Assembly: GCF_011769525.1 (NCBI RefSeq)
Contig: NZ_CP050440.1
Span: 62,001-126,000 of the forward strand
DNA: 64,000 bases
Reading direction: 5' to 3'
Origin: Tolypothrix sp. PCC 7910
Lineage (GTDB): Bacteria; Cyanobacteriota; Cyanobacteriia; Cyanobacteriales; Nostocaceae
Below are positions 1-64,000 of this stretch, in pieces (the first letter of the stretch is position 1; each line of letters opens with the position of its first letter). The notes under the pieces are model-generated. The model saw nothing but the letters and a program-made list of their open reading frames with translations, was not told the DNA's origin and did not search any database. Position numbers and translations under genes: made by a program.

Positions 1-2372
1 CCGCCAAATTGACCGCGTAATTGCTGATTTAACTGCTTTAATTCCACCCCAGAAGCGGCAACTGCAGCCTGATAGCGACCGTTATTGAGTTGGATATTTT
101 TGGCGGTAACTGTACCATCAGCTACATTCACTTTAGCTTCGCCAGTAGCTTGAATCGCTTCTGGTTTAAATGAATCAACCGTACCAGCAACTTGGAAATC
201 TCCAGTTAACCTACCGCCAAATTGCTTAAATGTCGGTGCTAACTGGGGCACAGATAAATTACTTGCCCGCAGTTGTGCCTGATACACACCGTTATTAAGT
301 TGGATATTTTTGGCTGTGACTGTACCATCAGCCACTAACAAATTACCCTCGCCAGTACCGCGCAGAGTTTTGAGGCTGAAGTTATCTCTGCTACCTGCTA
401 TTTGGAATGTACCAGCCAATGGCCCAGCTAAAGTAGGGTGAATATTTTTTAATACCCGTCCCAACCGTACATTATTGGCGACTAATTCAGCTGCAAAGTT
501 TTGGTCTTGTAGTTGCAGTTGAGAAATTGCTACAGTTCCTCCACCAATTTGCACCCCCGCACCTTCAGGGCGGATAGTAGCAATTGTAAATGGTGCTGTT
601 GTCCCAGACAGCCGTAGCCGACCGTAAAATTCTGCCCCCGTTAACGAGACATTTTGCAGTTTATTTTTATCTACAAAAGGTTCTAACTGCACACCCTTAG
701 CGTCAGCCACAGCTTGCCAACGTTGATTGGCATAAGTACCAGAACCTAGTACCTTACCACCAGCGACATTTAAAGCGACATTGCTAAAAGCCACAGTTCT
801 ATCTGGCGCAACGGTGGCTGTACCAGTAGCTGGGTAGGTTGCCTGTGGCGCTTGCCATTGCACTACAGTCTTAACGTCACCAGGGATACCATAGAGCTTG
901 CCTGTTCCTGAGACAGTACCGATTTGAAAAGATGGGGTAGTGTTGTAAACTTGGGCGATCGCATCCCCAGGAACATTGTTAGCAGTAAAATCAAAATCCA
1001 GTTGTGGTGTTTTCCCCAGTTTGACTGTACCGCCACCCGTAACCTTACCCCCAACGGTGGCTGTACCTTGAATATCCTTAAAGCTAATTAAGGAATTACT
1101 CGTAGAAAACTCAAATTTACTAGTAACATTTTTAAAGTCTACTTTGTCAATCTGGGCAGGTTTAAGTGTGCCAACTGTACCTGAGAGAATCGGTTTATTA
1201 ATGGCTCCCCCCAGTTGTACATCTGCCTTCACTTCTCCGATTACTGGTATAGGAAGATTTACCTTGAGAGTTTCCAAGGCATTATTTACATTTACCTGAT
1301 TGACTTGTCCGACTACTTTATAGCCAGTTTCTCGGTCAATGATTCCTGCAGCTACCAGGGGAATTTTGCCGTAATTAGTAGCTACTTTCTCTAATTTAAT
1401 TCCTAACCCTTGGAAACTAAGATTACCGTAGGTATTATTCAAAAGTTGCGGTAACCGGGTTATTTGAATCGCTACCCCTTGCAAAGCCGCACTACCATAC
1501 AACAAAGTCTGCTGCTGTGGCTGCAGTTGAATTTGCAAATCCCCGTTGACTCGCCCTGCTTGTAAAGTTAGAGGTAATTGGATAATCCTGGTAATATCCG
1601 CAGCTAGTAAATCTTGTCCTCGCAGCTGCAACTTAGCGGCTTGGGTCTTCAGCCCTGTTTCACCCTGAATTGCGATATTACCACCGCTGTCTGCTTGTGC
1701 CGCTATATCAAAGCGTAACAGCTGGTTGTCATTTAAAAGTTGACCAGTGCCATTGAGTTGGGAAAATGCTACAGGAACTTTCGCAACTTGGGGAATAGTT
1801 TGTAGTTGTGGCGAGATATTTACTGACGCTTGTGTTGGTGTAGCTGAGAGCAAGTTTACTAAAACCAGCTTGCCATTGCGTAAGCGAATATTCTCTAAAT
1901 CGGTTTTAATTGGCCCGCCTTTAGGGCCTAAAGCGATGCTAGTAGTCAACCAGCGCCCTTGCTCATCTTTTTCAATGTAAACATCTGGGTTGACTAAGGT
2001 AACATCTAGCTTGAGGGTGCGGTTCACAATTAACTGCAATGGATCAAAACCCACTTCCACTGCATCAACTGTCACTTTATCTGGATCTGTGGCGGTAGCT
2101 GGAATCGCTGAAGCGCCAAACCGCACCCCCATTAAAGAAAATTCTGTAACTTTGCCCAGTTCTACCGGACGGTTGAGTGTCGTAGTCAGATTTTTTTCGG
2201 CTAGCGGCGTTAACTCTTTTTGCACAAAATTCCATACCCGCCACATTCCGCCTAACACTGATAAAAGTAAAACTCCCCCTAAAGCAATACCACCGCGACT
2301 CAACACCAGCAACCAGAAACGCTTACGATTTGGGGAAGGGGAGTGATTAACTTGTTTAGGAAGCTTAGTCAT
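1..2372 (-). CDS. tamB: TamB-like translocation/assembly protein (5' part, runs off the left edge)
   Basis: About 790 N-terminal residues of a very large envelope protein; the stop lies beyond the window. The start is the ATG at 2370-2372 (MTKLPKQVNHSP). One transmembrane anchor follows at about residues 18-40 (FWLLVLSRGG, GVLLLSVLGG). The rest is long, weakly repetitive, beta-rich sequence full of short VxxxNVxLxxG-type strands, as in the TamB/DUF490 family and plant TIC236, which bridge the inner and outer membranes and help outer-membrane protein insertion or lipid transfer. Near the left edge a module containing VADGTVTAKNIQLNNG occurs twice (DNA about 60-130 and 300-370), so the beta-groove seems to grow by tandem duplication. 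Family assignment rests on architecture and composition; the C-terminal DUF490 core is not visible. Confidence 0.75.
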   Translation of the reverse strand, partial: MTKLPKQVNHSPSPNRKRFWLLVLSRGGIALGGVLLLSVLGGMWRVWNFVQKELTPLAEKNLTTTLNRPVELGKVTEFSLMGVRFGASAIPATATDPDKVTVDAVEVGFDPLQLIVNRTLKLDVTLVNPDVYIEKDEQGRWLTTSIALGPKGGPIKTDLENIRLRNGKLVLVNLLSATPTQASVNISPQLQTIPQVAKVPVAFSQLNGTGQLLNDNQLLRFDIAAQADSGGNIAIQGETGLKTQAAKLQLRGQDLLAADITRIIQLPLTLQAGRVNGDLQIQLQPQQQTLLYGSAALQGVAIQITRLPQLLNNTYGNLSFQGLGIKLEKVATNYGKIPLVAAGIIDRETGYKVVGQVNQVNVNNALETLKVNLPIPVIGEVKADVQLGGAINKPILSGTVGTLKPAQIDKVDFKNVTSKFEFSTSNSLISFKDIQGTATVGGKVTGGGTVKLGKTPQLDFDFTANNVPGDAIAQVYNTTPSFQIGTVSGTGKLYGIPGDVKTVVQWQAPQATYPATGTATVAPDRTVAFSNVALNVAGGKVLGSGTYANQRWQAVADAKGVQLEPFVDKNKLQNVSLTGAEFYGRLRLSGTTAPFTIATIRPEGAGVQIGGGTVAISQLQLQDQNFAAELVANNVRLGRVLKNIHPTLAGPLAGTFQIAGSRDNFSLKTLRGTGEGNLLVADGTVTAKNIQLNNGVYQAQLRASNLSVPQLAPTFKQFGGRLTGDFQVAGTVDSFKPEAIQATGEAKVNVADGTVTAKNIQLNNGRYQAAVAASGVELKQLNQQLRGQFG

Positions 2373-3002
2373 TTGCTGTCACTCTTTTTAGGCGAATGTA
2401 GCTGGCTCACTACTGGCATTAACGATTACTAGATTGCTCTGCCATTCCTAGAATACGTCAACTCAACCTCAGGACTGATGCTTGAATTGAGGAAATCGTT
2501 CTATTCAATAATATTGGCATTGTCAGGAATACCGTAATCAAGTAAACTACGCAAACTGTGCAATCAAAAATTTCTATACTGGCAGTGTTTCTCAGAGCGT
2601 AGTTCAGTATGCACACATCAATGGCAAGCTTAACTGGTTGAGACAGGCAAAACAGCAATAACTTCTACCCCAGTTTGGATGCCATTGTCATTCAGGAAAG
2701 TTGGTAACTGATGAAAACACATAATTCCTAGACGAAAACACCCTGGTGGGGTTCCAAAAATATTCTCTATCTAAAGAAATAGTTCTAGTGATTTGTCATT
2801 GGGTAATTGGTCATTGGTCATTGGTCATTGGTCATTTGTTCTTGTTTATTACTTCCCTAGTTACCCATTCTCCATTCCCCATTCCCCATTCCCCGTTCCC
2901 CAGTCTCCAGTCCCATTCAATGAAAATTCTGCCTCTCGACTTCCCCGAAGGCACAACCTAGAACTTTAATTAAGATATAGACGAGAAAACTATTAAAGAT
3001 AG
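2373..3002. other. Intergenic region between tamB and DUF3110 gene
   Basis: About 630 bases between divergent genes. No credible coding sequence; short open frames here have no family features. It contains the heptad repeats annotated at 2791-2915. Promoters for both flanking genes presumably lie here but no clear -35/-10 pair or Shine-Dalgarno stands out. Confidence 0.6.
2791..2915. repeat. STRR heptanucleotide repeats (TTGGTCA and CCCCATT types)
   Basis: Several head-to-tail copies of TTGGTCA/TTGTCAT (about 2808-2836) are followed by CCCCATT/CCCCAGT-like units (about 2870-2906). These are the short tandemly repeated repetitive sequences known from heterocystous cyanobacteria. Confidence 0.85.
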
Positions 3003-3425
3003 ATGATCACACCAATGCGCGTTTTTGTATTGATTTTCAATGCTGGAACGGAAAACGAGGGAATTCATACGGTTAAGGTAGGCGATCGCAATAAAATTCT
3101 GATGTTTGAGTCAGAAGATGATGCAACTCGCTTTGCTTTAATGCTAGAAGCTCAAGATTTCCTTACACCAAGCGTAGAAACGATTGATGCTGAAGAAATC
3201 AAGGAATTTTGTGCAAGCGCTGGTTACGATTGGGAACTTGTCCCCGAAAACAGTAATTCAGTCATAACTCCCCCAGAAATCAATTTAGAAGAAACCGATT
3301 GGAAACCTAATGCTGATGATACTGATGAGCAAACTTTCCGTTCTACCCAAACAGAGGAAGCAGCACCAGATATATCTGATTCTGAACTAGACAGTATTCG
3401 TCGTAGACTTGAGGGTTTATTGTAA
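3003..3425 (+). CDS. DUF3110 domain-containing protein
   Basis: 140 residues. The N-terminal ~75 residues (MRVFVLIFNAG, NEGIHTV, FESEDDATRFALMLEAQDF) match the cyanobacterial DUF3110 family, a small alpha/beta domain of unknown function; the C-terminal half is acidic and variable and ends in a short helix (DSELDSIRRRLEGLL). Family members usually begin MRVFV, so the ATG at 3015 is as likely a start as the one at 3003; neither has a strong ribosome binding site. No signal peptide or membrane segment. murQ follows after a 147-base repeat-filled gap; nothing links the two functionally. Confidence 0.82.
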   Translation: MITPMRVFVLIFNAGTENEGIHTVKVGDRNKILMFESEDDATRFALMLEAQDFLTPSVETIDAEEIKEFCASAGYDWELVPENSNSVITPPEINLEETDWKPNADDTDEQTFRSTQTEEAAPDISDSELDSIRRRLEGLL

Positions 3426-3566
3426 TTGGGGATGGGGACTGGGGATTAGGGATTGGGGACTGGGAAAAGCAGGGGAGCAGGGAGCAGAGGGAAAAATAAC
3501 AAACACCAATTACCAATTACCCATTACCCATTACCCAATAACAAATGACAAATGACAAAGGACAAA
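3426..3566. repeat. STRR heptad repeats before murQ
   Basis: Mixed GGGGATT/GGGGACT units, then CAATTACC and ATGACAA units, ending just before the murQ start. The last in-frame ATG of this tract (3573) is used as the murQ start. Confidence 0.85.
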
Positions 3567-3572
3567 TAATAA

Positions 3573-4499
3573 ATGACAAATTTGCAAGAACGTGGCTATC
3601 TTTTGACCGAACAAGTAAATGCTAACAGCCTAAATTTAGACCAAATAAGTTCTATAGAACTGGTGGAATTGTTTAATAGCGAAGACCAAAAGGCAGTAGC
3701 AGCAGTAGCGGCGGCTAAGGAGCAGTTAGCCCAGGCAATTGATTATACAGCCGAACGTCTGCGTCAAGGAGGACGATTATTTTATATTGGTGCGGGGACA
3801 AGTGGAAGATTAGGGGTGTTAGATGCTGCGGAATGTCCACCAACTTTTTGTACACCGCCAGAACTGGTACAAGGAATTATTGCTGGTGGTGCTGGTGCAT
3901 TGGTGCGTAGTTCTGAAGATTTAGAAGACAGGGCTGAGGATGGAGAAACTGCGATCGCCCAACGGCAAATTACGCAATTAGATGTAGTAGTCGGTATTAC
4001 TGCTGGTGGGACAACTCCTTACGTGCATGGAGCGCTGAATGCTGCCCGCCAGAGGGGTGCAATCACGATTTTTATGGCTTGCGTACCTACAGAGCAAGTT
4101 AAATTCGATGCCGACGTTGATATTCGCCTGTTAACCGGGCCAGAAGTACTGGCTGGTTCCACTCGCCTGAAAGCTGGTACAGTCACCAAGCTAGCTTTAA
4201 ATATTCTTTCTACTGGGGTGATGGTGAAGCTGGGTAAAGTGTACGGCAATCGCATGGTGGATGTGGCGGTAACTAATCAAAAATTACGCGATCGCGCTTT
4301 GCGAATTTTGCAAGACCTCACCGATTTAAGCCGAGAAGATGCGGGTGTGTTACTAGATCGTAGCGGCAATTGGGTGAAGTTGGCGCTATTAATGCACTGG
4401 ACTGGTTTAGATAAAGAAGAAGGCGATCGTCTTTTGGCAGAACATCAAGGTAATTTGAGGGTAGCTATTGCCAATTACCACAATGTCAACAAAACCTGA
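3573..4499 (+). CDS. murQ: N-acetylmuramic acid 6-phosphate etherase
   Basis: 308 residues, normal length for MurQ. The enzyme cleaves the D-lactyl ether of MurNAc-6-phosphate, giving GlcNAc-6-phosphate and D-lactate in cytoplasmic recycling of cell-wall sugars. The SIS-domain signature GAGTSGRLGVLDAAECPPTF, the second segment VGITAGGTTPYVHGAL, and EVLAGSTRLKAGTVTKLALN with NRMVDV all match the family. The N-terminus (MTNLQERGYLLTEQVN) aligns well with MurQ proteins even though the start ATG sits at the edge of an ATGACAA repeat tract. It is a stand-alone gene here, with no AnmK or phosphotransferase partner beside it. Confidence 0.95.
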   Translation: MTNLQERGYLLTEQVNANSLNLDQISSIELVELFNSEDQKAVAAVAAAKEQLAQAIDYTAERLRQGGRLFYIGAGTSGRLGVLDAAECPPTFCTPPELVQGIIAGGAGALVRSSEDLEDRAEDGETAIAQRQITQLDVVVGITAGGTTPYVHGALNAARQRGAITIFMACVPTEQVKFDADVDIRLLTGPEVLAGSTRLKAGTVTKLALNILSTGVMVKLGKVYGNRMVDVAVTNQKLRDRALRILQDLTDLSREDAGVLLDRSGNWVKLALLMHWTGLDKEEGDRLLAEHQGNLRVAIANYHNVNKT

Positions 4500-5289
4500 T
4501 AATAATTGTTGATCAAAATGCGCTTAATACAGCTTAACGAATCAACCTTTGTTTGTATAGCAACACCTTTATAGTGCAGCACAGTATCAATCAACTCATG
4601 ATGCTAAATCAGTCAAAAGTTCATAGGAGCAATTTTTTGACTTTTGAATTGATGGCAGTACTAGAGTATCGCATTAAGCGCACTTTTTTGAAGCTTAATA
4701 ACTATTATTGGCGCTTTTTAGCGCTTTTTAGCGTTAAATTATTGAGTTTTTATAGGGGCAGTAGAATTTGGGTAAAATTACTTATTTAATAAAAAATATC
4801 AAGACTTATTAAGTTATTATTGCAACCAAATTCAGCCCAAAAAATCCAACAATCAATCTAATTCACACAATTCAACCAAAACTTACAAAATCAACAAAAA
4901 TTTCCAACAAAAACCAACTGCTTCATAAATATAAATCAGTAGAAATCCTGATCGTTATTCAACTTCAAAAAGCATAGAATCATATTCTACACCTGCATAT
5001 ATCATAATTAATCAATTATGGTGAAAAATAAAGGCGCTAATCACGGGTTATTCCTTGGCAGATAACTCATCTATTAGCCCTATTTTTGCTATTCTTTGGG
5101 TTGATAACGCTCATGCTTGACTTTGTAGTTATATATTTAGTCTCTACAAAATAAATAGCAACATCCCGGAGATTTTTCCCAATATATTGGTATTTATTCA
5201 AGCGTGTTTATTTTGACTAATATATGGGTAATGTAGTGTTAGCAGGGCTGATTTTTTAGTCAAATACCAAAATATATTTAGTCAAAAAA
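4500..5289. other. Long AT-rich intergenic region upstream of pixG
   Basis: About 790 bases without a credible gene. Visible items: a direct repeat of GCGCTTTTTA at 4711-4730; a strongly G-depleted stretch (about 4820-4925, only a few G in over 100 bases on the plus strand); and a two-part hairpin (GCTAAT 5036-5041 with ATTAGC 5073-5078, GTTAT 5047-5051 with ATAAC 5062-5066) followed by a T run, which could end a short transcript. A TTAGTCAAA motif cluster lies next to pixG and is listed separately. Confidence 0.6.
5211..5287 (+). promoter_or_regulatory. Three TTAGTCAAA boxes upstream of pixG (putative operator)
   Basis: TTTTGACTAA (5211-5220) is the inverse of TTAGTCAAA at 5256-5264 and TTAGTCAAAA at 5278-5287, the last ending three bases before the pixG ATG. 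One inverted plus two direct copies within 77 bases suggests a protein-binding site; the regulator is unknown. Confidence 0.35.
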
Positions 5290-6474
5290 ATGGTCATATT
5301 AGGTAATGTGCTTAATGAATTTAAAAATTGTACACAATTACAGTACAACGGCAAGTTAAATCTTCAAAGCGCAAAAAATCACAAATGGAGCTTTTATTAT
5401 CGTCTAGGGCGAATAATTTGGGCATCAGGAGGGATTCATCCCTTTCGCCGTTGGCGAAGACAAATGGTGCAAAACTGCCCGGAAATTGATGTAGATAAGA
5501 TACGTTTAAGTTCTCAAGACGTAGCAATTGAATACTGGGATTATCGGCTTTTAGAAATTTTATATAAAAAACAAAAAATTCAAAGAGAGCAATTTCATAA
5601 TATTGTAGAACATACAATAGCAGAATTATTTTTTGATTTAGCTCAGGAGTCTGATTTTTCAGATTTAACTTGCAATCGTAGCCAAGAATTGATTGTAGAA
5701 ATGCCCATGAGCTTTACCAGCGCAGATGTCTCTTTAAAACAGATGCATGATTCGTGGAAGATTTGGTCAGAAGCAGGTTTAGCAAATTTATATCCTGATT
5801 TAGCACCTATAATTCGTAAGCCAGAACAACTCCAGCAATTAGTAAGTCCAGCTGTTTACAACAACTTTGTAAACTTGATCAATGGGAAATATACACTGCG
5901 AGATTTAGCGATAAGAATGAAGCAGAATCCATTACCCGTTGCTCGCTCATTACTGCCTTATATACTTAAAGGTATTATTGAACTTATAGAAGTACCTGAC
6001 TTACCATTAACAGTTGTTGAAGTTCAGAATAATTCTACGCCAATAACGCCTCAAAAGCCCAATGCACCTTTGGTAGCTTGTGTAGATGATAGCCCCCAAG
6101 TTGGGAAACTTTTAGAAGAAATTATCACTTCGCATGGGCTAAGATTTATCAAAATCCATGATGCTGTACAAGCTTTACCAATTCTCATTCAAAATAAACC
6201 AGACTTAATTTTCTTAGATTTAATGATGCCTATTGCTAGTGGTTACGAAATCTGCACTCAGTTGCGGCGAATTTCTGCCTTTGCTCACACACCAATAATT
6301 ATCCTCACAGGTAATGATGGACTTTTAGATAGAGTTCGCGCTAAAGTGGTTGGCTCTACAGATTTTCTTACTAAACCTGTGGCCAGTGATAAAGTAATGG
6401 GTATTGTGCGTAAGTATTTACCTATCCAAGCTTCCTCAACCAAGAAAAACACCTCTCACGTTAATAGTATGTAA
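5290..6474 (+). CDS. pixG: PatA-type response regulator (PATAN + REC), phototaxis cluster
   Basis: 394 residues. The N-terminal half is a PATAN domain (signature GRIIWASGGIHPFRRWRRQ at about residues 38-56) as in PatA/PixG. The C-terminal receiver (about 260-385) has the acidic pair in CVDDS, phosphoacceptor Asp in FLDLMMP and Lys in LTKP. In cyanobacteria PATAN-REC proteins head chemotaxis-like operons and control type IV pilus polarity or hormogonium behaviour. Here CheY, CheW, photoreceptor-MCP and CheA follow in the same order as pixG-H-I-J-L (ptx in Nostoc punctiforme). The ATG at 5290 has no Shine-Dalgarno and lies directly behind TTAGTCAAA boxes. The 540-base gap to the next gene suggests a second promoter. 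The hmp cluster has the same gene order; the bilin GAF domains of the MCP favour pix/ptx. Confidence 0.85.
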   Translation: MVILGNVLNEFKNCTQLQYNGKLNLQSAKNHKWSFYYRLGRIIWASGGIHPFRRWRRQMVQNCPEIDVDKIRLSSQDVAIEYWDYRLLEILYKKQKIQREQFHNIVEHTIAELFFDLAQESDFSDLTCNRSQELIVEMPMSFTSADVSLKQMHDSWKIWSEAGLANLYPDLAPIIRKPEQLQQLVSPAVYNNFVNLINGKYTLRDLAIRMKQNPLPVARSLLPYILKGIIELIEVPDLPLTVVEVQNNSTPITPQKPNAPLVACVDDSPQVGKLLEEIITSHGLRFIKIHDAVQALPILIQNKPDLIFLDLMMPIASGYEICTQLRRISAFAHTPIIILTGNDGLLDRVRAKVVGSTDFLTKPVASDKVMGIVRKYLPIQASSTKKNTSHVNSM

Positions 6475-7015
6475 TGCAAGTATGACTATTAAGTAAGTAC
6501 CTGTTTTTACTGGCTTATTAGACTGCGTATAACAAAAAAATTATTAAACCCAAATTTTTCACCCAAAACAATTAGCTAACTCTTTAGCTGAAAGATTTTC
6601 CAGCTTTTTTAAACTTATATTAAACTCTGATAATTCTCCAAGAGGGTGATGTTTTCAGGACTTGATGACTTGATAAACGAATTTATAGATTATCCCAGTT
6701 CCAGCAATATTTTCAGATCTGACACGGGTAAAATTTGATGTGCCCCAAAAAATCGGTTACTTCCCAAGCCAGAGTTTAAGTCTGACAGCCTGCAATATCA
6801 TGTATGAATCGATTCAAAATTAACCTATCAATCTAGCAAATTTTTCTGAAAAGCTAGTTGAATATAACAATCAAATATATCTTCTTTATCAAAATTAATG
6901 CTTAGTTTTGGTCTTTAAGTGCTTTTTCTGAGGCTAATGTATGAAAAATGCATTAGCTTGATAAAAGCCAAATTTTTTGTTGAAAATCACAGTAGAACTT
7001 TAATAGGAAATTAAT
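6475..7015. other. Intergenic region between pixG and pixH
   Basis: About 540 AT-rich bases inside an otherwise tightly packed cluster. No coding sequence or hairpin stands out; a separate promoter for pixHIJL is likely. Confidence 0.5.
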
Positions 7016-7381
7016 ATGAATACTGTTTTAGTTGTTGAAGATGGTTTGACTGACATGGAAATCATCAGTAGTTACTTGCAACAGGCAGGATATTATGTCA
7101 TGAGTGCCAAAACTAGTGAAGAAGCTCAATCCCAAATAGACAGAACAAAGCCTGATGTCATATTCCTTGATGTAATTTTGCCTGGTAAAAGTGGTTATGA
7201 AATTTGTAGAGAACTAAAAACTAATCCTCAGACTAGTAACATACCCGTAGTTTTTTGTTCAACTAAAAATAATGATGTGGATAAAGTCTGGGGTAATATG
7301 CTCGGTGCCGAAGCTTACTTATCAAAACCTGTTGATCGCAAAGAATTAGTAGAAACTTTACAGCGATTAATTAATCATTAG
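7016..7381 (+). CDS. pixH: CheY-type response regulator
   Basis: 121 residues, a single receiver domain with no output domain. It shows the acidic pocket VVEDG, the phosphoacceptor Asp in VIFLDVILPGKSGYE, Ser/Thr in FCSTK and the conserved Lys in LSKPV. Proteins of this type (PixH/PilH) receive phosphate from the cluster's CheA and act on pilus motors or as a phosphate sink. The ATG is preceded by TAGGAAATTAAT, a reasonable ribosome binding site. It sits between the PATAN regulator and CheW, 62 bases before the latter. Confidence 0.88.
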   Translation: MNTVLVVEDGLTDMEIISSYLQQAGYYVMSAKTSEEAQSQIDRTKPDVIFLDVILPGKSGYEICRELKTNPQTSNIPVVFCSTKNNDVDKVWGNMLGAEAYLSKPVDRKELVETLQRLINH

Positions 7382-7443
7382 GCTGAGGAATTGAGGAATA
7401 AGTAAACAGACAATAAATATCACCTGACAAAGGAAAAATTATT

Positions 7444-7917
7444 TTGGAAACCAAACAAAAATTTTTAAGTTTTAATTTGGGAGCCAAGGATATAGGCGTA
7501 ATTCAACTACAGCATATCACTGAAGTTTTACAAATATCATTGGCAGAAATCTGCGGTGTGCCTCAAATGCCTAATTGTGTCTTGGGTATTTACAACTGGC
7601 GTGGCGAAATGCTTTGGTTAGTTGATTTAGAGGAGATGCTAGGGTATTCTTCACTGTTACAAGGCTCCCATTTAGTTGCCAAAATGATGGCGATTGTTAT
7701 AGAAAATGAGGGTAAATCTTTAGGTTTATTGGTACGTCAATTGACCGATATTGAGTGGCTAAATACTCAAGAAATGAAAACACCCTCTGCGGAATTGTTT
7801 TCGCCAGCACTATCACCATTTTTACAAGGCTACTTTATTAGTCCTAATGAAGAGATGATGTTTACCTTAGATGCTTTAACCATTATCCAAGCTCCTATAT
7901 GGGGTAATCATAATTAA
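7444..7917 (+). CDS. pixI: CheW-like coupling protein
   Basis: 157 residues, one CheW domain: ITEVLQISLAEICGVPQMPNCVLGIYNWRGEMLWLVDLEEMLG and a second half ending DALTIIQAPIW. CheW couples the photoreceptor-MCP to CheA. The start is a TTG at 7444 (METKQKFLSFNLG) supported by AAAGGA about 10 bases upstream; no suitable ATG precedes the conserved region. It is in line with the downstream MCP, about 100 bases away. Confidence 0.88.
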   Translation: METKQKFLSFNLGAKDIGVIQLQHITEVLQISLAEICGVPQMPNCVLGIYNWRGEMLWLVDLEEMLGYSSLLQGSHLVAKMMAIVIENEGKSLGLLVRQLTDIEWLNTQEMKTPSAELFSPALSPFLQGYFISPNEEMMFTLDALTIIQAPIWGNHN

Positions 7918-8021
7918 AATTTGGTAATTGATCAGAGAAATTATTCTTTCGATTACCAGATTTTTATTTTCAATTGGAATCTAGAAAATTATTAGTAATT
8001 AAACTTAGTGAGGGGTGTAAA

Positions 8022-11000
8022 ATGAAATATTATGGCAGTGCCCAAACCAATAGTAATGCTGTTAATAAAAAAGAAGCCTTAGAAAATCAAAATGGTAGTC
8101 CGGAAATAGCAGGTATTGCTAGCGATGAATTGGATTTATTAAATGCAGTATCTCAGGAGTTCAAAAGTTGGCGACAGCAACTACAAAGTATTTCTAGCCA
8201 ATTACGTCAAGCGCCAGATCTGGATACACTACTGAAAGTTACTGTTACACAAGTTAGGGAAAAAATTGTTAGCGATCGCGCCTTGATTTATCAGTTTACT
8301 ACCTCTGAGAATGGTACTGTTTTAGAGGAATCGATCAACAGAGGTTGGACACCCACTCTCGGTGAAAATTTGCCAGGTATTACCTTTGGTTTATATGAGA
8401 GTCAAGAGTATTTAGAACCTGTAGTTATTAATGATATTACACAGCTTCAAGTTACACCCTATCAACAACAACTTTTAGAAAAATTTCAAATCCAAGCTTG
8501 TTTAAGCTTACCAATTGTAGTTAACGAGCGCGTGTGGGGCTTGCTAGTAGTAAACCATTGTGCTGCTGCTAGACAATGGCAAGAAGTAGAAATTACCTTA
8601 CTGTCTCAAGTTACTACAGAAATTGCCTACAGAATCCAAAGCTTTACTTCTGAAAAACAAAGCCAGCAGGAAATATTAGCACAGAAATCTATCGTTAAAG
8701 TTATTGATAGAATTCTCAATCTATCATCTATAGATAAAATATTCCAGGCAACTACTCACGAAATCCGTCAATTCCTCCGCTGCGATCGCGTTGCGGTATA
8801 TCGCTTCCGTCCTGATTGGAGTGGTGAGTTTGTATCTGAATCTGTAGGGAATGCTTGGGTAAAACTAGTATCTCCAAATATGAATACAATTTGGGAAGAT
8901 ACTTACTTACAAGAAACCCAAGGTGGACGTTATGCCAAAGGCGAAAGTTTAGCTGTTAGTGATATTTATCAAGCCGATCACTCTCAATGTCATGTTGAGA
9001 TTTTAGAACAGTTTGAAATGAAAGCCTATATTATAGTTCCAGTTTTATCGGGACAGAAATTATGGGGTTTATTAGCAGCTTATCAAAATTCTGGGCCACG
9101 TAATTGGCAACCTTGGGAAGTTAATTTCCTCACAGAAATGGGCTTACAATTTGGTGTGGCGATTTCCCAAGCCGAATATCTCGAACAAGTGCAAGCTAAA
9201 AATGAGCAGCTGACACAAATAGTTGAACAAGAAAAAACCTTAACTAAAATTGCCAACCGCATTCGCCAAACATTTGATACAGAAAGTATCTTTAAAATTA
9301 CTACCCAAGAAGTTCGCCAATCTCTGCGATGCGATCGCGTTGCAGTTTATCGTTTTAATGCTAACTGGGGTGGTGAGTTTATCGCAGAATCAGTAGGTCA
9401 TGGTTGGGTAAAACTGGTAGGGCCGGATTTAAATACTGTCTGGGAAGATACCTATTTGCAAGAAACTCAAGGTGGTAGATATGCTAAAGGCGAAAATTTG
9501 CTGGTGAATGACATTCACCAAGCTGGATTTTCGGCTTGTCATTTAGAAATTTTAGAGCAGTTTGAAGTTAAATCCTGCATGATAGTTCCTATTTTCTTAG
9601 GAGAAAAATTATGGGGATTATTAGGAGCTTATCAAAACTCAGAAACTCGTGATTGGAAAAACTGGGAGGTTAACTTTTTAGCACAAATTGGGTTGCAATT
9701 TAGTTTAGCTAAATCACAAATCGAATATTTCGATCAAGTACGAATTAAATCTGAAAAATTAGCTCAGATCGCCGAACAAGAAAAAGCCTTAACAAAACTA
9801 GTGGATCGGATTCGCCAATCTTTAGATGTGGAAGAAATCTTCAAAACATCTACACAAGATATCCGACAATTACTCAAATGCGATCGCGCCTGTATCTATC
9901 GCTTTAACCCCGACTGGAGTGGCGAATTTGTTGCTGAGTCAGTCAGTCATGGTTGGGTAAAATTGGTAGGGCCTGAGAAAAAAACTGTTTGGAAAGATAC
10001 CCAAGTACAAGAGTGCGCCCAAATTGGTAAATATCAAAAAGGTGACTGTTTTGCTACAAATGATATCTACAATGCCGGACATTCTGTTTGCCATATTGAA
10101 GCATTAGAGAAATTTGAAGTCAGAGCTTATGTAACTGTACCAATATTCTTTGGCGAAAAACTGTGGGGATTACTAGCAGTTTATCAAAACACTGGGCCTC
10201 GTGACTGGGAAGAATCGGAAATGAACTTGCTATCAAGGACTTCCGATCAGTTAGGTTTAGCATTACAACAAACTGAGTATTTGCAACAAGTACAAGCACA
10301 GTCGGCACAATTAGCTGAAGCAGCCGCCAGAGAAAAAGCCGCTAAAGAGTTATTACAACAGCGTTCTATTCAACTTCTTACAGCACTCAGGCCGGCCCTC
10401 AATGGTAACTTGACAGTACGCGCACCTATTACAGAAGATGAGCTAGGTACAATTGCTGATGCTTACAATAATACCCTGCAAGCACTCCGGCAGATTGTTA
10501 TTCAGGTACAAGCAGCAGCTCAACAAGTTGCTCAAACTTCCGATACTAGCGAAGCATCATTAGTTGGACTTACGCAATTAGCCAACCAACAATCCCAAGA
10601 AATGGCCGCAGCCTTGAATGATATTCAAAAAATGGTTGACTCAACAAAAGCTGTGGTATCCAACGCTGAATTGGTACAAGTTGCAGTCAAACAAGCTAAC
10701 CAAACTGTCGAGTCTGGTGATGCGGCGATGAACCTGACTGTACAAGCTATCCAAGGGATTCGTGAAACTGTTGCCCAAACTAGTAAAAAGATTAAACGTC
10801 TCAGCGAATCTTCGCAAAAAATCTCGAAAGTGGTGAACTTAATTAGTAATTTTGCCACCCAAACAAACGTTCTAGCTTTGAACGCTGCTATTGAAGCCAC
10901 CCGTGCAGGTGAATATGGCAAAGGTTTTGCAGTGGTAGCTGATGAAGTTCGTTCTTTATCTCGCCAGTCAGCCGCAGCCACTATCGAAATTGAAAAGTTA

Positions 11001-11339
11001 GTGCAAGAGATTCAAGCAGAAACCGGCGAAGTAGCAGTGGCGATGGAAACAGGTATTCAACAAGTTGTAGAAGGTACAAATCTTGTTAATGATGCCCGAC
11101 ACAATTTGAACGCTATTGTGAGTGCAACGGCTGAAATTAGCCAATTACTCCAACGTATTACTGAAGCTACTCAAAAACAAATGTCTCAATCTGTGACGGT
11201 AACTTCAAGTATGAAAGATGTCGCAGAAATTTCCCACAAAACTGTTGCAGAATCTCATGAAATCGCAGCTGTTTTCCAACAATTATCGGGAATGGCGAAA
11301 GAACTATTAGCAACTGCAAGTAAGTTTAAGGTTAATTAA
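8022..11339 (+). CDS. pixJ: Cyanobacteriochrome methyl-accepting phototaxis protein (4 GAF + HAMP-like + MA)
   Basis: 1105 residues from the ATG at 8022, chosen over an in-frame TTG at 7974 because GAGGGG lies just upstream. Order: four GAF domains (about 50-215, 225-390, 405-575, 590-760), a HAMP-like linker (about 800-850) and a methyl-accepting signalling domain with the conserved tip [23 protein letters not shown]2, GAF3 and GAF4 each carry the bilin-attachment Cys-His pair (C323-H324, C506-H507, C690-H691). GAF2 and GAF3 carry the [14 protein letters not shown] block typical of red/green cyanobacteriochromes such as AnPixJ GAF2; GAF4 has a diverged version. GAF1 lacks the cysteine and is probably structural. 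No transmembrane helix is visible, so it is likely cytoplasmic or held at the pole by partners. It should signal light to CheA through CheW. Confidence 0.9.
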
Positions 11340-11400
11340 TGGGGATTGGGGAATGGGTAATGGGGACAAATACCCATTCCCAAACCCCAAACACCAAATA
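11340..11400. repeat. STRR heptad repeats between pixJ and pixL
   Basis: GGGGATT/GGGGAAT units and their complement CCCCAAAC-type units fill the 78-base gap between the two genes. Confidence 0.75.
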
Positions 11401-11417
11401 GCAAATAATTTAAATAT

Positions 11418-14400
11418 ATGACTACAGATAATGATATTCGCGAACAGGGATACATCTATTTTTTAGCTGAAGCCCCTGAATTATTACAAATAATTGAACA
11501 AGAAATATATACATTAGCGGAAGATTTTACTATAGCTAAAGTCCATGAATTAATGCGGGCAACTCATACAATTAAAGGAGGAGCCGCGAACGTTGGGCTA
11601 GAGGGTATTCAAACTATTGCCCATTCTTTAGAAGATGTATTTAATGCTTTATATAATCCCAATGTTGTTATTGATTCACAATTACAAACACTAATATTAC
11701 AAGCTTATGAATGCTTAAGTTTAGCGCTCACAGCAGAACTAACAGGTTGTGATATCAATAGTGAAGAACTGCTGCAGCGAGCTGCTTCTGTATTTGTACA
11801 TTTACAAGAAAAACTAGGTGATGCTTTTGGTGCTGAGGCGCATATTCCTACTTCTGAAGAATTAGGATTTGATATTGTTCAGTCTATCTTTGAGGTAGGA
11901 GTACAACAACGCATAGAAAGTATTAATGAGGCTTTAAATAGTAATATTGATAGTGCAGAATTTACTAATTTGCTGCGAGAGCAAGCTGAGATATTTATTG
12001 GTTTAGCAGAATCTTTAAATTTACCTGGTTTTGGCGCGATCGCCCAAACAATTTTGACAGCACTGACAGCTAACCCCCATCAAGTTTATCAAATTGGTGA
12101 AGCTGCTCTCGCTAATCTACAGCAGGCACAAGCAGCTGTATTGGCTGGCGATCGCACTTCTGGCGGAGAACCTAGTTTAGCTTTACAAAATTTAGCTACA
12201 GTAGTTACAGATGAGTTAAATACAATTACAAATATATCTATTCCACACAACGATTTACAAAGTCAAATTAAGCAGTTATATAAATTTTTAATTATATCTG
12301 GTAATCTCAAAAAACAGCCCCTCACCCCAGCCCAAGCTAAGTTTTATATTCAAGTTGTTCGCTATATTTTTGGCTGGTTTAATCATTATCGAGAAATTCC
12401 TCAAGAAGACTTGAGTTTGTCTTTATTAGTAGCATCGGAAGATGAAGACTTACTTACTTATATTGAACATTGGTTAAGTCAATTTTTAGATTTTATCCAA
12501 GAGGCAGAAGATAGCCAGAGCCTTCGCCTTTATCGCCAAGGAGTGATATTCTCTATTATTCTCGCTGTCCTGAGATTTTACTATACGGAACAATCAGTGA
12601 ATGCTGATAGTTCTATCATCCCAACATTGCAACAGCAAATTGGTAAATTAGCTCAGGCATATAAAAAATATCCTCCTGTCACCGCCCAAGAAAAAAATTG
12701 GCTTGATAGTCCTAAGCTACAACAACTATTAGTATTTAAAGAAATATCTTCGCAGCCAGCCATTACAGAAGCTGATAACTTACTAGAAAAAATTTGGGGA
12801 GGAGAGGTTAATTTAAATTCTACCTATGAAATTGTCGAGACTACAGAAAATACAGAAACGCCGAAAATTTCCCAAACTCCTCCGGAACAGGTAACAGTTA
12901 CTTCCATAGCTGTGCAGGAACCAGCAGTTATAGATATTTCTAGTTCTGCTATTGATATTCATCAAGAAATAGAAGATAAAATTTCCCATTCTTCTCAGAA
13001 GAATTCGCGGCATCATGCTTTTGTGCGAGTTAATACAGAAGGATTACAACGCCTCAATTACTTGGCTGGAGAATTATTAATTAAGCAAAAACAGCGGATA
13101 TTACAAGACGAACAAGTTAAAGAAATTATTGAGCAATTAGTACAGCGGCTTAACAGACAACAAAGTATTTTAAGCCAACTAGGTGATTTACCTTTACAGA
13201 TGCAGAGTGCTGCCTTACAGCATAGAGAAAATTTTGCACCTGTAAAATTTGATGCTTTAGAAATGGATGTATATACAGAATTTCAGATGACGTTGCATGA
13301 GGCCATAGAAGAAACCCTGCAACTACAAGAAATTACTGAATCTTTAGATTTATTACTAACGCAAGCTAATCAACTGAGTGAGAAAAAGCAAAGATTAACG
13401 CTGAATATTATCGATAACTTGGTAGAAGCCAGGATGTCGCCGTTAGGCAATATCATGAATCGATTCCCCCAAATGGTGAAAAAAATGGGGAATGTTTATG
13501 CCAAATTAGTAGATTTTAAAGTCAGTGGGACTGATGTACTAGTAGATAAAGCGATCGCAGAAAAACTATACGATCCACTATTACATTTGGTACGTAATGC
13601 ATTTGATCACGGTATTGAAACAACACAAGTTCGCCAATCTCTGGGTAAACCAGAACAAGCTATCATTGAAATTTCTGCCTATCATCAAGGTAGCCAAACT
13701 GTAATTGAAGTTAGGGATGATGGTCAAGGTATAAATTTAGAGAGAATTCGCCAAAAAGCTATTGAGTTAAATCTATTAACTGATGTTTATCACCCAACTG
13801 AATCAGAAATTCTCGATTTGATGTTTTCACCGGGATTTTCTACGGCTGAACAGGTGAGTGAAATTTCTGGGCGTGGTATGGGTTTAGATATTGTGCGATC
13901 GCAATTACATGCGCTCAATGGCTCAATCTCGGTGAAATCATTTCCTAACCAAGGCACAAAATTTATACTTAAAGTTCCTTTTTCTATGACTACAGATAAA
14001 TTAATGCTGGTGCAAGCAGACGGTGTTTTTTACGCCTTGCTGTTAGATAATCTGGAAAAAATCATAATTCCTTCAGAGCAGCAAATCAAAGAATTTGATG
14101 GCAAAAAAGTACTGTACTACAATACAGATCAAGAGCAACGCATGGTAAGCCTCAGCCGAATTTCTGAGTTAATGTATTATCATGGAGCGCTACTCAATAA
14201 TGTTAATCTTAACAATACCCAAACTCCTTATGACACAGGAATTACCCAGCAACCTGTGTTGTTACTGCGGCGAAATCAAGAAATGTTTGGCTTAGAAGTT
14301 GACCAAATTATTGGTGAACAAGAGCTAGTAATTAGACCTTTAGGAAATGCGATCGCTCCACCAAAATATATTTATGGTTGTAGTAGTTTAGCTAACGGTA

Positions 14401-15023
14401 CTCTCATCTTAGTGATTGATCCCACACTGTTGCTTGAGTCTTATGAAATGCAAGCTACCCTAGAGAGTAGCATCTCATCAACCGCTTATTTAGCAAATAA
14501 AGCAGCTTTAAGCTTATCCAGTGTAAACTCTAACTCTACACCCCTATTAGCTGCTTCTCCTGTTAGCAATACAACACCAAACCAGGTTAGTCAGGCTACA
14601 TTAACTAATCCCAAGTCATCGGCTGTGCTTTTGGTGGTAGATGATGCTATTAGCCTCAGACAAACTATTTCTTTAACATTGCAAAAATCTGGCTATCAAG
14701 TATTACAGGCACAAAATGGTGTGGAAGCTTTAGAACAATTGCAAAGACATCCAGAAATTAAAGTGGTAATTTCTGACTTAGAAATGCCACGTATGAATGG
14801 GTTTGAGCTGTTATCTAATGTTCGCCAAACCTCAAATTTAGCAGATTTGCCAATAGTAATTCTGACTTCACGCAGTGCGGAAAAACATCGCCAGCTAGCT
14901 CAGGCTTTAGGCGCGACAGCTTACTTAACTAAACCCTATTTGGAAGAAACTCTAATTTCTTTAGTTGAAGATTTAAGTAGCAAAAGCCAGGATAAGTCTA
15001 ATAATTTAATCATGAGTAAGTAA
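11418..15023 (+). CDS. pixL: CheA-type hybrid histidine kinase with C-terminal receiver
   Basis: 1201 residues. HPt domain at about 5-110 with phospho-His H50 in RATHTIKGGAANVG; a long poorly conserved middle (about 120-540); a dimerisation segment near 580-690; the kinase ATP-binding domain (about 690-870) with N-box LVRNAFDHGIE, VRDDGQGIN and GRGMGLDIV; a CheW-like regulatory domain (about 870-1020); a linker; and a receiver (about 1075-1195) with DD, SDLEMP and LTKPY. This is the PixL/PilL/HmpE layout. It should autophosphorylate under control of the photoreceptor-MCP and pass phosphate to the PATAN and CheY regulators. All catalytic boxes are intact. Confidence 0.93.
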   Translation: MTTDNDIREQGYIYFLAEAPELLQIIEQEIYTLAEDFTIAKVHELMRATHTIKGGAANVGLEGIQTIAHSLEDVFNALYNPNVVIDSQLQTLILQAYECLSLALTAELTGCDINSEELLQRAASVFVHLQEKLGDAFGAEAHIPTSEELGFDIVQSIFEVGVQQRIESINEALNSNIDSAEFTNLLREQAEIFIGLAESLNLPGFGAIAQTILTALTANPHQVYQIGEAALANLQQAQAAVLAGDRTSGGEPSLALQNLATVVTDELNTITNISIPHNDLQSQIKQLYKFLIISGNLKKQPLTPAQAKFYIQVVRYIFGWFNHYREIPQEDLSLSLLVASEDEDLLTYIEHWLSQFLDFIQEAEDSQSLRLYRQGVIFSIILAVLRFYYTEQSVNADSSIIPTLQQQIGKLAQAYKKYPPVTAQEKNWLDSPKLQQLLVFKEISSQPAITEADNLLEKIWGGEVNLNSTYEIVETTENTETPKISQTPPEQVTVTSIAVQEPAVIDISSSAIDIHQEIEDKISHSSQKNSRHHAFVRVNTEGLQRLNYLAGELLIKQKQRILQDEQVKEIIEQLVQRLNRQQSILSQLGDLPLQMQSAALQHRENFAPVKFDALEMDVYTEFQMTLHEAIEETLQLQEITESLDLLLTQANQLSEKKQRLTLNIIDNLVEARMSPLGNIMNRFPQMVKKMGNVYAKLVDFKVSGTDVLVDKAIAEKLYDPLLHLVRNAFDHGIETTQVRQSLGKPEQAIIEISAYHQGSQTVIEVRDDGQGINLERIRQKAIELNLLTDVYHPTESEILDLMFSPGFSTAEQVSEISGRGMGLDIVRSQLHALNGSISVKSFPNQGTKFILKVPFSMTTDKLMLVQADGVFYALLLDNLEKIIIPSEQQIKEFDGKKVLYYNTDQEQRMVSLSRISELMYYHGALLNNVNLNNTQTPYDTGITQQPVLLLRRNQEMFGLEVDQIIGEQELVIRPLGNAIAPPKYIYGCSSLANGTLILVIDPTLLLESYEMQATLESSISSTAYLANKAALSLSSVNSNSTPLLAASPVSNTTPNQVSQATLTNPKSSAVLLVVDDAISLRQTISLTLQKSGYQVLQAQNGVEALEQLQRHPEIKVVISDLEMPRMNGFELLSNVRQTSNLADLPIVILTSRSAEKHRQLAQALGATAYLTKPYLEETLISLVEDLSSKSQDKSNNLIMSK

Positions 15024-15491
15024 TGGTTAATATTTAGTTCCAAGTTGGCGCTTAATTTCTGAACCGTACTGGTATAAGCAATACCTGTAGTATATTAATG
15101 ATGAGTAGGGACGCGCTGGTGTGCGTCCCTACTCATGTATTTTTCGCCTTCTCTTTTCAACCTGGTATAAATAACTAGGAGCCTTAAATCATTAGTAGAA
15201 AATAAAGTACATTTTGCCTGTTCCTAGTTCCCTGCCTAATCGAGTAATTTTACAATTCCTCAACGGTAGGCTAGATGGTAATTTGAGTTTTCACAGAGCT
15301 ATTGCAGTGAGAAGTCAATAACTGTTAAGTAACAAAAACCTATGGAGCTTTTTGATAGATGATTAATCATATAACTCATTAGTTTCTCAGTGAGGATGGT
15401 ATTGATTGATGAGAGCAACCGTAGGTACGTCAGGAACATCTGGTTAGTGATTGACGCTGCGCTGTACTAGTATTTTTCAGGAGGAAGACAA
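15024..15491. other. Intergenic region between pixL and hybrid kinase gene
   Basis: About 470 bases without a gene. It holds the perfect hairpin at 15101-15136 and the leader of the next gene, whose AGGAGG ribosome binding site is at about 15479-15484. A separate promoter for the hybrid kinase is likely. Confidence 0.6.
15101..15136 (+). terminator. Perfect 14-bp hairpin after pixL (terminator or dispersed palindrome)
   Basis: ATGAGTAGGGACGC (15101-15114) pairs perfectly with 15123-15136 around an 8-base loop, followed by GTATTTTTCGCC. It may end pixL transcription, but similar GTAGGG-based palindromes elsewhere (40288-40351) suggest a dispersed element. Confidence 0.55.
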
Positions 15492-18400
15492 GTGGTGTCC
15501 CAGGTGCCAGAGAGAGTTGATGGAGATTTTCCACAGCAACCTGTAATTTATGCCAGTTCAGAGGCAGGAATGGTCTTTCACCTAGCTGATGGTACGATTC
15601 AAGCTTGTAATGCTGCTACTGAAAAAATTTTAGGATTTACTTTACAGCAGATACAAGGTTGCACCTCTTTTGATCGCCTCTGGCAAACTATTCACGAAGA
15701 CGGATCGCCATTTGACGGGGAAACTCATCCAGCAAAAGTGGCATTGCAAACGGCTCAACCAGTTTTTGGCGTTGTGATGGGTATTTATCACCCCAGCGGT
15801 GAGCTAATTTGGATTAAAATTGATGCCCAGCCTTTGTTTCAGGCAAATAATCCCCATCCTTGGGCTGTGGTTACTACTTTTTCTGATATTACCGCACTGA
15901 AGCGATCGCAAAATCAACCAGCTGCTGTATTAGCAATACCAGCACAACAGACGCAACATACTATTTTGATCGTGGAAGATTGCGCGGCAGATAGAGTAAT
16001 TTATCAGCGTTATCTCCGGCGAGACTCGGAGCAAAATTACAGAATTTTAGAAGCAGAAACTGGCGAAGAAGCTTTAGAAATTTGTCAACGTTACCAGCCT
16101 GATGTGGTGTTGTTGGACTACCGACTCCCAGATTTTGAAGGTGTGGAATTTTTAGAAACCCTGAAAAATCAAAGCAATGGGCACTCACCACCAGTAATTG
16201 TAGTTACCGGACAAGGTAACGAAGCGATCGCCGTGCAAATTCTCAAAGCTGGGGCTGAAGATTATCTGATTAAAGGTCGGATCACAGCAGATGATTTACA
16301 ATTTACCGTGGGCTGCGCGATTAACAAAGCACAGTTACGCATCAGATTACAACAAAGTGAAGTCAGACTGCATTTAGCTCTAGAAGCATCTCGTCAGGGA
16401 ATTTGGGAATGGAATATTCAGACGGGGAAAGTTGTTTGGTCTGAGCATTTAGAGCGTTTATATGGTATCACTCCTGGTAGTTTTGAGGGAACTTATGAGG
16501 CTTGGGAAAGGCGCATCCATCCTGATGATCGCAATACAGTAGTTGAGATTCTCAACCGTGCATTGGCTATAAGTAGCGACTACCAAGTAGAATACCGAAT
16601 CCTACTTCCCGATGGGCGTGTGCGGTGGTTGGGTTGTTGGGGGCGAGTTTTTTATCAAGAAGCTGGTAAACCCCTACAGATAGCGGGAACAGCGCAAGAT
16701 ATTAGCGATCGCAAACAAGTAGAGACGGAACGACAGCAGCAATTTGAGCGAGAACGCTTAGTTGCCCAAATTACCCAGCAAATTCATCAATCCTTGAACT
16801 TGAATGACATTCTACACACCACAGCGCATCTCGCCAGGCAAGTACTAGACTGCGATCGCGTGCTGATTTTCCGCATGAATGCAGACTCATCCGGAACAGT
16901 GGTCTCAGAATCAGTAGCTGCGGGGTGGACGGCGATTTTGGCATCAACTATTGCCGATCCCTGCTTTGGTCGCAGCTATATTCATCTCTACCAGCAAGGA
17001 CGAGTGCTGGCGATCGCAGATATTTATTCCGCAGGTTTTCAAGAGTGCCATATCAATCTACTGGCTCAGTTTCAAGTCCGGGCCAATTTGGTGGTGCCGA
17101 TTTTGCAAGGTGAGCATTTATGGGGATTGTTAATTGCTCATCACTGTGCTGCACCTCGCTCTTGGCAAGCATCCGAGATGGAATTACTTCAGCAATTAGC
17201 CAGACAAGTGGCGATCGCTATTCAGCAAGCTGTGTTGTATCAACAAGCGCAGACAGAACTTGCTGACCGCAGACGGGCAGAATTGGCGTTGCGGCAAAGC
17301 GAAGAACGCTATCGGTATTTGGCAGAATTAATCCCGCAATTGGTGTGGACAGCCAACTCGGAGGGAGCGCTACTCGATGTTAATCAACGCTGGTCAGATT
17401 TTACAGGTTTCACACTGGCACAAGCAAAAATTCACGGCTGGCCAGGCATTACCCATCCTGACGATGTACCAATGATGAGTGAGCAATGGGCATTGGCGCA
17501 ACAAGATGGCGGTCGTTATCAAGCAGAAGGTAGGATTCGCCGCGCCGATGGCGTATATCGTTGGCATTTACACCAAGCTGTACCCTTAAAAAATGAACAG
17601 GGTCAAGTGATTAAATGGTTTGGAACGGCGACGGATATTGACGATCAAAAACAACTGGAACAAGAACGTGCCAAAGCCCTAACCCATGAGAAATTCGCCA
17701 GGGAAGAAGCCGAACGCGCCAACCGCATTAAAGATGAATTTTTAGCGGTATTGTCCCATGAATTGCGATCGCCCTTAAATCCGATTTTGGGCTGGGTACA
17801 ATTACTACAAGGGCGCAAAATGGATGAAGCGAGGACAGCCCAAGCCTTAGCGACAATCGAGCGCAATGCGAAATTACAAGCCCAACTGATTGAAGATTTA
17901 CTCGATATTTCCCGAATTATGCGGGGTAAGCTGACACTAAAAGCGGCTTCTGTGAGTTTAGCCTTTGTGATTACCTCCGCCTTAGAAACTGTGCGCTTGG
18001 CGGCTGAAGCCAAATCAATTCAAATTGCAGTCAGTTTAGATCCAGAAGTCAGCAAGGTTTCTGGTGATGGGGCGCGATTACAGCAAGCAGTGTGGAACCT
18101 GCTTTCTAACGCCGTCAAATTTACACCCATTGGCGGACGAGTAGAAGTTAAACTCACACAAGTTAACTCCCAAGCTCAAATTCAAGTGATTGATACAGGT
18201 AAAGGCATTAATCCGGAGTTTTTGCCCTATGTCTTCGAGTATTTTCGCCAAGAAGATGGTTCTACGACCCGTCAGTTTGGGGGATTGGGGTTAGGATTAG
18301 CGATCGCGCGGCAAATTGTGGAAATGCATGGCGGTACAATTTGGGCAGATAGCTCAGGTGAAGGCGAAGGTACTAGCTTTAGTATTCAGCTACCATTGTT

Positions 18401-18851
18401 GAGCGAAGAAGATAACTGCGAACCAGTAGAGAAATCTTATGCTTCACCCCCGCCAGAATTACCCCTTGCTGGCATTCGCACCTTAGTTGTGGATGATAAT
18501 GCAGATACGCGAGAGTTGCTAGTGTTCCTCTTACAACAAAATGGTGCCATTGTCAGAGCAATGGCATCAGCAACCACAGCTTTACAAGAATTAGAGCAAT
18601 TCCAACCTGATATTCTCCTCAGTGATATTGGAATGCCTGAGATAGACGGTTATACGTTCATCCGTCATATCCGCAATCTGCAAGCCAAACAACAAAAGCC
18701 GCTAATTCCAGCCATTGCTTTAACAGCCTATGCGGGTGAAACTGATAAAGAACAAGCAGTCAACGCCGGATTTCAGCGTCATATTGCCAAGCCAATTGAT
18801 CCCAATGGCGTAATTGCGATCATGCTTGAGTTAGTCGGGCAAAGAAAATGA
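15492..18851 (+). CDS. Hybrid histidine kinase with DXCF-type cyanobacteriochrome GAF
   Basis: 1119 residues, GTG start at 15492 with a strong AGGAGG seven bases upstream. Order: PAS (about 20-140), receiver (about 155-275, Asp209 in LLDYRLP), PAS (about 295-415), GAF (about 435-590), PAS (about 605-725), HisKA (H756 in LSHELRSPLNP), HATPase (about 830-975) and C-terminal receiver (about 1000-1115). The GAF has the bilin-binding pair C519-H520 and the second-cysteine motif DPCF (D489-F492, C491), as in DXCF cyanobacteriochromes, which usually sense blue/violet against green or related colours. No membrane segment. It follows the pix cluster on the same strand and may tune phototaxis or gene expression, but its output partner is not visible. 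Confidence 0.9.
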   Translation: MVSQVPERVDGDFPQQPVIYASSEAGMVFHLADGTIQACNAATEKILGFTLQQIQGCTSFDRLWQTIHEDGSPFDGETHPAKVALQTAQPVFGVVMGIYHPSGELIWIKIDAQPLFQANNPHPWAVVTTFSDITALKRSQNQPAAVLAIPAQQTQHTILIVEDCAADRVIYQRYLRRDSEQNYRILEAETGEEALEICQRYQPDVVLLDYRLPDFEGVEFLETLKNQSNGHSPPVIVVTGQGNEAIAVQILKAGAEDYLIKGRITADDLQFTVGCAINKAQLRIRLQQSEVRLHLALEASRQGIWEWNIQTGKVVWSEHLERLYGITPGSFEGTYEAWERRIHPDDRNTVVEILNRALAISSDYQVEYRILLPDGRVRWLGCWGRVFYQEAGKPLQIAGTAQDISDRKQVETERQQQFERERLVAQITQQIHQSLNLNDILHTTAHLARQVLDCDRVLIFRMNADSSGTVVSESVAAGWTAILASTIADPCFGRSYIHLYQQGRVLAIADIYSAGFQECHINLLAQFQVRANLVVPILQGEHLWGLLIAHHCAAPRSWQASEMELLQQLARQVAIAIQQAVLYQQAQTELADRRRAELALRQSEERYRYLAELIPQLVWTANSEGALLDVNQRWSDFTGFTLAQAKIHGWPGITHPDDVPMMSEQWALAQQDGGRYQAEGRIRRADGVYRWHLHQAVPLKNEQGQVIKWFGTATDIDDQKQLEQERAKALTHEKFAREEAERANRIKDEFLAVLSHELRSPLNPILGWVQLLQGRKMDEARTAQALATIERNAKLQAQLIEDLLDISRIMRGKLTLKAASVSLAFVITSALETVRLAAEAKSIQIAVSLDPEVSKVSGDGARLQQAVWNLLSNAVKFTPIGGRVEVKLTQVNSQAQIQVIDTGKGINPEFLPYVFEYFRQEDGSTTRQFGGLGLGLAIARQIVEMHGGTIWADSSGEGEGTSFSIQLPLLSEEDNCEPVEKSYASPPPELPLAGIRTLVVDDNADTRELLVFLLQQNGAIVRAMASATTALQELEQFQPDILLSDIGMPEIDGYTFIRHIRNLQAKQQKPLIPAIALTAYAGETDKEQAVNAGFQRHIAKPIDPNGVIAIMLELVGQRK

Positions 18852-18863
18852 TCGGGTCAAAAC

Positions 18864-19781
18864 TCAACGCTTTGGTGCAGGTTCACCAAATTTAATTAAA
18901 AGTGCGATCGCCATACTCACCAGCAAAATTAATGTCATACTCAAAGCTGAACCGAAGCCCCAATTTTGGGTTGCGCCGAGAAACTGGTTATAAACTAATC
19001 TTGCTGCCGTCATACTAGAAGCACCGCCTAGTAATTCTGGGTTAATAAAATCTCCTAATCCGGTGATGAAAACTAACATTGTACCAGCTGTAATTCCTGG
19101 CAAAATTTGTGGTACTGTAACTTTCCAAAATACCTGCCGAGGATTTGCTCCTAAATCTGCTGCTGCTTCTAATAAGCGGATATCTAATTTTTCTAAAGAA
19201 GCATATAAAATTAACACCATATAAGGCAATAAACTATAACTCATCCCTATCAATACAGCAGGAATTTGGTTAAGTACCTCTAAAGCTGGTAAATGAAATA
19301 TTTTTAATAAACTATTTAATAAACCTGTAGGACGCAGAATTGTAATCCAAGCATAGGAACGGAGTAAAGAAGAAGTCCACAACGGTAAAATAAAGGTTAA
19401 TAATAAGAGATTGCGCCAGCGTTTTGGGGCAATTTGAGCAATCCAATAGGCTACTGGCAAGCTGAATATTAAACAAATAATTGTAGTACTAGCTGCTAAA
19501 ATTACTGAACGGATAATTACATGCAAATAAAGAGGGTCGAGTATTCTCAGATAGTTTTGCAATCCGCTGGGATTAACTAAATCTCCAGGTCGGATATTTG
19601 GCACTAAACTCAACTCTAAAATGATTAATGTTGGTAATACTAATAAAAGAATTAACCAAATACCAGCAGGTGCCAACAATACTAAAGGTTGGAGCCAACT
19701 AAAATTTGGATGATGCACTTTTGGCTTTTGTTGCTCAGACAGCATTTGATTAGACACAATAGATATTGAAAGAAAAATCAA
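18864..19781 (-). CDS. potB: Polyamine-type ABC transporter permease (PotB-like)
   Basis: 305 residues with about six transmembrane helices and the permease EAA motif (LEAAADLGANPRQVFWKVTVPQILPG). It should form half of the membrane channel of a spermidine/putrescine-type importer. The conserved part begins near the second Met (MLSEQQKPKVHHP), so the start may be 12 codons downstream. It lies six bases after potD, in line with potD and potA, and is convergent with the hybrid kinase gene (12 bases between stops). The usual partner permease potC is not here but at 57.2 kb. Confidence 0.88.
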   Translation of the reverse strand: MIFLSISIVSNQMLSEQQKPKVHHPNFSWLQPLVLLAPAGIWLILLLVLPTLIILELSLVPNIRPGDLVNPSGLQNYLRILDPLYLHVIIRSVILAASTTIICLIFSLPVAYWIAQIAPKRWRNLLLLTFILPLWTSSLLRSYAWITILRPTGLLNSLLKIFHLPALEVLNQIPAVLIGMSYSLLPYMVLILYASLEKLDIRLLEAAADLGANPRQVFWKVTVPQILPGITAGTMLVFITGLGDFINPELLGGASSMTAARLVYNQFLGATQNWGFGSALSMTLILLVSMAIALLIKFGEPAPKR

Positions 19782-19787
19782 AAAATT

Positions 19788-20873
19788 TTAACTACTAGTT
19801 AACTGAGTCCAATAACGTTCATAAACTTCTTCAAAGTCCCCTAAAGGCGTAATGCGTTCGCATTTCTCTAAAATTGATTCTGGAGGAAATAAAGTAGTAT
19901 TTTGTTGTTGTTTTACAGGTAACTGCTCAAATCCTGAACTATTAGGAGTAGAAATATTTAGATGTTGACTCATTTGAGCGGCTACCTCTGGCTGTAAAAT
20001 AAAATTAATCCAAGCATAAGCACCATCAGGATTAGGAGCGACTTTAGGAATTACAATTGTATCAGTCCATAGCGAAGAACCACTGCGAGGAATTACATAC
20101 TTTAATTTGGGATTTTCTTTAGTGACTCGCAGTGCATCTGCGGAATAACACATTGCTAACGCCAAATCTCCTGCTAGAATTTGATTTTGCCAAGCTTCAG
20201 TGTCAAAAGCAGTAATTGCAGGTTTCAGTGCTTTCAATTTTTCATAAGCTGCTTTAATTTGGCTCTCATCTTTGGAATTGTATGAATAGCCTAGCATCCG
20301 CAAAACTGCACCCATCACCTCACGCACATCATTCAGCAACGTCATACGTTTTTGCAATTTATCTTGATTTTGCCAAAGGTATTCCCAATCCTCTGGTGGA
20401 TCTTTAATAATTTCAGAATTATAAACTAAGCCAGTTGTACCCCAATTAAAAGGAATACTGTAGCGATTATTTTGGTCATAACTAGGATTTTGAAACCGCG
20501 GAAATAAATTTTCTAAGCCAATTAAGCGCTGATGATCTATCTCTGTTAGTAGCTTTTTATCTACCATCTTTTGTACCATGTAATCTGATGGATAGATAAT
20601 GCTGTAAGCGCCACCACCTCCCGCTTGCAATTTAGCTAGCATGACATCATTAGAATCATAAAAGTCAGCTAGTACTTTCATGCCTGTTTGGGCACTAAAA
20701 GTTTTTAGTAATTGGCTATCAGTATATTGCGTCCAAGTATATAAATATAATTGGTCACGTTGACCAGAAGTTTTAGCATTAGCGCGGACATCAGCTAGCC
20801 GCCAGCCACATCCAGTTAAAGATAAGCTAGAAAATGCTGCTATTGATTGGATAAATTTGCGTCTGGTTGTCAT
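19788..20873 (-). CDS. potD: Polyamine-type ABC transporter substrate-binding protein (PotD-like)
   Basis: About 361 residues from the ATG at 20871-20873 (MTTRRKFIQSIAAFSSLSLTGCGW). That N-terminus is a twin-arginine signal with a lipobox (LTGC), so the product is probably an exported lipoprotein. An upstream ATG at 20894 would add MTNDKHQ, but those codons are simply heptad repeat sequence, so the shorter start is preferred. The mature part matches PotD/PotF proteins: LYLYTWTQYTDSQLLKTFSAQTGMKV, YSIIYPSDYMVQKM, FNWGTTGLVYN, ALAMCYSADA. It binds the polyamine-like substrate outside the membrane and delivers it to PotB/PotC. Substrate specificity cannot be read from sequence. Confidence 0.88.
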   Translation of the reverse strand: MTTRRKFIQSIAAFSSLSLTGCGWRLADVRANAKTSGQRDQLYLYTWTQYTDSQLLKTFSAQTGMKVLADFYDSNDVMLAKLQAGGGGAYSIIYPSDYMVQKMVDKKLLTEIDHQRLIGLENLFPRFQNPSYDQNNRYSIPFNWGTTGLVYNSEIIKDPPEDWEYLWQNQDKLQKRMTLLNDVREVMGAVLRMLGYSYNSKDESQIKAAYEKLKALKPAITAFDTEAWQNQILAGDLALAMCYSADALRVTKENPKLKYVIPRSGSSLWTDTIVIPKVAPNPDGAYAWINFILQPEVAAQMSQHLNISTPNSSGFEQLPVKQQQNTTLFPPESILEKCERITPLGDFEEVYERYWTQLTSS

Positions 20874-20875
20874 TT

Positions 20876-20913
20876 GGTGTTTGTCATTTGTCATTTGTCA
20901 TTGGTCATTTGTT
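20876..20913. repeat. TTGTCAT heptad repeats, left arm flanking the four-helix gene
   Basis: About five TTGTCAT/TTGGTCAT units on the plus strand. They are the reverse complement of the ATGACAA units at 21327-21362, so together the tracts form an imperfect inverted repeat around the four-helix-bundle gene. Confidence 0.8.
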
Positions 20914-21278
20914 TTTGGTATATTACCAATTGAGTTGAGGTAGTAATTTAGTTTCGAGGCTAATTCATTCAGAATTATTTGAATTGAGCTTATCTGTTCG
21001 CTACTTAAGAGATTTCGCATATAAGCTCGTCTTAACCAATGTTGGGTTTCATTTAAAGAGCCTCTAGCTATCTTGATAAAACGTTTATTGTCTTGAAAAC
21101 TACCTCTTCCTGAACCTTCTGCTATATTTGCTCCAATACTATCTGCTGAACGCACAATTTGTTTACCAACTGTCTCTTTGTCGAATAAATCCCATTCGTC
21201 AACTATTTTCCAGATGTCATCTGCTAATCTTTCTGATAATTGATAAACCTGTAAATCTTGGAAACGCTTTGCTGTCAT
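20898..21278 (-). CDS. Four-helix-bundle protein (S23 / 23S rRNA intervening-sequence family)
   Basis: 126 residues. Signature: FQDLQVYQLSERLADDIWKI, VRSADSIGANIAEGSGR and FIKIARGSLNETQHWLRRA, matching the small four-helix-bundle family first seen inside 23S rRNA intervening sequences but common as free-standing genes in cyanobacteria. The molecular role is unknown; nucleic-acid binding has been suggested for the family. It sits between potA and potD on the same strand, where a transporter operon would normally be continuous, and is bounded by inverted heptad repeats, which suggests a later insertion. It may be co-transcribed with the pot genes. Confidence 0.88.
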   Translation of the reverse strand: MTAKRFQDLQVYQLSERLADDIWKIVDEWDLFDKETVGKQIVRSADSIGANIAEGSGRGSFQDNKRFIKIARGSLNETQHWLRRAYMRNLLSSEQISSIQIILNELASKLNYYLNSIGNIPKTNDQ

Positions 21279-21326
21279 TACTCAAATTTCAATTTATGGA
21301 GATTAATTTCTATGTCATCAGCCAAG

Positions 21327-21362
21327 AACAAATGACAAATGACAAATGACAAATGACAAATA
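21327..21362. repeat. ATGACAA heptad repeats, right arm flanking the four-helix gene
   Basis: Four to five head-to-tail ATGACAA units ending two bases before the potA stop codon; inverse of the tract at 20876-20913. Confidence 0.85.
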
Positions 21363-21363
21363 A

Positions 21364-22491
21364 CTATTCCCTAATAGCCAAACAATCACTTTCTTCCCAC
21401 CAAGCATATATAGGTGTATTGGGATCGGGTAAGCTACCAAAAGTATTGGGTTGTAAAACATTGATACTAATACCGTTAATTAATTCCACAACATAATTAA
21501 CGTGAGTACCTAAATACATGACGTTGATTAGTCGTCCTTCAAAGCAGTTATGGAGTAAATTTGGTGGATAAAGTGATAACTGAATTTTTTCGGGGCGCAC
21601 ACAGACGACTACTGTTTGTGATATGTCTGTAGGCGTTTCTTCATGACGAGCAACAACAATTGTTAGTCCAGTTTTAGTTTCAACTTGGACATTAGTTGCA
21701 TCTAGCGCCGTAATTTCACCACTGAATAAATTAGTATCACCAATAAAATCAGCCACAAAAGTAGTGCGGGGAAATTCGTAAATTTGGCTGGGGGTACCAA
21801 CTTGCTCTATTTTCCCTTGATTGATCACAGCAATGCGATCGCTCAAAGAAAGCGCTTCTTCTTGATCGTGGGTGACCATGATAAAGGTCAAGCGGAGTTC
21901 TTGGTGTAAATTTAATAACTCAACCTGCATTTCCTTACGCAGCTTTAAATCTAATGCTCCCAAGGGTTCATCTAACAACACCACGGATGGACGGTTGACT
22001 AAAGCCCTAGCTAAAGCTACTCTTTGCTGTTGACCACCAGAAAGTTGATTAGGAAAGCGCGATCGCAAACTTTCCATTTTCACTAGTTTTAAAGCTTCTT
22101 TGACTCGATGATCGATGTCTGACTTGCGGAGTTTTTTCAATCGCAGTCCAAAAGCAATGTTATCCCACACATTCAGGTGATTGAACAATGCGTAACTTTG
22201 AAATACTGTATTGACAGGTCGGCGGTAAGGCGGGACATTAGTCATAGGCTGACCCTGAATCAGTACCTTACCGGCATCCGCTGTTTCAAACCCAGCAATC
22301 AAACGTAATATAGTTGTTTTTCCACAACCAGAAGGCCCAAGGATACTAAAAAATTCTCCTTGTCTGACTTCCAAATCTACGCCATTGACTGCTGGTTCCT
22401 GGTGAAAAAACTTGAATACGTTACGCAGCTCAACATCAAGCGGCTGCAAAGCCATCATTTCCCTCTGATTCTGCGTCACAGTTTGAGCCAT
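21364..22491 (-). CDS. potA: Polyamine-type ABC transporter ATP-binding protein (PotA-like)
   Basis: 375 residues. N-terminal ATPase with Walker [10 protein letters not shown]-loop FQSYALF, signature [15 protein letters not shown], Walker [13 protein letters not shown] and H-loop [15 protein letters not shown]-terminal TOBE-type regulatory domain follows from about residue 270 ([23 protein letters not shown]). It energises import by the PotB/PotC channel. It is the first gene of the minus-strand potA-(four-helix)-potD-potB series and is divergent from the PBP2 gene across a 211-base gap that should hold both promoters. Confidence 0.92.
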
Positions 22492-22702
22492 AATCCTTAG
22501 TAAAATGCAATGATCTTACGTGATTGTGCCCAATAATGTAGTCTTTTAACCAAACTACCCCTGGCACTTTGGTTTAATTGTATCCGTGAAAAACAATTGT
22601 TTTGGAAGATAATTTCCTAACTATTTGGCGTTTTATACTGAGTCGCAGCTTTTAGGGTTGTGTATACAAGTAATACTAATTTCTTAATCTTAATTTTTTC
22701 TT

Positions 22703-24541
22703 ATGGATTTTATCCCATCGGCTCTACCAGGTAGCAAAAAAGATACACGGACAGTTGGCCGTGGTTTCCAATCAGTATTTTTAATTATATTTACGCTGAT
22801 CATGACGGCTGTGATTGATGCTCGGTTAGCATATTTGCAAATTGTCGAAGGGCCAAAACTCCGACAGCGTGCCGAATCTAACCGCATTCGCATGATTCCT
22901 AAACAACCGGAACGGGGAAATATTTTCGACCGTAATGGCAAGCTGTTGGCTAGTACGCGCTATCCCCATTCTGTGTATTTGTGGCCTATGGCTCATACCA
23001 AGCCTTCATGGCCGATTGTCGCGCCAAGATTGGAAAAAATTCTCAACATTAGCCAGGATGAGATGGAAAAGAAGCTCAAACTTGCTGGTGCTAATTCTTC
23101 TTCCCTCGTCCGTATTGCTCGTGATATCACCGAAGCAGAAATTACGGCTTTGAAAGAGTATACCACTGAATTGCCAGGAGTAGAAATTAATACAGAAGCA
23201 GTGCGTTATTACCCAGAAGGATTAGCATTAGCTCATGTACTGGGTTATACCAGAGAATTAACTCCCGAACAGCTAGAAAAGAAGAAGCAGGAAGGCTATC
23301 GTTTGGGAGATGTGATTGGGCAAATGGGGGTCGAAAAAGCCTACGAAAAAACCCTCCGGGGTGAATGGGGTGGTCAGCAGGTAGAAGTAGATGGCGCTGG
23401 TCGTCCGATTCGGGTTTTAGGAGAAAAACAAGCGAAAGCAGGTAACGATTTACATTTGACTATAGATATCAATTTGCAAAAAGCCGCAGACCAAGCTTTA
23501 GGGAAATATCAAGGTGCTGTTGTCGCCATTGACCCTAATAATGGCGCTGTTTTAGCGATGGCTTCTCATCCCACATTTGACCCGAATATTTTCTCCAAAC
23601 AAAAACTGTCTCAAAAAGATTGGGAAAGTGTCCAAGGTAAAGACCATCCCTTAGTGAATCGTGCCTTGAGTGCTTTTCCGCCAGCAAGTACCTTCAAAAT
23701 TATTACGGCTTCAGCTGGTTTAGAAACAGGTAAGTTTTCACCTGATACCGTATTACAAACATTTGGTTCCTTAACTGTGGGAGGAGTAACTTTCGGGGAG
23801 TGGAACCACGCTGGGTTTGGCCCCTTGGGATTTCCACGCGCTCTAGCAATGAGTAGTGATACCTTCTTTTATCAAGTTGGCAGAAGAGTTGGCGGCCCGG
23901 ATTTAATCGCATGGAGTCACAAATATGGTTTTGGTCAAAAAACTGGAATTGAATTCCCCAATGAAGAATCCAAAGGTTTAGTACCCGATGAAACCTGGAA
24001 GCAGAAAGTATTTAAAATGCCCTGGACTGTAGGTGACACCATCAATATGTCAATTGGTCAGGGTGCTTTGCAGGTGACACCACTACAATCAGCAATTATG
24101 TTTTCTGTTCCAGCTAATGGCGGATACCGCGTGAAGCCGCATTTGCTCAAAGACCACGAGGAAGCCAAAAACTGGCGAGTGTCATTAAATATGAAACCCA
24201 GCACCATCAAAGTACTACGTGACGGCTTGCGGAAGGTAGTAAGTGAAGGTACAGGTAAGCGCTTAGACGTGCCGACAATTGCCCCAGCTTCAGGAAAAAG
24301 TGGGACAGCCGAAGCAGGTGTTGGTCGCCCAAATCATACTTGGTTTGGTGCCTATGCACCCAGCGATAAGCCCGAAATTGTGGTGGTAGCCTTTGGTGAA
24401 AACTCTGGCGATCATGGTGGTACGGTTTGCGGGCCAATGGCTTTACAAGTGCTAGAAGCCTATTTTCAACATAAATATCCTGGCAAATATCAAAAACCAG
24501 TGTCTGAAGGTAATCAGAATGGCGGTAGTACTGGAGACTAA
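22703..24541 (+). CDS. mrdA: Penicillin-binding protein 2 (class B transpeptidase), copy 1
   Basis: 612 residues: an N-terminal membrane anchor (about 23-45), PBP dimerisation domain (about 55-240) and transpeptidase domain (about 270-590). Active-site motifs are intact: S329-T-F-K332, S384-S-D386 and K532-S-G-T535. The enzyme crosslinks peptidoglycan during cell elongation. A paralogue of nearly the same length follows directly, colinear without gaps for more than 500 residues by eye. This copy differs mainly in the tail (NQNGGSTGD) and near the anchor. The ATG has no obvious Shine-Dalgarno. Confidence 0.9.
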   Translation: MDFIPSALPGSKKDTRTVGRGFQSVFLIIFTLIMTAVIDARLAYLQIVEGPKLRQRAESNRIRMIPKQPERGNIFDRNGKLLASTRYPHSVYLWPMAHTKPSWPIVAPRLEKILNISQDEMEKKLKLAGANSSSLVRIARDITEAEITALKEYTTELPGVEINTEAVRYYPEGLALAHVLGYTRELTPEQLEKKKQEGYRLGDVIGQMGVEKAYEKTLRGEWGGQQVEVDGAGRPIRVLGEKQAKAGNDLHLTIDINLQKAADQALGKYQGAVVAIDPNNGAVLAMASHPTFDPNIFSKQKLSQKDWESVQGKDHPLVNRALSAFPPASTFKIITASAGLETGKFSPDTVLQTFGSLTVGGVTFGEWNHAGFGPLGFPRALAMSSDTFFYQVGRRVGGPDLIAWSHKYGFGQKTGIEFPNEESKGLVPDETWKQKVFKMPWTVGDTINMSIGQGALQVTPLQSAIMFSVPANGGYRVKPHLLKDHEEAKNWRVSLNMKPSTIKVLRDGLRKVVSEGTGKRLDVPTIAPASGKSGTAEAGVGRPNHTWFGAYAPSDKPEIVVVAFGENSGDHGGTVCGPMALQVLEAYFQHKYPGKYQKPVSEGNQNGGSTGD

Positions 24542-24622
24542 ATTATTTGGGCATGGGGCATTGGAGGCATGAGGGAGAAATAAAAAATGTCAATTACCCA
24601 TTACCAATTACCAATTACCCTT
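24541..24622. repeat. STRR heptad repeats between the PBP2 genes
   Basis: GGGGCATT and CAATTACC-type units within the 169-base spacer separating the two PBP2 paralogues. Confidence 0.75.
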
Positions 24623-24710
24623 TGTCACTGAAATCTTATAAAATACTGAACTTTAAAGCAGCATAATTGTATAGATAATAAATATTAATTTTGCAGTACT
24701 CATTCGTCCT

Positions 24711-26528
24711 ATGGCATTATTGCAACCAAGTCCACTGGGGATTAAAAAAAATACACGTACAGTCGGTCAAAATTTTCAGCCCATCTTTCTGATTATCTTT
24801 ACGCTCCTCATGACAGGTGTCATAGGTGTGCGTTTGGCGTACTTGCAAATAGTCGAAGGGGCAAGTCATCGCAAGCGAGCTGAATCAAACCGCGTTCGGA
24901 TGATTCCTAAACAACCGGAACGGGGGAATATTTTCGACCGCAATGGCAAACTATTAGCTAGTACTCGCTATTCTCGTTCTGTATATTTGTGGCCGATGGC
25001 TCACACCAAACCTTCCTGGCCTGTTGTGGGTGCGCGTCTATCCCAAATTCTGGAAATTCCTGTAGCAGATCTGGAAAAACAACTACAAGATGCAGGTAGA
25101 AACTCTTCCTCGCTCATCAGGATTGCCCGTGATTTAAGTGAAGCAGAAATTACAGCATTAAAAGAGTATCAAAATGAACTTTCAGAGGTAGAAATACATC
25201 TGGACGCAGTACGTTATTATCCAGAGGGTAAGGATGTAGCTCATGTGCTGGGCTATACTCGCGAATTGACAGCCGAACAGTTAAAAGAAAAGAAAAAAGA
25301 AGGCTATCAATTGGGAGACGTAATTGGGCAGATGGGAGTTGAAAAAGCCTATGAGAAGATACTTAGAGGCGAATGGGGAGGTCAGCAGATAGAAGTAGAT
25401 GGTAGAGGTCGTCCACTGCGGGTTTTGGGAGAAAAACAGGCAAAAGCTGGTAAAGATTTGCACTTAACTATCGATTTGGCAATGCAAAAAACAGCCGAAA
25501 AAGCTTTAGGGAATCGCAATGGTGCGATCGTGGCCCTCGATCCTAAAAATGGTGCTGTTTTAGCAATGGTGTCTCATCCTACTTTTGATCCCAATATTTT
25601 TTCTAAACAAAAAGTCTCCCAAAGAGACTGGGAAACTGTACAGGGTGAGGAACATCCCTTAGTCAATCGTGCCCTCAGCGCCTTTCCCCCTGCCAGTACC
25701 TTCAAAATTGTCACGACAACTGCAGGATTGGAATCCGGTAAATTTTCTCCTAATACGGTGCTACAAACCTACGGTTCTTTGAATATTGGCGGTACTACCT
25801 TTGGTGAATGGAACCACGCCGGATTCGGGCCTTTGGGTTTTGTCGGTGCAATGCAGTGGAGTAGTGATACCTTCTTTTATCAAATCGGTAGAGCAGTTGG
25901 CGGCCCGACTTTGATTGAGTGGACTCGTAAATATGGATTTGGCGAAAAAACAGGCTTTGAATTTAGTTCCGAAGAAGCAAAAGGCTTAGTTCCCGATGAG
26001 ACATGGAAGCAGAAAGCGTGGAAAATGCCTTGGACTGTAGGCGACAGCATTAATATGTCAATTGGTCAAGGTGCTTTACAAACCACACCTCTGCAAGTGG
26101 CGGTGATGTTTGCTGTACCTGCGAATGGTGGCGATCGCGTCCAACCCCATGTACTCAAAGATAATGAAGAAGCAAAAAGCTGGCGTTCATCGTTAAATAT
26201 GAAGCCAGAAACTATTAAAATACTCCGAGATGGTTTGCGGAAAGTAGTATCTGACGGTACGGGTAAAGCTTTAAATAAACCAACACTTCCCCCTGTAGCT
26301 GGTAAGAGTGGTACAGCCGAAGCCTGGAAACATGGTGCCAAACAAAATCACGCTTGGTTTGGTGCTTATGCCCCAGCCGATAAGCCAGAGATATTAATAG
26401 TAGCCTTTGCTGAACATTCCGGTGGTGGTGGCGGTAGCGTTGCTGCCCCCATGATTGTAGAAATTATGGAAGAATATTTCCAGCATAAGTATCCGGGGAA
26501 GTATCAGAAAGTATCAGCTAAAAGGTGA
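24711..26528 (+). CDS. Penicillin-binding protein 2, tandem paralogue (copy 2)
   Basis: 605 residues, same layout as the preceding gene: membrane anchor (about 23-45), dimerisation domain, transpeptidase domain. Catalytic motifs are again intact (S329-T-F-K, S384-S-D, K532-S-G-T). Differences cluster in the first 15 residues, the dimerisation domain (LSQILEIPVADLEKQLQDAG) and a two-residue insertion after the KSGTAE motif (EAWKHGAKQNHAW against EAGVGRPNHTW). The pair arose by tandem duplication; retention of both active sites suggests divided roles, for example vegetative cells against differentiated cells, but this is inference. Confidence 0.88.
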   Translation: MALLQPSPLGIKKNTRTVGQNFQPIFLIIFTLLMTGVIGVRLAYLQIVEGASHRKRAESNRVRMIPKQPERGNIFDRNGKLLASTRYSRSVYLWPMAHTKPSWPVVGARLSQILEIPVADLEKQLQDAGRNSSSLIRIARDLSEAEITALKEYQNELSEVEIHLDAVRYYPEGKDVAHVLGYTRELTAEQLKEKKKEGYQLGDVIGQMGVEKAYEKILRGEWGGQQIEVDGRGRPLRVLGEKQAKAGKDLHLTIDLAMQKTAEKALGNRNGAIVALDPKNGAVLAMVSHPTFDPNIFSKQKVSQRDWETVQGEEHPLVNRALSAFPPASTFKIVTTTAGLESGKFSPNTVLQTYGSLNIGGTTFGEWNHAGFGPLGFVGAMQWSSDTFFYQIGRAVGGPTLIEWTRKYGFGEKTGFEFSSEEAKGLVPDETWKQKAWKMPWTVGDSINMSIGQGALQTTPLQVAVMFAVPANGGDRVQPHVLKDNEEAKSWRSSLNMKPETIKILRDGLRKVVSDGTGKALNKPTLPPVAGKSGTAEAWKHGAKQNHAWFGAYAPADKPEILIVAFAEHSGGGGGSVAAPMIVEIMEEYFQHKYPGKYQKVSAKR

Positions 26529-26604
26529 GTTTGGGGACTGGGGATTGGGGACTGGGGACAAGGGGAAATAACAAACACCCATTACCAATTACCCATTACC
26601 AAAT
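26529..26604. repeat. STRR heptad repeats after PBP2 copy 2
   Basis: GGGGACT/GGGGATT units followed by CCATTACC/CAATTACC units between the PBP2 gene and purM. Confidence 0.8.
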
Positions 26605-26683
26605 AGCTACAGTCGTTAAGATATGTGATGATGGTTTATGTCTGTAAAGAATTGATAAAAGTGCCGTCAGGAAGCAGTCAGGA

Positions 26684-27712
26684 ATGGATTATCGGGACGC
26701 TGGGGTTGATGTTGAGGCTGGGCGAGCCTTTGTAGATAAAATTCGCAATTTGGTTCACAGTACTTTTAGAAAAGAAGTACTTGGTGGACTGGGTGGTTTT
26801 GGTGGTTGTTTTCAGCTTCCAGGAGGTTTTAAGGAACCAGTATTAGTTTCTGGAACAGATGGTGTCGGGACAAAGCTCAAAATTGCTCAAGTTCTTAATC
26901 GCCACGATACAGTAGGTATTGATTTGGTGGCGATGTGCGTTAATGATGTATTAACATCTGGAGCCGAACCGCTGTTTTTTTTAGATTATCTGGCAACGGG
27001 TAAGCTGGATAAAGAGCAATTAACTGAGGTGGTTGCAGGAATTGCGTCTGGGTGTCAGCAAGCTGGTTGTGCTTTGCTGGGGGGAGAAACCGCAGAAATG
27101 CCAGGTTTTTACCAAGTCGGTGAGTATGATTTGGCGGGGTTTTGTGTAGGGATTGTAGAAAAAAGCCAGATGCTTGACGGTTCCCAGGTACAAGTAGGAG
27201 ATGTTGCGATCGCTCTTGCTAGTTCTGGTGTACATAGTAATGGCTTAAGTTTAGTCCGAAAGATTGTGAGCGATCGCCAATTCGATTGGAATGAGAAACC
27301 AGAATTATTAGGTGGCGAAACTATTGCAGCAGCGTTCCTCAAACCAACACAAATTTATGTCAAACCTGTCCTAGCTGCGCGTCAAGCAGGTTTAGAAATT
27401 CACGGTATGGCACACATCACAGGTGGTGGTTTGCCAGAAAATTTACCCAGATGTTTAGGCACAGGTCAAGCAATTAAAATTGATCGCAATAGTTTGACGA
27501 TTCCCCCGCTATTTCAATGGCTAGCGGCAGCTGGAGGGGTAAATAATGAAGCTATGTACAACACCTTCAATATGGGTATTGGCTATGTGCTATTGGTACC
27601 GCCAAATAGCGTAGAACAGACGATTAGCCACTTTCAATCACAAGATATTCCCGCTTTTGCGATCGGTGAAGTAATTACTGGTGATCATTCATTAGTTGGA
27701 TTGCTGGATTAA
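26684..27712 (+). CDS. purM: Phosphoribosylformylglycinamidine cyclo-ligase
   Basis: 342 residues, standard length for PurM (AIR synthetase), which closes the imidazole ring in purine synthesis using ATP. Clear family segments: [12 protein letters not shown] at the N-terminus, [80 protein letters not shown] and [14 protein letters not shown]. The ATG follows GTCAGGAATGG, with AGGA close to the start. Cytoplasmic housekeeping enzyme; a strong hairpin terminator follows about 40 bases after the stop. Confidence 0.97.
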
Positions 27713-28080
27713 ATAGTCACAATAATATCAGTGCTGAGTATTGAATCTTAAGTAACGAGTGATTAAATTGTTTTCTTCCTCGTTACTTTTGCCTCTTTAA
27801 TTTTATTTCCTTGTTGGCGATGGAGTGACTCAGTCAGCACTCCTGAATGTGGGTAATGGGATTTTTGCGGTATTTGTTACCTATTCTGATAAGTGCAATC
27901 GAAAATACTCATGGCCGTCAGCGTTGAGATTTGCTAACGTAGTCTTAACATATTGAAAAATTTGCGGTCGAATTCGAGAAAATGCCTAGTGACACTAGCT
28001 TAGGGTGTTGGTGCTTTCTTGTCTGAAATATGTGGCCTGTTCCTGTGTTGAGAAGAATGTATTTTTGTCTTTGAGGGGTT
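27713..28080. other. Intergenic region between purM and PHP gene
   Basis: About 370 bases. The first part holds the purM terminator; the rest shows no gene or clear promoter pair. GAGGGG a few bases before 28081 is the likely ribosome binding site of the PHP gene. Confidence 0.55.
27750..27792 (+). terminator. Hairpin terminator after purM
   Basis: AAGTAACGAG (27750-27759) pairs perfectly with CTCGTTACTT (27779-27788) and is followed by TTGCCTCTTT. Ten-bp stem, T-rich tail. Confidence 0.65.
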
Positions 28081-28767
28081 ATGGTTGTAAATTTTGCTCG
28101 GACTTCAGCTACCACGGAAATTTTAAAGCAAGTATTCCAAAATATTAATGCTCAAAGTTGTCCGAGGTCATTTAACTTTCACATACATACTGTCCACTCT
28201 GATGGCAGATTGCAGCCAAATACATTAATGGAACAGGCGATCGCTATTGGGCTACAAGGGCTGGCAATCACTGATCACCATAATATTGGTGGATACCAAG
28301 TTGCCAAAGCTTGGTTAGAAGACTGGAAGTGGAATAATCCTGGTGGAAACATTCCTCATCTGTGGACTGGGGTAGAAATTAATGCCAACTTGTTGGATGT
28401 TGAAGTTCATATTTTGGCTTACTCCTTCCAGCCAGAACACAATAGCATGAAACCTTATTTGCAAAGAAAAGCGACAACAGGTGCAGAATATCAAGCAAAT
28501 AACGTAATTGCTGCGATTCATGAGGCGGGGGGATTAGCAGTATTAGCTCACCCAGCACGCTACAGGCGATCGCACTTAGATTTAATTCCGGCGGCGGCTG
28601 AAAGAGGTATTGATGGTGTAGAAACTTTCTATGCTTACAACAATCCTAACCCTTGGAGACCTAGTTCTTTAGAATCAGAACAAATAGAACATCTGGCTAA
28701 TGAATATGGTCTTTACAATACCTGTGGTACTGATACCCACGGTTTAAACCTACTCCAGCGTTTGTAA
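28081..28767 (+). CDS. PHP-domain metal-dependent phosphoesterase
   Basis: 228 residues, one PHP domain. Metal-binding motifs are in order: FHIHTVHSDG, ITDHHNIGG, GVEIN, VLAHPARY and GTDTHG. PHP enzymes use a two- or three-metal centre to hydrolyse phosphoesters; stand-alone cyanobacterial members of this size are usually annotated only as PHP-like phosphoesterases, with nucleotides or small sugar phosphates as possible substrates. No signal peptide. It is preceded by a GAGGGG ribosome binding site and followed by an imperfect hairpin, so it is probably monocistronic. Confidence 0.88.
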   Translation: MVVNFARTSATTEILKQVFQNINAQSCPRSFNFHIHTVHSDGRLQPNTLMEQAIAIGLQGLAITDHHNIGGYQVAKAWLEDWKWNNPGGNIPHLWTGVEINANLLDVEVHILAYSFQPEHNSMKPYLQRKATTGAEYQANNVIAAIHEAGGLAVLAHPARYRRSHLDLIPAAAERGIDGVETFYAYNNPNPWRPSSLESEQIEHLANEYGLYNTCGTDTHGLNLLQRL

Positions 28768-28790
28768 TCATGCAGTTAGGTATTTTGATT

Positions 28791-28822
28791 TAACGCTCCT
28801 GGTTCTCACAGCCAGGGGAGTT
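28791..28822 (+). terminator. Imperfect hairpin after PHP gene
   Basis: TAACGCTCCTGG (28791-28802) pairs with CCAGGGGAGTTA (28811-28822) with two non-Watson-Crick positions. No U-run follows, so it could be a processing site rather than a terminator. Confidence 0.4.
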
Positions 28823-28989
28823 ATAACCATGTAGGATTTTGGATGCAAAATCCTTGCCCAAGAACAGTTACAGAAATTTCCCGCCAGAGTGCTTATCCTC
28901 ATTAACTATTAATATTATTTTGCATTTTCTATTTTGATTTAATATTTTTAATTTTTAATTAACATTTTTGAGCATAAATACTCTCTCAT

Positions 28990-29248
28990 GACTTACGCAA
29001 CTGGCACAGTGATCCTCTGGCATAAGAGTCAAGGGTCAAGGGTCAAAAATTTAGATTTTTTGGACTCTTGACATTTGAACGCCAGTTCACTCAACGGAGG
29101 GAACCTCCCTTCGGGTAAATCCTTCGGATACGCTACGCGAGCGCCAGTCGCCTACGGAGGGAAACCCTCCTGCAGCGCTGGTCTCACCGCACGTGACTGG
29201 CTCCCCTGGACAAACCTAAACGAAAAAAATATGACACTTGCGTAAGTC
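28990..29248. mobile_element. MITE-like dispersed element, copy 1 (with nested insertion)
   Basis: Begins GACTTACGCAACTGGCACAG and ends TGACACTTGCGTAAGTC, so the ends form a terminal inverted repeat (GACTTACGCAA..TG.CA). The interior matches the element at 41425-41563 almost base for base (CAGTGATCCTCTGGCATAAG, GTCAAGGGTCAA, TTTTTTGGACT, CCTAAACGAAAAAAAT) but is interrupted by about 120 extra bases. It has no coding capacity, so it must have moved in trans, if at all. Confidence 0.75.
29079..29203. repeat. Palindromic repeat nested inside the MITE-like element
   Basis: The block absent from copy 2. It starts ACGCCAGTTCAC and ends GTGACTGGCT, an imperfect inverted pair, and contains the GGAGGGAACCTCCC palindrome and CGCTACGCGAGCG core seen in interspersed repeats of Nostoc-type genomes. 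Confidence 0.65.
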
Positions 29249-29733
29249 CTGTCTCTATAGCAATACTATTTCAGTTGTGAAAAATATCGGTTTTGGTTGT
29301 TGACTGTCAACGGTTAACTATTTGGCATTTTGTAGCAGGTGCTTGACTTAGCTGATATTGAACACACATTATGGACTAAAAAAAAGGACGCGCCAGAAAT
29401 TCAGGGAATTTACTATAGGGGATCAAGGTAAACTTACTTTCTATTTATATAAATTCAATAATTTTCAATATATCTTTAATATTAGAATCTATCCTACGAG
29501 TGAATTTAACTTACAACGCTCGCAGTTGACTTTGTCTTACTTTTATAATTAATTCACCTGCAACATTCTGATTGGAGAATATGTGCAAATCTCTGGGAAT
29601 AAGGATAAACTAAAAAAAGTATCATAAACTACATTTTGCTTTGACATCCATCTTAGGAGGGGTTAAAATAAAGTATTAAGAATTGTAAATAAGGTTAATA
29701 TTATAAAGAAAGATAGACGTATGCTTCTCATTT
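29249..29733. other. Intergenic region upstream of DUF2605 gene
   Basis: About 485 AT-rich bases; short open frames present show no family features and are rejected. AGGAGGGG at about 29656 is not followed by a usable start. Confidence 0.5.
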
Positions 29734-30051
29734 ATGCGAGACTCAAATTTACCAGGGGCTGAAGTGCTCAAAGCTTTATTGGAACCGCTGCTAGAGGATT
29801 TTCAGTATTGGTTTGCGCGATCGCGTAAATTTCTGGAAACCGAGCAAATCTCATTTATGAGTGAGCAAGACAAATCCGACTTGCTTCTCAGAATTCAGCA
29901 AGCCCAGGATGAACTCAATACAGCAAAGATGATGTTCAGCGCAACTGATGGGCAAGTTGGCATAGAGATGGCAACAATTAAGCCTTGGCATGAATTAGTT
30001 ACAGAATGCTGGAATGTGGCACTACGCTTCCATAAAGAGAAAGATGTGTGA
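29734..30051 (+). CDS. DUF2605 domain-containing protein
   Basis: 105 residues, predicted all-helical and soluble. The segments LKALLEPLLEDFQYWFARSRKFLE, LLLRIQQAQDELNTAKMMFSATDGQVGI and WHELVTECWNVALRFH match the cyanobacteria-specific DUF2605 family of unknown function. In many cyanobacteria this gene stands next to a DUF2973 gene, as here (283 bases downstream, same strand). The pair may form one functional unit in which the DUF2973 partner supplies a membrane anchor; that is inference. Confidence 0.82.
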   Translation: MRDSNLPGAEVLKALLEPLLEDFQYWFARSRKFLETEQISFMSEQDKSDLLLRIQQAQDELNTAKMMFSATDGQVGIEMATIKPWHELVTECWNVALRFHKEKDV

Positions 30052-30334
30052 GAGTGAAGTTTTTTTTCGTTAAGTTCGGTAGACTTAATTAACAAAGACA
30101 TAGCGCTATTTCGGTTCGATATTTAGCATTCAATTCTTAATAAATTTTGAATAAAACAAAAAAAAATGTATCACATGCTACCGTATTTTGAATAACGGTT
30201 AATACATTCCACCCTGCAAAACATAGAATATCAACGTGCATCAGCCATTAGCTATACCTGTAATTTAAATTACTAGTAAAGCGAAAAGTTACAGTAAAAA
30301 CTTTTAGAACTTGCTTCCTCTGGAGGATAACCCG

Positions 30335-30652
30335 ATGTTACACCTGCTTTACATTCTTGCTTTTACAATCCTTGCCGTTATCGCTGTTGCTAATTTAATT
30401 CGCAATCTGATCATGTTCAGTTTTGATCGAGAGCGTCATTATCCAGCAACCAGAAATCAGGGGAGATATGGATATTCCTCAGGAAACAAGAATTTTCCAC
30501 CACATCCAGAATTGTTAGATAATGCAGGTAACTTAATTAAAGAACCTTTATTAGTAATGCGGTCAATTAACGTTGAAGATGCCCGCCAACAGTTAGATGC
30601 TTTATATGAATCTTCTCCTGGCCGTAAGGTTGAGAATCAAGAAGAAGGTTAA
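30335..30652 (+). CDS. DUF2973 domain-containing membrane protein
   Basis: 105 residues from the ATG at 30335 (MLHLLYILAFTILAVIAV), chosen over a TTG at 30311 because GGAGG lies eight bases upstream of the ATG. One N-terminal transmembrane helix (about 3-24) is followed by a short basic stretch and a soluble tail with the conserved HPELLDNAGNLIKEPLLVMRSINVEDARQQLDALYESSPG. This matches the cyanobacterial DUF2973 family, of unknown function, typically paired with DUF2605. A strong terminator follows about 50 bases after the stop. Confidence 0.82.
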   Translation: MLHLLYILAFTILAVIAVANLIRNLIMFSFDRERHYPATRNQGRYGYSSGNKNFPPHPELLDNAGNLIKEPLLVMRSINVEDARQQLDALYESSPGRKVENQEEG

Positions 30653-30700
30653 CTCGGAGTACTCAGTCCTGAGCGAAGATTAATTCATCAAATAAAAGGT

Positions 30701-30740
30701 AAAGAAAGGAGATATTATTGCATCTTCTTTCTTTTTTTAT
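30701..30740 (+). terminator. Rho-independent terminator after DUF2973 gene
   Basis: AAAGAAAGGAGAT (30701-30713) pairs with ATCTTCTTTCTTT (30722-30734), one G-U pair, 8-base loop, followed by a run of T. Confidence 0.75.
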
Positions 30741-30838
30741 GATGCTTGCAGTATGAGATTTCTTACCGCAATCTAAATCTATATTGCTGATTACTTCTAA
30801 TATGGCAATGTATAGCTCTGGCAAATTTAAAAGTGATT

Positions 30839-31540
30839 ATGATTGATTTTGACGCTTGGGACAGGCTGCTTCGTCAGTACGTTGATCAACAGGGTCGGGT
30901 AGATTATCTTGCTTGGAAAACAGAGCAACCGCAAGCACTTGATGACTGGTTACAAAGCCAAAAGCATTTACATCTAAATTATCAAATGAATGTTATGGAG
31001 GAATTAGCATTGTGGATCAATCTCTACAATGCATTTACCATTTCCACAATCTTAAAACAATATCCCTTGAAATCTATTTTGCCAAAATTTTTAGGGATGC
31101 CAAATTGGCTAGCTTTTTTATGGTTTTTTCAGCGTCCAATTTATGAAATATTTGGCAAGCATTACAGTCTTGCTCAAATTGAAAATCAAATTTTAAGAAA
31201 CAAGTTAAAAGAACCACGAATTCATTTTGCGATTGTTTGTGCTTCTGTTGGTTGTCCGTTACTACGTCCAGGAGCTTATTTTCCGGAGCAAGTTATGCAG
31301 CAATTAGATGAAGATACCCATCGCTTTATTAACAATCCGCAAAAAGTTTATTATGACTTTGATAAGCAAAAACTCTATTGTAATAAAATTCTTAAGTGGT
31401 ATCGTCAGGATTTTTTACAAGTTGCGCCCTCAATTCCAGAGTATATCCGTTCCTATTTACAAACAGATTTACCCTTAAGCTCCGCAACAAAAATCTCATA
31501 TCTTGACTACGACTGGAGCCTGAATCAGCGAATATCTTGA
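30839..31540 (+). CDS. DUF547 domain-containing protein
   Basis: About 233 residues from the ATG at 30839 (MIDFDAWDRLL); an in-frame GTG at 30833 would add two residues. DUF547 signatures: LALWINLYNAFTISTILKQYP, LAQIENQIL, PRIHFAIVCASVGCPLLRP and NKILKWYRQDF. The family resembles papain/transglutaminase-like folds, and the conserved Cys in ASVGCP may be functional, but no activity is assigned. It lacks the signal peptide found on many relatives. Its 3' end overlaps the convergent glycosyltransferase gene by 16 bases; DUF547, TIGR04283-type glycosyltransferase and rhodanese genes often cluster in cyanobacteria. Confidence 0.85.
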   Translation: MIDFDAWDRLLRQYVDQQGRVDYLAWKTEQPQALDDWLQSQKHLHLNYQMNVMEELALWINLYNAFTISTILKQYPLKSILPKFLGMPNWLAFLWFFQRPIYEIFGKHYSLAQIENQILRNKLKEPRIHFAIVCASVGCPLLRPGAYFPEQVMQQLDEDTHRFINNPQKVYYDFDKQKLYCNKILKWYRQDFLQVAPSIPEYIRSYLQTDLPLSSATKISYLDYDWSLNQRIS

Positions 31541-32280
31541 TAAAATTGCTTGAGGTAATTGGCATCAACACCAATTCCCCACAAAATGCCAATATAGAGG
31601 TAAATAGCAGTAGCTTTCCAACTTCCCCAACGTGCAACCCGACGATCCGAACTTTGAACGGTGCGGTTTACTAAGGAAATTCGTCCCTTTTGCACTAGCC
31701 GCAAACACAAATCTCCATCTTCCATAATTGGTAAAGCCTCATCGAATCCGCCACAATCCCAAAAGTCAGTTAGACGACAGAACATGACTTGATCGCCGAA
31801 TAAGAGGCGCAATCCTTTAAAAAACAAGTAAGGTTTAAATAGTAGAGGAGCGTAGTAAGTTTTCAGATAATTGTGTAAAGATATACCCCAGCGAGTATAG
31901 TGTGAGCCTACCATTAAGGAAATGAAACCCCCACAGGCGACTTTTGGCTCTGCTAGAGTGTTCTCAATTACTGCAACCAAATCATCGGGAACCCAAGTGT
32001 CTGCATGGAGGAAGCAAACAATATCTCCAGTTGCAGCTAATGCGCCGTAGTTCATTTGAATAGAACGTCCTCGCCGTTCACAACAGAGAACCTGCACATT
32101 TAACTTGTGATGAAATAATTCAGTACTTTGATTGGCGATCGCTATTGTCTCATCTTCACTACCACCATCAACAACTATTACTTCTTTGGCAGGTGGGTTA
32201 AGCAGAATGAGTTGCCGTAGTGTACGCTCTAAGCTAGCTGCTTCATTTAAAGTAGGGATAACAATTGAAACTTGAGACAT
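31525..32280 (-). CDS. TIGR04283-like family 2 glycosyltransferase
   Basis: 251 residues. GT-A fold with SIVIPTLNEAASLERTL, VIVVDGGSEDETI, GRSIQMNYGA, CFLHADTWVPDD (DXD-like HAD) and PIMEDGDLCLRL. The pattern RRGRSIQMNYGALAATGD plus LHADT identifies the rSAM/selenodomain-associated glycosyltransferase 2 group (TIGR04283), some members of which are annotated in arsenosugar pathways. A hydrophobic segment near the C-terminus (AIYLYIGILWGIG) may bind the membrane. Acceptor unknown. Convergent overlap with DUF547; no radical-SAM partner is visible nearby. Confidence 0.87.
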   Translation of the reverse strand: MSQVSIVIPTLNEAASLERTLRQLILLNPPAKEVIVVDGGSEDETIAIANQSTELFHHKLNVQVLCCERRGRSIQMNYGALAATGDIVCFLHADTWVPDDLVAVIENTLAEPKVACGGFISLMVGSHYTRWGISLHNYLKTYYAPLLFKPYLFFKGLRLLFGDQVMFCRLTDFWDCGGFDEALPIMEDGDLCLRLVQKGRISLVNRTVQSSDRRVARWGSWKATAIYLYIGILWGIGVDANYLKQFYQDIR

Positions 32281-32352
32281 AGATTCTTTTTTTCCTTAGT
32301 GTTCTTCACGCCTAACCTGCGGGTTATGCGTTGCAGTATGGGGTTCGTGCTT

Positions 32353-32903
32353 TTAAGTTTCAGAATTCACATGATGCTTAGGCTTTAGTCCAAATAGAAA
32401 TCGCATCATGTTAAGGCGCTTAACCAACACTTCATATAAAATCCCTGTAACTATCAGGGTTGTAGTACTAATAATTACAAATTTTGCGGTAATACTTAGA
32501 TGCCATTGCACTACATAAAAAGCGATCGCAACTAAAACTGTCTGATGCAGCAAATAAAATGGATAGGAAGCTTGGGAGGTATATTGCAAAATACTATGAT
32601 TAAATCTGAGATATCGCTGACATATTGCTGAGGCGATCGCAACTTAAATATATACCAAGTTGCCGCACCTGCAATGAAGACAAATAATGGCATATGCCAC
32701 TGATGCACAAAGAAAATCAACCATCTCAAGGCAGAACTTAGCACGTCATTTTTAATATAAAATTCGCCCAATTCTCCTTGATAAAAAACTGCTGCGGTGT
32801 GGAAATAAATGAGTAATAATACCGCTAATACCCTTAACCAATCCAATTCATAGCGCCTGTCTGATTCAGCATTTTTTGTATATTTATTCTCTATTAAACT
32901 CAT
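32353..32903 (-). pseudogene. Broken acyltransferase (Acyl_transf_3 family), internal deletion
   Basis: The N-terminal part (from 32903) reads YELDWLRVLAVLLLIYFHTAAVFY, WHMPLFVFIAGAATWY and SPQQYVSD, the start of a multi-pass acyltransferase 3 protein. The C-terminal part, in another frame, reads RYLRFNHSILQYTSQASYPFYLLHQTVLVAIAF to HHVNSET, the family's last helices. The frames meet near 32615-32630. Intact relatives have about 370-390 residues; only about 190 are represented, so roughly half, including most membrane helices, is deleted and the junction is frameshifted. Non-functional remnant. Confidence 0.8.
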
Positions 32904-33216
32904 TTAACTAATATCTAGTTAATTTAAAATCATTATTCCAAATTATATATTGCTGCTTGTTACGGATTGAACTTTGGACAAAAAAATTGGTTCGCGTAGA
33001 GTTTACGCGAACTAAACGAATGATTAATCTTGTTTATAGTTTTCCGCGTCTTCTATCAAATTGGACTTTGGAGTAAAAAAGATGTGTTCGCTTATAATTT
33101 GCGCGAACACGATAACCACATAATTTTTCTACCTCAGTCTTAAAGTAAGCTGAGTCAAACTTAATTGTGAATTTGGAATTTGTATTACTTGTCTTCCTTA
33201 TCTCCTCTAACTTTTG
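32904..33216. other. Intergenic region with two related hairpins
   Basis: No gene. Two copies of a motif made of a CTTTGGA(C/G) lead, an A-run and an 8-bp hairpin lie at about 32965-33035 and 33058-33115. Stems are TTCGCGTA/TACGCGAA (32991-32998 with 33004-33011) and GTGTTCGC/GCGAACAC. Possible terminators for the rhodanese gene or small repeats. Confidence 0.55.
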
Positions 33217-33699
33217 TTATCGAGAGGCGAGATAAGAATAATTCTGAGGATGATAACTAGCTTTCAGCAGTTTTCCCCACTTTGCGTCATAGGGATGGAC
33301 AAACTGTGTTTGATTGTTGTCATCTTTAAAAATAGGTCGTCCTTCATTCGCCCACTGAAAAATACCTCCACTCAAGTTATAAATAGAGGTAAAGCCTTGT
33401 TTTTGAAGCTGTTGAGCAATTTTGGCACTACGGTAGCCAATTGAACAGTACACAACGATGGGGGTATTTTTTGAAATACTCAAGGCTGTCGTTGAGTCTA
33501 GGACAATTGGATCAATACGCATTGCTGCATTGAGATGACTTACTCCGTACTCTGCTGGGCTACGCGCATCTAGCACTAAAGGTTGTGGCTTGGCAGAATC
33601 TAATAGCCACTTAGCAAATTCTACTGTCGTAATGGGATTGACAGCCGGAAACATTATTCTGATGAAGATTTTTAATAGACTTAACACAAGCGATCGCAA
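33217..33699 (-). CDS. Rhodanese-like domain protein
   Basis: 160 residues. A short hydrophobic N-terminus (SLVLSLLKIFIRIMF) may be a weak membrane anchor or the product of too long a start; the second Met (MFPAVNPITTVEF) is a credible alternative. The rhodanese domain covers about 20-130: VLDARSPAEYGVSHLNAAMRI, then the active-site loop VVYCSIGYRSAKIAQQL with catalytic Cys, and LSGGIFQWANEGRP. Such proteins carry sulfur as a persulfide or act as sulfur transferases. Neighbours on the same strand are the broken acyltransferase and the TIGR04283 glycosyltransferase. Confidence 0.87.
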   Translation of the reverse strand: MRSLVLSLLKIFIRIMFPAVNPITTVEFAKWLLDSAKPQPLVLDARSPAEYGVSHLNAAMRIDPIVLDSTTALSISKNTPIVVYCSIGYRSAKIAQQLQKQGFTSIYNLSGGIFQWANEGRPIFKDDNNQTQFVHPYDAKWGKLLKASYHPQNYSYLASR

Positions 33700-34111
33700 T
33701 TTTTGGAATTACGTTAGTTAGCTAGAATACTTGCCGCATCAATCTTAACTTGGGCATCGGTAAAATGCCATAAAAGTATTGAGAAGTTATCTTCATCATG
33801 CCGCAGATAGATTATATATAAAGATTATCTCTACTTTAAGAATCACGTTATTTAGATAATAAAAAATTATTTTAATAACTAGTCATAACTTTTGATGAAT
33901 AAAACTATAAGTTATTTATTTTAGCTAAATTTTATTTATTCAAAAATATAATCCAAAAGTTATTTATCAATTAAATAACAAACTACTTAGCCTATGTTAC
34001 AGCACAGATGTTCTGCTGAAACACAGGACATCAATTTGATGCATGAGAACCAAAACTAAAAATATTTAGATTTGTCTAATTTTGTAATTATTTTTCTAAT
34101 AAAGGTTAATT
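33700..34111. other. AT-rich intergenic region upstream of DUF2600 gene
   Basis: About 410 very AT-rich bases between divergent genes. No gene, repeat or clear hairpin seen; AAAGG just before the ATG at 34112 serves as ribosome binding site. Confidence 0.5.
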
Positions 34112-35185
34112 ATGCCAGCTTCACCTTGTTTAGGTACAATACTGCTGAAAATGTATAGCGATGTACTGCCCAGAGTTAAGAAAAATTTAGAAATATGGAG
34201 AATACAAGCTGAAAAAATTCCCAACTCAGAATTACGTAAGCAGGCTTTATTAAGTATAGAAAATAAAACATTTCATTGTGAAGGTGGTTCACTTTATGGA
34301 TTACTAGCCAAAGAAAAAATTGACCAAACAATTCGTTTTATTGTTGCTTATCAAACAATCAGCGATTATTTAGATAATTTATGCGATCGCAGTACTTCTC
34401 TAGACCCAGAAGATTTTCGGAATTTACATCAAGCAGCCTTTGATGCTTTGACACCAGAAGCAGAATGCAGTAACTATTACCATTTTCGTCAAGAACAAGA
34501 TGATGGTGGTTACTTAAAAAAATTAGTCGAAACTTGCCAAAACGCCTTAAAAGAACTACCTGCTTATCAAAAAGTTGCTCCCAGCTTATATGAATTAGCA
34601 GATTATTATTGCAATTTACAAGTTCATAAACACGTTAAATTAGAAGAGCGTGTTCCTCGTTTAAAAGCATGGTTTGAAAAGCATCGTAGTCAACTTCCAG
34701 AGATGAAGTGGTATGAATTCTCAGCTTGTGCTGGCTCCACATTAGGAATTTTTTGTCTAGTAGCTTATGCTAGCGACCCTAATTGCTCTGAAGAACTGGC
34801 TACAAAAGTTAAAAATGGATATTTTCCTTGGGTTCAAGGTCTTCATATTTTGCTAGATTATTTCATCGATCAAGAAGAAGACCGGATAGAAGGCGACCTA
34901 AATTTTTGTGCTTATTATAATAGCGATAGAGAAATAACGGAAAGTTTTACACATTTTATGCAAGAGGCTGATAAAGGTGTTTCGCAGTTACCCAATAAGC
35001 ACTTTCATAAAATGATTAACCGCGCTTTATTAGGCGTTTACCTAGCAGATGAAAAAGTTAATGAGCAAACCAATGTACGAAAGATTTCTAAGGAAATCAT
35101 GCGCTTAGGTGGGGGTTCATCAATCTTTTTTCTATGGAATACCTTCATCATGACTCGTCTGCGTTATCGCCAAATTTTTGCTTAG
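34112..35185 (+). CDS. DUF2600 family large terpene synthase (YtpB-like)
   Basis: 357 residues, wholly helical, matching the DUF2600 family whose studied member, Bacillus YtpB (tetraprenyl-beta-curcumene synthase), cyclises a C35 prenyl diphosphate. Two acidic clusters suit a class I diphosphate-ionising active site: DYLDNLCD (residues 85-92) and LLDYFIDQEED (247-257). GGSLYGLLA and LGGGSSIFFLWNTFIMTRLRYRQ are further family blocks. The ATG follows AAAGGTTAAT. No prenyltransferase, squalene-hopene cyclase or P450 lies nearby, so the substrate and product are unknown. A cyanobacterial sesquarterpene or other long terpene is the natural guess. Confidence 0.8.
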   Translation: MPASPCLGTILLKMYSDVLPRVKKNLEIWRIQAEKIPNSELRKQALLSIENKTFHCEGGSLYGLLAKEKIDQTIRFIVAYQTISDYLDNLCDRSTSLDPEDFRNLHQAAFDALTPEAECSNYYHFRQEQDDGGYLKKLVETCQNALKELPAYQKVAPSLYELADYYCNLQVHKHVKLEERVPRLKAWFEKHRSQLPEMKWYEFSACAGSTLGIFCLVAYASDPNCSEELATKVKNGYFPWVQGLHILLDYFIDQEEDRIEGDLNFCAYYNSDREITESFTHFMQEADKGVSQLPNKHFHKMINRALLGVYLADEKVNEQTNVRKISKEIMRLGGGSSIFFLWNTFIMTRLRYRQIFA

Positions 35186-35528
35186 AGATTATTTACAAAA
35201 ATAAAATTGCTGTTGGGTATTTTAGGTGCTGATTTTCAATATGATTTGTCATAAAAAAATTATCCTAGCACCTAACGCACCATCTAAGCGGCGGTGCGTT
35301 AGCGTCAGCCTAACGCACCCTACCGAATGAAAACTACAGTGGCTAAGGTTTTCTAACTTGTATGTACACTATAAGGAAATGTTTCGGCCTTAGATACAAA
35401 AGGAGCGAAGTGAAGCAGAGATAAAGAATCTCCTATCTTCCTTAGTGCCGAATCTACGTTGAAAAACTCTATATTTTTAAGCCTTAACTTTGGGAATTAT
35501 AAACCAGAAACCTCAATAATTCCAAGTT
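35186..35528. other. Intergenic region before kinase-FGE gene
   Basis: About 340 bases with the palindromic repeat at 35270-35325 and no coding sequence. Confidence 0.5.
35270..35325. repeat. CTAACGCACC palindromic dispersed repeat
   Basis: CTAACGCACC occurs twice in direct orientation (starting about 35272 and 35310) around its inverse GGTGCGTTAG (about 35293-35302), so alternative hairpins can form. A degraded relative is at about 52690-52755. Confidence 0.7.
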
Positions 35529-37316
35529 ATGCAAATCTGCCAAAATCTTCATTGCTCAAATCCCTTCAATCCTGATAGTAACAAGTTTTGTATGAGTTGC
35601 GGACAAAGCAACTTTGGTAAGCTACTGGGAAACCGCTACCGTGTCTTAAAACTATTAGGTGAAGGTGGTTTTGGCAAGACTTACGCTGCAGAAGACACAG
35701 GTAGATTTGATGATGCTTGTGTTATCAAACAATTCTTTCCTCAAGTATCTGGAACTGCTGCATTAACCAAAGCAGCAGAATTATTTAAGCAAGAAGCAAA
35801 ACGCTTGTTTGAACTTGGAGAAAATCACCCTCAAATTCCTAGATTGTTGGCTTATTTTGAACAAGGCTCAAGCTTATATTTAGTACAAGAATTTGTTCAA
35901 GGAGAGACTTTATTAGCAGAACTCCAGCAACAAGCATTTAGCGAAGAACAAATTCAGCAACTTTTAGCTGATTTATTACCAGTTCTGCAATTTATCCACG
36001 ATCGCAACGTCATTCATCGAGATATTAAACCAGAAAATATCATGCGCCGTCAAAAAGACGGCAAACTGGTGTTAATTGACTTTGGTGGCGCGAAACAAGT
36101 TACCCAAACGAGTTTAGCGAGACAAGCTACAGGAATTTATACTATCGGTTATGCACCCAGTGAGCAAATGGCAGGATTTGCTTCCCCAGCAAGTGATTTA
36201 TATGCTTTGGGTGCAACTTGTGTGCGTTTATTAACTCAATACTTGGCTGCACAAGATGCAAATGGAAACCTCTGCGATCGCCTTTATGATCCTTATAATG
36301 CTGAATGGTTATGGCGAGAAAGATTACAAGAAAAAGGTGTAACGATAAGTGATGAGTTAGGACAAATTCTCGACAAGTTACTCAAACAAGTGGCAAGAGA
36401 AAGATATCAATCAGCCACAGAAGTTTTACAAGATTTAAATTTTAAAGCAATAATTAAAGTAATTCCACAATCTCAATCTATTCCTGTTCAACCCATTCAA
36501 ATACATAATACTTTATCACTTAAAACTTTTGAATTTGATGTGATAACAGTAGACTCAAGAAGTAAACAAATTAGCCGTAACCTTCGTAGCGCCAATTTCT
36601 TTGAAGAAGACTTAGGAAATGGTGTAATTCTCGAAATGGTCTATATTCGTGGCGGTACATTTATGATGGGTTCAAAGCTACCAGAAGGATATGATAGCGA
36701 AAAACCACAGCATAAAGTCAAAGTTTCTCAATTTTTTATGGGTAGATATGAAGTCACCCAAGCACAGTATCAAGCAATCATGGGTACGAATCCCTCCCAA
36801 TTTAAAGGAGAGAAATTTCCTGTGGAAAAGGTAAGTTGGAATGATGCTGTAGAATTCTGTCAAAAATTAAGGCAGAAAACAGGACGCATCTATCGACTAC
36901 CTAGCGAAGCAGAATGGGAATATGCTTGTCGTGCTGAAACTACTACACCTTTTCATTTTGGTGAAACCATCACCACAGACTTAGCCAACTATGACGGAAA
37001 TGATTATCCCTCGGGACAAAGAGTCTAATATCGTCAGCAGACAATGCATGTAGGGAGTTTTCCACCCAACGCCCTTGGTTTATATGATATGCACGGTAAT
37101 GTATGGGAATGGTGTGAAGATTACTGGCATGACAATTATAACGGTGCATCAACTGATGGTAGCCCTTGGTTAACTGGTGGTGATACTAGGTATCGGCTAC
37201 TGCGCGGCGGTTCTTGGCTAAACTGCCCGAGAAACTGTGGTAGTGTGTATCGCTTCTGGTATGGTGAAAATTCCCATTACGATAGTATTGGTTTTCGTGT
37301 CGTCTTCAGCGCGTAA
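35529..37316 (+). pseudogene. Zn-ribbon Ser/Thr kinase with C-terminal FGE/SUMF1 domain, interrupted by an in-frame stop
   Basis: A 595-residue frame broken by TAA at codon 500 (37026-37028). Before it: a four-Cys ribbon (C4, C9, C21, C24), a kinase domain (about 37-310) with GEGGFGKTY, K67, HRDIKPEN (H163-D165) and DFGGAK (D184), a linker, and the first part of an FGE-sulfatase domain (MVYIRGGTFMMGS, VTQAQYQAIMG, RLPSEAEWEYACRAE). After it, in the same frame: YRQQTMHVGSFPPNALGLYDMHGNVWEWCEDYW, LLRGGSWLNC and GFRVVFSA. An intact homologue of the same layout is at 50365-52203. The first 499 residues could still yield an active kinase lacking a complete C-terminal domain. Only one substitution separates TAA from CAA; a sequencing error is possible. 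Confidence 0.82.
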
Positions 37317-37383
37317 GAAATTTGGTTTAATATTCTGTCTATAATTATAGAAACTTGGATAATTCCTGAGTTACGCCTGATGT

Positions 37384-37536
37384 GAATTAGAAACGCCGCA
37401 ACCCAAGATTGCAGTTTATCAACTAATGGAAGATGAATACCAAGTTAATCAGTTTCGGGGTAATTATCGGATAATATCATTAACCTTGCAGCAGTTAAAT
37501 TTGGCTGTTCAACAGTTATTTGAAGTAATAAAATAA
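37384..37536 (+). pseudogene. C-terminal remnant of an Uma2-family (DUF820) endonuclease
   Basis: A 50-codon open stretch reads ELETPQPKIAVYQLMEDEYQ, VNQFRGNYRIISLTLQQLNL and AVQQLFEVIK before a stop. This is the usual tail of Uma2/DUF820 proteins, which are abundant in cyanobacteria. There is an upstream stop and no catalytic core, so it is a relic. Confidence 0.6.
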
Positions 37537-37646
37537 GCAGCGCGATCGTTATTTTCTTAAGGTAATCTATATCTATAGTAGTTATGCAGTTTTTGTATAA
37601 GGTATAACCTCAAAAACTAATTCTACCCTGCTGGAGGATTTAAAAT

Positions 37647-37889
37647 ATGAACGCTCACAAAATAGAAGTCGTTTTAACTGAAGATGGAACTTTAACACTA
37701 CAAGGTTTACCTTTTTATGCAGGTGATACTGTAGAAGTCATTATTTTAGAAGCTAAAACCTCAGATCACCAACAAAAACCACAAGCATATTCTGATGCAA
37801 ATCTTTATCCTTTGCATAATACACAACCATACTGTTATGACGATCCAACAGAGCCAGTCGCTTTAGAAGATTGGGAAGTTTTACAATGA
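37647..37889 (+). CDS. Antitoxin of a VapBC-type pair
   Basis: 80 residues. The N-terminus (KIEVVLTEDGTLTLQGLPFYAGDTVEVIILE) has the short beta-hairpin look of AbrB/SpoVT-like cyanobacterial antitoxins, followed by an acidic tail that would wrap the toxin. A strong GGAGG site precedes the ATG. The stop overlaps the toxin start by four bases (ATGA at 37886-37889), the normal coupling of toxin-antitoxin operons. The partner VapC is frameshifted, so this antitoxin may now be an orphan. Confidence 0.78.
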   Translation: MNAHKIEVVLTEDGTLTLQGLPFYAGDTVEVIILEAKTSDHQQKPQAYSDANLYPLHNTQPYCYDDPTEPVALEDWEVLQ

Positions 37890-38280
37890 TTGTACTTGAT
37901 ACTCATATCTGGGTTTGGTGGGTACAAAATGATTCGCGATTAACCAAACAACAGCAGAAATGGTTGCAAAACTATGTGACAGATGGTTTAGTTTAGGAGT
38001 TAGCATTCTTTCTTGTTGGGAGGTAGCAAAATTGGTAGAGAAAAAAAGACTAATTTTGCCTTTGTCTATTGATCAATGGCTAGAAGCTGCTTTAGCTTAT
38101 CCAGGAGTACAACTATTAAATTTGTCTTTACCGATTATCGTTGATTCAACTCAATTAAGTGGTTTCCATAGCGACCCATTTGATCAACTAATTGTGGCTA
38201 CAGCCCGATTTTATAATTGTCCTTTATTAACGGTATATGAAAAAATTCTCAACTATCCAGATGTCCAAACACTCAAGTAG
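37886..38280 (+). pseudogene. vapC: PIN-domain toxin VapC, frameshifted by a 5-bp duplication
   Basis: Reads MIVLDTHIWVWWVQNDSRLT then KQQQKWLQNYVTDG and meets a stop shortly after. The rest of the PIN domain continues in another frame from LGVSILSCWEVAKLVEKKRL through FHSDPFDQLIVATARFYNCPL to the stop at 38280. At the junction GTTTA is present twice (37986-37990 and 37991-37995); removing one copy restores DGLGVSI and a normal protein of about 130 residues with the conserved acidic residues (D5, E in CWEV, D in DPFD). Intact toxin is therefore not made unless slippage occurs. Confidence 0.85.
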
Positions 38281-38284
38281 ATAA

Positions 38285-39149
38285 GGCTTGCTGAAAAAAA
38301 GAAAAGGTCACAGTCTCTAGATTCTCAGAGCAAAAAAGTAGATTCCGGTGCAAGATAAGAAGGTAAAATAGCTGAAAATCCTGGCATCACTGTGGTCAGC
38401 CCCAACCAAGTGTATCCAATGTAACCATGTACCGAAAAGAAGAATCAACTCCAATTCCATCGTCAAGCTTCTTCCTTCCATTTGAGGGAAAGTTATCATC
38501 AGATAATCGATGGGTAATTATGGCTGATTTAATACTGTGGAAAGAATTTGAGTCGGAATATTCTTCGGGATTTTCTCCAGAGATGGGCGCACCCGCAAAA
38601 TCTTTTCGGATGGCATTAGGGGCATTAATAATCAAGGAAAAGCTAGGGATAAGCGATAGGGAAACAGCTACACGGGATATTATCCAGAATCCGTCCATGT
38701 TGATAAAATTTATCGAACTAGAAAGAACCGAGCTTGGTGCAAAGAAAGAGGTATTAGAATCAGTGGAGTTCCTTGAGGAAGACCTCCAAAAAATGTGAGT
38801 AAAGAACAAAAGAGGCAAGCTCAAGAGGACGAAAGGATTCGTAATTCTATTGAAGGAAAGTTTGGACAAGCGAAAAGAAGATTTAGCCTGAGTAGAGTGA
38901 TGGCGAAACTGTCTCATACTTCTCAAACAGCAATTTCTATTACTTTTTTAGTAATGAATCTTTCTACTCACCTGTCACGGGTTTTTTGTGCCTTCTTATG
39001 TCTATTTTTGAAAACTACACCTTTTTTACCACCTATTATTACTAATAATAATATTGTTCTAAAAATAAACAATAAAAATTTATCACTGACTCTTGCTTCC
39101 GTAGCTAATTAATCTTTTTCTGGTTTTTCATCACTTTTTCAGCAACCCC
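38285..39149 (+). mobile_element. Internally deleted IS5-like insertion element
   Basis: Bounded by similar ends: GGCTTGCTGAAAAA at the left and, on the opposite strand, GGGTTGCTGAAAAA at the right (about 38285 and 39149). The interior carries both ends of a transposase gene but lacks the middle. About 865 bases, clearly shorter than an intact element of this type. Confidence 0.65.
38427..39112 (+). pseudogene. IS5-family transposase remnant (N- and C-terminal parts)
   Basis: The first part (38427-38798) reads MYRKEESTPIPSSSFFLPFE, NRWVIMADLI, MGAPAKSFRMALGALIIKEKLGISDRET: the N-terminal domain of IS5-group transposases. The second part (38795-39112), in another frame, reads RIRNSIEGKFGQAKRRFSLSRVMAKLSHTSQTAISITFLVMNLST, the C-terminal region including the conserved EGKFGQ. 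The central DDE catalytic region between them is lost, so the protein is inactive; the ends could still be mobilised by a related element. Confidence 0.8.
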
Positions 39150-39240
39150 TAATTGGTAATTGGTAATGGGTAATTGGTAATTGATGCCCAATGCCCCATG
39201 CCCCATGCCCTATTCCCCTTTGCCCCTTAATTTGCTAATA
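39150..39240. repeat. STRR heptad repeats upstream of ygfZ
   Basis: AATTGGT/TAATTGG units followed by CCCATGCC and CCCCTTT-type units immediately downstream of the IS5-like element. Confidence 0.75.
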
Positions 39241-39283
39241 TTTCCAATGCGAAAACACTGACACAGAGCAACTCTGCATTACC

Positions 39284-40267
39284 ATGCCAACATCTGCAAT
39301 TGACGCTCAAGACGCAGCAGCTATCCAAGCGGTAAAGGAAGGGGTTGTTGTATGCGATCGCTCTCACTGGGGACGTATCCGTGTTTCTGATGATGACCGC
39401 ATCAGGTTTTTACACAATCAAAGTACTAACGATTTCCAAAGTCTTAAGCCTGGGCAAGGGTGTGATACGGTGATGGTGACATCCACCGCCCGGACGATAG
39501 ATTTAGTCACTGCCTATGTTTTAGAGGATGCGGTGTTATTGTTGGTTTCGCCTAACCGCCGCGAATTTATCATGCAGTGGTTAGACCGCTATATCTTTTT
39601 TGCGGATAAAGTCCAATTAACCGATGTGACTGATGAAACAGCCACTTTGAGTTTAATTGGCCCTGGTAGTGATGGGATTATTGAAAAGTTAGGTGCTGGG
39701 GCAATTATCGGTCAGCCCTACAGCAATCATATTGTAATTAACGATGGGGTAATTGTTGCGGTTGGTAGCGGTTTAGCTTCCCCTGGATATACCTTAATTG
39801 TGCCAATTGCAGAAAAACAAAAACTCTGGAATGAAATTTTAGCATTAGGCGCAGTCGAGTTGAGCGATCGCGCTTGGAATGCGTTGCGAATATTAGAAGG
39901 GCGACCTACCCCAGATGCAGAATTGACAGATGATTACAACCCGTTAGAAGTTGGTTTATGGCAGACTATTTCTTTTAGTAAAGGTTGCTATATCGGTCAA
40001 GAAACCATCGCCCGCTTAAATACATATAAAGGTGTCAAGCAAAACCTCTGGGGAATTAAACTAAATGCTCCTGCGGAAATCGGTGCCACAATTACCGTGG
40101 GTGAGGAAAAAGTCGGCAAACTCACCAGTTACACAGAAACAGCAGACGGCTATTTTGGATTAGGTTACATTCGCACTAAAGCTGGCGGCGTTGGCTTGCA
40201 AGTGCAAGTCGGAGAAACAATAGGTGAAATAGTTGCAGTTCCTTTTGTCTCTCACGAATATCCTTGA
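39284..40267 (+). CDS. ygfZ: Folate-binding YgfZ family protein (Fe-S cluster maintenance)
   Basis: 327 residues, a GcvT-like fold lacking glycine-cleavage activity. The diagnostic block KGCYIGQET is present, with FLHNQSTNDF, LVSPNRREFIMQWLDRYIFF, LRILEGRP and a C-terminal beta-barrel (GYIRTKAG). YgfZ/IBA57-type proteins help assemble or repair certain iron-sulfur enzymes using tetrahydrofolate; the Cys in KGCYIGQE is the conserved functional residue. Cytoplasmic. Stand-alone gene, followed by a large palindrome. Confidence 0.92.
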   Translation: MPTSAIDAQDAAAIQAVKEGVVVCDRSHWGRIRVSDDDRIRFLHNQSTNDFQSLKPGQGCDTVMVTSTARTIDLVTAYVLEDAVLLLVSPNRREFIMQWLDRYIFFADKVQLTDVTDETATLSLIGPGSDGIIEKLGAGAIIGQPYSNHIVINDGVIVAVGSGLASPGYTLIVPIAEKQKLWNEILALGAVELSDRAWNALRILEGRPTPDAELTDDYNPLEVGLWQTISFSKGCYIGQETIARLNTYKGVKQNLWGIKLNAPAEIGATITVGEEKVGKLTSYTETADGYFGLGYIRTKAGGVGLQVQVGETIGEIVAVPFVSHEYP

Positions 40268-40287
40268 GGGTTTCACAGATTCATCAA

Positions 40288-40351
40288 GTAGGGGCACGGC
40301 ATCCACAATCTTCTGGTACATACAATAATCTTATCGGTGCCGTGCCCCTAC
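40288..40351. repeat. Large palindrome after ygfZ (14-bp perfect arms)
   Basis: GTAGGGGCACGGCA (40288-40301) is the exact inverse of 40338-40351, separated by 36 bases. It lies between convergent ygfZ and the ABC ATPase gene, so it may end both transcripts; no U-run follows on the plus strand. Confidence 0.65.
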
Positions 40352-40388
40352 CAGGATATTCCTCTTTTCCCCTTTCACCCAAAAGCGG

Positions 40389-41291
40389 TTAATCTAACCT
40401 ACGTCCCGTTAGTTCCACAAAAATATCTTCTAAATTAGAAGGACGCACCATCATTCCGGTTTTATTCTGCTGTTGTTCTAGATAATCGTTGGCTGCTGCT
40501 AGGGTAGGGAAAAACAAATATTCCCAACTATTTGCAGTATCACCCTCTACCTGATTAACATCTACCTGCTTCATTACCAAACCTTCACCATAAGTAGAGC
40601 GTAATTCTTGTAGAGTTCCCAAAGAAATTAACTGACCACTATCCATAATGCCGATGCGTCCTGGTTTTGCTGAACCAAAAGCATCACACAAATATTCCAC
40701 CTCATCCATGTAATGGGTGGTCAGTAGTATTGTCATTCCTTGCTTATTCAAATCGCGAATAATTTCCCACAGTCTGCGCCTCGTTTGGGGATCTAGTCCT
40801 ACTGTCGGTTCGTCCAAAAATAAAATTTGTGGTTGATGTAATAAGGCTCTCGCTATTTGTAAGCGTCGCTTCATCCCACCAGACAGGGTTTTTACCAAAT
40901 CATTACGTCTGTCTGCTAGTTCGACATACTCTAACCATTGATTAATTTTTTGCTGGCGCTGCGGATTGGGAATGTGATGTAGTCTCCCATGCAGTTCCAT
41001 ATTTTCCCATACTGTTAAATCGCCATCAACGCTAACTTGCTGTAAAACTACACCAATAGATTGTTTAGCGAGCATGGATTCATTCACTACATCATACCCA
41101 CCTACCTCAAGCCGTCCTTGGGATGGTTTCGTGAGTGTAGTTAGCATCCGAATTGTGGTAGATTTACCTGCACCGTTGGGGCCAAGGAGGGCAAATATTT
41201 CGCCCGTCTCAATGGTAAAAGACAGGTCATTGACGACAGGGCGTTTATCGTAAAATTTGTAGACGTTTTCTAGGGAAACAGCAGCAGTCAC
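40389..41291 (-). CDS. DrrA/CcmA-type ABC transporter ATP-binding protein
   Basis: About 300 residues from the GTG at 41289-41291 (MTAAVSLENVYKFYDKRPVV), favoured because AGGAGA lies just upstream. A longer frame to a TTG at 41342 would add residues encoded by an interspersed GGAGACGCT-type repeat. Walker A GPNGAGKST, Q-loop LQQVSVD, signature LSGGMKRRLQIARAL, Walker B ILFLDEPTVGLDPQTRRRLW and H-loop TTHYMDE are intact; a C-terminal extension (RPSNLEDIFVELTGR) is typical of daunorubicin-resistance-type exporters. No permease gene is adjacent, so its partner is encoded elsewhere. Substrate unknown. Confidence 0.87.
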   Translation of the reverse strand: MTAAVSLENVYKFYDKRPVVNDLSFTIETGEIFALLGPNGAGKSTTIRMLTTLTKPSQGRLEVGGYDVVNESMLAKQSIGVVLQQVSVDGDLTVWENMELHGRLHHIPNPQRQQKINQWLEYVELADRRNDLVKTLSGGMKRRLQIARALLHQPQILFLDEPTVGLDPQTRRRLWEIIRDLNKQGMTILLTTHYMDEVEYLCDAFGSAKPGRIGIMDSGQLISLGTLQELRSTYGEGLVMKQVDVNQVEGDTANSWEYLFFPTLAAANDYLEQQQNKTGMMVRPSNLEDIFVELTGRRLD

Positions 41292-41424
41292 GTCACTTCT
41301 CCTACGGAGACGCTGGGCGAACGCTCCGAATTCAAAATTCAAAATTCAAGACACCCATAAATAAGTTTAAGGGTTTGTATCCTTTTTATTTTCGGTCTTG
41401 GCTCGATTGCTAACACTACTTCAA

Positions 41425-41563
41425 GACATACGCAATTGGCACAGTGATCCTCTGGCATAAGAGTCAAGAGTCAAGGGTCAAGGGTCAAAAATTCAGATTT
41501 TTTGGACTTTTGACATTTGACCCTGGACAGCCTAAACGAAAAAAATGTGACACTTGCGTAAGT
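41425..41563. mobile_element. MITE-like dispersed element, copy 2 (uninterrupted)
   Basis: 139 bases with the same ends and interior as 28990-29248: GACATACGCAATTGGCACAG at one end and TGACACTTGCGTAAGTC at the other. No coding capacity. Includes three short GTCAAGG-type direct repeats. Confidence 0.75.
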
Positions 41564-41580
41564 CCTAACCCTAATAAACT

Positions 41581-41630
41581 ATGCCCACTGTCACCAGATT
41601 AACTGGGTACGAGTGGGCATGGTTTTTACA
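41581..41630 (-). terminator. Hairpin between ABC ATPase and peptidoglycan-binding genes
   Basis: ATGCCCACT (41581-41589) pairs with AGTGGGCAT (41612-41620), with an inner CCAG/CTGG stem. It lies about 50 bases after the stop of the minus-strand gene at 41673 and may end that transcript; on the plus strand GGTTTTT follows. Confidence 0.5.
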
Positions 41631-41672
41631 TTATGAAGTAGCTATATTACAGCAAAATAGAGATCTAAAACC

Positions 41673-42578
41673 TCATCCAGGGACAGTTTTTAGGAAATCA
41701 TCCCCAGGAATAACTGTAGTGTAGAATACGTAGTCATTATTAGCTAAAAAGCGGCGGTCTTGTTTAATAATCGCCATAAATTCGCGATGTCCTTCGCGTC
41801 TACGTCCTACTAAACAACCTGCGCTGGCATTCTTAATATCATTAACTGGCGCATCATAGCCCCAGTGTTGATTGACTTGGAAAAGACCAGTATCAAGTTT
41901 GTCACCAGTGCGTTGAAAATCTTTGTTAAAATCTCGATGCACAGTAATCGGTGCAACTTGGATTAAGGCTTCGTGGCGGTCTGCGTTACCGTGGTATCCA
42001 ACAGCCCAAGCTTTGTATTGACCAAATTTAATTCTGGCAGCCCCAGCGGGATTCATAGGATTATAGGTGTAATAGCTACCTGGTTCGGTGGTTGCTTGCC
42101 AGTGATTAACAATTTTGGGTACACCCTCTACTATTTCAATGACAATGCGTCTGTCGTTAAATTGATTGGGTGTATCCTCATTGAGAGTCCAATCTTCATT
42201 CATTCCCTCTATATAAACAATGTTATATTGTTTGGCTCCTGTGAATACTTGATAATTTTTTAATTGCAAGTATTTGACAATTCGGCTGGGAATGCTATTG
42301 CTAAGTTTTAAAGCTGGTTGTGGTAATTCTTCCGGTTTCGTTTCAATTAAATTTTTGGCGGTAACTGCGCCTAAATAATCATTTTCTCCAGACTTCGTTA
42401 ATTCCTGGAATGTTTTTAGTGCTGTTGCGGAAACAGGCCCAAATTTACCATCTGCTGGCGGATCTAACAGACCTAAACCAATTAGTAAAACTTGAATCTG
42501 ACGGCTTAATTCTACATCTTCACCAATTGCCTCAAAGTTCCATTTTTCTTGTTTTCCTAAGAAATCTTGTAGTTTCAT
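41673..42578 (-). CDS. Peptidoglycan-binding protein with putative peptidase-like C-terminal domain
   Basis: 301 residues without a signal peptide. The first ~85 residues form a PG_binding_1 domain (IQVLLIGLGLLDPPADGKFGPVSATALKTFQEL). The remainder holds VHRDFN, DTGLFQVNQHWGYDAP and SAGCLVGRRREGHREFM, a His/Asp/Cys pattern reminiscent of phage-type endolysin or L,D-peptidase modules, but I cannot name the family securely. A cell-wall-acting role is likely. The neighbouring divergent gene (43263) is also lysozyme-like, so the two may be phage-derived or jointly used for wall remodelling. No holin or other phage genes are visible. Confidence 0.72.
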   Translation of the reverse strand: MKLQDFLGKQEKWNFEAIGEDVELSRQIQVLLIGLGLLDPPADGKFGPVSATALKTFQELTKSGENDYLGAVTAKNLIETKPEELPQPALKLSNSIPSRIVKYLQLKNYQVFTGAKQYNIVYIEGMNEDWTLNEDTPNQFNDRRIVIEIVEGVPKIVNHWQATTEPGSYYTYNPMNPAGAARIKFGQYKAWAVGYHGNADRHEALIQVAPITVHRDFNKDFQRTGDKLDTGLFQVNQHWGYDAPVNDIKNASAGCLVGRRREGHREFMAIIKQDRRFLANNDYVFYTTVIPGDDFLKTVPG

Positions 42579-43262
42579 CTCGTAATTGCCTCTATTATCT
42601 ACTTGCTAGCTAAGTCCAAAAATGCTTGTGTGTGTTGATTCTGTTTGAGAAGCTAACCTAAGATACAAATTTTGTCAAAATTGCTACTTATTAATATACG
42701 ATACGAGTATATATTTAAGTACATATTTGCTGCTTAAAAAGCACTTATATAGTGTAAGTGAAGGAAGTTATTTAGTAAAATATTTCCGTAGACACGTAAC
42801 GTAAATTAAATTATCGCTACAAAGCTATAGCCATTTTCAATTGGTGTCATCTAAATGTTTCATCGGGCCATAGTAGCCGTTTAGTTCTTAAGGTTGCATT
42901 AACTTCTGCTGTACTCAAGGAATCTGGTTTGATTCCTCAATTTATTTACATGGAGGAGGAAGCGACAGGGAACAGAAAAGAAGCGAGAAATATGTACTCA
43001 GCCTTTAAAAATCAAAAAATCAAATAGCACTTCGCAGCACTTCTATATATAGTTATTTACCCTTGTACCCTCAGTGTCAAGGAATATCATTTTTGTATAA
43101 ATAAATTTACAATTAAACCTGTACGGTTACTACGGTATCATTAAATACCTATTTTTGATAAGAAAAACTTAATTTTTTGTATCAATAAATGTAAACACAA
43201 GGAAAATAAGTTACCTTTGTGGCACAAAAAAAATCCAGTGCGATCGCTGAGTGTTCAGAACA
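42579..43262. other. Intergenic region between two cell-wall hydrolase-like genes
   Basis: About 680 AT-rich bases separating divergent genes. No coding sequence supported. One HIP1 site occurs near 43240. Promoters not identifiable by eye. Confidence 0.5.
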
Positions 43263-43877
43263 ATGACAACAAATACATCACTTCGTCTTCGCGATTTAAA
43301 ATCAGAATATCAAAAGCTATGGAATCGCTGCGAAATTAAAACGGAGAAATTGGCTCCTACTCAAGATACAGTTGCAATCATCCGCACAAATCGCGGACGT
43401 TATGAAGCATTGCAGCACAAGCTAAATGTACCTTGGTACTTCATTGCTGTCATCCACAATATGGAATCATCCCTGAAGTTCACCAGACATCTGCACAATG
43501 GTGACTCGCTGAAAAAGCGTACATATAACGAACCAGCGGGTAGGCCAATTGCTGCACCAATCAACGGCTGGGGAGCCGGATATACTTGGGAAGAAAGTGC
43601 AATTGATGCCTTGGTACTTCATGAATTCGATCAAGTAAAAGATTGGAGCTTGGCAGCACAGCTTTGGCAAATTGAAAAATATAATGGTTTTGGCTATAGG
43701 CTGTACCATCCAGAGGTTCTCAATCCTTATTTATGGTCAGCTACTAATCTTTATAGCCGAGGTAAATATACAAGTGATGGGGACTGGGATGATGATGCGG
43801 TTTCCGATCAAGTTGGTGTGGCTGCTTTGCTCAAAATTTTGCTGAAAGTAGAAAATCTGCAAATCTCGTTAATGTGA
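43263..43877 (+). CDS. Lysozyme-like (phage endolysin type) protein
   Basis: About 204 residues from the ATG at 43263; a GTG at 43251 would add four. The block WYFIAVIHNMESSLKFTRHLHNGDSL, then RPIAAPINGWGAGYTWEESAIDAL, WSLAAQLWQIEKYNGFGYR and LWSATNLYSRGKYTSDGDWD, corresponds to a widespread lysozyme-fold family seen in bacterial and phage genomes; the Glu in HNMES is the likely catalytic acid. No signal peptide, so export would need lysis or a special route. It faces away from the peptidoglycan-binding gene at 41673. Confidence 0.75.
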   Translation: MTTNTSLRLRDLKSEYQKLWNRCEIKTEKLAPTQDTVAIIRTNRGRYEALQHKLNVPWYFIAVIHNMESSLKFTRHLHNGDSLKKRTYNEPAGRPIAAPINGWGAGYTWEESAIDALVLHEFDQVKDWSLAAQLWQIEKYNGFGYRLYHPEVLNPYLWSATNLYSRGKYTSDGDWDDDAVSDQVGVAALLKILLKVENLQISLM

Positions 43878-43937
43878 GGATAAGTCGGTCGGCGAAATTA
43901 AAGATAGCTGGCTGAGGCTGTCATTTATCCTTGGTCA

Positions 43938-44119
43938 TTGGTAAGGATTTCAATAATCAAAGGTAGACCAATCATTTTAATTATTGACGAAACTGGAGAT
44001 CGTAAAAAAGGCTCATCAACAGATTATGTAAAAAGGCAGTATATAGGAAATTTAGGAAAGATTGAGAATGGAATTGTTGTAGTAACAGCGTATGGTATGT
44101 TCTGCGGAATGACCTTTCC
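43938..44119 (+). pseudogene. IS701-type transposase fragment
   Basis: Reads KGRPIILIIDETGDRKKGSS, TDYVKRQYIGNLGKIENGIV and VVTAYGMFCGMTFP, the first catalytic Asp region (DETGD) of IS701-family transposases. Homology ends abruptly at about 44119, where an opposite-strand transposase fragment begins. Neither end of the gene is present. Confidence 0.75.
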
Positions 44120-44222
44120 GTATTCCCAACATCGTGACTCGACCACTAAGAGCTAACATCGCCAGGATTATTTTGTTCAACTGCCGCATTGTTGTCGCGT
44201 TTATTTCCGGCAGAATGTCATA
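44120..44222 (-). pseudogene. IS4-type transposase N-terminal fragment
   Basis: On the minus strand this reads DILPEINATTMRQLNKIILA then MLALSGRVTMLGI, the N-terminal segment of IS4-like cyanobacterial transposases, cut at the junction with the IS701 fragment. Its other end overlaps the last codon and stop of the RND permease gene. Confidence 0.65.
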
Positions 44223-47200
44223 ATACGTCTGCCTTTTTTTTGTCCTGTATGACTTTCTCTTTGTGCTTTCTAGCATTTTTATTTAACCGCTTCCGCAATG
44301 ATTCCATGTATGTATAGAAAACTGGAGTGATATAAAGCGTTAGTAATTGAGAGAACAATAACCCACCCACAACAGCTAAACCCAAAGGACGGCGAGATTC
44401 TGCACCTGCACCTAAACCAAGTGCAATTGGTAGAGTACCCATTAATGCTGCCATTGTGGTCATCATAATCGGACGGAAGCGCACTACACAGGCTTCATAT
44501 ATGGCATCAAATGGCGTTTTACCCTGATTCTTTTGGGCATCCATTGCAAAGTCAATCATCATAATGCCGTTTTTCTTAACAATACCAACTAGCATAATAA
44601 TGCCGACAAATGCGTATATATTTAGATCAACACCAAATACCATTAAGGTGAGTAAAGCTCCAAATCCTGCTGAAGGTAAACTAGAAAGGATTGTGATTGG
44701 GTGAATAAAATCTTCGTAGAGAATTCCCAACACAATATAAATTACCATAATAGCAATTAATAATAAAAATCTTAGGCTAGAAAGCGAAGATTGAAATACC
44801 TGCGCTGTACCTTGAAAGCTGGTACTAATAGTTGGTGGTAATGTGTCACGAGCTAGTTTTTCAATGCTGCCAGTAACGCTACCGAGAGAAACTCCTGGTT
44901 TGAGGTTAAAGGAAATAGTAACAGCAGAAAGTTGTCCGTAATGGTTAACAGTTAATGGCCCAACGCCTTTAGTAAGAGTTGCAACAGCATTTAAAGGTAC
45001 TTCTTGGCCACTAGTTGAACGAATTGTTAATAAATCAAGATCATTGGGACTTAGCTGATATTGTGGGTCTACTCCCATAATTACTTGATATTGACCATCA
45101 GATGCATAAATAGTGGAAACCTGACGGGTACCATAAGCGTTATTTAAGGTAGTTTCAATCTGATTTGCTGTTAAACCCAGAGTTGCTGCTTGTTCGCGGT
45201 TAACTTGAACGTTAATTTGAGGATTTTTGATTTGCAAGTCGCTATTAACATCTTGCAATTCCGACATTTGTCGTAATTTTGTTTCCAAAGCTGGCGCGTA
45301 TTGATATAAATCTTGTAAATTCGGGCTAGAAAGTCCAAATTGATAAAGCGCTTTTGTTTGTTGTCCACCCAAACGGATAGATGGTGGGTTTTGTACAAAT
45401 GCTCTAATTCCCGGAATACCTGTTAGTTTAGGACGTAGTTGATTCGCTACCTCATCAGCACTTTCGTGACGTTCAGAATGTGGTTTTAATTTAACAAAAA
45501 TCCGTCCTGAGTTAGCAGTGGCGTTGGCTCCACCTGCGCCTACGCTAGAGTTAATTACTTCTACATTAGGGTTGCGACGGACAATATTTGCTACGACTTG
45601 TTGATGTTTTACCATCTCATCAAAGGAAATATCTTGAGCCGCTTCTGTATTGACGCTTAACTGTCCAGTATCATCATTGGGAATAAAGCCTTTAGGAACA
45701 ACAATAAATAAATATATGGTTGCAACTAAAATTGCACCTGAAAGTATCATCGTCGTACGGTGATATTTCATTGATAGCTTTAAGGTGGCTTCGTATGCAC
45801 GAAGCATTGTATCAAATACCCATTCTGAAGCATTATAAAGGCGACGTTTCCAATTTTTAGTTTTCCGTTTTTTGGATTTATGTATTTGATGTCCATTCCC
45901 ATCATTAGAGATGGCGTGACCATTTTCTACATGATGATTTCCATTGTCTGATGTAACATGACCATTACCTGTATTATCAAATCCATTTTGGGATAAGGCA
46001 TGACCATTATCTGTGTAATTAAACCCATCATTAGATATGACATCATCACTTTCTAAATAATGATTTCCATTGCTGGATATAGCATGACCATTATTTATAT
46101 GATATCCATTATCTGAATGTTGATGCTCACCTTCATGCTTGAGAAAACGGCTACAAAGCATTGGTGTGAGGGTAAGGGAAATAAATCCAGATACTAATAT
46201 TGAAACGCTAATAGTAACAGCAAACTCGCTGAATAGCCTTCCCAAAATTCCACCCATAAACATGATGGGAATAAATACAGCTACCAGAGAGATGGTCATT
46301 GATAAAATAGTAAATCCAATTTCTTTGGCACCATTAAGGGCTGCTTCCATGCGATTTTCGCCCATTTCCATGTGACGCACAATGTTTTCTAACATTACAA
46401 CTGCGTCATCTACCACAAAGCCAACTGCTAAGGTAAGCGCCATTAATGAAAGGTTATCTAAAGAGTAACCTAGTAGTAGCATTACCCCAAAAGTTGCTAC
46501 TAGCGATAAAGGTACTGCCAAGCTGGGAATGATGGTAGCTGAGATATTGCGTAAAAATAGAAAAATAACTAGAATTACTAAACAAATCGTCAGAAATAAA
46601 GTAAATTTGACATCATTTACCGACTCGCGAATTGATTGGGAGCGGTCATATAAAATTGTCATATCTACCGCCGCCGGAATTTGCTCCCGGAAGCTCGGCA
46701 AAATCTTTTTAATTCCGTCTACAACTGCTACAGTATTGCTTCCTGGTTGTCTTTGAATTGCTAAAACAATTGCTCGTGTACCGTTAAACCAACTAGCTAC
46801 TTTATCGTTTTCTACACTATCAAATACTTTACCTAATTCTCCTAATTGAACAGGCGCACCGTTACGATAAGAAACTACTAAAGAACGGTAAGCTTCAGCA
46901 TTGTTTAATTGCCCATTTGACTCAATAGTAAAATTTTGGTTTTTGCCATAAAGGTTACCAGTTGGTAAATTAGAATTTCCTTGAGAAACAGCAGTTGCAA
47001 CTTCATCAATTCCCAAACCTTTCGCGCTTAAAGATTGAGGATCAAGGTAAATTCGCACGGCGTACTTTTGCGAACCATAAACCTGTACCTGCGCTACGCC
47101 ATCAACCATTGATAGACGCTGCGCTAGGATTGTTTCTCCATATTTATCGACTTCCGATAACGGTAATGCTGATGAGCTTAAAGCTACATATAAAATAGGT

Positions 47201-47610
47201 GAATCTGCTGGGTTAACTTTGCGGTATGAGGGCGGATTCGGCATACTACTTGGTAACTGACGCGCTGCTTTTGCGATCGCAGATTGCACATCTTGAGCCG
47301 CACTATCTATATCCCGGCTCAAGTTGAATTGCAGCGTAATCTGTGCCGAACCTAAAGAACTTGTAGAGTTCATCGAATCCAGACCAGCAATACTGGAAAA
47401 TTGCTGTTCTAATGGCGTTGCTATGGAAGAAGCTACCGTCTCAGGACTAGCTCCTGGTAAGCTAGCCGAAACCTGAATTGTGGGAAAATCCACAGTTGGC
47501 AAGTCACTCACTGGTAGCAACTGATAACTCATTAGACCAAACACCATGATGGCTAGCATCACCAGTGTGGTCATTATCGGTCGGCGGATGAATAACGCAG
47601 AGATGTTCAT
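44218..47610 (-). CDS. RND efflux transporter permease (HAE1/AcrB family)
   Basis: 1130 residues, longer than the usual ~1040. The layout is classical: TM1 at about 12-30, periplasmic porter domain, TM2-6 (about 335-490), second half from TM7 (about 615). Motifs: PVSDLPTVDFPTIQVSASLPGA, PGSNTVAVVDGIK, GFVVDDAVVMLENI, GIVKKNGIMMIDFA. The extra length is a His/Asn/Asp/Gly-rich repeat of about 85 residues (492-576) in the cytoplasmic loop between the two halves, with NGHAIS/NGHALS/NGHVTS repeated. The permease exports drugs or metabolites using the proton gradient together with the adaptor encoded upstream. Its stop codon coincides with IS4-like sequence, so the C-terminus may have been altered. 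Confidence 0.92.
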   Translation of the reverse strand: MNISALFIRRPIMTTLVMLAIMVFGLMSYQLLPVSDLPTVDFPTIQVSASLPGASPETVASSIATPLEQQFSSIAGLDSMNSTSSLGSAQITLQFNLSRDIDSAAQDVQSAIAKAARQLPSSMPNPPSYRKVNPADSPILYVALSSSALPLSEVDKYGETILAQRLSMVDGVAQVQVYGSQKYAVRIYLDPQSLSAKGLGIDEVATAVSQGNSNLPTGNLYGKNQNFTIESNGQLNNAEAYRSLVVSYRNGAPVQLGELGKVFDSVENDKVASWFNGTRAIVLAIQRQPGSNTVAVVDGIKKILPSFREQIPAAVDMTILYDRSQSIRESVNDVKFTLFLTICLVILVIFLFLRNISATIIPSLAVPLSLVATFGVMLLLGYSLDNLSLMALTLAVGFVVDDAVVMLENIVRHMEMGENRMEAALNGAKEIGFTILSMTISLVAVFIPIMFMGGILGRLFSEFAVTISVSILVSGFISLTLTPMLCSRFLKHEGEHQHSDNGYHINNGHAISSNGNHYLESDDVISNDGFNYTDNGHALSQNGFDNTGNGHVTSDNGNHHVENGHAISNDGNGHQIHKSKKRKTKNWKRRLYNASEWVFDTMLRAYEATLKLSMKYHRTTMILSGAILVATIYLFIVVPKGFIPNDDTGQLSVNTEAAQDISFDEMVKHQQVVANIVRRNPNVEVINSSVGAGGANATANSGRIFVKLKPHSERHESADEVANQLRPKLTGIPGIRAFVQNPPSIRLGGQQTKALYQFGLSSPNLQDLYQYAPALETKLRQMSELQDVNSDLQIKNPQINVQVNREQAATLGLTANQIETTLNNAYGTRQVSTIYASDGQYQVIMGVDPQYQLSPNDLDLLTIRSTSGQEVPLNAVATLTKGVGPLTVNHYGQLSAVTISFNLKPGVSLGSVTGSIEKLARDTLPPTISTSFQGTAQVFQSSLSSLRFLLLIAIMVIYIVLGILYEDFIHPITILSSLPSAGFGALLTLMVFGVDLNIYAFVGIIMLVGIVKKNGIMMIDFAMDAQKNQGKTPFDAIYEACVVRFRPIMMTTMAALMGTLPIALGLGAGAESRRPLGLAVVGGLLFSQLLTLYITPVFYTYMESLRKRLNKNARKHKEKVIQDKKKADVL

Positions 47611-47681
47611 GATTTGGAGATTGGGGATTGGGAAAAAGCAGGGGAGCAGGAGAGAAATAAATTTTGACTTTTGGCTCTTGT

Positions 47682-47705
47682 ACAGACGCGATTCATCGCG
47701 TCTGT
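47682..47705. repeat. Near-perfect palindrome inside the RND operon
   Basis: ACAGACGCGAT (47682-47692) pairs exactly with ATCGCGTCTGT (47695-47705) with a 2-base centre. It sits in the 159-base spacer between adaptor and permease genes beside GGGGATT repeat units and could modulate the adaptor:permease ratio. Confidence 0.7.
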
Positions 47706-47769
47706 TTGTCTCTTTGACCCTTGACTATTGACAATAAAAGTATAAATATTTACAAAATAAACCCGATAA

Positions 47770-49206
47770 TTAAGGGCTTTGATTGCCTTGGTTAACGCCT
47801 CCTGATCTCTGTCCAGTGCCTACGGCTTGTTTAATTTGGACTTTGGCTTTAGGTCTAAGGTTAAATTGCCCGTCAGTGACGACTTGTTCGCCTTCTTTTA
47901 ACCCTTCTTGAATGACTGATTCATTGCTAACTGCATTACCCACAACAACTGGGCGCATATCTACAGTTTGGTCGGCAGGATTCAATACATAGACAAACTG
48001 CCCTTTCTGTCCTGTCTGGATAGCTGTGGTGGGTACAACTACGGCGTTGGGTTCTTGGGTGAGTCTGACAACGACATTCACAAATTGACCTGGTGATAAG
48101 CGTCCATCGCTGTTAGTAAAGCTGCTTTTGAGTTTAATTGTTCCTGTAGTGGGATCTACACCACTGTCTATGAAGGAAAGTTCGCCATGTTCGGGACGCT
48201 GTTCATCCTTGGGAATGTAGGCATCAACTTCTATTTTTCCCTGTGCCCGATATTTGTTGAGTTCTGGCAGTAGGCGTTGAGGTAGGGACGTAGTGACGTA
48301 AATTGGGCTAATTTGGCTGATTGTCACTAAGGGGTTGGTATCATTATCTTTAACCAAGTTGCCCTGATTGACCTTCAAGCTGCCTGTACGCCCGGTAATT
48401 GGTGAAAAAATCGAATTATAAGAAAGTGCAATTTTAGCGCTATCCACTGCTGCTTCTGCGGCATTAACTTCTGCCTTAGCATTATTTAAGTCGGCTTTTG
48501 CGGCATCAACTGCAGCAACTGTATTGGCAATACCTTCGTTGTCTGCAATCACTGTTGCTTTTTGAGCATCAGATGCGGTGCGAAATTGGTCTGCTTGCTC
48601 TTTGCTAATCGCCCCTTGGCTCAAAAGCGTACCATATCGTTGTGCTTGAACTTGGGCGTTTTTGGCTTGGGTTTGGTCTTTGAGGAGATTAGCTTTAGCT
48701 TGATTGACTTGGGCTATAGCCTTTGAGAGGTTGGCCTGTGCTTGCTTTACTTGTGCGATCGCTTTTTCTTTATTGGCTTGCGCTTGCATTAATGCCGCTT
48801 CTTGCGGTCTAGAATCTATTTTGAATAATAGTTGCCCTTTTTTGACATTCTGACCCTCTTGAAAATAAACGCCTGTGAGTGGCCCGGCAACTTGTGACTT
48901 TACCCCTACTGTTGAATACGCCACGACGGTTCCTGTTTGTCGTAACTCAATAGGTATGGTTTTACGTGTTACTGTCGCTACTACAACGGGTACAGCGCGC
49001 TGCTGATTTTTTCCTTGTTGCTTATTAGACTGTGCCTCGGTAGCCGTACAACCACATACAGCAATTAAACTGAACAGCAAGATGTTTCTACCGATCTGTT
49101 TTGGTATTAATGGTAAAAGTCCTGGCAACATATACTTTTGCGTATTTAAAGAAAGTCTAGTCTTGAAATTACGAGATAAATATCTCATCCTGACTAGCAG
49201 CAGCAT
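47770..49206 (-). CDS. RND periplasmic adaptor (HlyD/AcrA-type lipoprotein)
   Basis: About 478 residues from the ATG at 49204-49206, which has GAGAGG upstream; the frame extends six codons further to a TTG at 49224. A lipobox follows a hydrophobic stretch (LLFSLIAVCGC, Cys near residue 52-58), so the protein should be a membrane-tethered lipoprotein. Then a lipoyl half-motif (VGVKSQVAGPLTGVYFQEGQNVKKGQLLFKID), a long Ala/Gln-rich coiled coil (about 140-260), a second lipoyl part (SIFSPITGRTGSLKVNQGNLV) and a beta-barrel end (VVPTTAIQTGQKGQFVYVL). It links the RND permease downstream to an outer-membrane TolC-like channel encoded elsewhere. Confidence 0.9.
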   Translation of the reverse strand: MLLLVRMRYLSRNFKTRLSLNTQKYMLPGLLPLIPKQIGRNILLFSLIAVCGCTATEAQSNKQQGKNQQRAVPVVVATVTRKTIPIELRQTGTVVAYSTVGVKSQVAGPLTGVYFQEGQNVKKGQLLFKIDSRPQEAALMQAQANKEKAIAQVKQAQANLSKAIAQVNQAKANLLKDQTQAKNAQVQAQRYGTLLSQGAISKEQADQFRTASDAQKATVIADNEGIANTVAAVDAAKADLNNAKAEVNAAEAAVDSAKIALSYNSIFSPITGRTGSLKVNQGNLVKDNDTNPLVTISQISPIYVTTSLPQRLLPELNKYRAQGKIEVDAYIPKDEQRPEHGELSFIDSGVDPTTGTIKLKSSFTNSDGRLSPGQFVNVVVRLTQEPNAVVVPTTAIQTGQKGQFVYVLNPADQTVDMRPVVVGNAVSNESVIQEGLKEGEQVVTDGQFNLRPKAKVQIKQAVGTGQRSGGVNQGNQSP

Positions 49207-49460
49207 TAATTTAGAGCCTCTCAATAAAGGTTTAACAGATATTGGAAAAATACAAACATAATATTAGCTAAAATTAATTAGCTTTGCTAACTGTTAGCGT
49301 AACATCTATCTTGAGAAATATTTTTAGATTTGTCATTTGTCATTTGTAAGAGGCAGCAGGGAATTCCCATAATTAATAAAGAGTCTGCTAATCTTCTTTA
49401 ATCTCTTGTGTTCTCATTCATTTGTCTCCCTACTTCCTGTCCATTAGCACTGTGTGAAAT

Positions 49461-49937
49461 ATGAATACCAAAAAAGTAGCTACAGAAATAACACCAGAGC
49501 AATGCGCTACTAAAATGATGGAAACTATTCCAACGATCATCAAGTTCTTTCGCACAGAAATGAGACGGAATGCTTCGTTTTTGCCGGAATCGCTTTCTGT
49601 TCCGCAATTTCGGACACTTGCTTTCCTCGATCGCAATCCTGGTGCTTCTCTTTCCCAAGTTGCAGAAAATTTAGGGGTAACTAGGGCTACAGCCTCAAAT
49701 TTGACAGAGCGTCTAGTACAGAAGAATTTGGTTAGTAGAGTAGAGAATCCGCAAGAACGTCGTCATGTTCTCCTGAATTTAACTGAGACAGGTAAATATC
49801 ATCTGCAACAGGTTAGAGCCTTGACAAGTGCTAGAATTGCTTCTGTGTTGGCTAACCTACCAGAAGAGCAAATCCAGAGTGTCGCGGCAGGATTAACAGC
49901 GCTGAGTAGTATTTTTGAAGATTTAATTACTGAATAA
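49461..49937 (+). CDS. MarR family transcriptional regulator
   Basis: 158 residues. Winged helix-turn-helix at about 45-120: LSVPQFRTLAFLDRNPGASLSQVAENLGVTRATASNLTERLVQKNLVSRVENPQERRHVLLNLTETG, the DxRxxxLxLT wing being recognisable as ERRHVLLNLTETG. Flanking helices form the dimer interface. It is transcribed away from the adaptor-permease operon across about 250 bases, the standard layout for a repressor of an efflux operon, with binding likely in that gap. Ligand unknown. Confidence 0.9.
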   Translation: MNTKKVATEITPEQCATKMMETIPTIIKFFRTEMRRNASFLPESLSVPQFRTLAFLDRNPGASLSQVAENLGVTRATASNLTERLVQKNLVSRVENPQERRHVLLNLTETGKYHLQQVRALTSARIASVLANLPEEQIQSVAAGLTALSSIFEDLITE

Positions 49938-50364
49938 AGCTAATTTAATAAGTAGAGCGATGCAATTACAGATAGCTGGTAATTGGTAATTTTTAATTGG
50001 CAAGCGTTTCAAGTCTAATTAGGTTTTGTAACATACCGTTTCCACAGGCGTTGAACCTAAGGGGAGTTTTTGTTTTAACAATGGTTGCAAGTCACAAAAT
50101 TTGATATACGAATCAAAAACTTAGTTTTCGAGTTGCAAAAGTTAGTTTGCGAGTCACAAGAGTTAGTTTTGCAGTTGCAAAAGTTAGTTTACGAATCAAA
50201 AACTTAGTTTTGCAGTTGCAAGAGTTAGTTTTCGAGTTGCAAAAGTTAGTTTGCGAGTCGCAAGAGTTAGTTTTGCAGTTGCAAAAGTTAGTTTTGCAGT
50301 TGCAAAAGTTAGTTTGCGAGTCGCAAAAGTTATAAATGAGATTTAAAAACCTAATTTTAAGCAT
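49938..50364. other. Intergenic region with minisatellite
   Basis: About 430 bases between the MarR gene and the end of the second kinase gene. The right half is the 21-bp repeat array. The left half contains TAATTGG repeat units but no gene. Confidence 0.6.
50103..50335. repeat. 21-bp minisatellite, about 11 tandem units
   Basis: Units alternate between AAAAGTTAGTTTTGCAGTTGC and variants ending GCGAGTCGC, TTCGAGTTGC or ACGAATC, with a 21-base period apart from one 19-base and one 22-base unit. Because 21 is seven codons, both strands stay open: the plus strand reads heptads such as LVLQLQK and LVCESQE, the minus strand NFCNCKT. There is no start with a ribosome binding site. Confidence 0.85.
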
Positions 50365-52203
50365 TTATTCGGCAGAAAAAGCTACCCGAAAGCCACAACT
50401 CCTCAATCCGCCATCTGACTCATCCCAGCTGCGACTAGCGCTGCGACACAGTTCTGCGCCAAAACTCCAAGAACCACCGCGCAATACCCGGCGATGCATA
50501 TCACCGCCATCTTCCCAAACACTTGCATCTGTGGGTGCGCCTTGATAATTGTTGTGCCAGGGATCGGCGCACCATTCCCACACTAAACCGTGCATATCAT
50601 ATAATCCAAAGGCGTTGGCGACTCCAAAGCTACCAACAGTTGTGGTTTCTTTACGATATCTCGTATCGCCACTGCTACAGCTAACAAAGTCAGGAGTAAC
50701 AGTTTCACCAAAGTGATAGGATGTCTTCGTTCCCGCGCGACAAGCATATTCCCATTCGGCTTCACTGGGTAAACGATAATCACGTCCAGTTTTTTGTGCT
50801 AGCCGTAGACAAAATTCTACAGCTTCATACCAGGTGACATTTTCTACTGGGAGATTTGGGCCTTTATTTTTCGACGGGTAGGGATTTAAAGGTTGGTTGA
50901 TTTTTGGTAAAGCAGCGACAGCTTTCCACTGTGCTTGAGTTACAGGAAATTTGCCCATAAAAAAGGGTGCAACTGTAACTTGGCGTTGGGGACGTTCATC
51001 TGCATCGCCTTCAAAATCTGGTGAACCCATCATAAATGTTCCACCAGGAATTGACACCATTTCGAGTGCGATCGCTTTACTCAATTCTTCGGCAAAGTAT
51101 TCGTTATGCAGGCGATCGCGATTTACTTCTCTACCTGCTGTATCTACCGTAATTACATCAAATTCAAAGCTTTGTAAAGGGGGGAGTGGCACTACAACTT
51201 TTTGTGATTTTGTAATTACGGATGATATTGGCAAGAACAATCTTTGGGAAATCGCTAGAATTTCTGCTTCTAAATCTGAGGTAGTAGTAGACTTTAAATC
51301 ATTGAGAACTTCTGCGGCTGTTTGATATCTATCCTTGGGTAAATGTTGCAGCAATTTATGCAGAATTCTGCTTAAGCTATCGCTGAGGGTAATACCATTT
51401 TCTTGCAACCTTTCTTGCCACAACCATTGAGCATTCATGGCATCATAAAGGCTGTCTTGAACTTGTCCATCACCGCTTTGTAAGGGCAAACATTGAGTTA
51501 AAAGTCGCACGCAAGTTACACCCAAAGCATATAAATCGCTAGCATGACAAGCAAAACCAGCCATTTGTTCGGCAGGAGCATAACCAATTGTATAAATTAC
51601 TGTCGCTTGTCTAGCTAAACTAGTTTGTGTGACCTGTTTTGCGCCACCAAAATCAATTAATACAGGTTTACCGTCACTATAACGACGGATAATATTTTCT
51701 GGTTTAATATCACGATGAATAACATTATGGGCATGAACAAAGTCGAGAACTGGCAATAGATCAGCTAAAAGTTCCCGAATCTTACGTTCGCTAAAAGGTT
51801 CTTGTTGAACTTCTTCTAACAAAGTTCTGCCTTGAATAAATTCTTGTACCAGATATAAGCTAGAACCTTGTTCAAAGTATGCTAGCAATCTGGGAATTTG
51901 TGTATGATTTTCGCCTAATTCATACAGGCGAAATGCTTCTTCCTTAAAAAATTCCGCCGCTTTTAAGCGTTGTCCTGTCCCTTGAACTTGGGGGAAAAAT
52001 TGTTTGATGACGCAAGGTGCATCTAGTCTATCGGCATCTTCAGCTGCATAAGTTCTACTGAAACCACCTTCACCTAAGAGGCGTAATACACGGTAGCGGT
52101 TTCTTAGGAGTTGACCAAAATTGCTTTGTCCGCAGCTCAAACAAAATCTATTGCCGTACGCATTGAACGGATTTGAGCAATTGGGATTTTGGCAGATTTG
52201 CAT
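50365..52203 (-). CDS. Zn-ribbon Ser/Thr protein kinase with C-terminal FGE/SUMF1 domain (intact)
   Basis: 612 residues. Four-Cys ribbon (C4, C9, C21, C24), kinase domain about 37-310 with GEGGFSRTY, K67, HRDIKPEN (163-170) and DFGGAK, then a linker and an FGE-sulfatase domain (about 365-610): MVSIPGGTFMMGSPDFEGD, FPVTQAQWKAVA, RLPSEAEWEYACRAGTKT, GLYDMHGLVWEWCADPWH, VLRGGSW and GFRVAFSAE. The glycine loop reads GEGGFS rather than GEGGFG. The FGE Cys pair used by true formylglycine-generating enzymes is not in its usual spacing, so the C-terminal domain may bind rather than oxidise. Soluble. It is the full-length paralogue of the interrupted gene at 35529. Confidence 0.9.
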   Translation of the reverse strand: MQICQNPNCSNPFNAYGNRFCLSCGQSNFGQLLRNRYRVLRLLGEGGFSRTYAAEDADRLDAPCVIKQFFPQVQGTGQRLKAAEFFKEEAFRLYELGENHTQIPRLLAYFEQGSSLYLVQEFIQGRTLLEEVQQEPFSERKIRELLADLLPVLDFVHAHNVIHRDIKPENIIRRYSDGKPVLIDFGGAKQVTQTSLARQATVIYTIGYAPAEQMAGFACHASDLYALGVTCVRLLTQCLPLQSGDGQVQDSLYDAMNAQWLWQERLQENGITLSDSLSRILHKLLQHLPKDRYQTAAEVLNDLKSTTTSDLEAEILAISQRLFLPISSVITKSQKVVVPLPPLQSFEFDVITVDTAGREVNRDRLHNEYFAEELSKAIALEMVSIPGGTFMMGSPDFEGDADERPQRQVTVAPFFMGKFPVTQAQWKAVAALPKINQPLNPYPSKNKGPNLPVENVTWYEAVEFCLRLAQKTGRDYRLPSEAEWEYACRAGTKTSYHFGETVTPDFVSCSSGDTRYRKETTTVGSFGVANAFGLYDMHGLVWEWCADPWHNNYQGAPTDASVWEDGGDMHRRVLRGGSWSFGAELCRSASRSWDESDGGLRSCGFRVAFSAE

Positions 52204-53168
52204 AATGTAGGGTAGGTAGCATCTTGTCCAAAGTTAGCCCCAATATTATCGAAAGTGAAACAGATTTATAGACAAATAAATAAGCCTACAAAAGTAGCGA
52301 TTGTATTTATTTGTAATTATCTGTCTGTAACTTTTTAAATATGAGTATAAGTAAGAGTAATTATTTCTTATTACCGAAAGAATAATAATCTAAATTTCTT
52401 AAATATGTCAAGGGCAGGGTAATAGTATGGAAAAATACTTGAAAAGTATATTGAGTTTTTCTCAACTACATATCTCTTGTGCTTGGTATGATTGAAGTTA
52501 TTAGCAATTCGTTTATTAATATTAAATGCTGCATTTTTCCGGATGAGTATAAGATATTGCACTATTAGAGGTTATTTATAAAGTAAAAATAAAATAAATA
52601 TAGGATGCAATGGTACTTACTTAAGCAAAAGTTACTGCCCAGCTCCCAGACTTTTTCAAAAAGTTGGGGATCTAAATCTCGCTAAAGCCTGGATGGTGCG
52701 TTACGGCTAAATTTCATTGTCTCTAAGTCCTAAATCCTCTCATAGCCTTAACACACCCTAATGGACTGAATAATTTACCATATTCATTTTTAGTAAAAAG
52801 CATAGTAGAACATTATAGAAATGTAGGGTTTAGAAAGTACGGACTCTACAATAGTTTATGGTTTTAACTGAGCCTTATTGTATGATTAATAACTAATTAT
52901 CAAAGTAACATCATACTTGCTTGCTGTTATGACACACAGACGCGTATAAAAGAATGTATTGATGTTTAGTGTTTATATAAATGTGTTTTAATTGTTGGTT
53001 TTGAGTTTTGAAAATCTATATCCATATCGTGCTTGATGATTTACACTAGCACCATTGCAAATCACATTTATGTTGACTAATTTATCTCTTAATATAGATG
53101 CCTAAATAACTTTTTCGTGACTATCTTAAAGCAAAAATAATCCAGATTATATATATACCTAGAGGTGC
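52204..53168. other. Long intergenic region
   Basis: About 965 AT-rich bases with no supported gene. A degraded GGTGCGTTACGGC / GCCTTAACACACCC palindromic repeat lies at about 52690-52755. The rest shows nothing recognisable; it separates divergent genes and must contain both promoters. Confidence 0.55.
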
Positions 53169-56100
53169 TTGAAGATAGAAGATTTATACTTCTATCTTTT
53201 CTATAGAAAACTATTTATATCTATGCTCGAAGCTCCGTTAGATAGGGATTTTATTATTACGCTAAAAAACGCTTCTAAGATTATAAGTATATTCATAATC
53301 TTAGTGGGTTGTGCTGTAATAATAGGCTGGTATTTTGATATTCAAATTTTGAAAAGCATATTGCCACACTGGGTGGCAATGAAACCGAATACTGCTTTAG
53401 GTTTTGTTTTATCTGGTTTAGCGTTAAATTTTTTACACTCAAGCACAAAATTACAGCGTCGAATAGCTAAGGGGTTGGCTATAGCGATCGCACTTTTAGG
53501 GTTACTCATTCTCAGTCAACATATATTTGGCTGGAATTTAGGTATCGATCAACTGTTGTTTTCAGACAAATTAGGAGCCATCAAGACTTCTAGCCCTGGC
53601 CGAATGTCACCTGTCTCCGCCTTAAACTTTAGCTTAATTGGTTGTGCTTTATGGCTGGCTGCTCACCGCAACATTCATTCTCGAAAGGTGCAAGTATTAG
53701 CGCTAATTACTAGCCTGACATCTCTACAGGTTTTAATTGGTTATATTTACGGAGTTAAACCCTTATTTGGATTATCATCGTTTACCCACACAGCTATTCA
53801 CACAGCCATTACCTTTTTCTTACTCTCAATAGGTACGTTATTTGTGTCACCTACTGATGGTTTGATGAGTCTGGTAATTAGTAATAGCGCCGGCGGAATG
53901 ACTGCAAGAGTACTCCTCCCAGCTGCGATCGCTATTCCCTTTATCTTAGGGTGGCTGCGAGTATATGGTGAAAAATTAGGTTTGTTCGATATGGCTTTTG
54001 GCTTGAGCTTGCATGTAATTGGTAATGTCATTGCCTTTACGGGATTAGTTTGGTATTGTGCCAAAGGTTTATACCGCTTAGATATTAAACGCCAACAAGC
54101 CGAAGCAGCATTGAGATATGCTTATGCTGAACTAGAAGTAAGAGTAAAAGAACGCACAGCAGAACTATCACAAGCAAACCAAGTCCTAGAGCAAGAAATT
54201 GCCGAGCGAATGCGGACAGTAACTGCTTTACACAAATCCTTCCGCGAATTTGCAGATATGAAGTTTGCCCTGGATCAATCCTCTATTGTGGCAATTACAG
54301 ATGCGAAAGGTATCATCACCGAAGTTAACAATAAATTCTGCGAGCTTTCTGGATATTCCCGACAAGAATTAATTGGGCAAACCCATCGGATTATCAATTC
54401 TGGCTATCACCCGAAAACTTTTTTTGGGCAAATGTGGGCAACTATTTCTCAGGGAGAAGTTTGGCAAGGAGAAATTAAAAACCAAGCTAAAGATGGTACA
54501 TACTACTGGGTGGCAACTACCATCGTGCCGTTTTTAGATGACAGATGCAAGCCATATCAATACATTGCCATTCGCTCAGATATCACCAACCGCAAGCAAG
54601 CCGAAGAAGCTTTACGTGAGAGTGAAGAACGCTTTCGTCGGGCTATTCTCGATGCACCTTTGCCCATTATTTTGCACGCTGAAGGCGGAGAAATTCTGCA
54701 AATTAACCGAGCTTGGACAGAAATTACTGGCTATTGCCCAGAGGAAATTCCCACAATTGCAGATTGGGCAGAAAAAGCCTATGGCACTCATCAAGAACAA
54801 ATGCGAGATGCGATCGCTCTTTTATATCAATTAACAGAACGCACTGCTCAAGGAGAGTACTCGGTTACCACTAACACAGGAGAAAAACGCACTTGGGACT
54901 TTTATTCAGCACCACTGGGTAAACTGCGCGATCGCAGAAGTATCGTCATGACGATGGCAATTGATACTACCGAGCGCAAACAAGCTGCGATCGCTCTGAG
55001 AGAAAGCGAAGCCCGCGCCAAAGCCAGAGCTAAAGAACTAGAAATATTTATGGAAGCAGTTCCAGTCGCAGTTTGGGTTGCCCACGATCCCCAATGCCAT
55101 TACATGACTAACAACCGCGCTGCCTACAACATGATGCGTAGAAAGCCAGGAGGAATCATGACGGCAACACCTGCCACTGGCGGCTATCCCTTTGACTTCA
55201 AAATTCAAAAAAATGGGGAAGATATCCCCCCCTATGAACTGCCAATGCAGAAAGCCGCCAGAACTGGGCAAAGTGTTGAGGACGGCTTTGAATTTGTCTT
55301 TGATGATGGCGAGGTGAAATTTATTGATAGTCGCTCTGTGCCATTACTCGATGATTCTGGCAATGTAAGTGGGGTGATTGGCGCGTTTTGGGATGTCACC
55401 GAACTGCAAAGGGCATTAAGCGATCGCCAGCAAGCCGAAGAAGCTTTACGCCAGAGTGAAGAACGCTTTCGGCATGCCATCCTCGATGCGCCTCTACCAA
55501 TCATACTGCACACAGAAAATGGCGAAATTCTAGAAATTAATCATACATGGACAGAGATTACAGGTTACAGCATCGAAGATATCCCCACAATTGCCGATTG
55601 GACAGAAAGAGCCTATGGCAGTCGGCAAGAACAGGTGCAATCTGATATCAATCGCTTATATCGTCTCAATAGCCGTGCTGCGGAAGGTGAATATCCAATT
55701 AGAACCAGCACAGGCGAAACCCGCATCTGGGATTTTTACTCTGCACCCCTGGGACATCTACCCGATGGTAGAAGTTTGGTAATTAGTACAGCCTTTGACG
55801 TGACACAGCGCAAGCAAGCAGAATCACAATTACTGCGTAATGCTTTTTACGACGGGTTGACAGGTTTACCAAACCGAGCCTTATTCATGGAACAGTTAAA
55901 CCACTCGCTGCAAAAAGCTAAACGGCATCAAGATTATTTATTTGCGGTATTATTTCTCGACTTAGACAGATTTAAGATTATCAATGATAGTCTGGGACAT
56001 TTGAAAGGGGATCAATTTCTCATTTCTATCGCCCGTATTTTAGAAAACTGTATCCGCGCTACAGATATAGCTGCCAGGCTGGGGGGCGATGAATTCACTA

Positions 56101-57146
56101 TCCTGTTAGAAGAAATTCAAGATGTTGCAGATGCGATTAAAGTAGCAGAGCGAATTCAGCAAGAACTGCGATCGCCTTTGAAACTGGATGGACAAGAAGT
56201 ATTTACTAGCGCCAGTATCGGCATTGCTTTAAGCTCCACACTCAACTATGAGCAACCAGAACAGCTGCTGAGGGATGCTGACACAGCAATGTACCAAGCC
56301 AAGGCTTTAGGTAAATCACGCTATGCCCTATTTCATCCGGAGATGTATGCTACGGCGTTGACGAGATTGCAGTTAGAAGCTGATTTACGCCGCGCCATTG
56401 AACATCAGGAATTTCAACTTTATTATCAACCGATTGTTTCCCTGACTAGCGGCAGAATTATCGGTTTTGAAGCACTAATGCGCTGGCAACATCCAGAACG
56501 TGGTTTAGTTAATCCTGTCGATTTTATTCCCTTAGCAGAAGAAACTGGGCTAATTGTCGAGATGGGGTATTGGGCACTTTTAGAAGCTTGTCGCCAAATG
56601 CAAGCCTGGCAGCAAGCCTATCCTCACCGCTCATTAGAAAAAATGAGCGTTAATCTCTCAGCCAGGCAATTTTGTCAGCCCAATTTAATTGAGCAAATTC
56701 GCAATATTTTGCAATCAACAGGTCTTAATCCTCGTAATTTAGCGCTGGAAATTACCGAAAGTGTAATTGTAGAAAACGGTGATGAAGCTGTGGCAATCCT
56801 CTCAAAACTAAGAGACTTGGGTATTGAAATTTTAATTGATGATTTTGGTACTGGCTACTCTTCTTTAGGTCGTCTTTATAGCTTCCCCATTAGTGAGTTA
56901 AAGATTGACCGTTCCTTTGTTAATCCTATGACTACAAATAAACGCAATCTCGATATTATCGAGATTATTGTGGCGTTGGCAGATAAACTCGGGATGAGTG
57001 CGATCGCAGAAGGTGTAGAGACACAAGAACAACTAGCTATTTTAAGAAAGTTACGCTGCGAATCTGTTCAAGGATACTTTTTCTCTCAGCCTTTGGATAG
57101 TTCAAAAGCAGCAGCATTAATTGCTGCAAATCCTCAATGGTGTTAG
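53169..57146 (+). CDS. Membrane PAS/GGDEF/EAL cyclic-di-GMP signalling protein
   Basis: 1325 residues if the TTG at 53169 is used (AGAGG is close upstream); an ATG at 53223 gives 1307. An N-terminal region with about seven or eight transmembrane helices (about 30-295) is followed by a coiled coil (AELEVRVKERTAELSQANQVLEQEIAE), four PAS/PAC modules (about 350-880), GGDEF (about 895-1055) and EAL (about 1070-1320). RLGGDEF (G972) and the inhibitory-site RATD five residues before it are intact. EAL shows EALMRW, NLSARQF, EITES, IDDFGTGYSSL, KIDRSFV and AEGVET, so both synthesis and breakdown of c-di-GMP look possible. PAS modules 2 and 4 are near duplicates. Light, redox or ligand input is not predictable. 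Confidence 0.9.
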   Translation: MKIEDLYFYLFYRKLFISMLEAPLDRDFIITLKNASKIISIFIILVGCAVIIGWYFDIQILKSILPHWVAMKPNTALGFVLSGLALNFLHSSTKLQRRIAKGLAIAIALLGLLILSQHIFGWNLGIDQLLFSDKLGAIKTSSPGRMSPVSALNFSLIGCALWLAAHRNIHSRKVQVLALITSLTSLQVLIGYIYGVKPLFGLSSFTHTAIHTAITFFLLSIGTLFVSPTDGLMSLVISNSAGGMTARVLLPAAIAIPFILGWLRVYGEKLGLFDMAFGLSLHVIGNVIAFTGLVWYCAKGLYRLDIKRQQAEAALRYAYAELEVRVKERTAELSQANQVLEQEIAERMRTVTALHKSFREFADMKFALDQSSIVAITDAKGIITEVNNKFCELSGYSRQELIGQTHRIINSGYHPKTFFGQMWATISQGEVWQGEIKNQAKDGTYYWVATTIVPFLDDRCKPYQYIAIRSDITNRKQAEEALRESEERFRRAILDAPLPIILHAEGGEILQINRAWTEITGYCPEEIPTIADWAEKAYGTHQEQMRDAIALLYQLTERTAQGEYSVTTNTGEKRTWDFYSAPLGKLRDRRSIVMTMAIDTTERKQAAIALRESEARAKARAKELEIFMEAVPVAVWVAHDPQCHYMTNNRAAYNMMRRKPGGIMTATPATGGYPFDFKIQKNGEDIPPYELPMQKAARTGQSVEDGFEFVFDDGEVKFIDSRSVPLLDDSGNVSGVIGAFWDVTELQRALSDRQQAEEALRQSEERFRHAILDAPLPIILHTENGEILEINHTWTEITGYSIEDIPTIADWTERAYGSRQEQVQSDINRLYRLNSRAAEGEYPIRTSTGETRIWDFYSAPLGHLPDGRSLVISTAFDVTQRKQAESQLLRNAFYDGLTGLPNRALFMEQLNHSLQKAKRHQDYLFAVLFLDLDRFKIINDSLGHLKGDQFLISIARILENCIRATDIAARLGGDEFTILLEEIQDVADAIKVAERIQQELRSPLKLDGQEVFTSASIGIALSSTLNYEQPEQLLRDADTAMYQAKALGKSRYALFHPEMYATALTRLQLEADLRRAIEHQEFQLYYQPIVSLTSGRIIGFEALMRWQHPERGLVNPVDFIPLAEETGLIVEMGYWALLEACRQMQAWQQAYPHRSLEKMSVNLSARQFCQPNLIEQIRNILQSTGLNPRNLALEITESVIVENGDEAVAILSKLRDLGIEILIDDFGTGYSSLGRLYSFPISELKIDRSFVNPMTTNKRNLDIIEIIVALADKLGMSAIAEGVETQEQLAILRKLRCESVQGYFFSQPLDSSKAAALIAANPQWC

Positions 57147-57242
57147 GAGGCAGGAGGCAGGGGGCAGGGGGCAGGTGAGAAATTACTATTACCAATAACT
57201 AATGACAAATGACAAATGACAAATGACAAATGACAAATGACC
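57147..57242. repeat. STRR heptad repeats between PAS/GGDEF/EAL gene and potC
   Basis: AGGGGGC-type units and four head-to-tail ATGACAA units fill the convergent spacer. Confidence 0.85.
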
Positions 57243-57249
57243 AATTAAT

Positions 57250-58050
57250 TTAATTTTCCTCGCCGTAGGAGCGAATTAATTCTGCTATAAAAGCAACGAC
57301 AGCGGAGACTAAAATTAAGATAACGCTGAGAGCATTAATATCAGGTTTTACTCCTGTTCTAATGCGACTAAAAATTTCCATTGGTAAAGTATTAGAACCA
57401 CTACCAGCAGTGAAACTGGCAATCAGAAAGTCATCTAAACTGAGGACAAAAGCCAACAGACAGCCGGCGACAATCCCAGGCATTAACTGTGGTAATAAGA
57501 CTTGCATAAAAGCTTGAAAGGGTGTTGCTCCCAAATCTAAGGCTGCTTCTTCTAAATGGGGATTTAAGTGCGTTAATCGTGAAGACACCACCAACCCCAC
57601 ATAAGCTAGACAAAAAACTACATGAGCTGCAATTATTGTCCACAAGCTCAAGGGAACAGCAAAGGCTGCTAAAAAAACTAGCGTAGCGACTGCGATCGCA
57701 ATATCGGGAATAATCAACGGTAAATAAGCTATACCGCGATAGACATTCTGCAGCGGAAACCGATAACGCGCTAAACCTACCGCCATTAATGTTCCCAACA
57801 CAGCAGAAATAGCCACAGCACTGAAAGCAACTATCAAACTGTTCTGCAAGGCTGAAACAATCCGTTCATCGCTGAACAGTTGGCGATACCAATCAAGAGT
57901 AAATCCTTGCCAAGTTGCGCTGTAAGGCGACTTGTTAAAACTATAAAATGCCAGTACCAGTATAGGCAGGTACATGAATATAAACATAATTACTGATAAA
58001 ACCGCCTGCCATGCGACACGCGGTTTTTTGGATGAGGGAGAAATATTCAC
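57250..58050 (-). CDS. potC: Polyamine-type ABC transporter permease (PotC-like)
   Basis: 266 residues with six transmembrane helices; N-terminal FMYLPILVLAFYSFNKSPYSATWQGFTLDWYRQLF and the EAA loop LEEAALDLGATPFQAFMQVLLPQLMPG are typical PotC, and SLDDFLIASFTAGSGSNTLPMEI confirms it. It should pair with the PotB-like protein encoded at 18864-19781; no other pot gene is next to it. Separation of potC from potABD by about 35 kb suggests operon splitting by rearrangement, or that it was always separate in this lineage. Confidence 0.88.
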   Translation of the reverse strand: MNISPSSKKPRVAWQAVLSVIMFIFMYLPILVLAFYSFNKSPYSATWQGFTLDWYRQLFSDERIVSALQNSLIVAFSAVAISAVLGTLMAVGLARYRFPLQNVYRGIAYLPLIIPDIAIAVATLVFLAAFAVPLSLWTIIAAHVVFCLAYVGLVVSSRLTHLNPHLEEAALDLGATPFQAFMQVLLPQLMPGIVAGCLLAFVLSLDDFLIASFTAGSGSNTLPMEIFSRIRTGVKPDINALSVILILVSAVVAFIAELIRSYGEEN

Positions 58051-58695
58051 GTTAGTTAGTTTTTTTAAGTAATTTAATTAGCCGATAATTATATATTGTG
58101 CATAGCTAATAGTCAATCCTATTTTAATTAGGATTACTTAATCTCCAATTTTATTACATCTCAAGATATAAAAAATAGTAATCGCAAAGGATTTAAATAA
58201 TCGATTGATGCATCTTCAAAAACCTAGCCATTGCAAAGACTTGATAATCTTGGATGGGCACTAATTTTTTGCCCTGAATTAATCTATTTAAGCAATATTT
58301 TCTGGGAATAACCTTAGGTCAGATATGCGTGTAATAGCCTTCAGTGAAGGGTATAAAAATAAAGATAAAAGGATTGAGTTCACCATTTAGCCCTTTCACC
58401 TTCAGCTTTTCCCAGCCTAAACAGAAAATAAAAAATGTTATCCTAAAACTTATTGGATGTGGTTAGAGTTTATTTCAAAAGCATGAAATTTACCGCTTTT
58501 GCAGAATATAATTTCCCTACTTAGGTAGATGAAAAGCTGTAAATTAACATCTACGATTCTTAAGTAGTTAATCATTTACTTGGCTTGGAAAACAGAGATT
58601 ACATAAGAGTTTGCAAGGCTTGGTAGCACTCTTTAAACCCAAAGTACACAAGGCAAAAATCTCTCAGCCAAGACTAATTTTTTAGGAGGTTTGTG
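58051..58695. other. Intergenic region between potC and GT4 gene
   Basis: About 645 AT-rich bases between divergent genes. No gene or repeat recognised. A strong AGGAGGT lies just before 58696. Confidence 0.5.
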
Positions 58696-59778
58696 ATGCG
58701 AATTGCTCAGATAGCCCCGCTATGGGAGAGAGTACCACCTCCAGGTTATGGGGGTATTGAGTTAGTAGTGGGGTTGCTGACTGATGAACTGGTACGGCGC
58801 GGACACGAAGTTACACTATTTGCTTCGGGAGATTCTATCAGTTTGGCAAAATTAGTGTCTGTCCATCCTCGCGCCCTCAGACTTGACCCTAATATTAAAG
58901 AATACGGCATCTATGAGATGTTGCAATTGGGTTCAGTTTATGAACGGGCAGAAGAGTTTGATATCATTCATTCCCATATGGGTTGTGCTGCATTGCCCTA
59001 TGCAAATCTTGTAAAGACTCCCACAGTTCACACCTTGCATGGTGTCTTTACCTGTGACAATGAAAAAATGTTCCAATATGCCAAAAAGCAGCCTTATATC
59101 AGTATTTCCAATTCCCAAAGGGAAGCAAGATTAGGCTTGAACTATGTAGCCACAGCATATAACGGGATTGATGTTAGTAGTTATCAATTTCATCCCAAAC
59201 CAAGCGATCCCCCTTATTTAGCATTTTTAGGACGTATATCTCCAGAAAAAGGTACACATCTTGCGATCGCAGTTGCTAAACAAGCAGGTTGGCATTTAAA
59301 AATTGCTGGGAAAGTAGATGTCGTTGATGTGGAATATTACGAAAAAGAAGTGAAACCCCTCATTGACGGCAAACAAATTGAGTATTTAGGTGAAGCCAAC
59401 CATGAGCAAAAAAATGCCCTCATGGGAGGTGCTGTAGCGACTTTATTCCCCATTACCTGGCGAGAACCATTTGGGTTAGTAATGGTGGAATCAATGGCAG
59501 CAGGTACGCCAGTGATTGCCATGAAACTGGGGTCTACAGTCGAAATAATTGATCACGGTAAAACCGGCTTCCTGTGCGAAAATACCGAAGAATTCGTCAA
59601 AGCCATTGATCAAGTCGCAGACATAGACCGCCAAGCTTGCCGTCAGCACGTAGAAAATCGGTTTAGCCTGCAAAAAATGACCGATAGTTATGAAGAAGTT
59701 TATCGGCAAATTCTGCAAAAGCGATTTGCTCAGAACGGTCATTTACGTAGCACAGTTAGTTTAGGCAAAAGCCGCTAG
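58696..59778 (+). CDS. Family 4 glycosyltransferase
   Basis: 360 residues from the ATG at 58696, six bases after a strong AGGAGG; an in-frame GTG directly before is less likely. GT-B fold: N-terminal MRIAQIAPLWERVPPPGYGGIELVVGLLTDELVRRGHEVTLFASGDS, then LGRISPEKGTHLAIAVAKQAG, and the nucleotide-sugar site EPFGLVMVESMAAGTPVIAMKLGSTVEII with the E-x7-E signature. It probably transfers a sugar from a nucleotide donor to a lipid, polysaccharide or small acceptor. It is monocistronic and followed by a clear terminator; acceptor unknown. Confidence 0.88.
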   Translation: MRIAQIAPLWERVPPPGYGGIELVVGLLTDELVRRGHEVTLFASGDSISLAKLVSVHPRALRLDPNIKEYGIYEMLQLGSVYERAEEFDIIHSHMGCAALPYANLVKTPTVHTLHGVFTCDNEKMFQYAKKQPYISISNSQREARLGLNYVATAYNGIDVSSYQFHPKPSDPPYLAFLGRISPEKGTHLAIAVAKQAGWHLKIAGKVDVVDVEYYEKEVKPLIDGKQIEYLGEANHEQKNALMGGAVATLFPITWREPFGLVMVESMAAGTPVIAMKLGSTVEIIDHGKTGFLCENTEEFVKAIDQVADIDRQACRQHVENRFSLQKMTDSYEEVYRQILQKRFAQNGHLRSTVSLGKSR

Positions 59779-60265
59779 GTGAATCACAACGATCCACCTT
59801 TTTTATTGACTTTTTAGAAAAACCTGCGAAAAATCCCGATTGACTCACCTCAATCACCCATAAACACCGATGGACAATATTTCATCGGTGTTTATTTTTT
59901 TGGTTTGGTGCTGGGTATTGGGTGTTTGGCGTTGGTAATTTACCCATTACCCATTACCCATTACCCAGTCCCCAGTCCCCAATCCCCAATTGTTGAATAT
60001 ACTGATAGCTAACAGTCTTTGATCAACAATGAGCGCTGCGATCGCATTAGCAATATCTGCCATATAGGCACTCTTTTTAGGATCTTTGATGATTTACTAG
60101 GGTTTATGAATACTTTATATGCCTGTTTGGAAAAACCAGTCTTTTAACTGATTTACTGTGTATTCCCAATAGGCAATTGGTCAATATGTTGAGTAACATT
60201 ATCGGCATACCAGCAAATCAGAGTATAAAAATTTCTTCTCAACTCACAGGAGTGCGCTAAAGTTC
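59779..60265. other. Intergenic region with terminator and STRR repeats
   Basis: After the terminator at 59860-59902, TACCCAT and CCCCAGT/CCCCAAT heptads occupy about 59935-59990. One HIP1 site near 60040. The rest shows no gene; AGGAG at about 60248 is a distant ribosome binding site for 60266. Confidence 0.6.
59860..59902 (+). terminator. Rho-independent terminator after GT4 gene
   Basis: ATAAACACCGATG (59860-59872) pairs perfectly with CATCGGTGTTTAT (59883-59895), followed by a T run. Thirteen-bp stem, 10-base loop. Confidence 0.85.
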
Positions 60266-62362
60266 ATGTCCTCTATATTATTTCCTAAATATCGTAAGTC
60301 ACATATTCTACCAGCAGCACAGGTTGCAAAGGTTGATCGACCATCTTCTTTAGTAGAACTGGGACTGTTTAAAGTTTTTCGTTCATCTATATTATGTTTT
60401 AGCGTTGGGATCGGAGTAGCTTGTATCACTTTGTTAGGAACAAGCCTGAGCAGTGTTATTGCTCAAGTACCACCTGTGAGTGACAAAGCAAGCTCTCAGG
60501 CGAATGTACTGTATGTCAATTCTAGTAGCGGAAATGACCAACAAGGTAATGGTACTGAAAGTGCTCCTTTAAAAACCATTACCCAAGCGTTGCAAAAAGC
60601 TAGTACTAATACTGTGATTATGCTCTCCGCAGGTACTTACAGTGCGGAAACAGGAGAAGCATTTCCCTTGATTTTACGTTCAGGTATTTCCATTCAAGGG
60701 GATGTAAGCAATCAAGGTAGAGGCGTGATTATTCAGGGAGGTGGTGAATACCTCAGCAAGAGTTTAGGTAGTCAAAATATCAGTATAATTGCCGCCAGCC
60801 AAGTCAATTTAACTGGCGTAACAGTAACAAATCCCAATCGTCGTGGTTATGGTTTGTGGATCGAATCTAGTAACCCCGTAGTTTCACAGAATACATTTAC
60901 AGGTAATACCCAAGATGGGGTATTTGTAACTGGCAATGCCGCTCCGACTATTAGCCAGAACAGCTTTGACAGTAACGGTGCCAATGGGATTACCATTGCA
61001 GGTAGTTCCCAAGCTCAAGTCAAGGATAATACTTTTCAACAAACAGGCTTTGGAATAAATATTGCCCAAAATGCTGCGCCGACAATTGTTAGCAATCAAA
61101 TTCAGAATAATAGAGCCGGGATCATAGTTCAAGCTAACGCCCGCCCCATTTTGCGGAATAATATCATTGAAGGTAATAAAGAAGATGGTATAGTTGCGAT
61201 CGCCCAAGCAATGCCAGATTTAGGCACTGATTCCGAAGCTGGTGGCAATCAATTCCGCAACAATGCTCGCTACGACATTAACGCCAGTGCTGCAAAACAA
61301 GTAATTGCTGCTTTTGGTAATACTCTTACCAACAGTCGCGTTGCAGGTAAAGTAGATTTACAAGCTCCCAGAACATTATTAGCTCGAAATGTACCATCGG
61401 CTGAAGGCGGGCCGGAAATTGCACCTACTAATGGGGAAATCACCTTTTCTGCTCCTGGTGCCTCAGATACCCCCAACGAGGTAACTGTACCAACTTCACC
61501 CAACAGCAATGCTGCCAATAACATGAGTATTGGCAAATTAAATCCTCAACTATTACCCTTGCAACCAGCTAATACATCTCGTCTGGTTCCAAAGGTGAAT
61601 ACACAACCAGCAAGGGTAGCAACTCCCTCAGCAGTTCCTGGGTTTCCTGTTCCTAGCAGCTTGGCAGGTACAGCCGCTACACAAAGAGCAAGTGTGCCTA
61701 CTGCACCAGCAACTTCGGCTGATACACCACAGTTAAATTACGTGCAGATTAATCCCAGTGCGATCGAGTTTACTGCACCTCAATCACCATTTGATCCCCA
61801 AGCACAGCCAGCCACACCCAGAAATACCAGAGCTAAAAAGCCCCCAGCACCATCAAATCTTTTGCCTGTACCTAATTCCAATATCCCTATAGGCAATACT
61901 CGTAATATGCGGAGAGTGCCAGTACCACAAGGTAATCTCCGCGGAAATTATGGCAATGACTCGCCTAATACTGTCGCTCCAATGGGTAATCCATTACCCA
62001 ATCCTGTGGCTCCCATGAATGCCCCATTGCCTAACACTGTTCCTCAAATAGATAACAGTCCATTACCAAATACTGTTGCTCCCACAAACAGCCCATTACC
62101 TGCTGGTGTCAGTCCCATGAGTAATACACCAATACCGAGTAATGGTATTCCGATGAGCGCACGTTACCGCGTATTAGTAGAAGTAGCAACTCAAAAGGAT
62201 ATGGAATTTGTACAATCCCTTGTCCCGACTGCCTTTTTTACAGTCTCCCAAGGGCGCAACCTCATGCAAGCCGGAGTATTTAGCAATCGCTATAACGCCG
62301 ATACCATGCTAAAAACACTTAATAGCAATGGGTTGAGGGCAATTATTGAGGTGTTGAATTAA
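60266..62362 (+). CDS. Secreted DUF1565 / right-handed beta-helix protein with SPOR-like C-terminus
   Basis: 698 residues. A hydrophobic segment near 35-68 ending SSVIAQ looks like a long signal peptide or anchor. DUF1565 starts at about 80 (LYVNSSSGNDQQGNGTESAPLKTITQALQKA), continuing into pectate-lyase-like coils about 150-360 (VSQNTFTGNTQDGVFV, ISQNSFDSNGANGITI, IVSNQIQNNRAGIIV). Then a disordered Pro/Asn-rich linker (about 390-625) with repeated PLPNTVAP-like units, and a final ~70-residue domain (RYRVLVEVATQKDMEFVQSL, RNLMQAGVFSNRYNADTMLKTL, NGLRAIIEVLN) resembling SPOR-type peptidoglycan-binding folds. Probably an envelope-attached carbohydrate- or surface-interacting protein. Confidence 0.82.
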   Translation: MSSILFPKYRKSHILPAAQVAKVDRPSSLVELGLFKVFRSSILCFSVGIGVACITLLGTSLSSVIAQVPPVSDKASSQANVLYVNSSSGNDQQGNGTESAPLKTITQALQKASTNTVIMLSAGTYSAETGEAFPLILRSGISIQGDVSNQGRGVIIQGGGEYLSKSLGSQNISIIAASQVNLTGVTVTNPNRRGYGLWIESSNPVVSQNTFTGNTQDGVFVTGNAAPTISQNSFDSNGANGITIAGSSQAQVKDNTFQQTGFGINIAQNAAPTIVSNQIQNNRAGIIVQANARPILRNNIIEGNKEDGIVAIAQAMPDLGTDSEAGGNQFRNNARYDINASAAKQVIAAFGNTLTNSRVAGKVDLQAPRTLLARNVPSAEGGPEIAPTNGEITFSAPGASDTPNEVTVPTSPNSNAANNMSIGKLNPQLLPLQPANTSRLVPKVNTQPARVATPSAVPGFPVPSSLAGTAATQRASVPTAPATSADTPQLNYVQINPSAIEFTAPQSPFDPQAQPATPRNTRAKKPPAPSNLLPVPNSNIPIGNTRNMRRVPVPQGNLRGNYGNDSPNTVAPMGNPLPNPVAPMNAPLPNTVPQIDNSPLPNTVAPTNSPLPAGVSPMSNTPIPSNGIPMSARYRVLVEVATQKDMEFVQSLVPTAFFTVSQGRNLMQAGVFSNRYNADTMLKTLNSNGLRAIIEVLN

Positions 62363-62455
62363 TGGGGCATGGGGCATTGGGCATTGGGCATTGGGTAATT
62401 GGTAATTTCTCCTTGTCACCTTGTCCCCCAATCCCCAGTCCCCAGTCCCCAGTCC
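62363..62455. repeat. STRR heptad repeats between beta-helix and deaminase genes
   Basis: GGGGCATT/GGGCATT units, then CCCCAGT units immediately before the stop of the convergent gene. Confidence 0.85.
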
Positions 62456-63391
62456 CTAGACCTTCCCCAGATTACCTTGTAACCCACCTGTATGTATTAA
62501 CAATAGACGTGCGCCTGGGGGAAAAAATCCCTGTTTGAGTAAATCCATAACACCATAAAACATTTTGGCGGTGTAGACATAATCAAGAGGTATGCCGTGT
62601 TCTTGGGTGAACTGCTGGGTAAATAGTAATAACTCATCGTTCACCTTGGCATAGCCGCCCATATGGTAATTACATATTAGTTCCCAGGATGCGATCGCGT
62701 CGTTGGTTTTAGGTAAACCAGAGGCGCGATAATTTTTTAGGAAACTCTCTATTTCCTCAGCCAGAAATTCCCCATTTTTCAGTGCAGGAAACCCAATAAC
62801 CCGCTGTCCTTGTTGCAATGACAGTACAATTCCTGCCAAAGTACTGCCCGTACCACAAGCCACACATACAGTATCAAACTGCTGCTTCCAAAATTCCCCA
62901 GCCCCCGATAATATCTCCATACACCCCAGCACACCATTCAAATTCCCGCCACCTTCGGGAATAATGAACACCTCACCAAAGCGTTCTTTTAATTCTGCTT
63001 GCAATTCTGTTGTATATCGCTGTCGATATTTCTGACGGTCAATATAGACAATTTGCATACCTTGCTGAGCCGCAAAACTCAGTGTAGGGTTCAAGGGTAA
63101 ATGTTCTTCCCCACGAATCACACCAATAGTGCGAAAACCAAAAAGATTTCCCGCCGCCGCAGTAGCATAGATGTGATTAGAATAAGCTCCACCAAAGGTC
63201 AGCAGTGTCGTAAAATTTTTCTGTCTAGCCTCTAATAGGTTGTACTTCAACTTAAACCACTTATTACCATTCACCGATGGATGCATAACATCGAGACGTA
63301 GCACAGACAAATCAACACCAGCTTGTCGAGTAATTGCACTAGCAATCGGTTGTATGGTAGGAGGTTGTGCGAATGAATATATTTCTTCCAC
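62456..63391 (-). CDS. PLP-dependent ACC deaminase / D-cysteine desulfhydrase family protein
   Basis: 311 residues, fold type II PLP enzyme. VNGNKWFKLKYNL contains the Lys expected to hold PLP; FGGAYSNHIYA and VACGTGSTLAGIV bind substrate and PLP phosphate; LLIHTGGLQG is the usual C-terminal end. Family members deaminate 1-aminocyclopropane-1-carboxylate or break D-cysteine into pyruvate, sulfide and ammonia. Most bacterial members are desulfhydrases, so ethylene-precursor degradation should not be assumed. Divergent from the PPOX gene across about 100 bases of repeats. Confidence 0.87.
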   Translation of the reverse strand: MEEIYSFAQPPTIQPIASAITRQAGVDLSVLRLDVMHPSVNGNKWFKLKYNLLEARQKNFTTLLTFGGAYSNHIYATAAAGNLFGFRTIGVIRGEEHLPLNPTLSFAAQQGMQIVYIDRQKYRQRYTTELQAELKERFGEVFIIPEGGGNLNGVLGCMEILSGAGEFWKQQFDTVCVACGTGSTLAGIVLSLQQGQRVIGFPALKNGEFLAEEIESFLKNYRASGLPKTNDAIASWELICNYHMGGYAKVNDELLLFTQQFTQEHGIPLDYVYTAKMFYGVMDLLKQGFFPPGARLLLIHTGGLQGNLGKV

Positions 63392-63439
63392 GATGAATCA
63401 AGGTGTAAGGATAAGGGAGATTAGGGAGATGAGGTAGAC

Positions 63440-63486
63440 AAATATAAAACCAATTACCAATTACCAATTACCAATTACCAAATAAA
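63440..63486. repeat. CAATTACC heptad-type repeats
   Basis: About five CCAATTA units in a row, ending a few bases before the ATG of the PPOX-fold gene. Confidence 0.85.
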
Positions 63487-63491
63487 ATTTT

Positions 63492-64000
63492 ATGGCTAAA
63501 CTATTTGACTGTATCACTGAGGAATTACAAGAATTTATTGCTGCCCAGCATATTTTTTTTGTAGGTAGTGCGCCTTTAAGTTCTACAGGACACGTTAACT
63601 TATCGCCCAAAGGTTTAGAAAGTTTTCGCATCCTTTCTTCTAACCGTGTAGGCTATTTAGATTTGACAGGTAGTGGTAACGAAACCTCAGCCCATCTGCA
63701 AGAAAATGGGCGAATTACTTTTCTGTTTTGTGCTTTTCAAGAACCTGCCAAGATTTTGCGGTTATACGGGCAGGGATATACGATTGTAGCAGGTTCCCCA
63801 GAGTGGGATGCTTTTGCGCCTCTGTTTCCTCCCTTACCTGGAGGTCGTCAAATTATTATCGCTGATATTGAACGTGTGCAAACTTCTTGTGGCTTTGGCG
63901 TGCCACTTTATGAATATCAAGGCCAACGCGATACTTTAGTTAATTGGGCAACTAAAAAAGGCGAACAAGGAGTTAAAGAATATCAACAGCAGAAAAATCT
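63492..64000 (+). CDS. Pyridoxamine 5'-phosphate oxidase (PPOX)-fold flavoprotein, 5' part
   Basis: 169 codons from the ATG at 63492; the gene continues past the right edge. Reads MAKLFDCITEELQEFIAAQHIFFVGSAPLSS, GHVNLSPKGLESFRILSSNRVGYLDLTGSGNETSAHL, RITFLFCAFQEPAKILRLYGQG and QTSCGFGVPLYEYQGQRD. This matches the PPOX-like split-barrel family, which binds FMN, F420 or heme; these stand-alone members are not the vitamin B6 biosynthetic enzyme and have no settled function. Nothing odd in the visible part. Confidence 0.82.
   Translation, partial: MAKLFDCITEELQEFIAAQHIFFVGSAPLSSTGHVNLSPKGLESFRILSSNRVGYLDLTGSGNETSAHLQENGRITFLFCAFQEPAKILRLYGQGYTIVAGSPEWDAFAPLFPPLPGGRQIIIADIERVQTSCGFGVPLYEYQGQRDTLVNWATKKGEQGVKEYQQQKN

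Follow-up and report, generated by a model that had tools for sequence, protein, structure and literature searches.

In Synechocystis, the dual-linked kinase UirS is described as influencing phototaxis alongside PixJ1, perhaps via expression (PMC5812497). In Nostoc punctiforme, the phototaxis of hormogonia requires PtxD, by which six colours are covered (PMC5812497). Thermosynechococcus moves towards green light and reverses its direction when blue light is added, and this response proceeds via SesA/B/C; colour-antagonistic phototaxis through cyanobacteriochromes is therefore already published (PMC9090330). DXCF domains can be tuned from blue to green, teal, yellow or orange (PMC5240096), and typical members bind phycoviolobilin (PVB) and are blue/green (PMC11284453). 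Reference structures include AnPixJg2 (3W2Z) and TePixJg (4GLQ) (PMC11284453).

The window analysed here, a stretch of 64,000 nucleotides from Tolypothrix sp. PCC 7910, contains a gene for a DXCF cyanobacteriochrome hybrid histidine kinase, located between a che cluster and a set of convergent ABC transporter genes (Table 1). The literature searched yielded no account of this kinase or of this gene arrangement.

Table 1. Features of the kinase locus, in window coordinates (aa, residues of the kinase)
Feature	Position	Strand	Basis
Response regulator (ptxA-like), taken to be PatA/PixG-type from its position and REC domain; DUF4388 match below cut-off	5290..6474	+	Pfam
CheY-like response regulator	7016..7381	+	Pfam
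CheW	7444..7917	+	Pfam
AnPixJ-like MCP; four GAFs, GAF2-4 with CH, no DXCF	7974..11339	+	Pfam, motif and similarity searches
CheA; Hpt, HATPase, CheW and REC domains	11418..15023	+	Pfam
Terminator-like hairpin after cheA; 16 pairs, then GTATTTTT	15101..15136	+	terminator scan, alignment
Kinase leader	15310..15491	+	matched in 5 carriers
DXCF cyanobacteriochrome hybrid histidine kinase, 1119 aa	15492..18851	+	ORF, translation, upstream sequence, Pfam, dN/dS
REC1, internal receiver, aa 158-262, phospho-Asp D209	15963..16277	+	Pfam; motif position
GAF photosensory domain, aa 436-577	16797..17222	+	Pfam, AlphaFold model, Foldseek
Second cysteine C491 of DPCF (motif from D489)	16962..16964	+	residue positions; invariant in sensor alignment
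Canonical bilin cysteine C519 and H520	17046..17051	+	residue positions; invariant in sensor alignment
HisKA aa 747-810 (H756) and HATPase_c aa 858-969, N/G1/G2 boxes present	17730..18398	+	Pfam, motifs
REC2, C-terminal receiver, phospho-Asp D1045	18483..18851 (limits by eye)	+	two Response_reg stretches in Pfam; motif
ABC transporter genes (permease, solute-binding protein, ATPase), convergent; 23S_rRNA_IVP gene among them	18864..22491	-	domain scans

The kinase reading frame starts with GTG, is preceded by AGGAGG and has no internal stop, and a translation check found its coordinates and frame to be exact. The domain order is PAS-REC-PAS-GAF-PAS-HisKA-HATPase-REC, in which the N-terminal PAS domain is a weak match obtained when residues 1-157 were scanned alone, while Pfam places the other two PAS domains at residues 314-401 and 613-720. 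The residues expected of a hybrid histidine kinase are all present, namely H756, the N, G1 and G2 boxes, D209, D1045 and the lysine of both receivers. A membrane-type hydrophobic stretch was not found in the protein by a crude test (maximum 19-residue Kyte-Doolittle mean of 1.44), and the kinase is probably soluble. Among five orthologues, dN/dS (Nei-Gojobori) is 0.12-0.17, indicating purifying selection. The dS values of 0.13-0.41 are similar to those of cheA (0.06-0.46, with dN/dS of 0.10-0.17), which suggests that the two genes were co-inherited. The kinase is so taken to be functional and inherited along with the locus, by which coupling is neither shown nor excluded. A search for close copies on plasmids gave 22 plasmid records at E 1e-100, none with 80% coverage and all below 60% identity.

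The photosensor is a stand-alone GAF domain of the cyanobacteriochrome fold without a PHY domain, as seen from the domain order, the model and Foldseek, and has the top score among 123 GAF matches in the genome. Its second cysteine lies at the TePixJ position and its canonical cysteine is followed by histidine; C491, C519 and H520 are conserved throughout 11 aligned sensor regions, which were picked by similarity to the kinase. The stretch from DPCF to CH aligns with TePixJ (3VV4) without gaps and with identical spacing (E 2.5e-37), and the AlphaFold model (pLDDT 90.3, from a 54-row alignment) matches TePixJ 4GLQ with an rmsd of 1.1 over 141 columns and the dual-sensor kinase 6OB8 with an rmsd of 2.0 over 167 columns (Foldseek). 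Given the gapless alignment to a DXCF protein, the structure match and the invariant cysteines, chance can be dismissed as the source of the DPCF motif. A single bilin reductase, assigned to the PcyA family PF05996 (a family-level match, not PcyA by name), is encoded in the genome, making a supply of phycocyanobilin (PCB) plausible.

None of the four GAF domains of the neighbouring MCP carries DXCF; the three with CH contain WEDTYL in two cases and WKDTQV in one, and GAF2 has its best match in AnPixJg2 3W2Z (E 2e-82). A quick GAF tree with SH-aLRT support only was built from 122 rows, which included 75 of the 80 named loci (identity of 44% or more over at least 150 aligned residues), 30 of 48 own-genome matches (the window plus 29 paralogous loci) and all 6 relatives from the family. 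In this tree, GAF2-4 of the MCP group with AnPixJg2 and NpR6012g4 (97), whereas the kinase GAFs of the five species that carry the gene form one clade (99) in a DXCF-rich part, apart from AnPixJ/NpR6012g4; TePixJ falls into another group than the kinase GAF. The three MCP domains are hence of the predicted red/green type and the MCP is AnPixJ-like. An initial annotation had described a hybrid kinase with DPCF (C491) and C519-H520 adjoining a red/green phototaxis cluster. The reading frame, Pfam and the residue positions confirm the former, the AnPixJ-like MCP with its three CH-bearing GAFs bears out the latter, and the arrangement is found in five species.

We think it likely that the gene encodes a light-controlled and probably soluble DXCF hybrid kinase that serves as a blue/green two-component sensor, and that its effect on phototaxis, if any, is likely indirect, as for UirS. 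Following family precedent, C519 would bind phycocyanobilin, which would be isomerised to phycoviolobilin (for DXCF chemistry, see PMC11284453). C491 would, again as in the family, be attached to the bilin at C10 in the blue-absorbing dark state and be released on illumination, yielding the green-absorbing state. By the same reasoning, this switch is expected to set the autophosphorylation of H756 and phosphotransfer to D1045, from where the phosphoryl group could pass to an Hpt protein encoded elsewhere and then to some regulator. The blue-to-green light ratio would in this way be converted into an output that is not necessarily steering, and if phototaxis is affected at all, this would most likely happen by an indirect route and not by direct wiring into the neighbouring CheA/CheY.

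A tentative alternative is that the GAF domain is photoactive yet not classically blue/green, for example PCB-retaining or of the teal type, in which case the two channels would be other colours. This would be in line with the range of colours to which DXCF domains are tuned (PMC5240096) and with the placement of TePixJ in a different tree group, but the spacing from DPCF to CH is identical to that of TePixJ and typical members are PVB-binding and blue/green (PMC11284453). The nearest row of the GAF tree beyond the five carriers, from Pegethrix, is without D-x-C-F, suggesting that the second cysteine is changeable in this tree neighbourhood, which counts against a confident colour call; the colour of the photocycle cannot be fixed from sequence.

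It is also possible, if unlikely, that the kinase acts much as UirS does, with a blue/green-dependent change in the expression or amount of motility regulators (che cluster, pili or hormogonium genes) biasing phototaxis without steering it. The UirS/UirR/LsiR system of Synechocystis provides a precedent (PMC5812497), both proteins combine a dual-cysteine GAF domain with a kinase, and the window kinase adjoins motility-type genes. Against this, a domain scan of the genes between 5290 and 26528 detected no transcription-factor domain. The uirS, uirR and lsiR genes are presumably linked; a UirR-like transcription factor and an LsiR-like regulator are absent directly beside the window kinase, and the PatA-type regulator (5290-6474) lies in the che cluster. 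Likewise, no response-regulator gene is located directly downstream of the kinase, its neighbours being cheA upstream and the convergent transporter genes downstream.

Rather improbable, in our view, is that the kinase truly belongs to the che system as its sixth component, which would phosphorylate the cluster CheY, the PatA-type regulator or the CheA receiver and thereby oppose red/green to blue/green signals. These REC-bearing candidate partners are encoded next door, the similar dS values of kinase and cheA point to co-inheritance, and in all four carriers fetched besides the window (G002, G003, G004 and G007) the kinase is found on the same strand between the che cluster and the convergent transporter genes. 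However, in 20 of 24 che loci retrieved in addition to the window (the 20 being 3 genus members and 17 loci from other genera), MCP and cheA occur without the kinase, absence meaning that the transmitter half was unmatched at E 1e-15 and the sensor half matched only inside the MCP. These 20 loci were hand-picked from MCP matches so that both the genus and other genera were represented, and are not a random sample; the other 4 are the carriers. The five-gene cluster is complete in 22 of the 24 loci (one with its first gene cut), and the other two start inside the cluster. The kinase is thus not conserved as a sixth cluster member, being present in 4 of these 24 loci.

Within the genus, the kinase sensor was detected at E 1e-120 in 5 of 8 genomes and was absent in 3 (150 candidates scored per genome). 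At the family level, 11 of 217 genomes reach E 1e-120, comprising the same 5 carriers at 88-100% identity and 6 genomes at 47-53%, 5 of which match over the REC-PAS-GAF part only; the MCP query has matches at E 1e-230 in 153 of the 217, PtxD-type proteins included. In these family surveys the best 6 candidates per genome were scored for the kinase and the best 3 for the MCP, and divergent relatives may be missed. All five carriers form one clade in the CheA tree (100/100), and the simplest history is a single gain of the kinase on their branch. Among 80 named relative loci, 66 of which have a DXCF GAF, a che gene was found in the available flanks at E 1e-20 in only two (L124 and L163); neither is such a cluster, and the flank search revealed an AnPixJ-type MCP in neither. 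By a rough estimate, ~16 non-MCP DXCF genes, 6 che places and 2 flanks among ~7300 genes, the last number being a guess, would give ~0.03 adjacent pairs by chance, so that the adjacency is mildly unexpected and looks like one event that was later inherited. The kinase is a clade-restricted insertion, in a small group of related species, beside a widespread red/green phototaxis cluster. As a cyanobacteriochrome kinase landed beside a phototaxis cluster in a single clade, the neighbourhood alone is poor evidence for coupling. Still, kinase and cluster have stayed side by side while five species diverged (dS up to 0.41), and this persistence would be compatible with co-function.

The transcriptional layout also argues against a sixth component. 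The gap between cheA and the kinase is 468 bases in the window and ~440-940 bases among the carriers (measured from match ends in the others), whereas the gaps from cheY to cheA are 56-78 bases with starts as listed; the gap from ptxA to cheY is 541 bases. Downstream of cheA lies the terminator-like hairpin (1 found, 0.3 expected from shuffles), which is aligned in G003 and G004 and not in G002 and G007, and is hence present in three of five carriers including the window. The idea that the hairpin is a high-copy repeat was dropped, as counting exact copies gave 1 match in the genome. The kinase leader is matched in all five carriers and nowhere else across the 8 genus genomes (E 0.001), with an insertion splitting the G004 copy, and it probably contains the kinase's own promoter and ribosome-binding site. 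Since no sigma-70 consensus was found in 14900-15600 (0 versus 1.8 expected by chance), this promoter is deduced from conservation alone. A leader RNA structure that hides the ribosome-binding site was rejected, because RNAalifold gave 0 of 37 pairs changed on both sides and the folding of the leader is no more stable than that of shuffled sequences (z +1.5); Rfam gave no match in the window at the gathering threshold. Taken together, the long gaps, the terminator-like hairpin and the conserved leader argue against co-transcription with cheA and against membership of the kinase in a tight operon, and a six-gene operon was rejected as improbable on the kinase-free loci, the gaps and the leader. 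Of the two-channel locus proposed in the initial annotation, the DXCF kinase beside a red/green MCP stands, whereas functional coupling is not supported, given the kinase-free loci, the leader, the long gaps, the lack of a response-regulator gene directly downstream and two further che-associated MCPs with DXCF GAFs in the genome. The six-gene synteny, for which the annotation had asked for a survey, is not unique to this strain, occurring in five species, but these belong to one clade only.

Other inputs of the blue/green type appear to exist in the same genome. D-x-C-F occurs in 18 of the 29 paralogous GAF loci examined (19 of 30 including the window), and there are 13 CheW-domain matches at six places. 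A full PatA-type/CheY/CheW/MCP/CheA cluster (L212) encodes an MCP composed of Cache, HAMP, one GAF and the MCP domain, and its GAF has DPCF and Cys-Tyr replacing Cys-His. At a further locus (L211), a three-GAF MCP with two DXCF GAFs adjoins a short gene that resembles cheA but gave no HATPase match. With these DXCF loci and the two che-associated DXCF MCPs just described, the window kinase is probably not the sole blue/green-type input, and a blue/green-type steering input probably exists apart from it, which again speaks against a sixth component. The seven-GAF receptor PtxD is present in two of the three non-carriers (G005 and G006, both without the kinase) and scoring 61 candidates per genome did not recover it from the five carriers or from G001, in which the top matches were only partial (43-54%). 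The genus pattern is thus kinase only in 5, PtxD only in 2 and neither in 1, a complementarity that is suggestive, a weak lead with one or two events behind it. That the red/green MCP and the blue/green kinase are a rebuilt two-protein system for multicolour steering, in which the kinase biases the neighbouring CheY or PatA-type regulator where PtxD is missing, seems to us very unlikely. Colour-opponent steering as such is possible, with little specific support.

A functional tie between the kinase and the convergent transporter genes (tentatively read as polyamine type), or a role as mere passenger, is hardly credible: the kinase ends 12 bases from the convergent gene and sits between two units found together without it, but the permease lies downstream of cheA in 15 of the 20 kinase-free loci (with other genes intervening in some, e.g. 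L085 and L086) and dN/dS points to a selected function.

The reading we favour, a blue/green hybrid kinase whose effect on phototaxis, if any, is likely indirect, can be compared with several described systems. UirS/PixA is likewise a histidine kinase with a dual-linked cyanobacteriochrome GAF domain in an organism that also has a phototaxis cluster with a cyanobacteriochrome MCP; it has membrane-spanning and ethylene-binding domains and the downstream regulators UirR and LsiR (PMC5812497). In contrast, the window kinase is a hybrid with two REC domains, no membrane stretch and no UirR/LsiR-type regulator beside it. The blue/green DXCF MCP TePixJ shares the GAF fold and the spacing of DPCF and CH with the kinase, but its output is an MCP instead of a hybrid kinase and the two GAFs belong to different parts of the tree. 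The red/green GAFs of AnPixJ and NpR6012g4 group with GAF2-4 of the neighbouring MCP, whereas the kinase GAF is separate from them, has DPCF and lacks the red/green W-x-D motif. SesA/B/C are also cyanobacteriochrome-domain proteins, and blue added to green flips the direction of movement through them (PMC9090330); their output is c-di-GMP, in contrast to phosphotransfer in the window kinase. In view of UirS and SesA/B/C, calling a colour-opponent system at this locus 'undescribed', as the earlier annotation did, was too strong (PMC5812497, PMC9090330). Finally, PtxD/NpF2164 of N. punctiforme belongs to a che cluster of this type and brings several colours into one pathway (PMC5812497), but holds the dual-cysteine colours inside the MCP, whereas the carriers have a separate kinase. 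Should the kinase bias the che output, the locus would offer a simple system of two genes, as opposed to a seven-GAF receptor, in which to study how filaments weigh one colour against another.

Among the 80 named loci of relatives, che genes lay inside the fetched flanks of only two (L124 and L163). At each of these two loci they are encoded on the opposite strand, and the MCP is of a different type. The genome of the window itself encodes two further MCPs with DXCF GAF domains beside che genes (Table). Within the MCP of the window, GAF4 contains two additional cysteines (residues 665 and 676, counted from nt 8022), which are placed after the WKD motif and before the bilin-binding Cys-His.

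The seven-GAF multicolour phototaxis receptor PtxD was present in only two of the eight genomes of the genus (G005 and G006), both of which lack the kinase, whereas it was not found in the kinase carriers G000, G002, G003, G004 and G007; in G001 neither PtxD nor the kinase was found.

Coordinates of features in the window and in fetched loci
Feature	Locus	Position	Neighbourhood
MCP with GAF4 cysteines	window	8022-11336	
23S rRNA intervening-sequence-type protein gene	window	20898-21278	amid transporter genes
Penicillin-binding transpeptidase gene	window	22703-24541	tandem pair
Penicillin-binding transpeptidase gene	window	24711-26528	tandem pair
DXCF-GAF MCP	L212 (own genome)	6688-9513	complete PatA/CheY/CheW/MCP/CheA cluster
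DXCF-GAF MCP	L211 (own genome)	8736-11714	short CheA-like gene
Short ORF	L209 (relative)	14177-14554	after cheA of PtxD cluster
Short ORF	L210 (relative)	14724-15116	after cheA of PtxD cluster

Downstream of the kinase, the two tandem transpeptidase genes look closely alike when compared by eye. The short ORFs in the PtxD clusters of two relatives are, also by eye, similar-looking to the intervening-sequence-type gene of the window.
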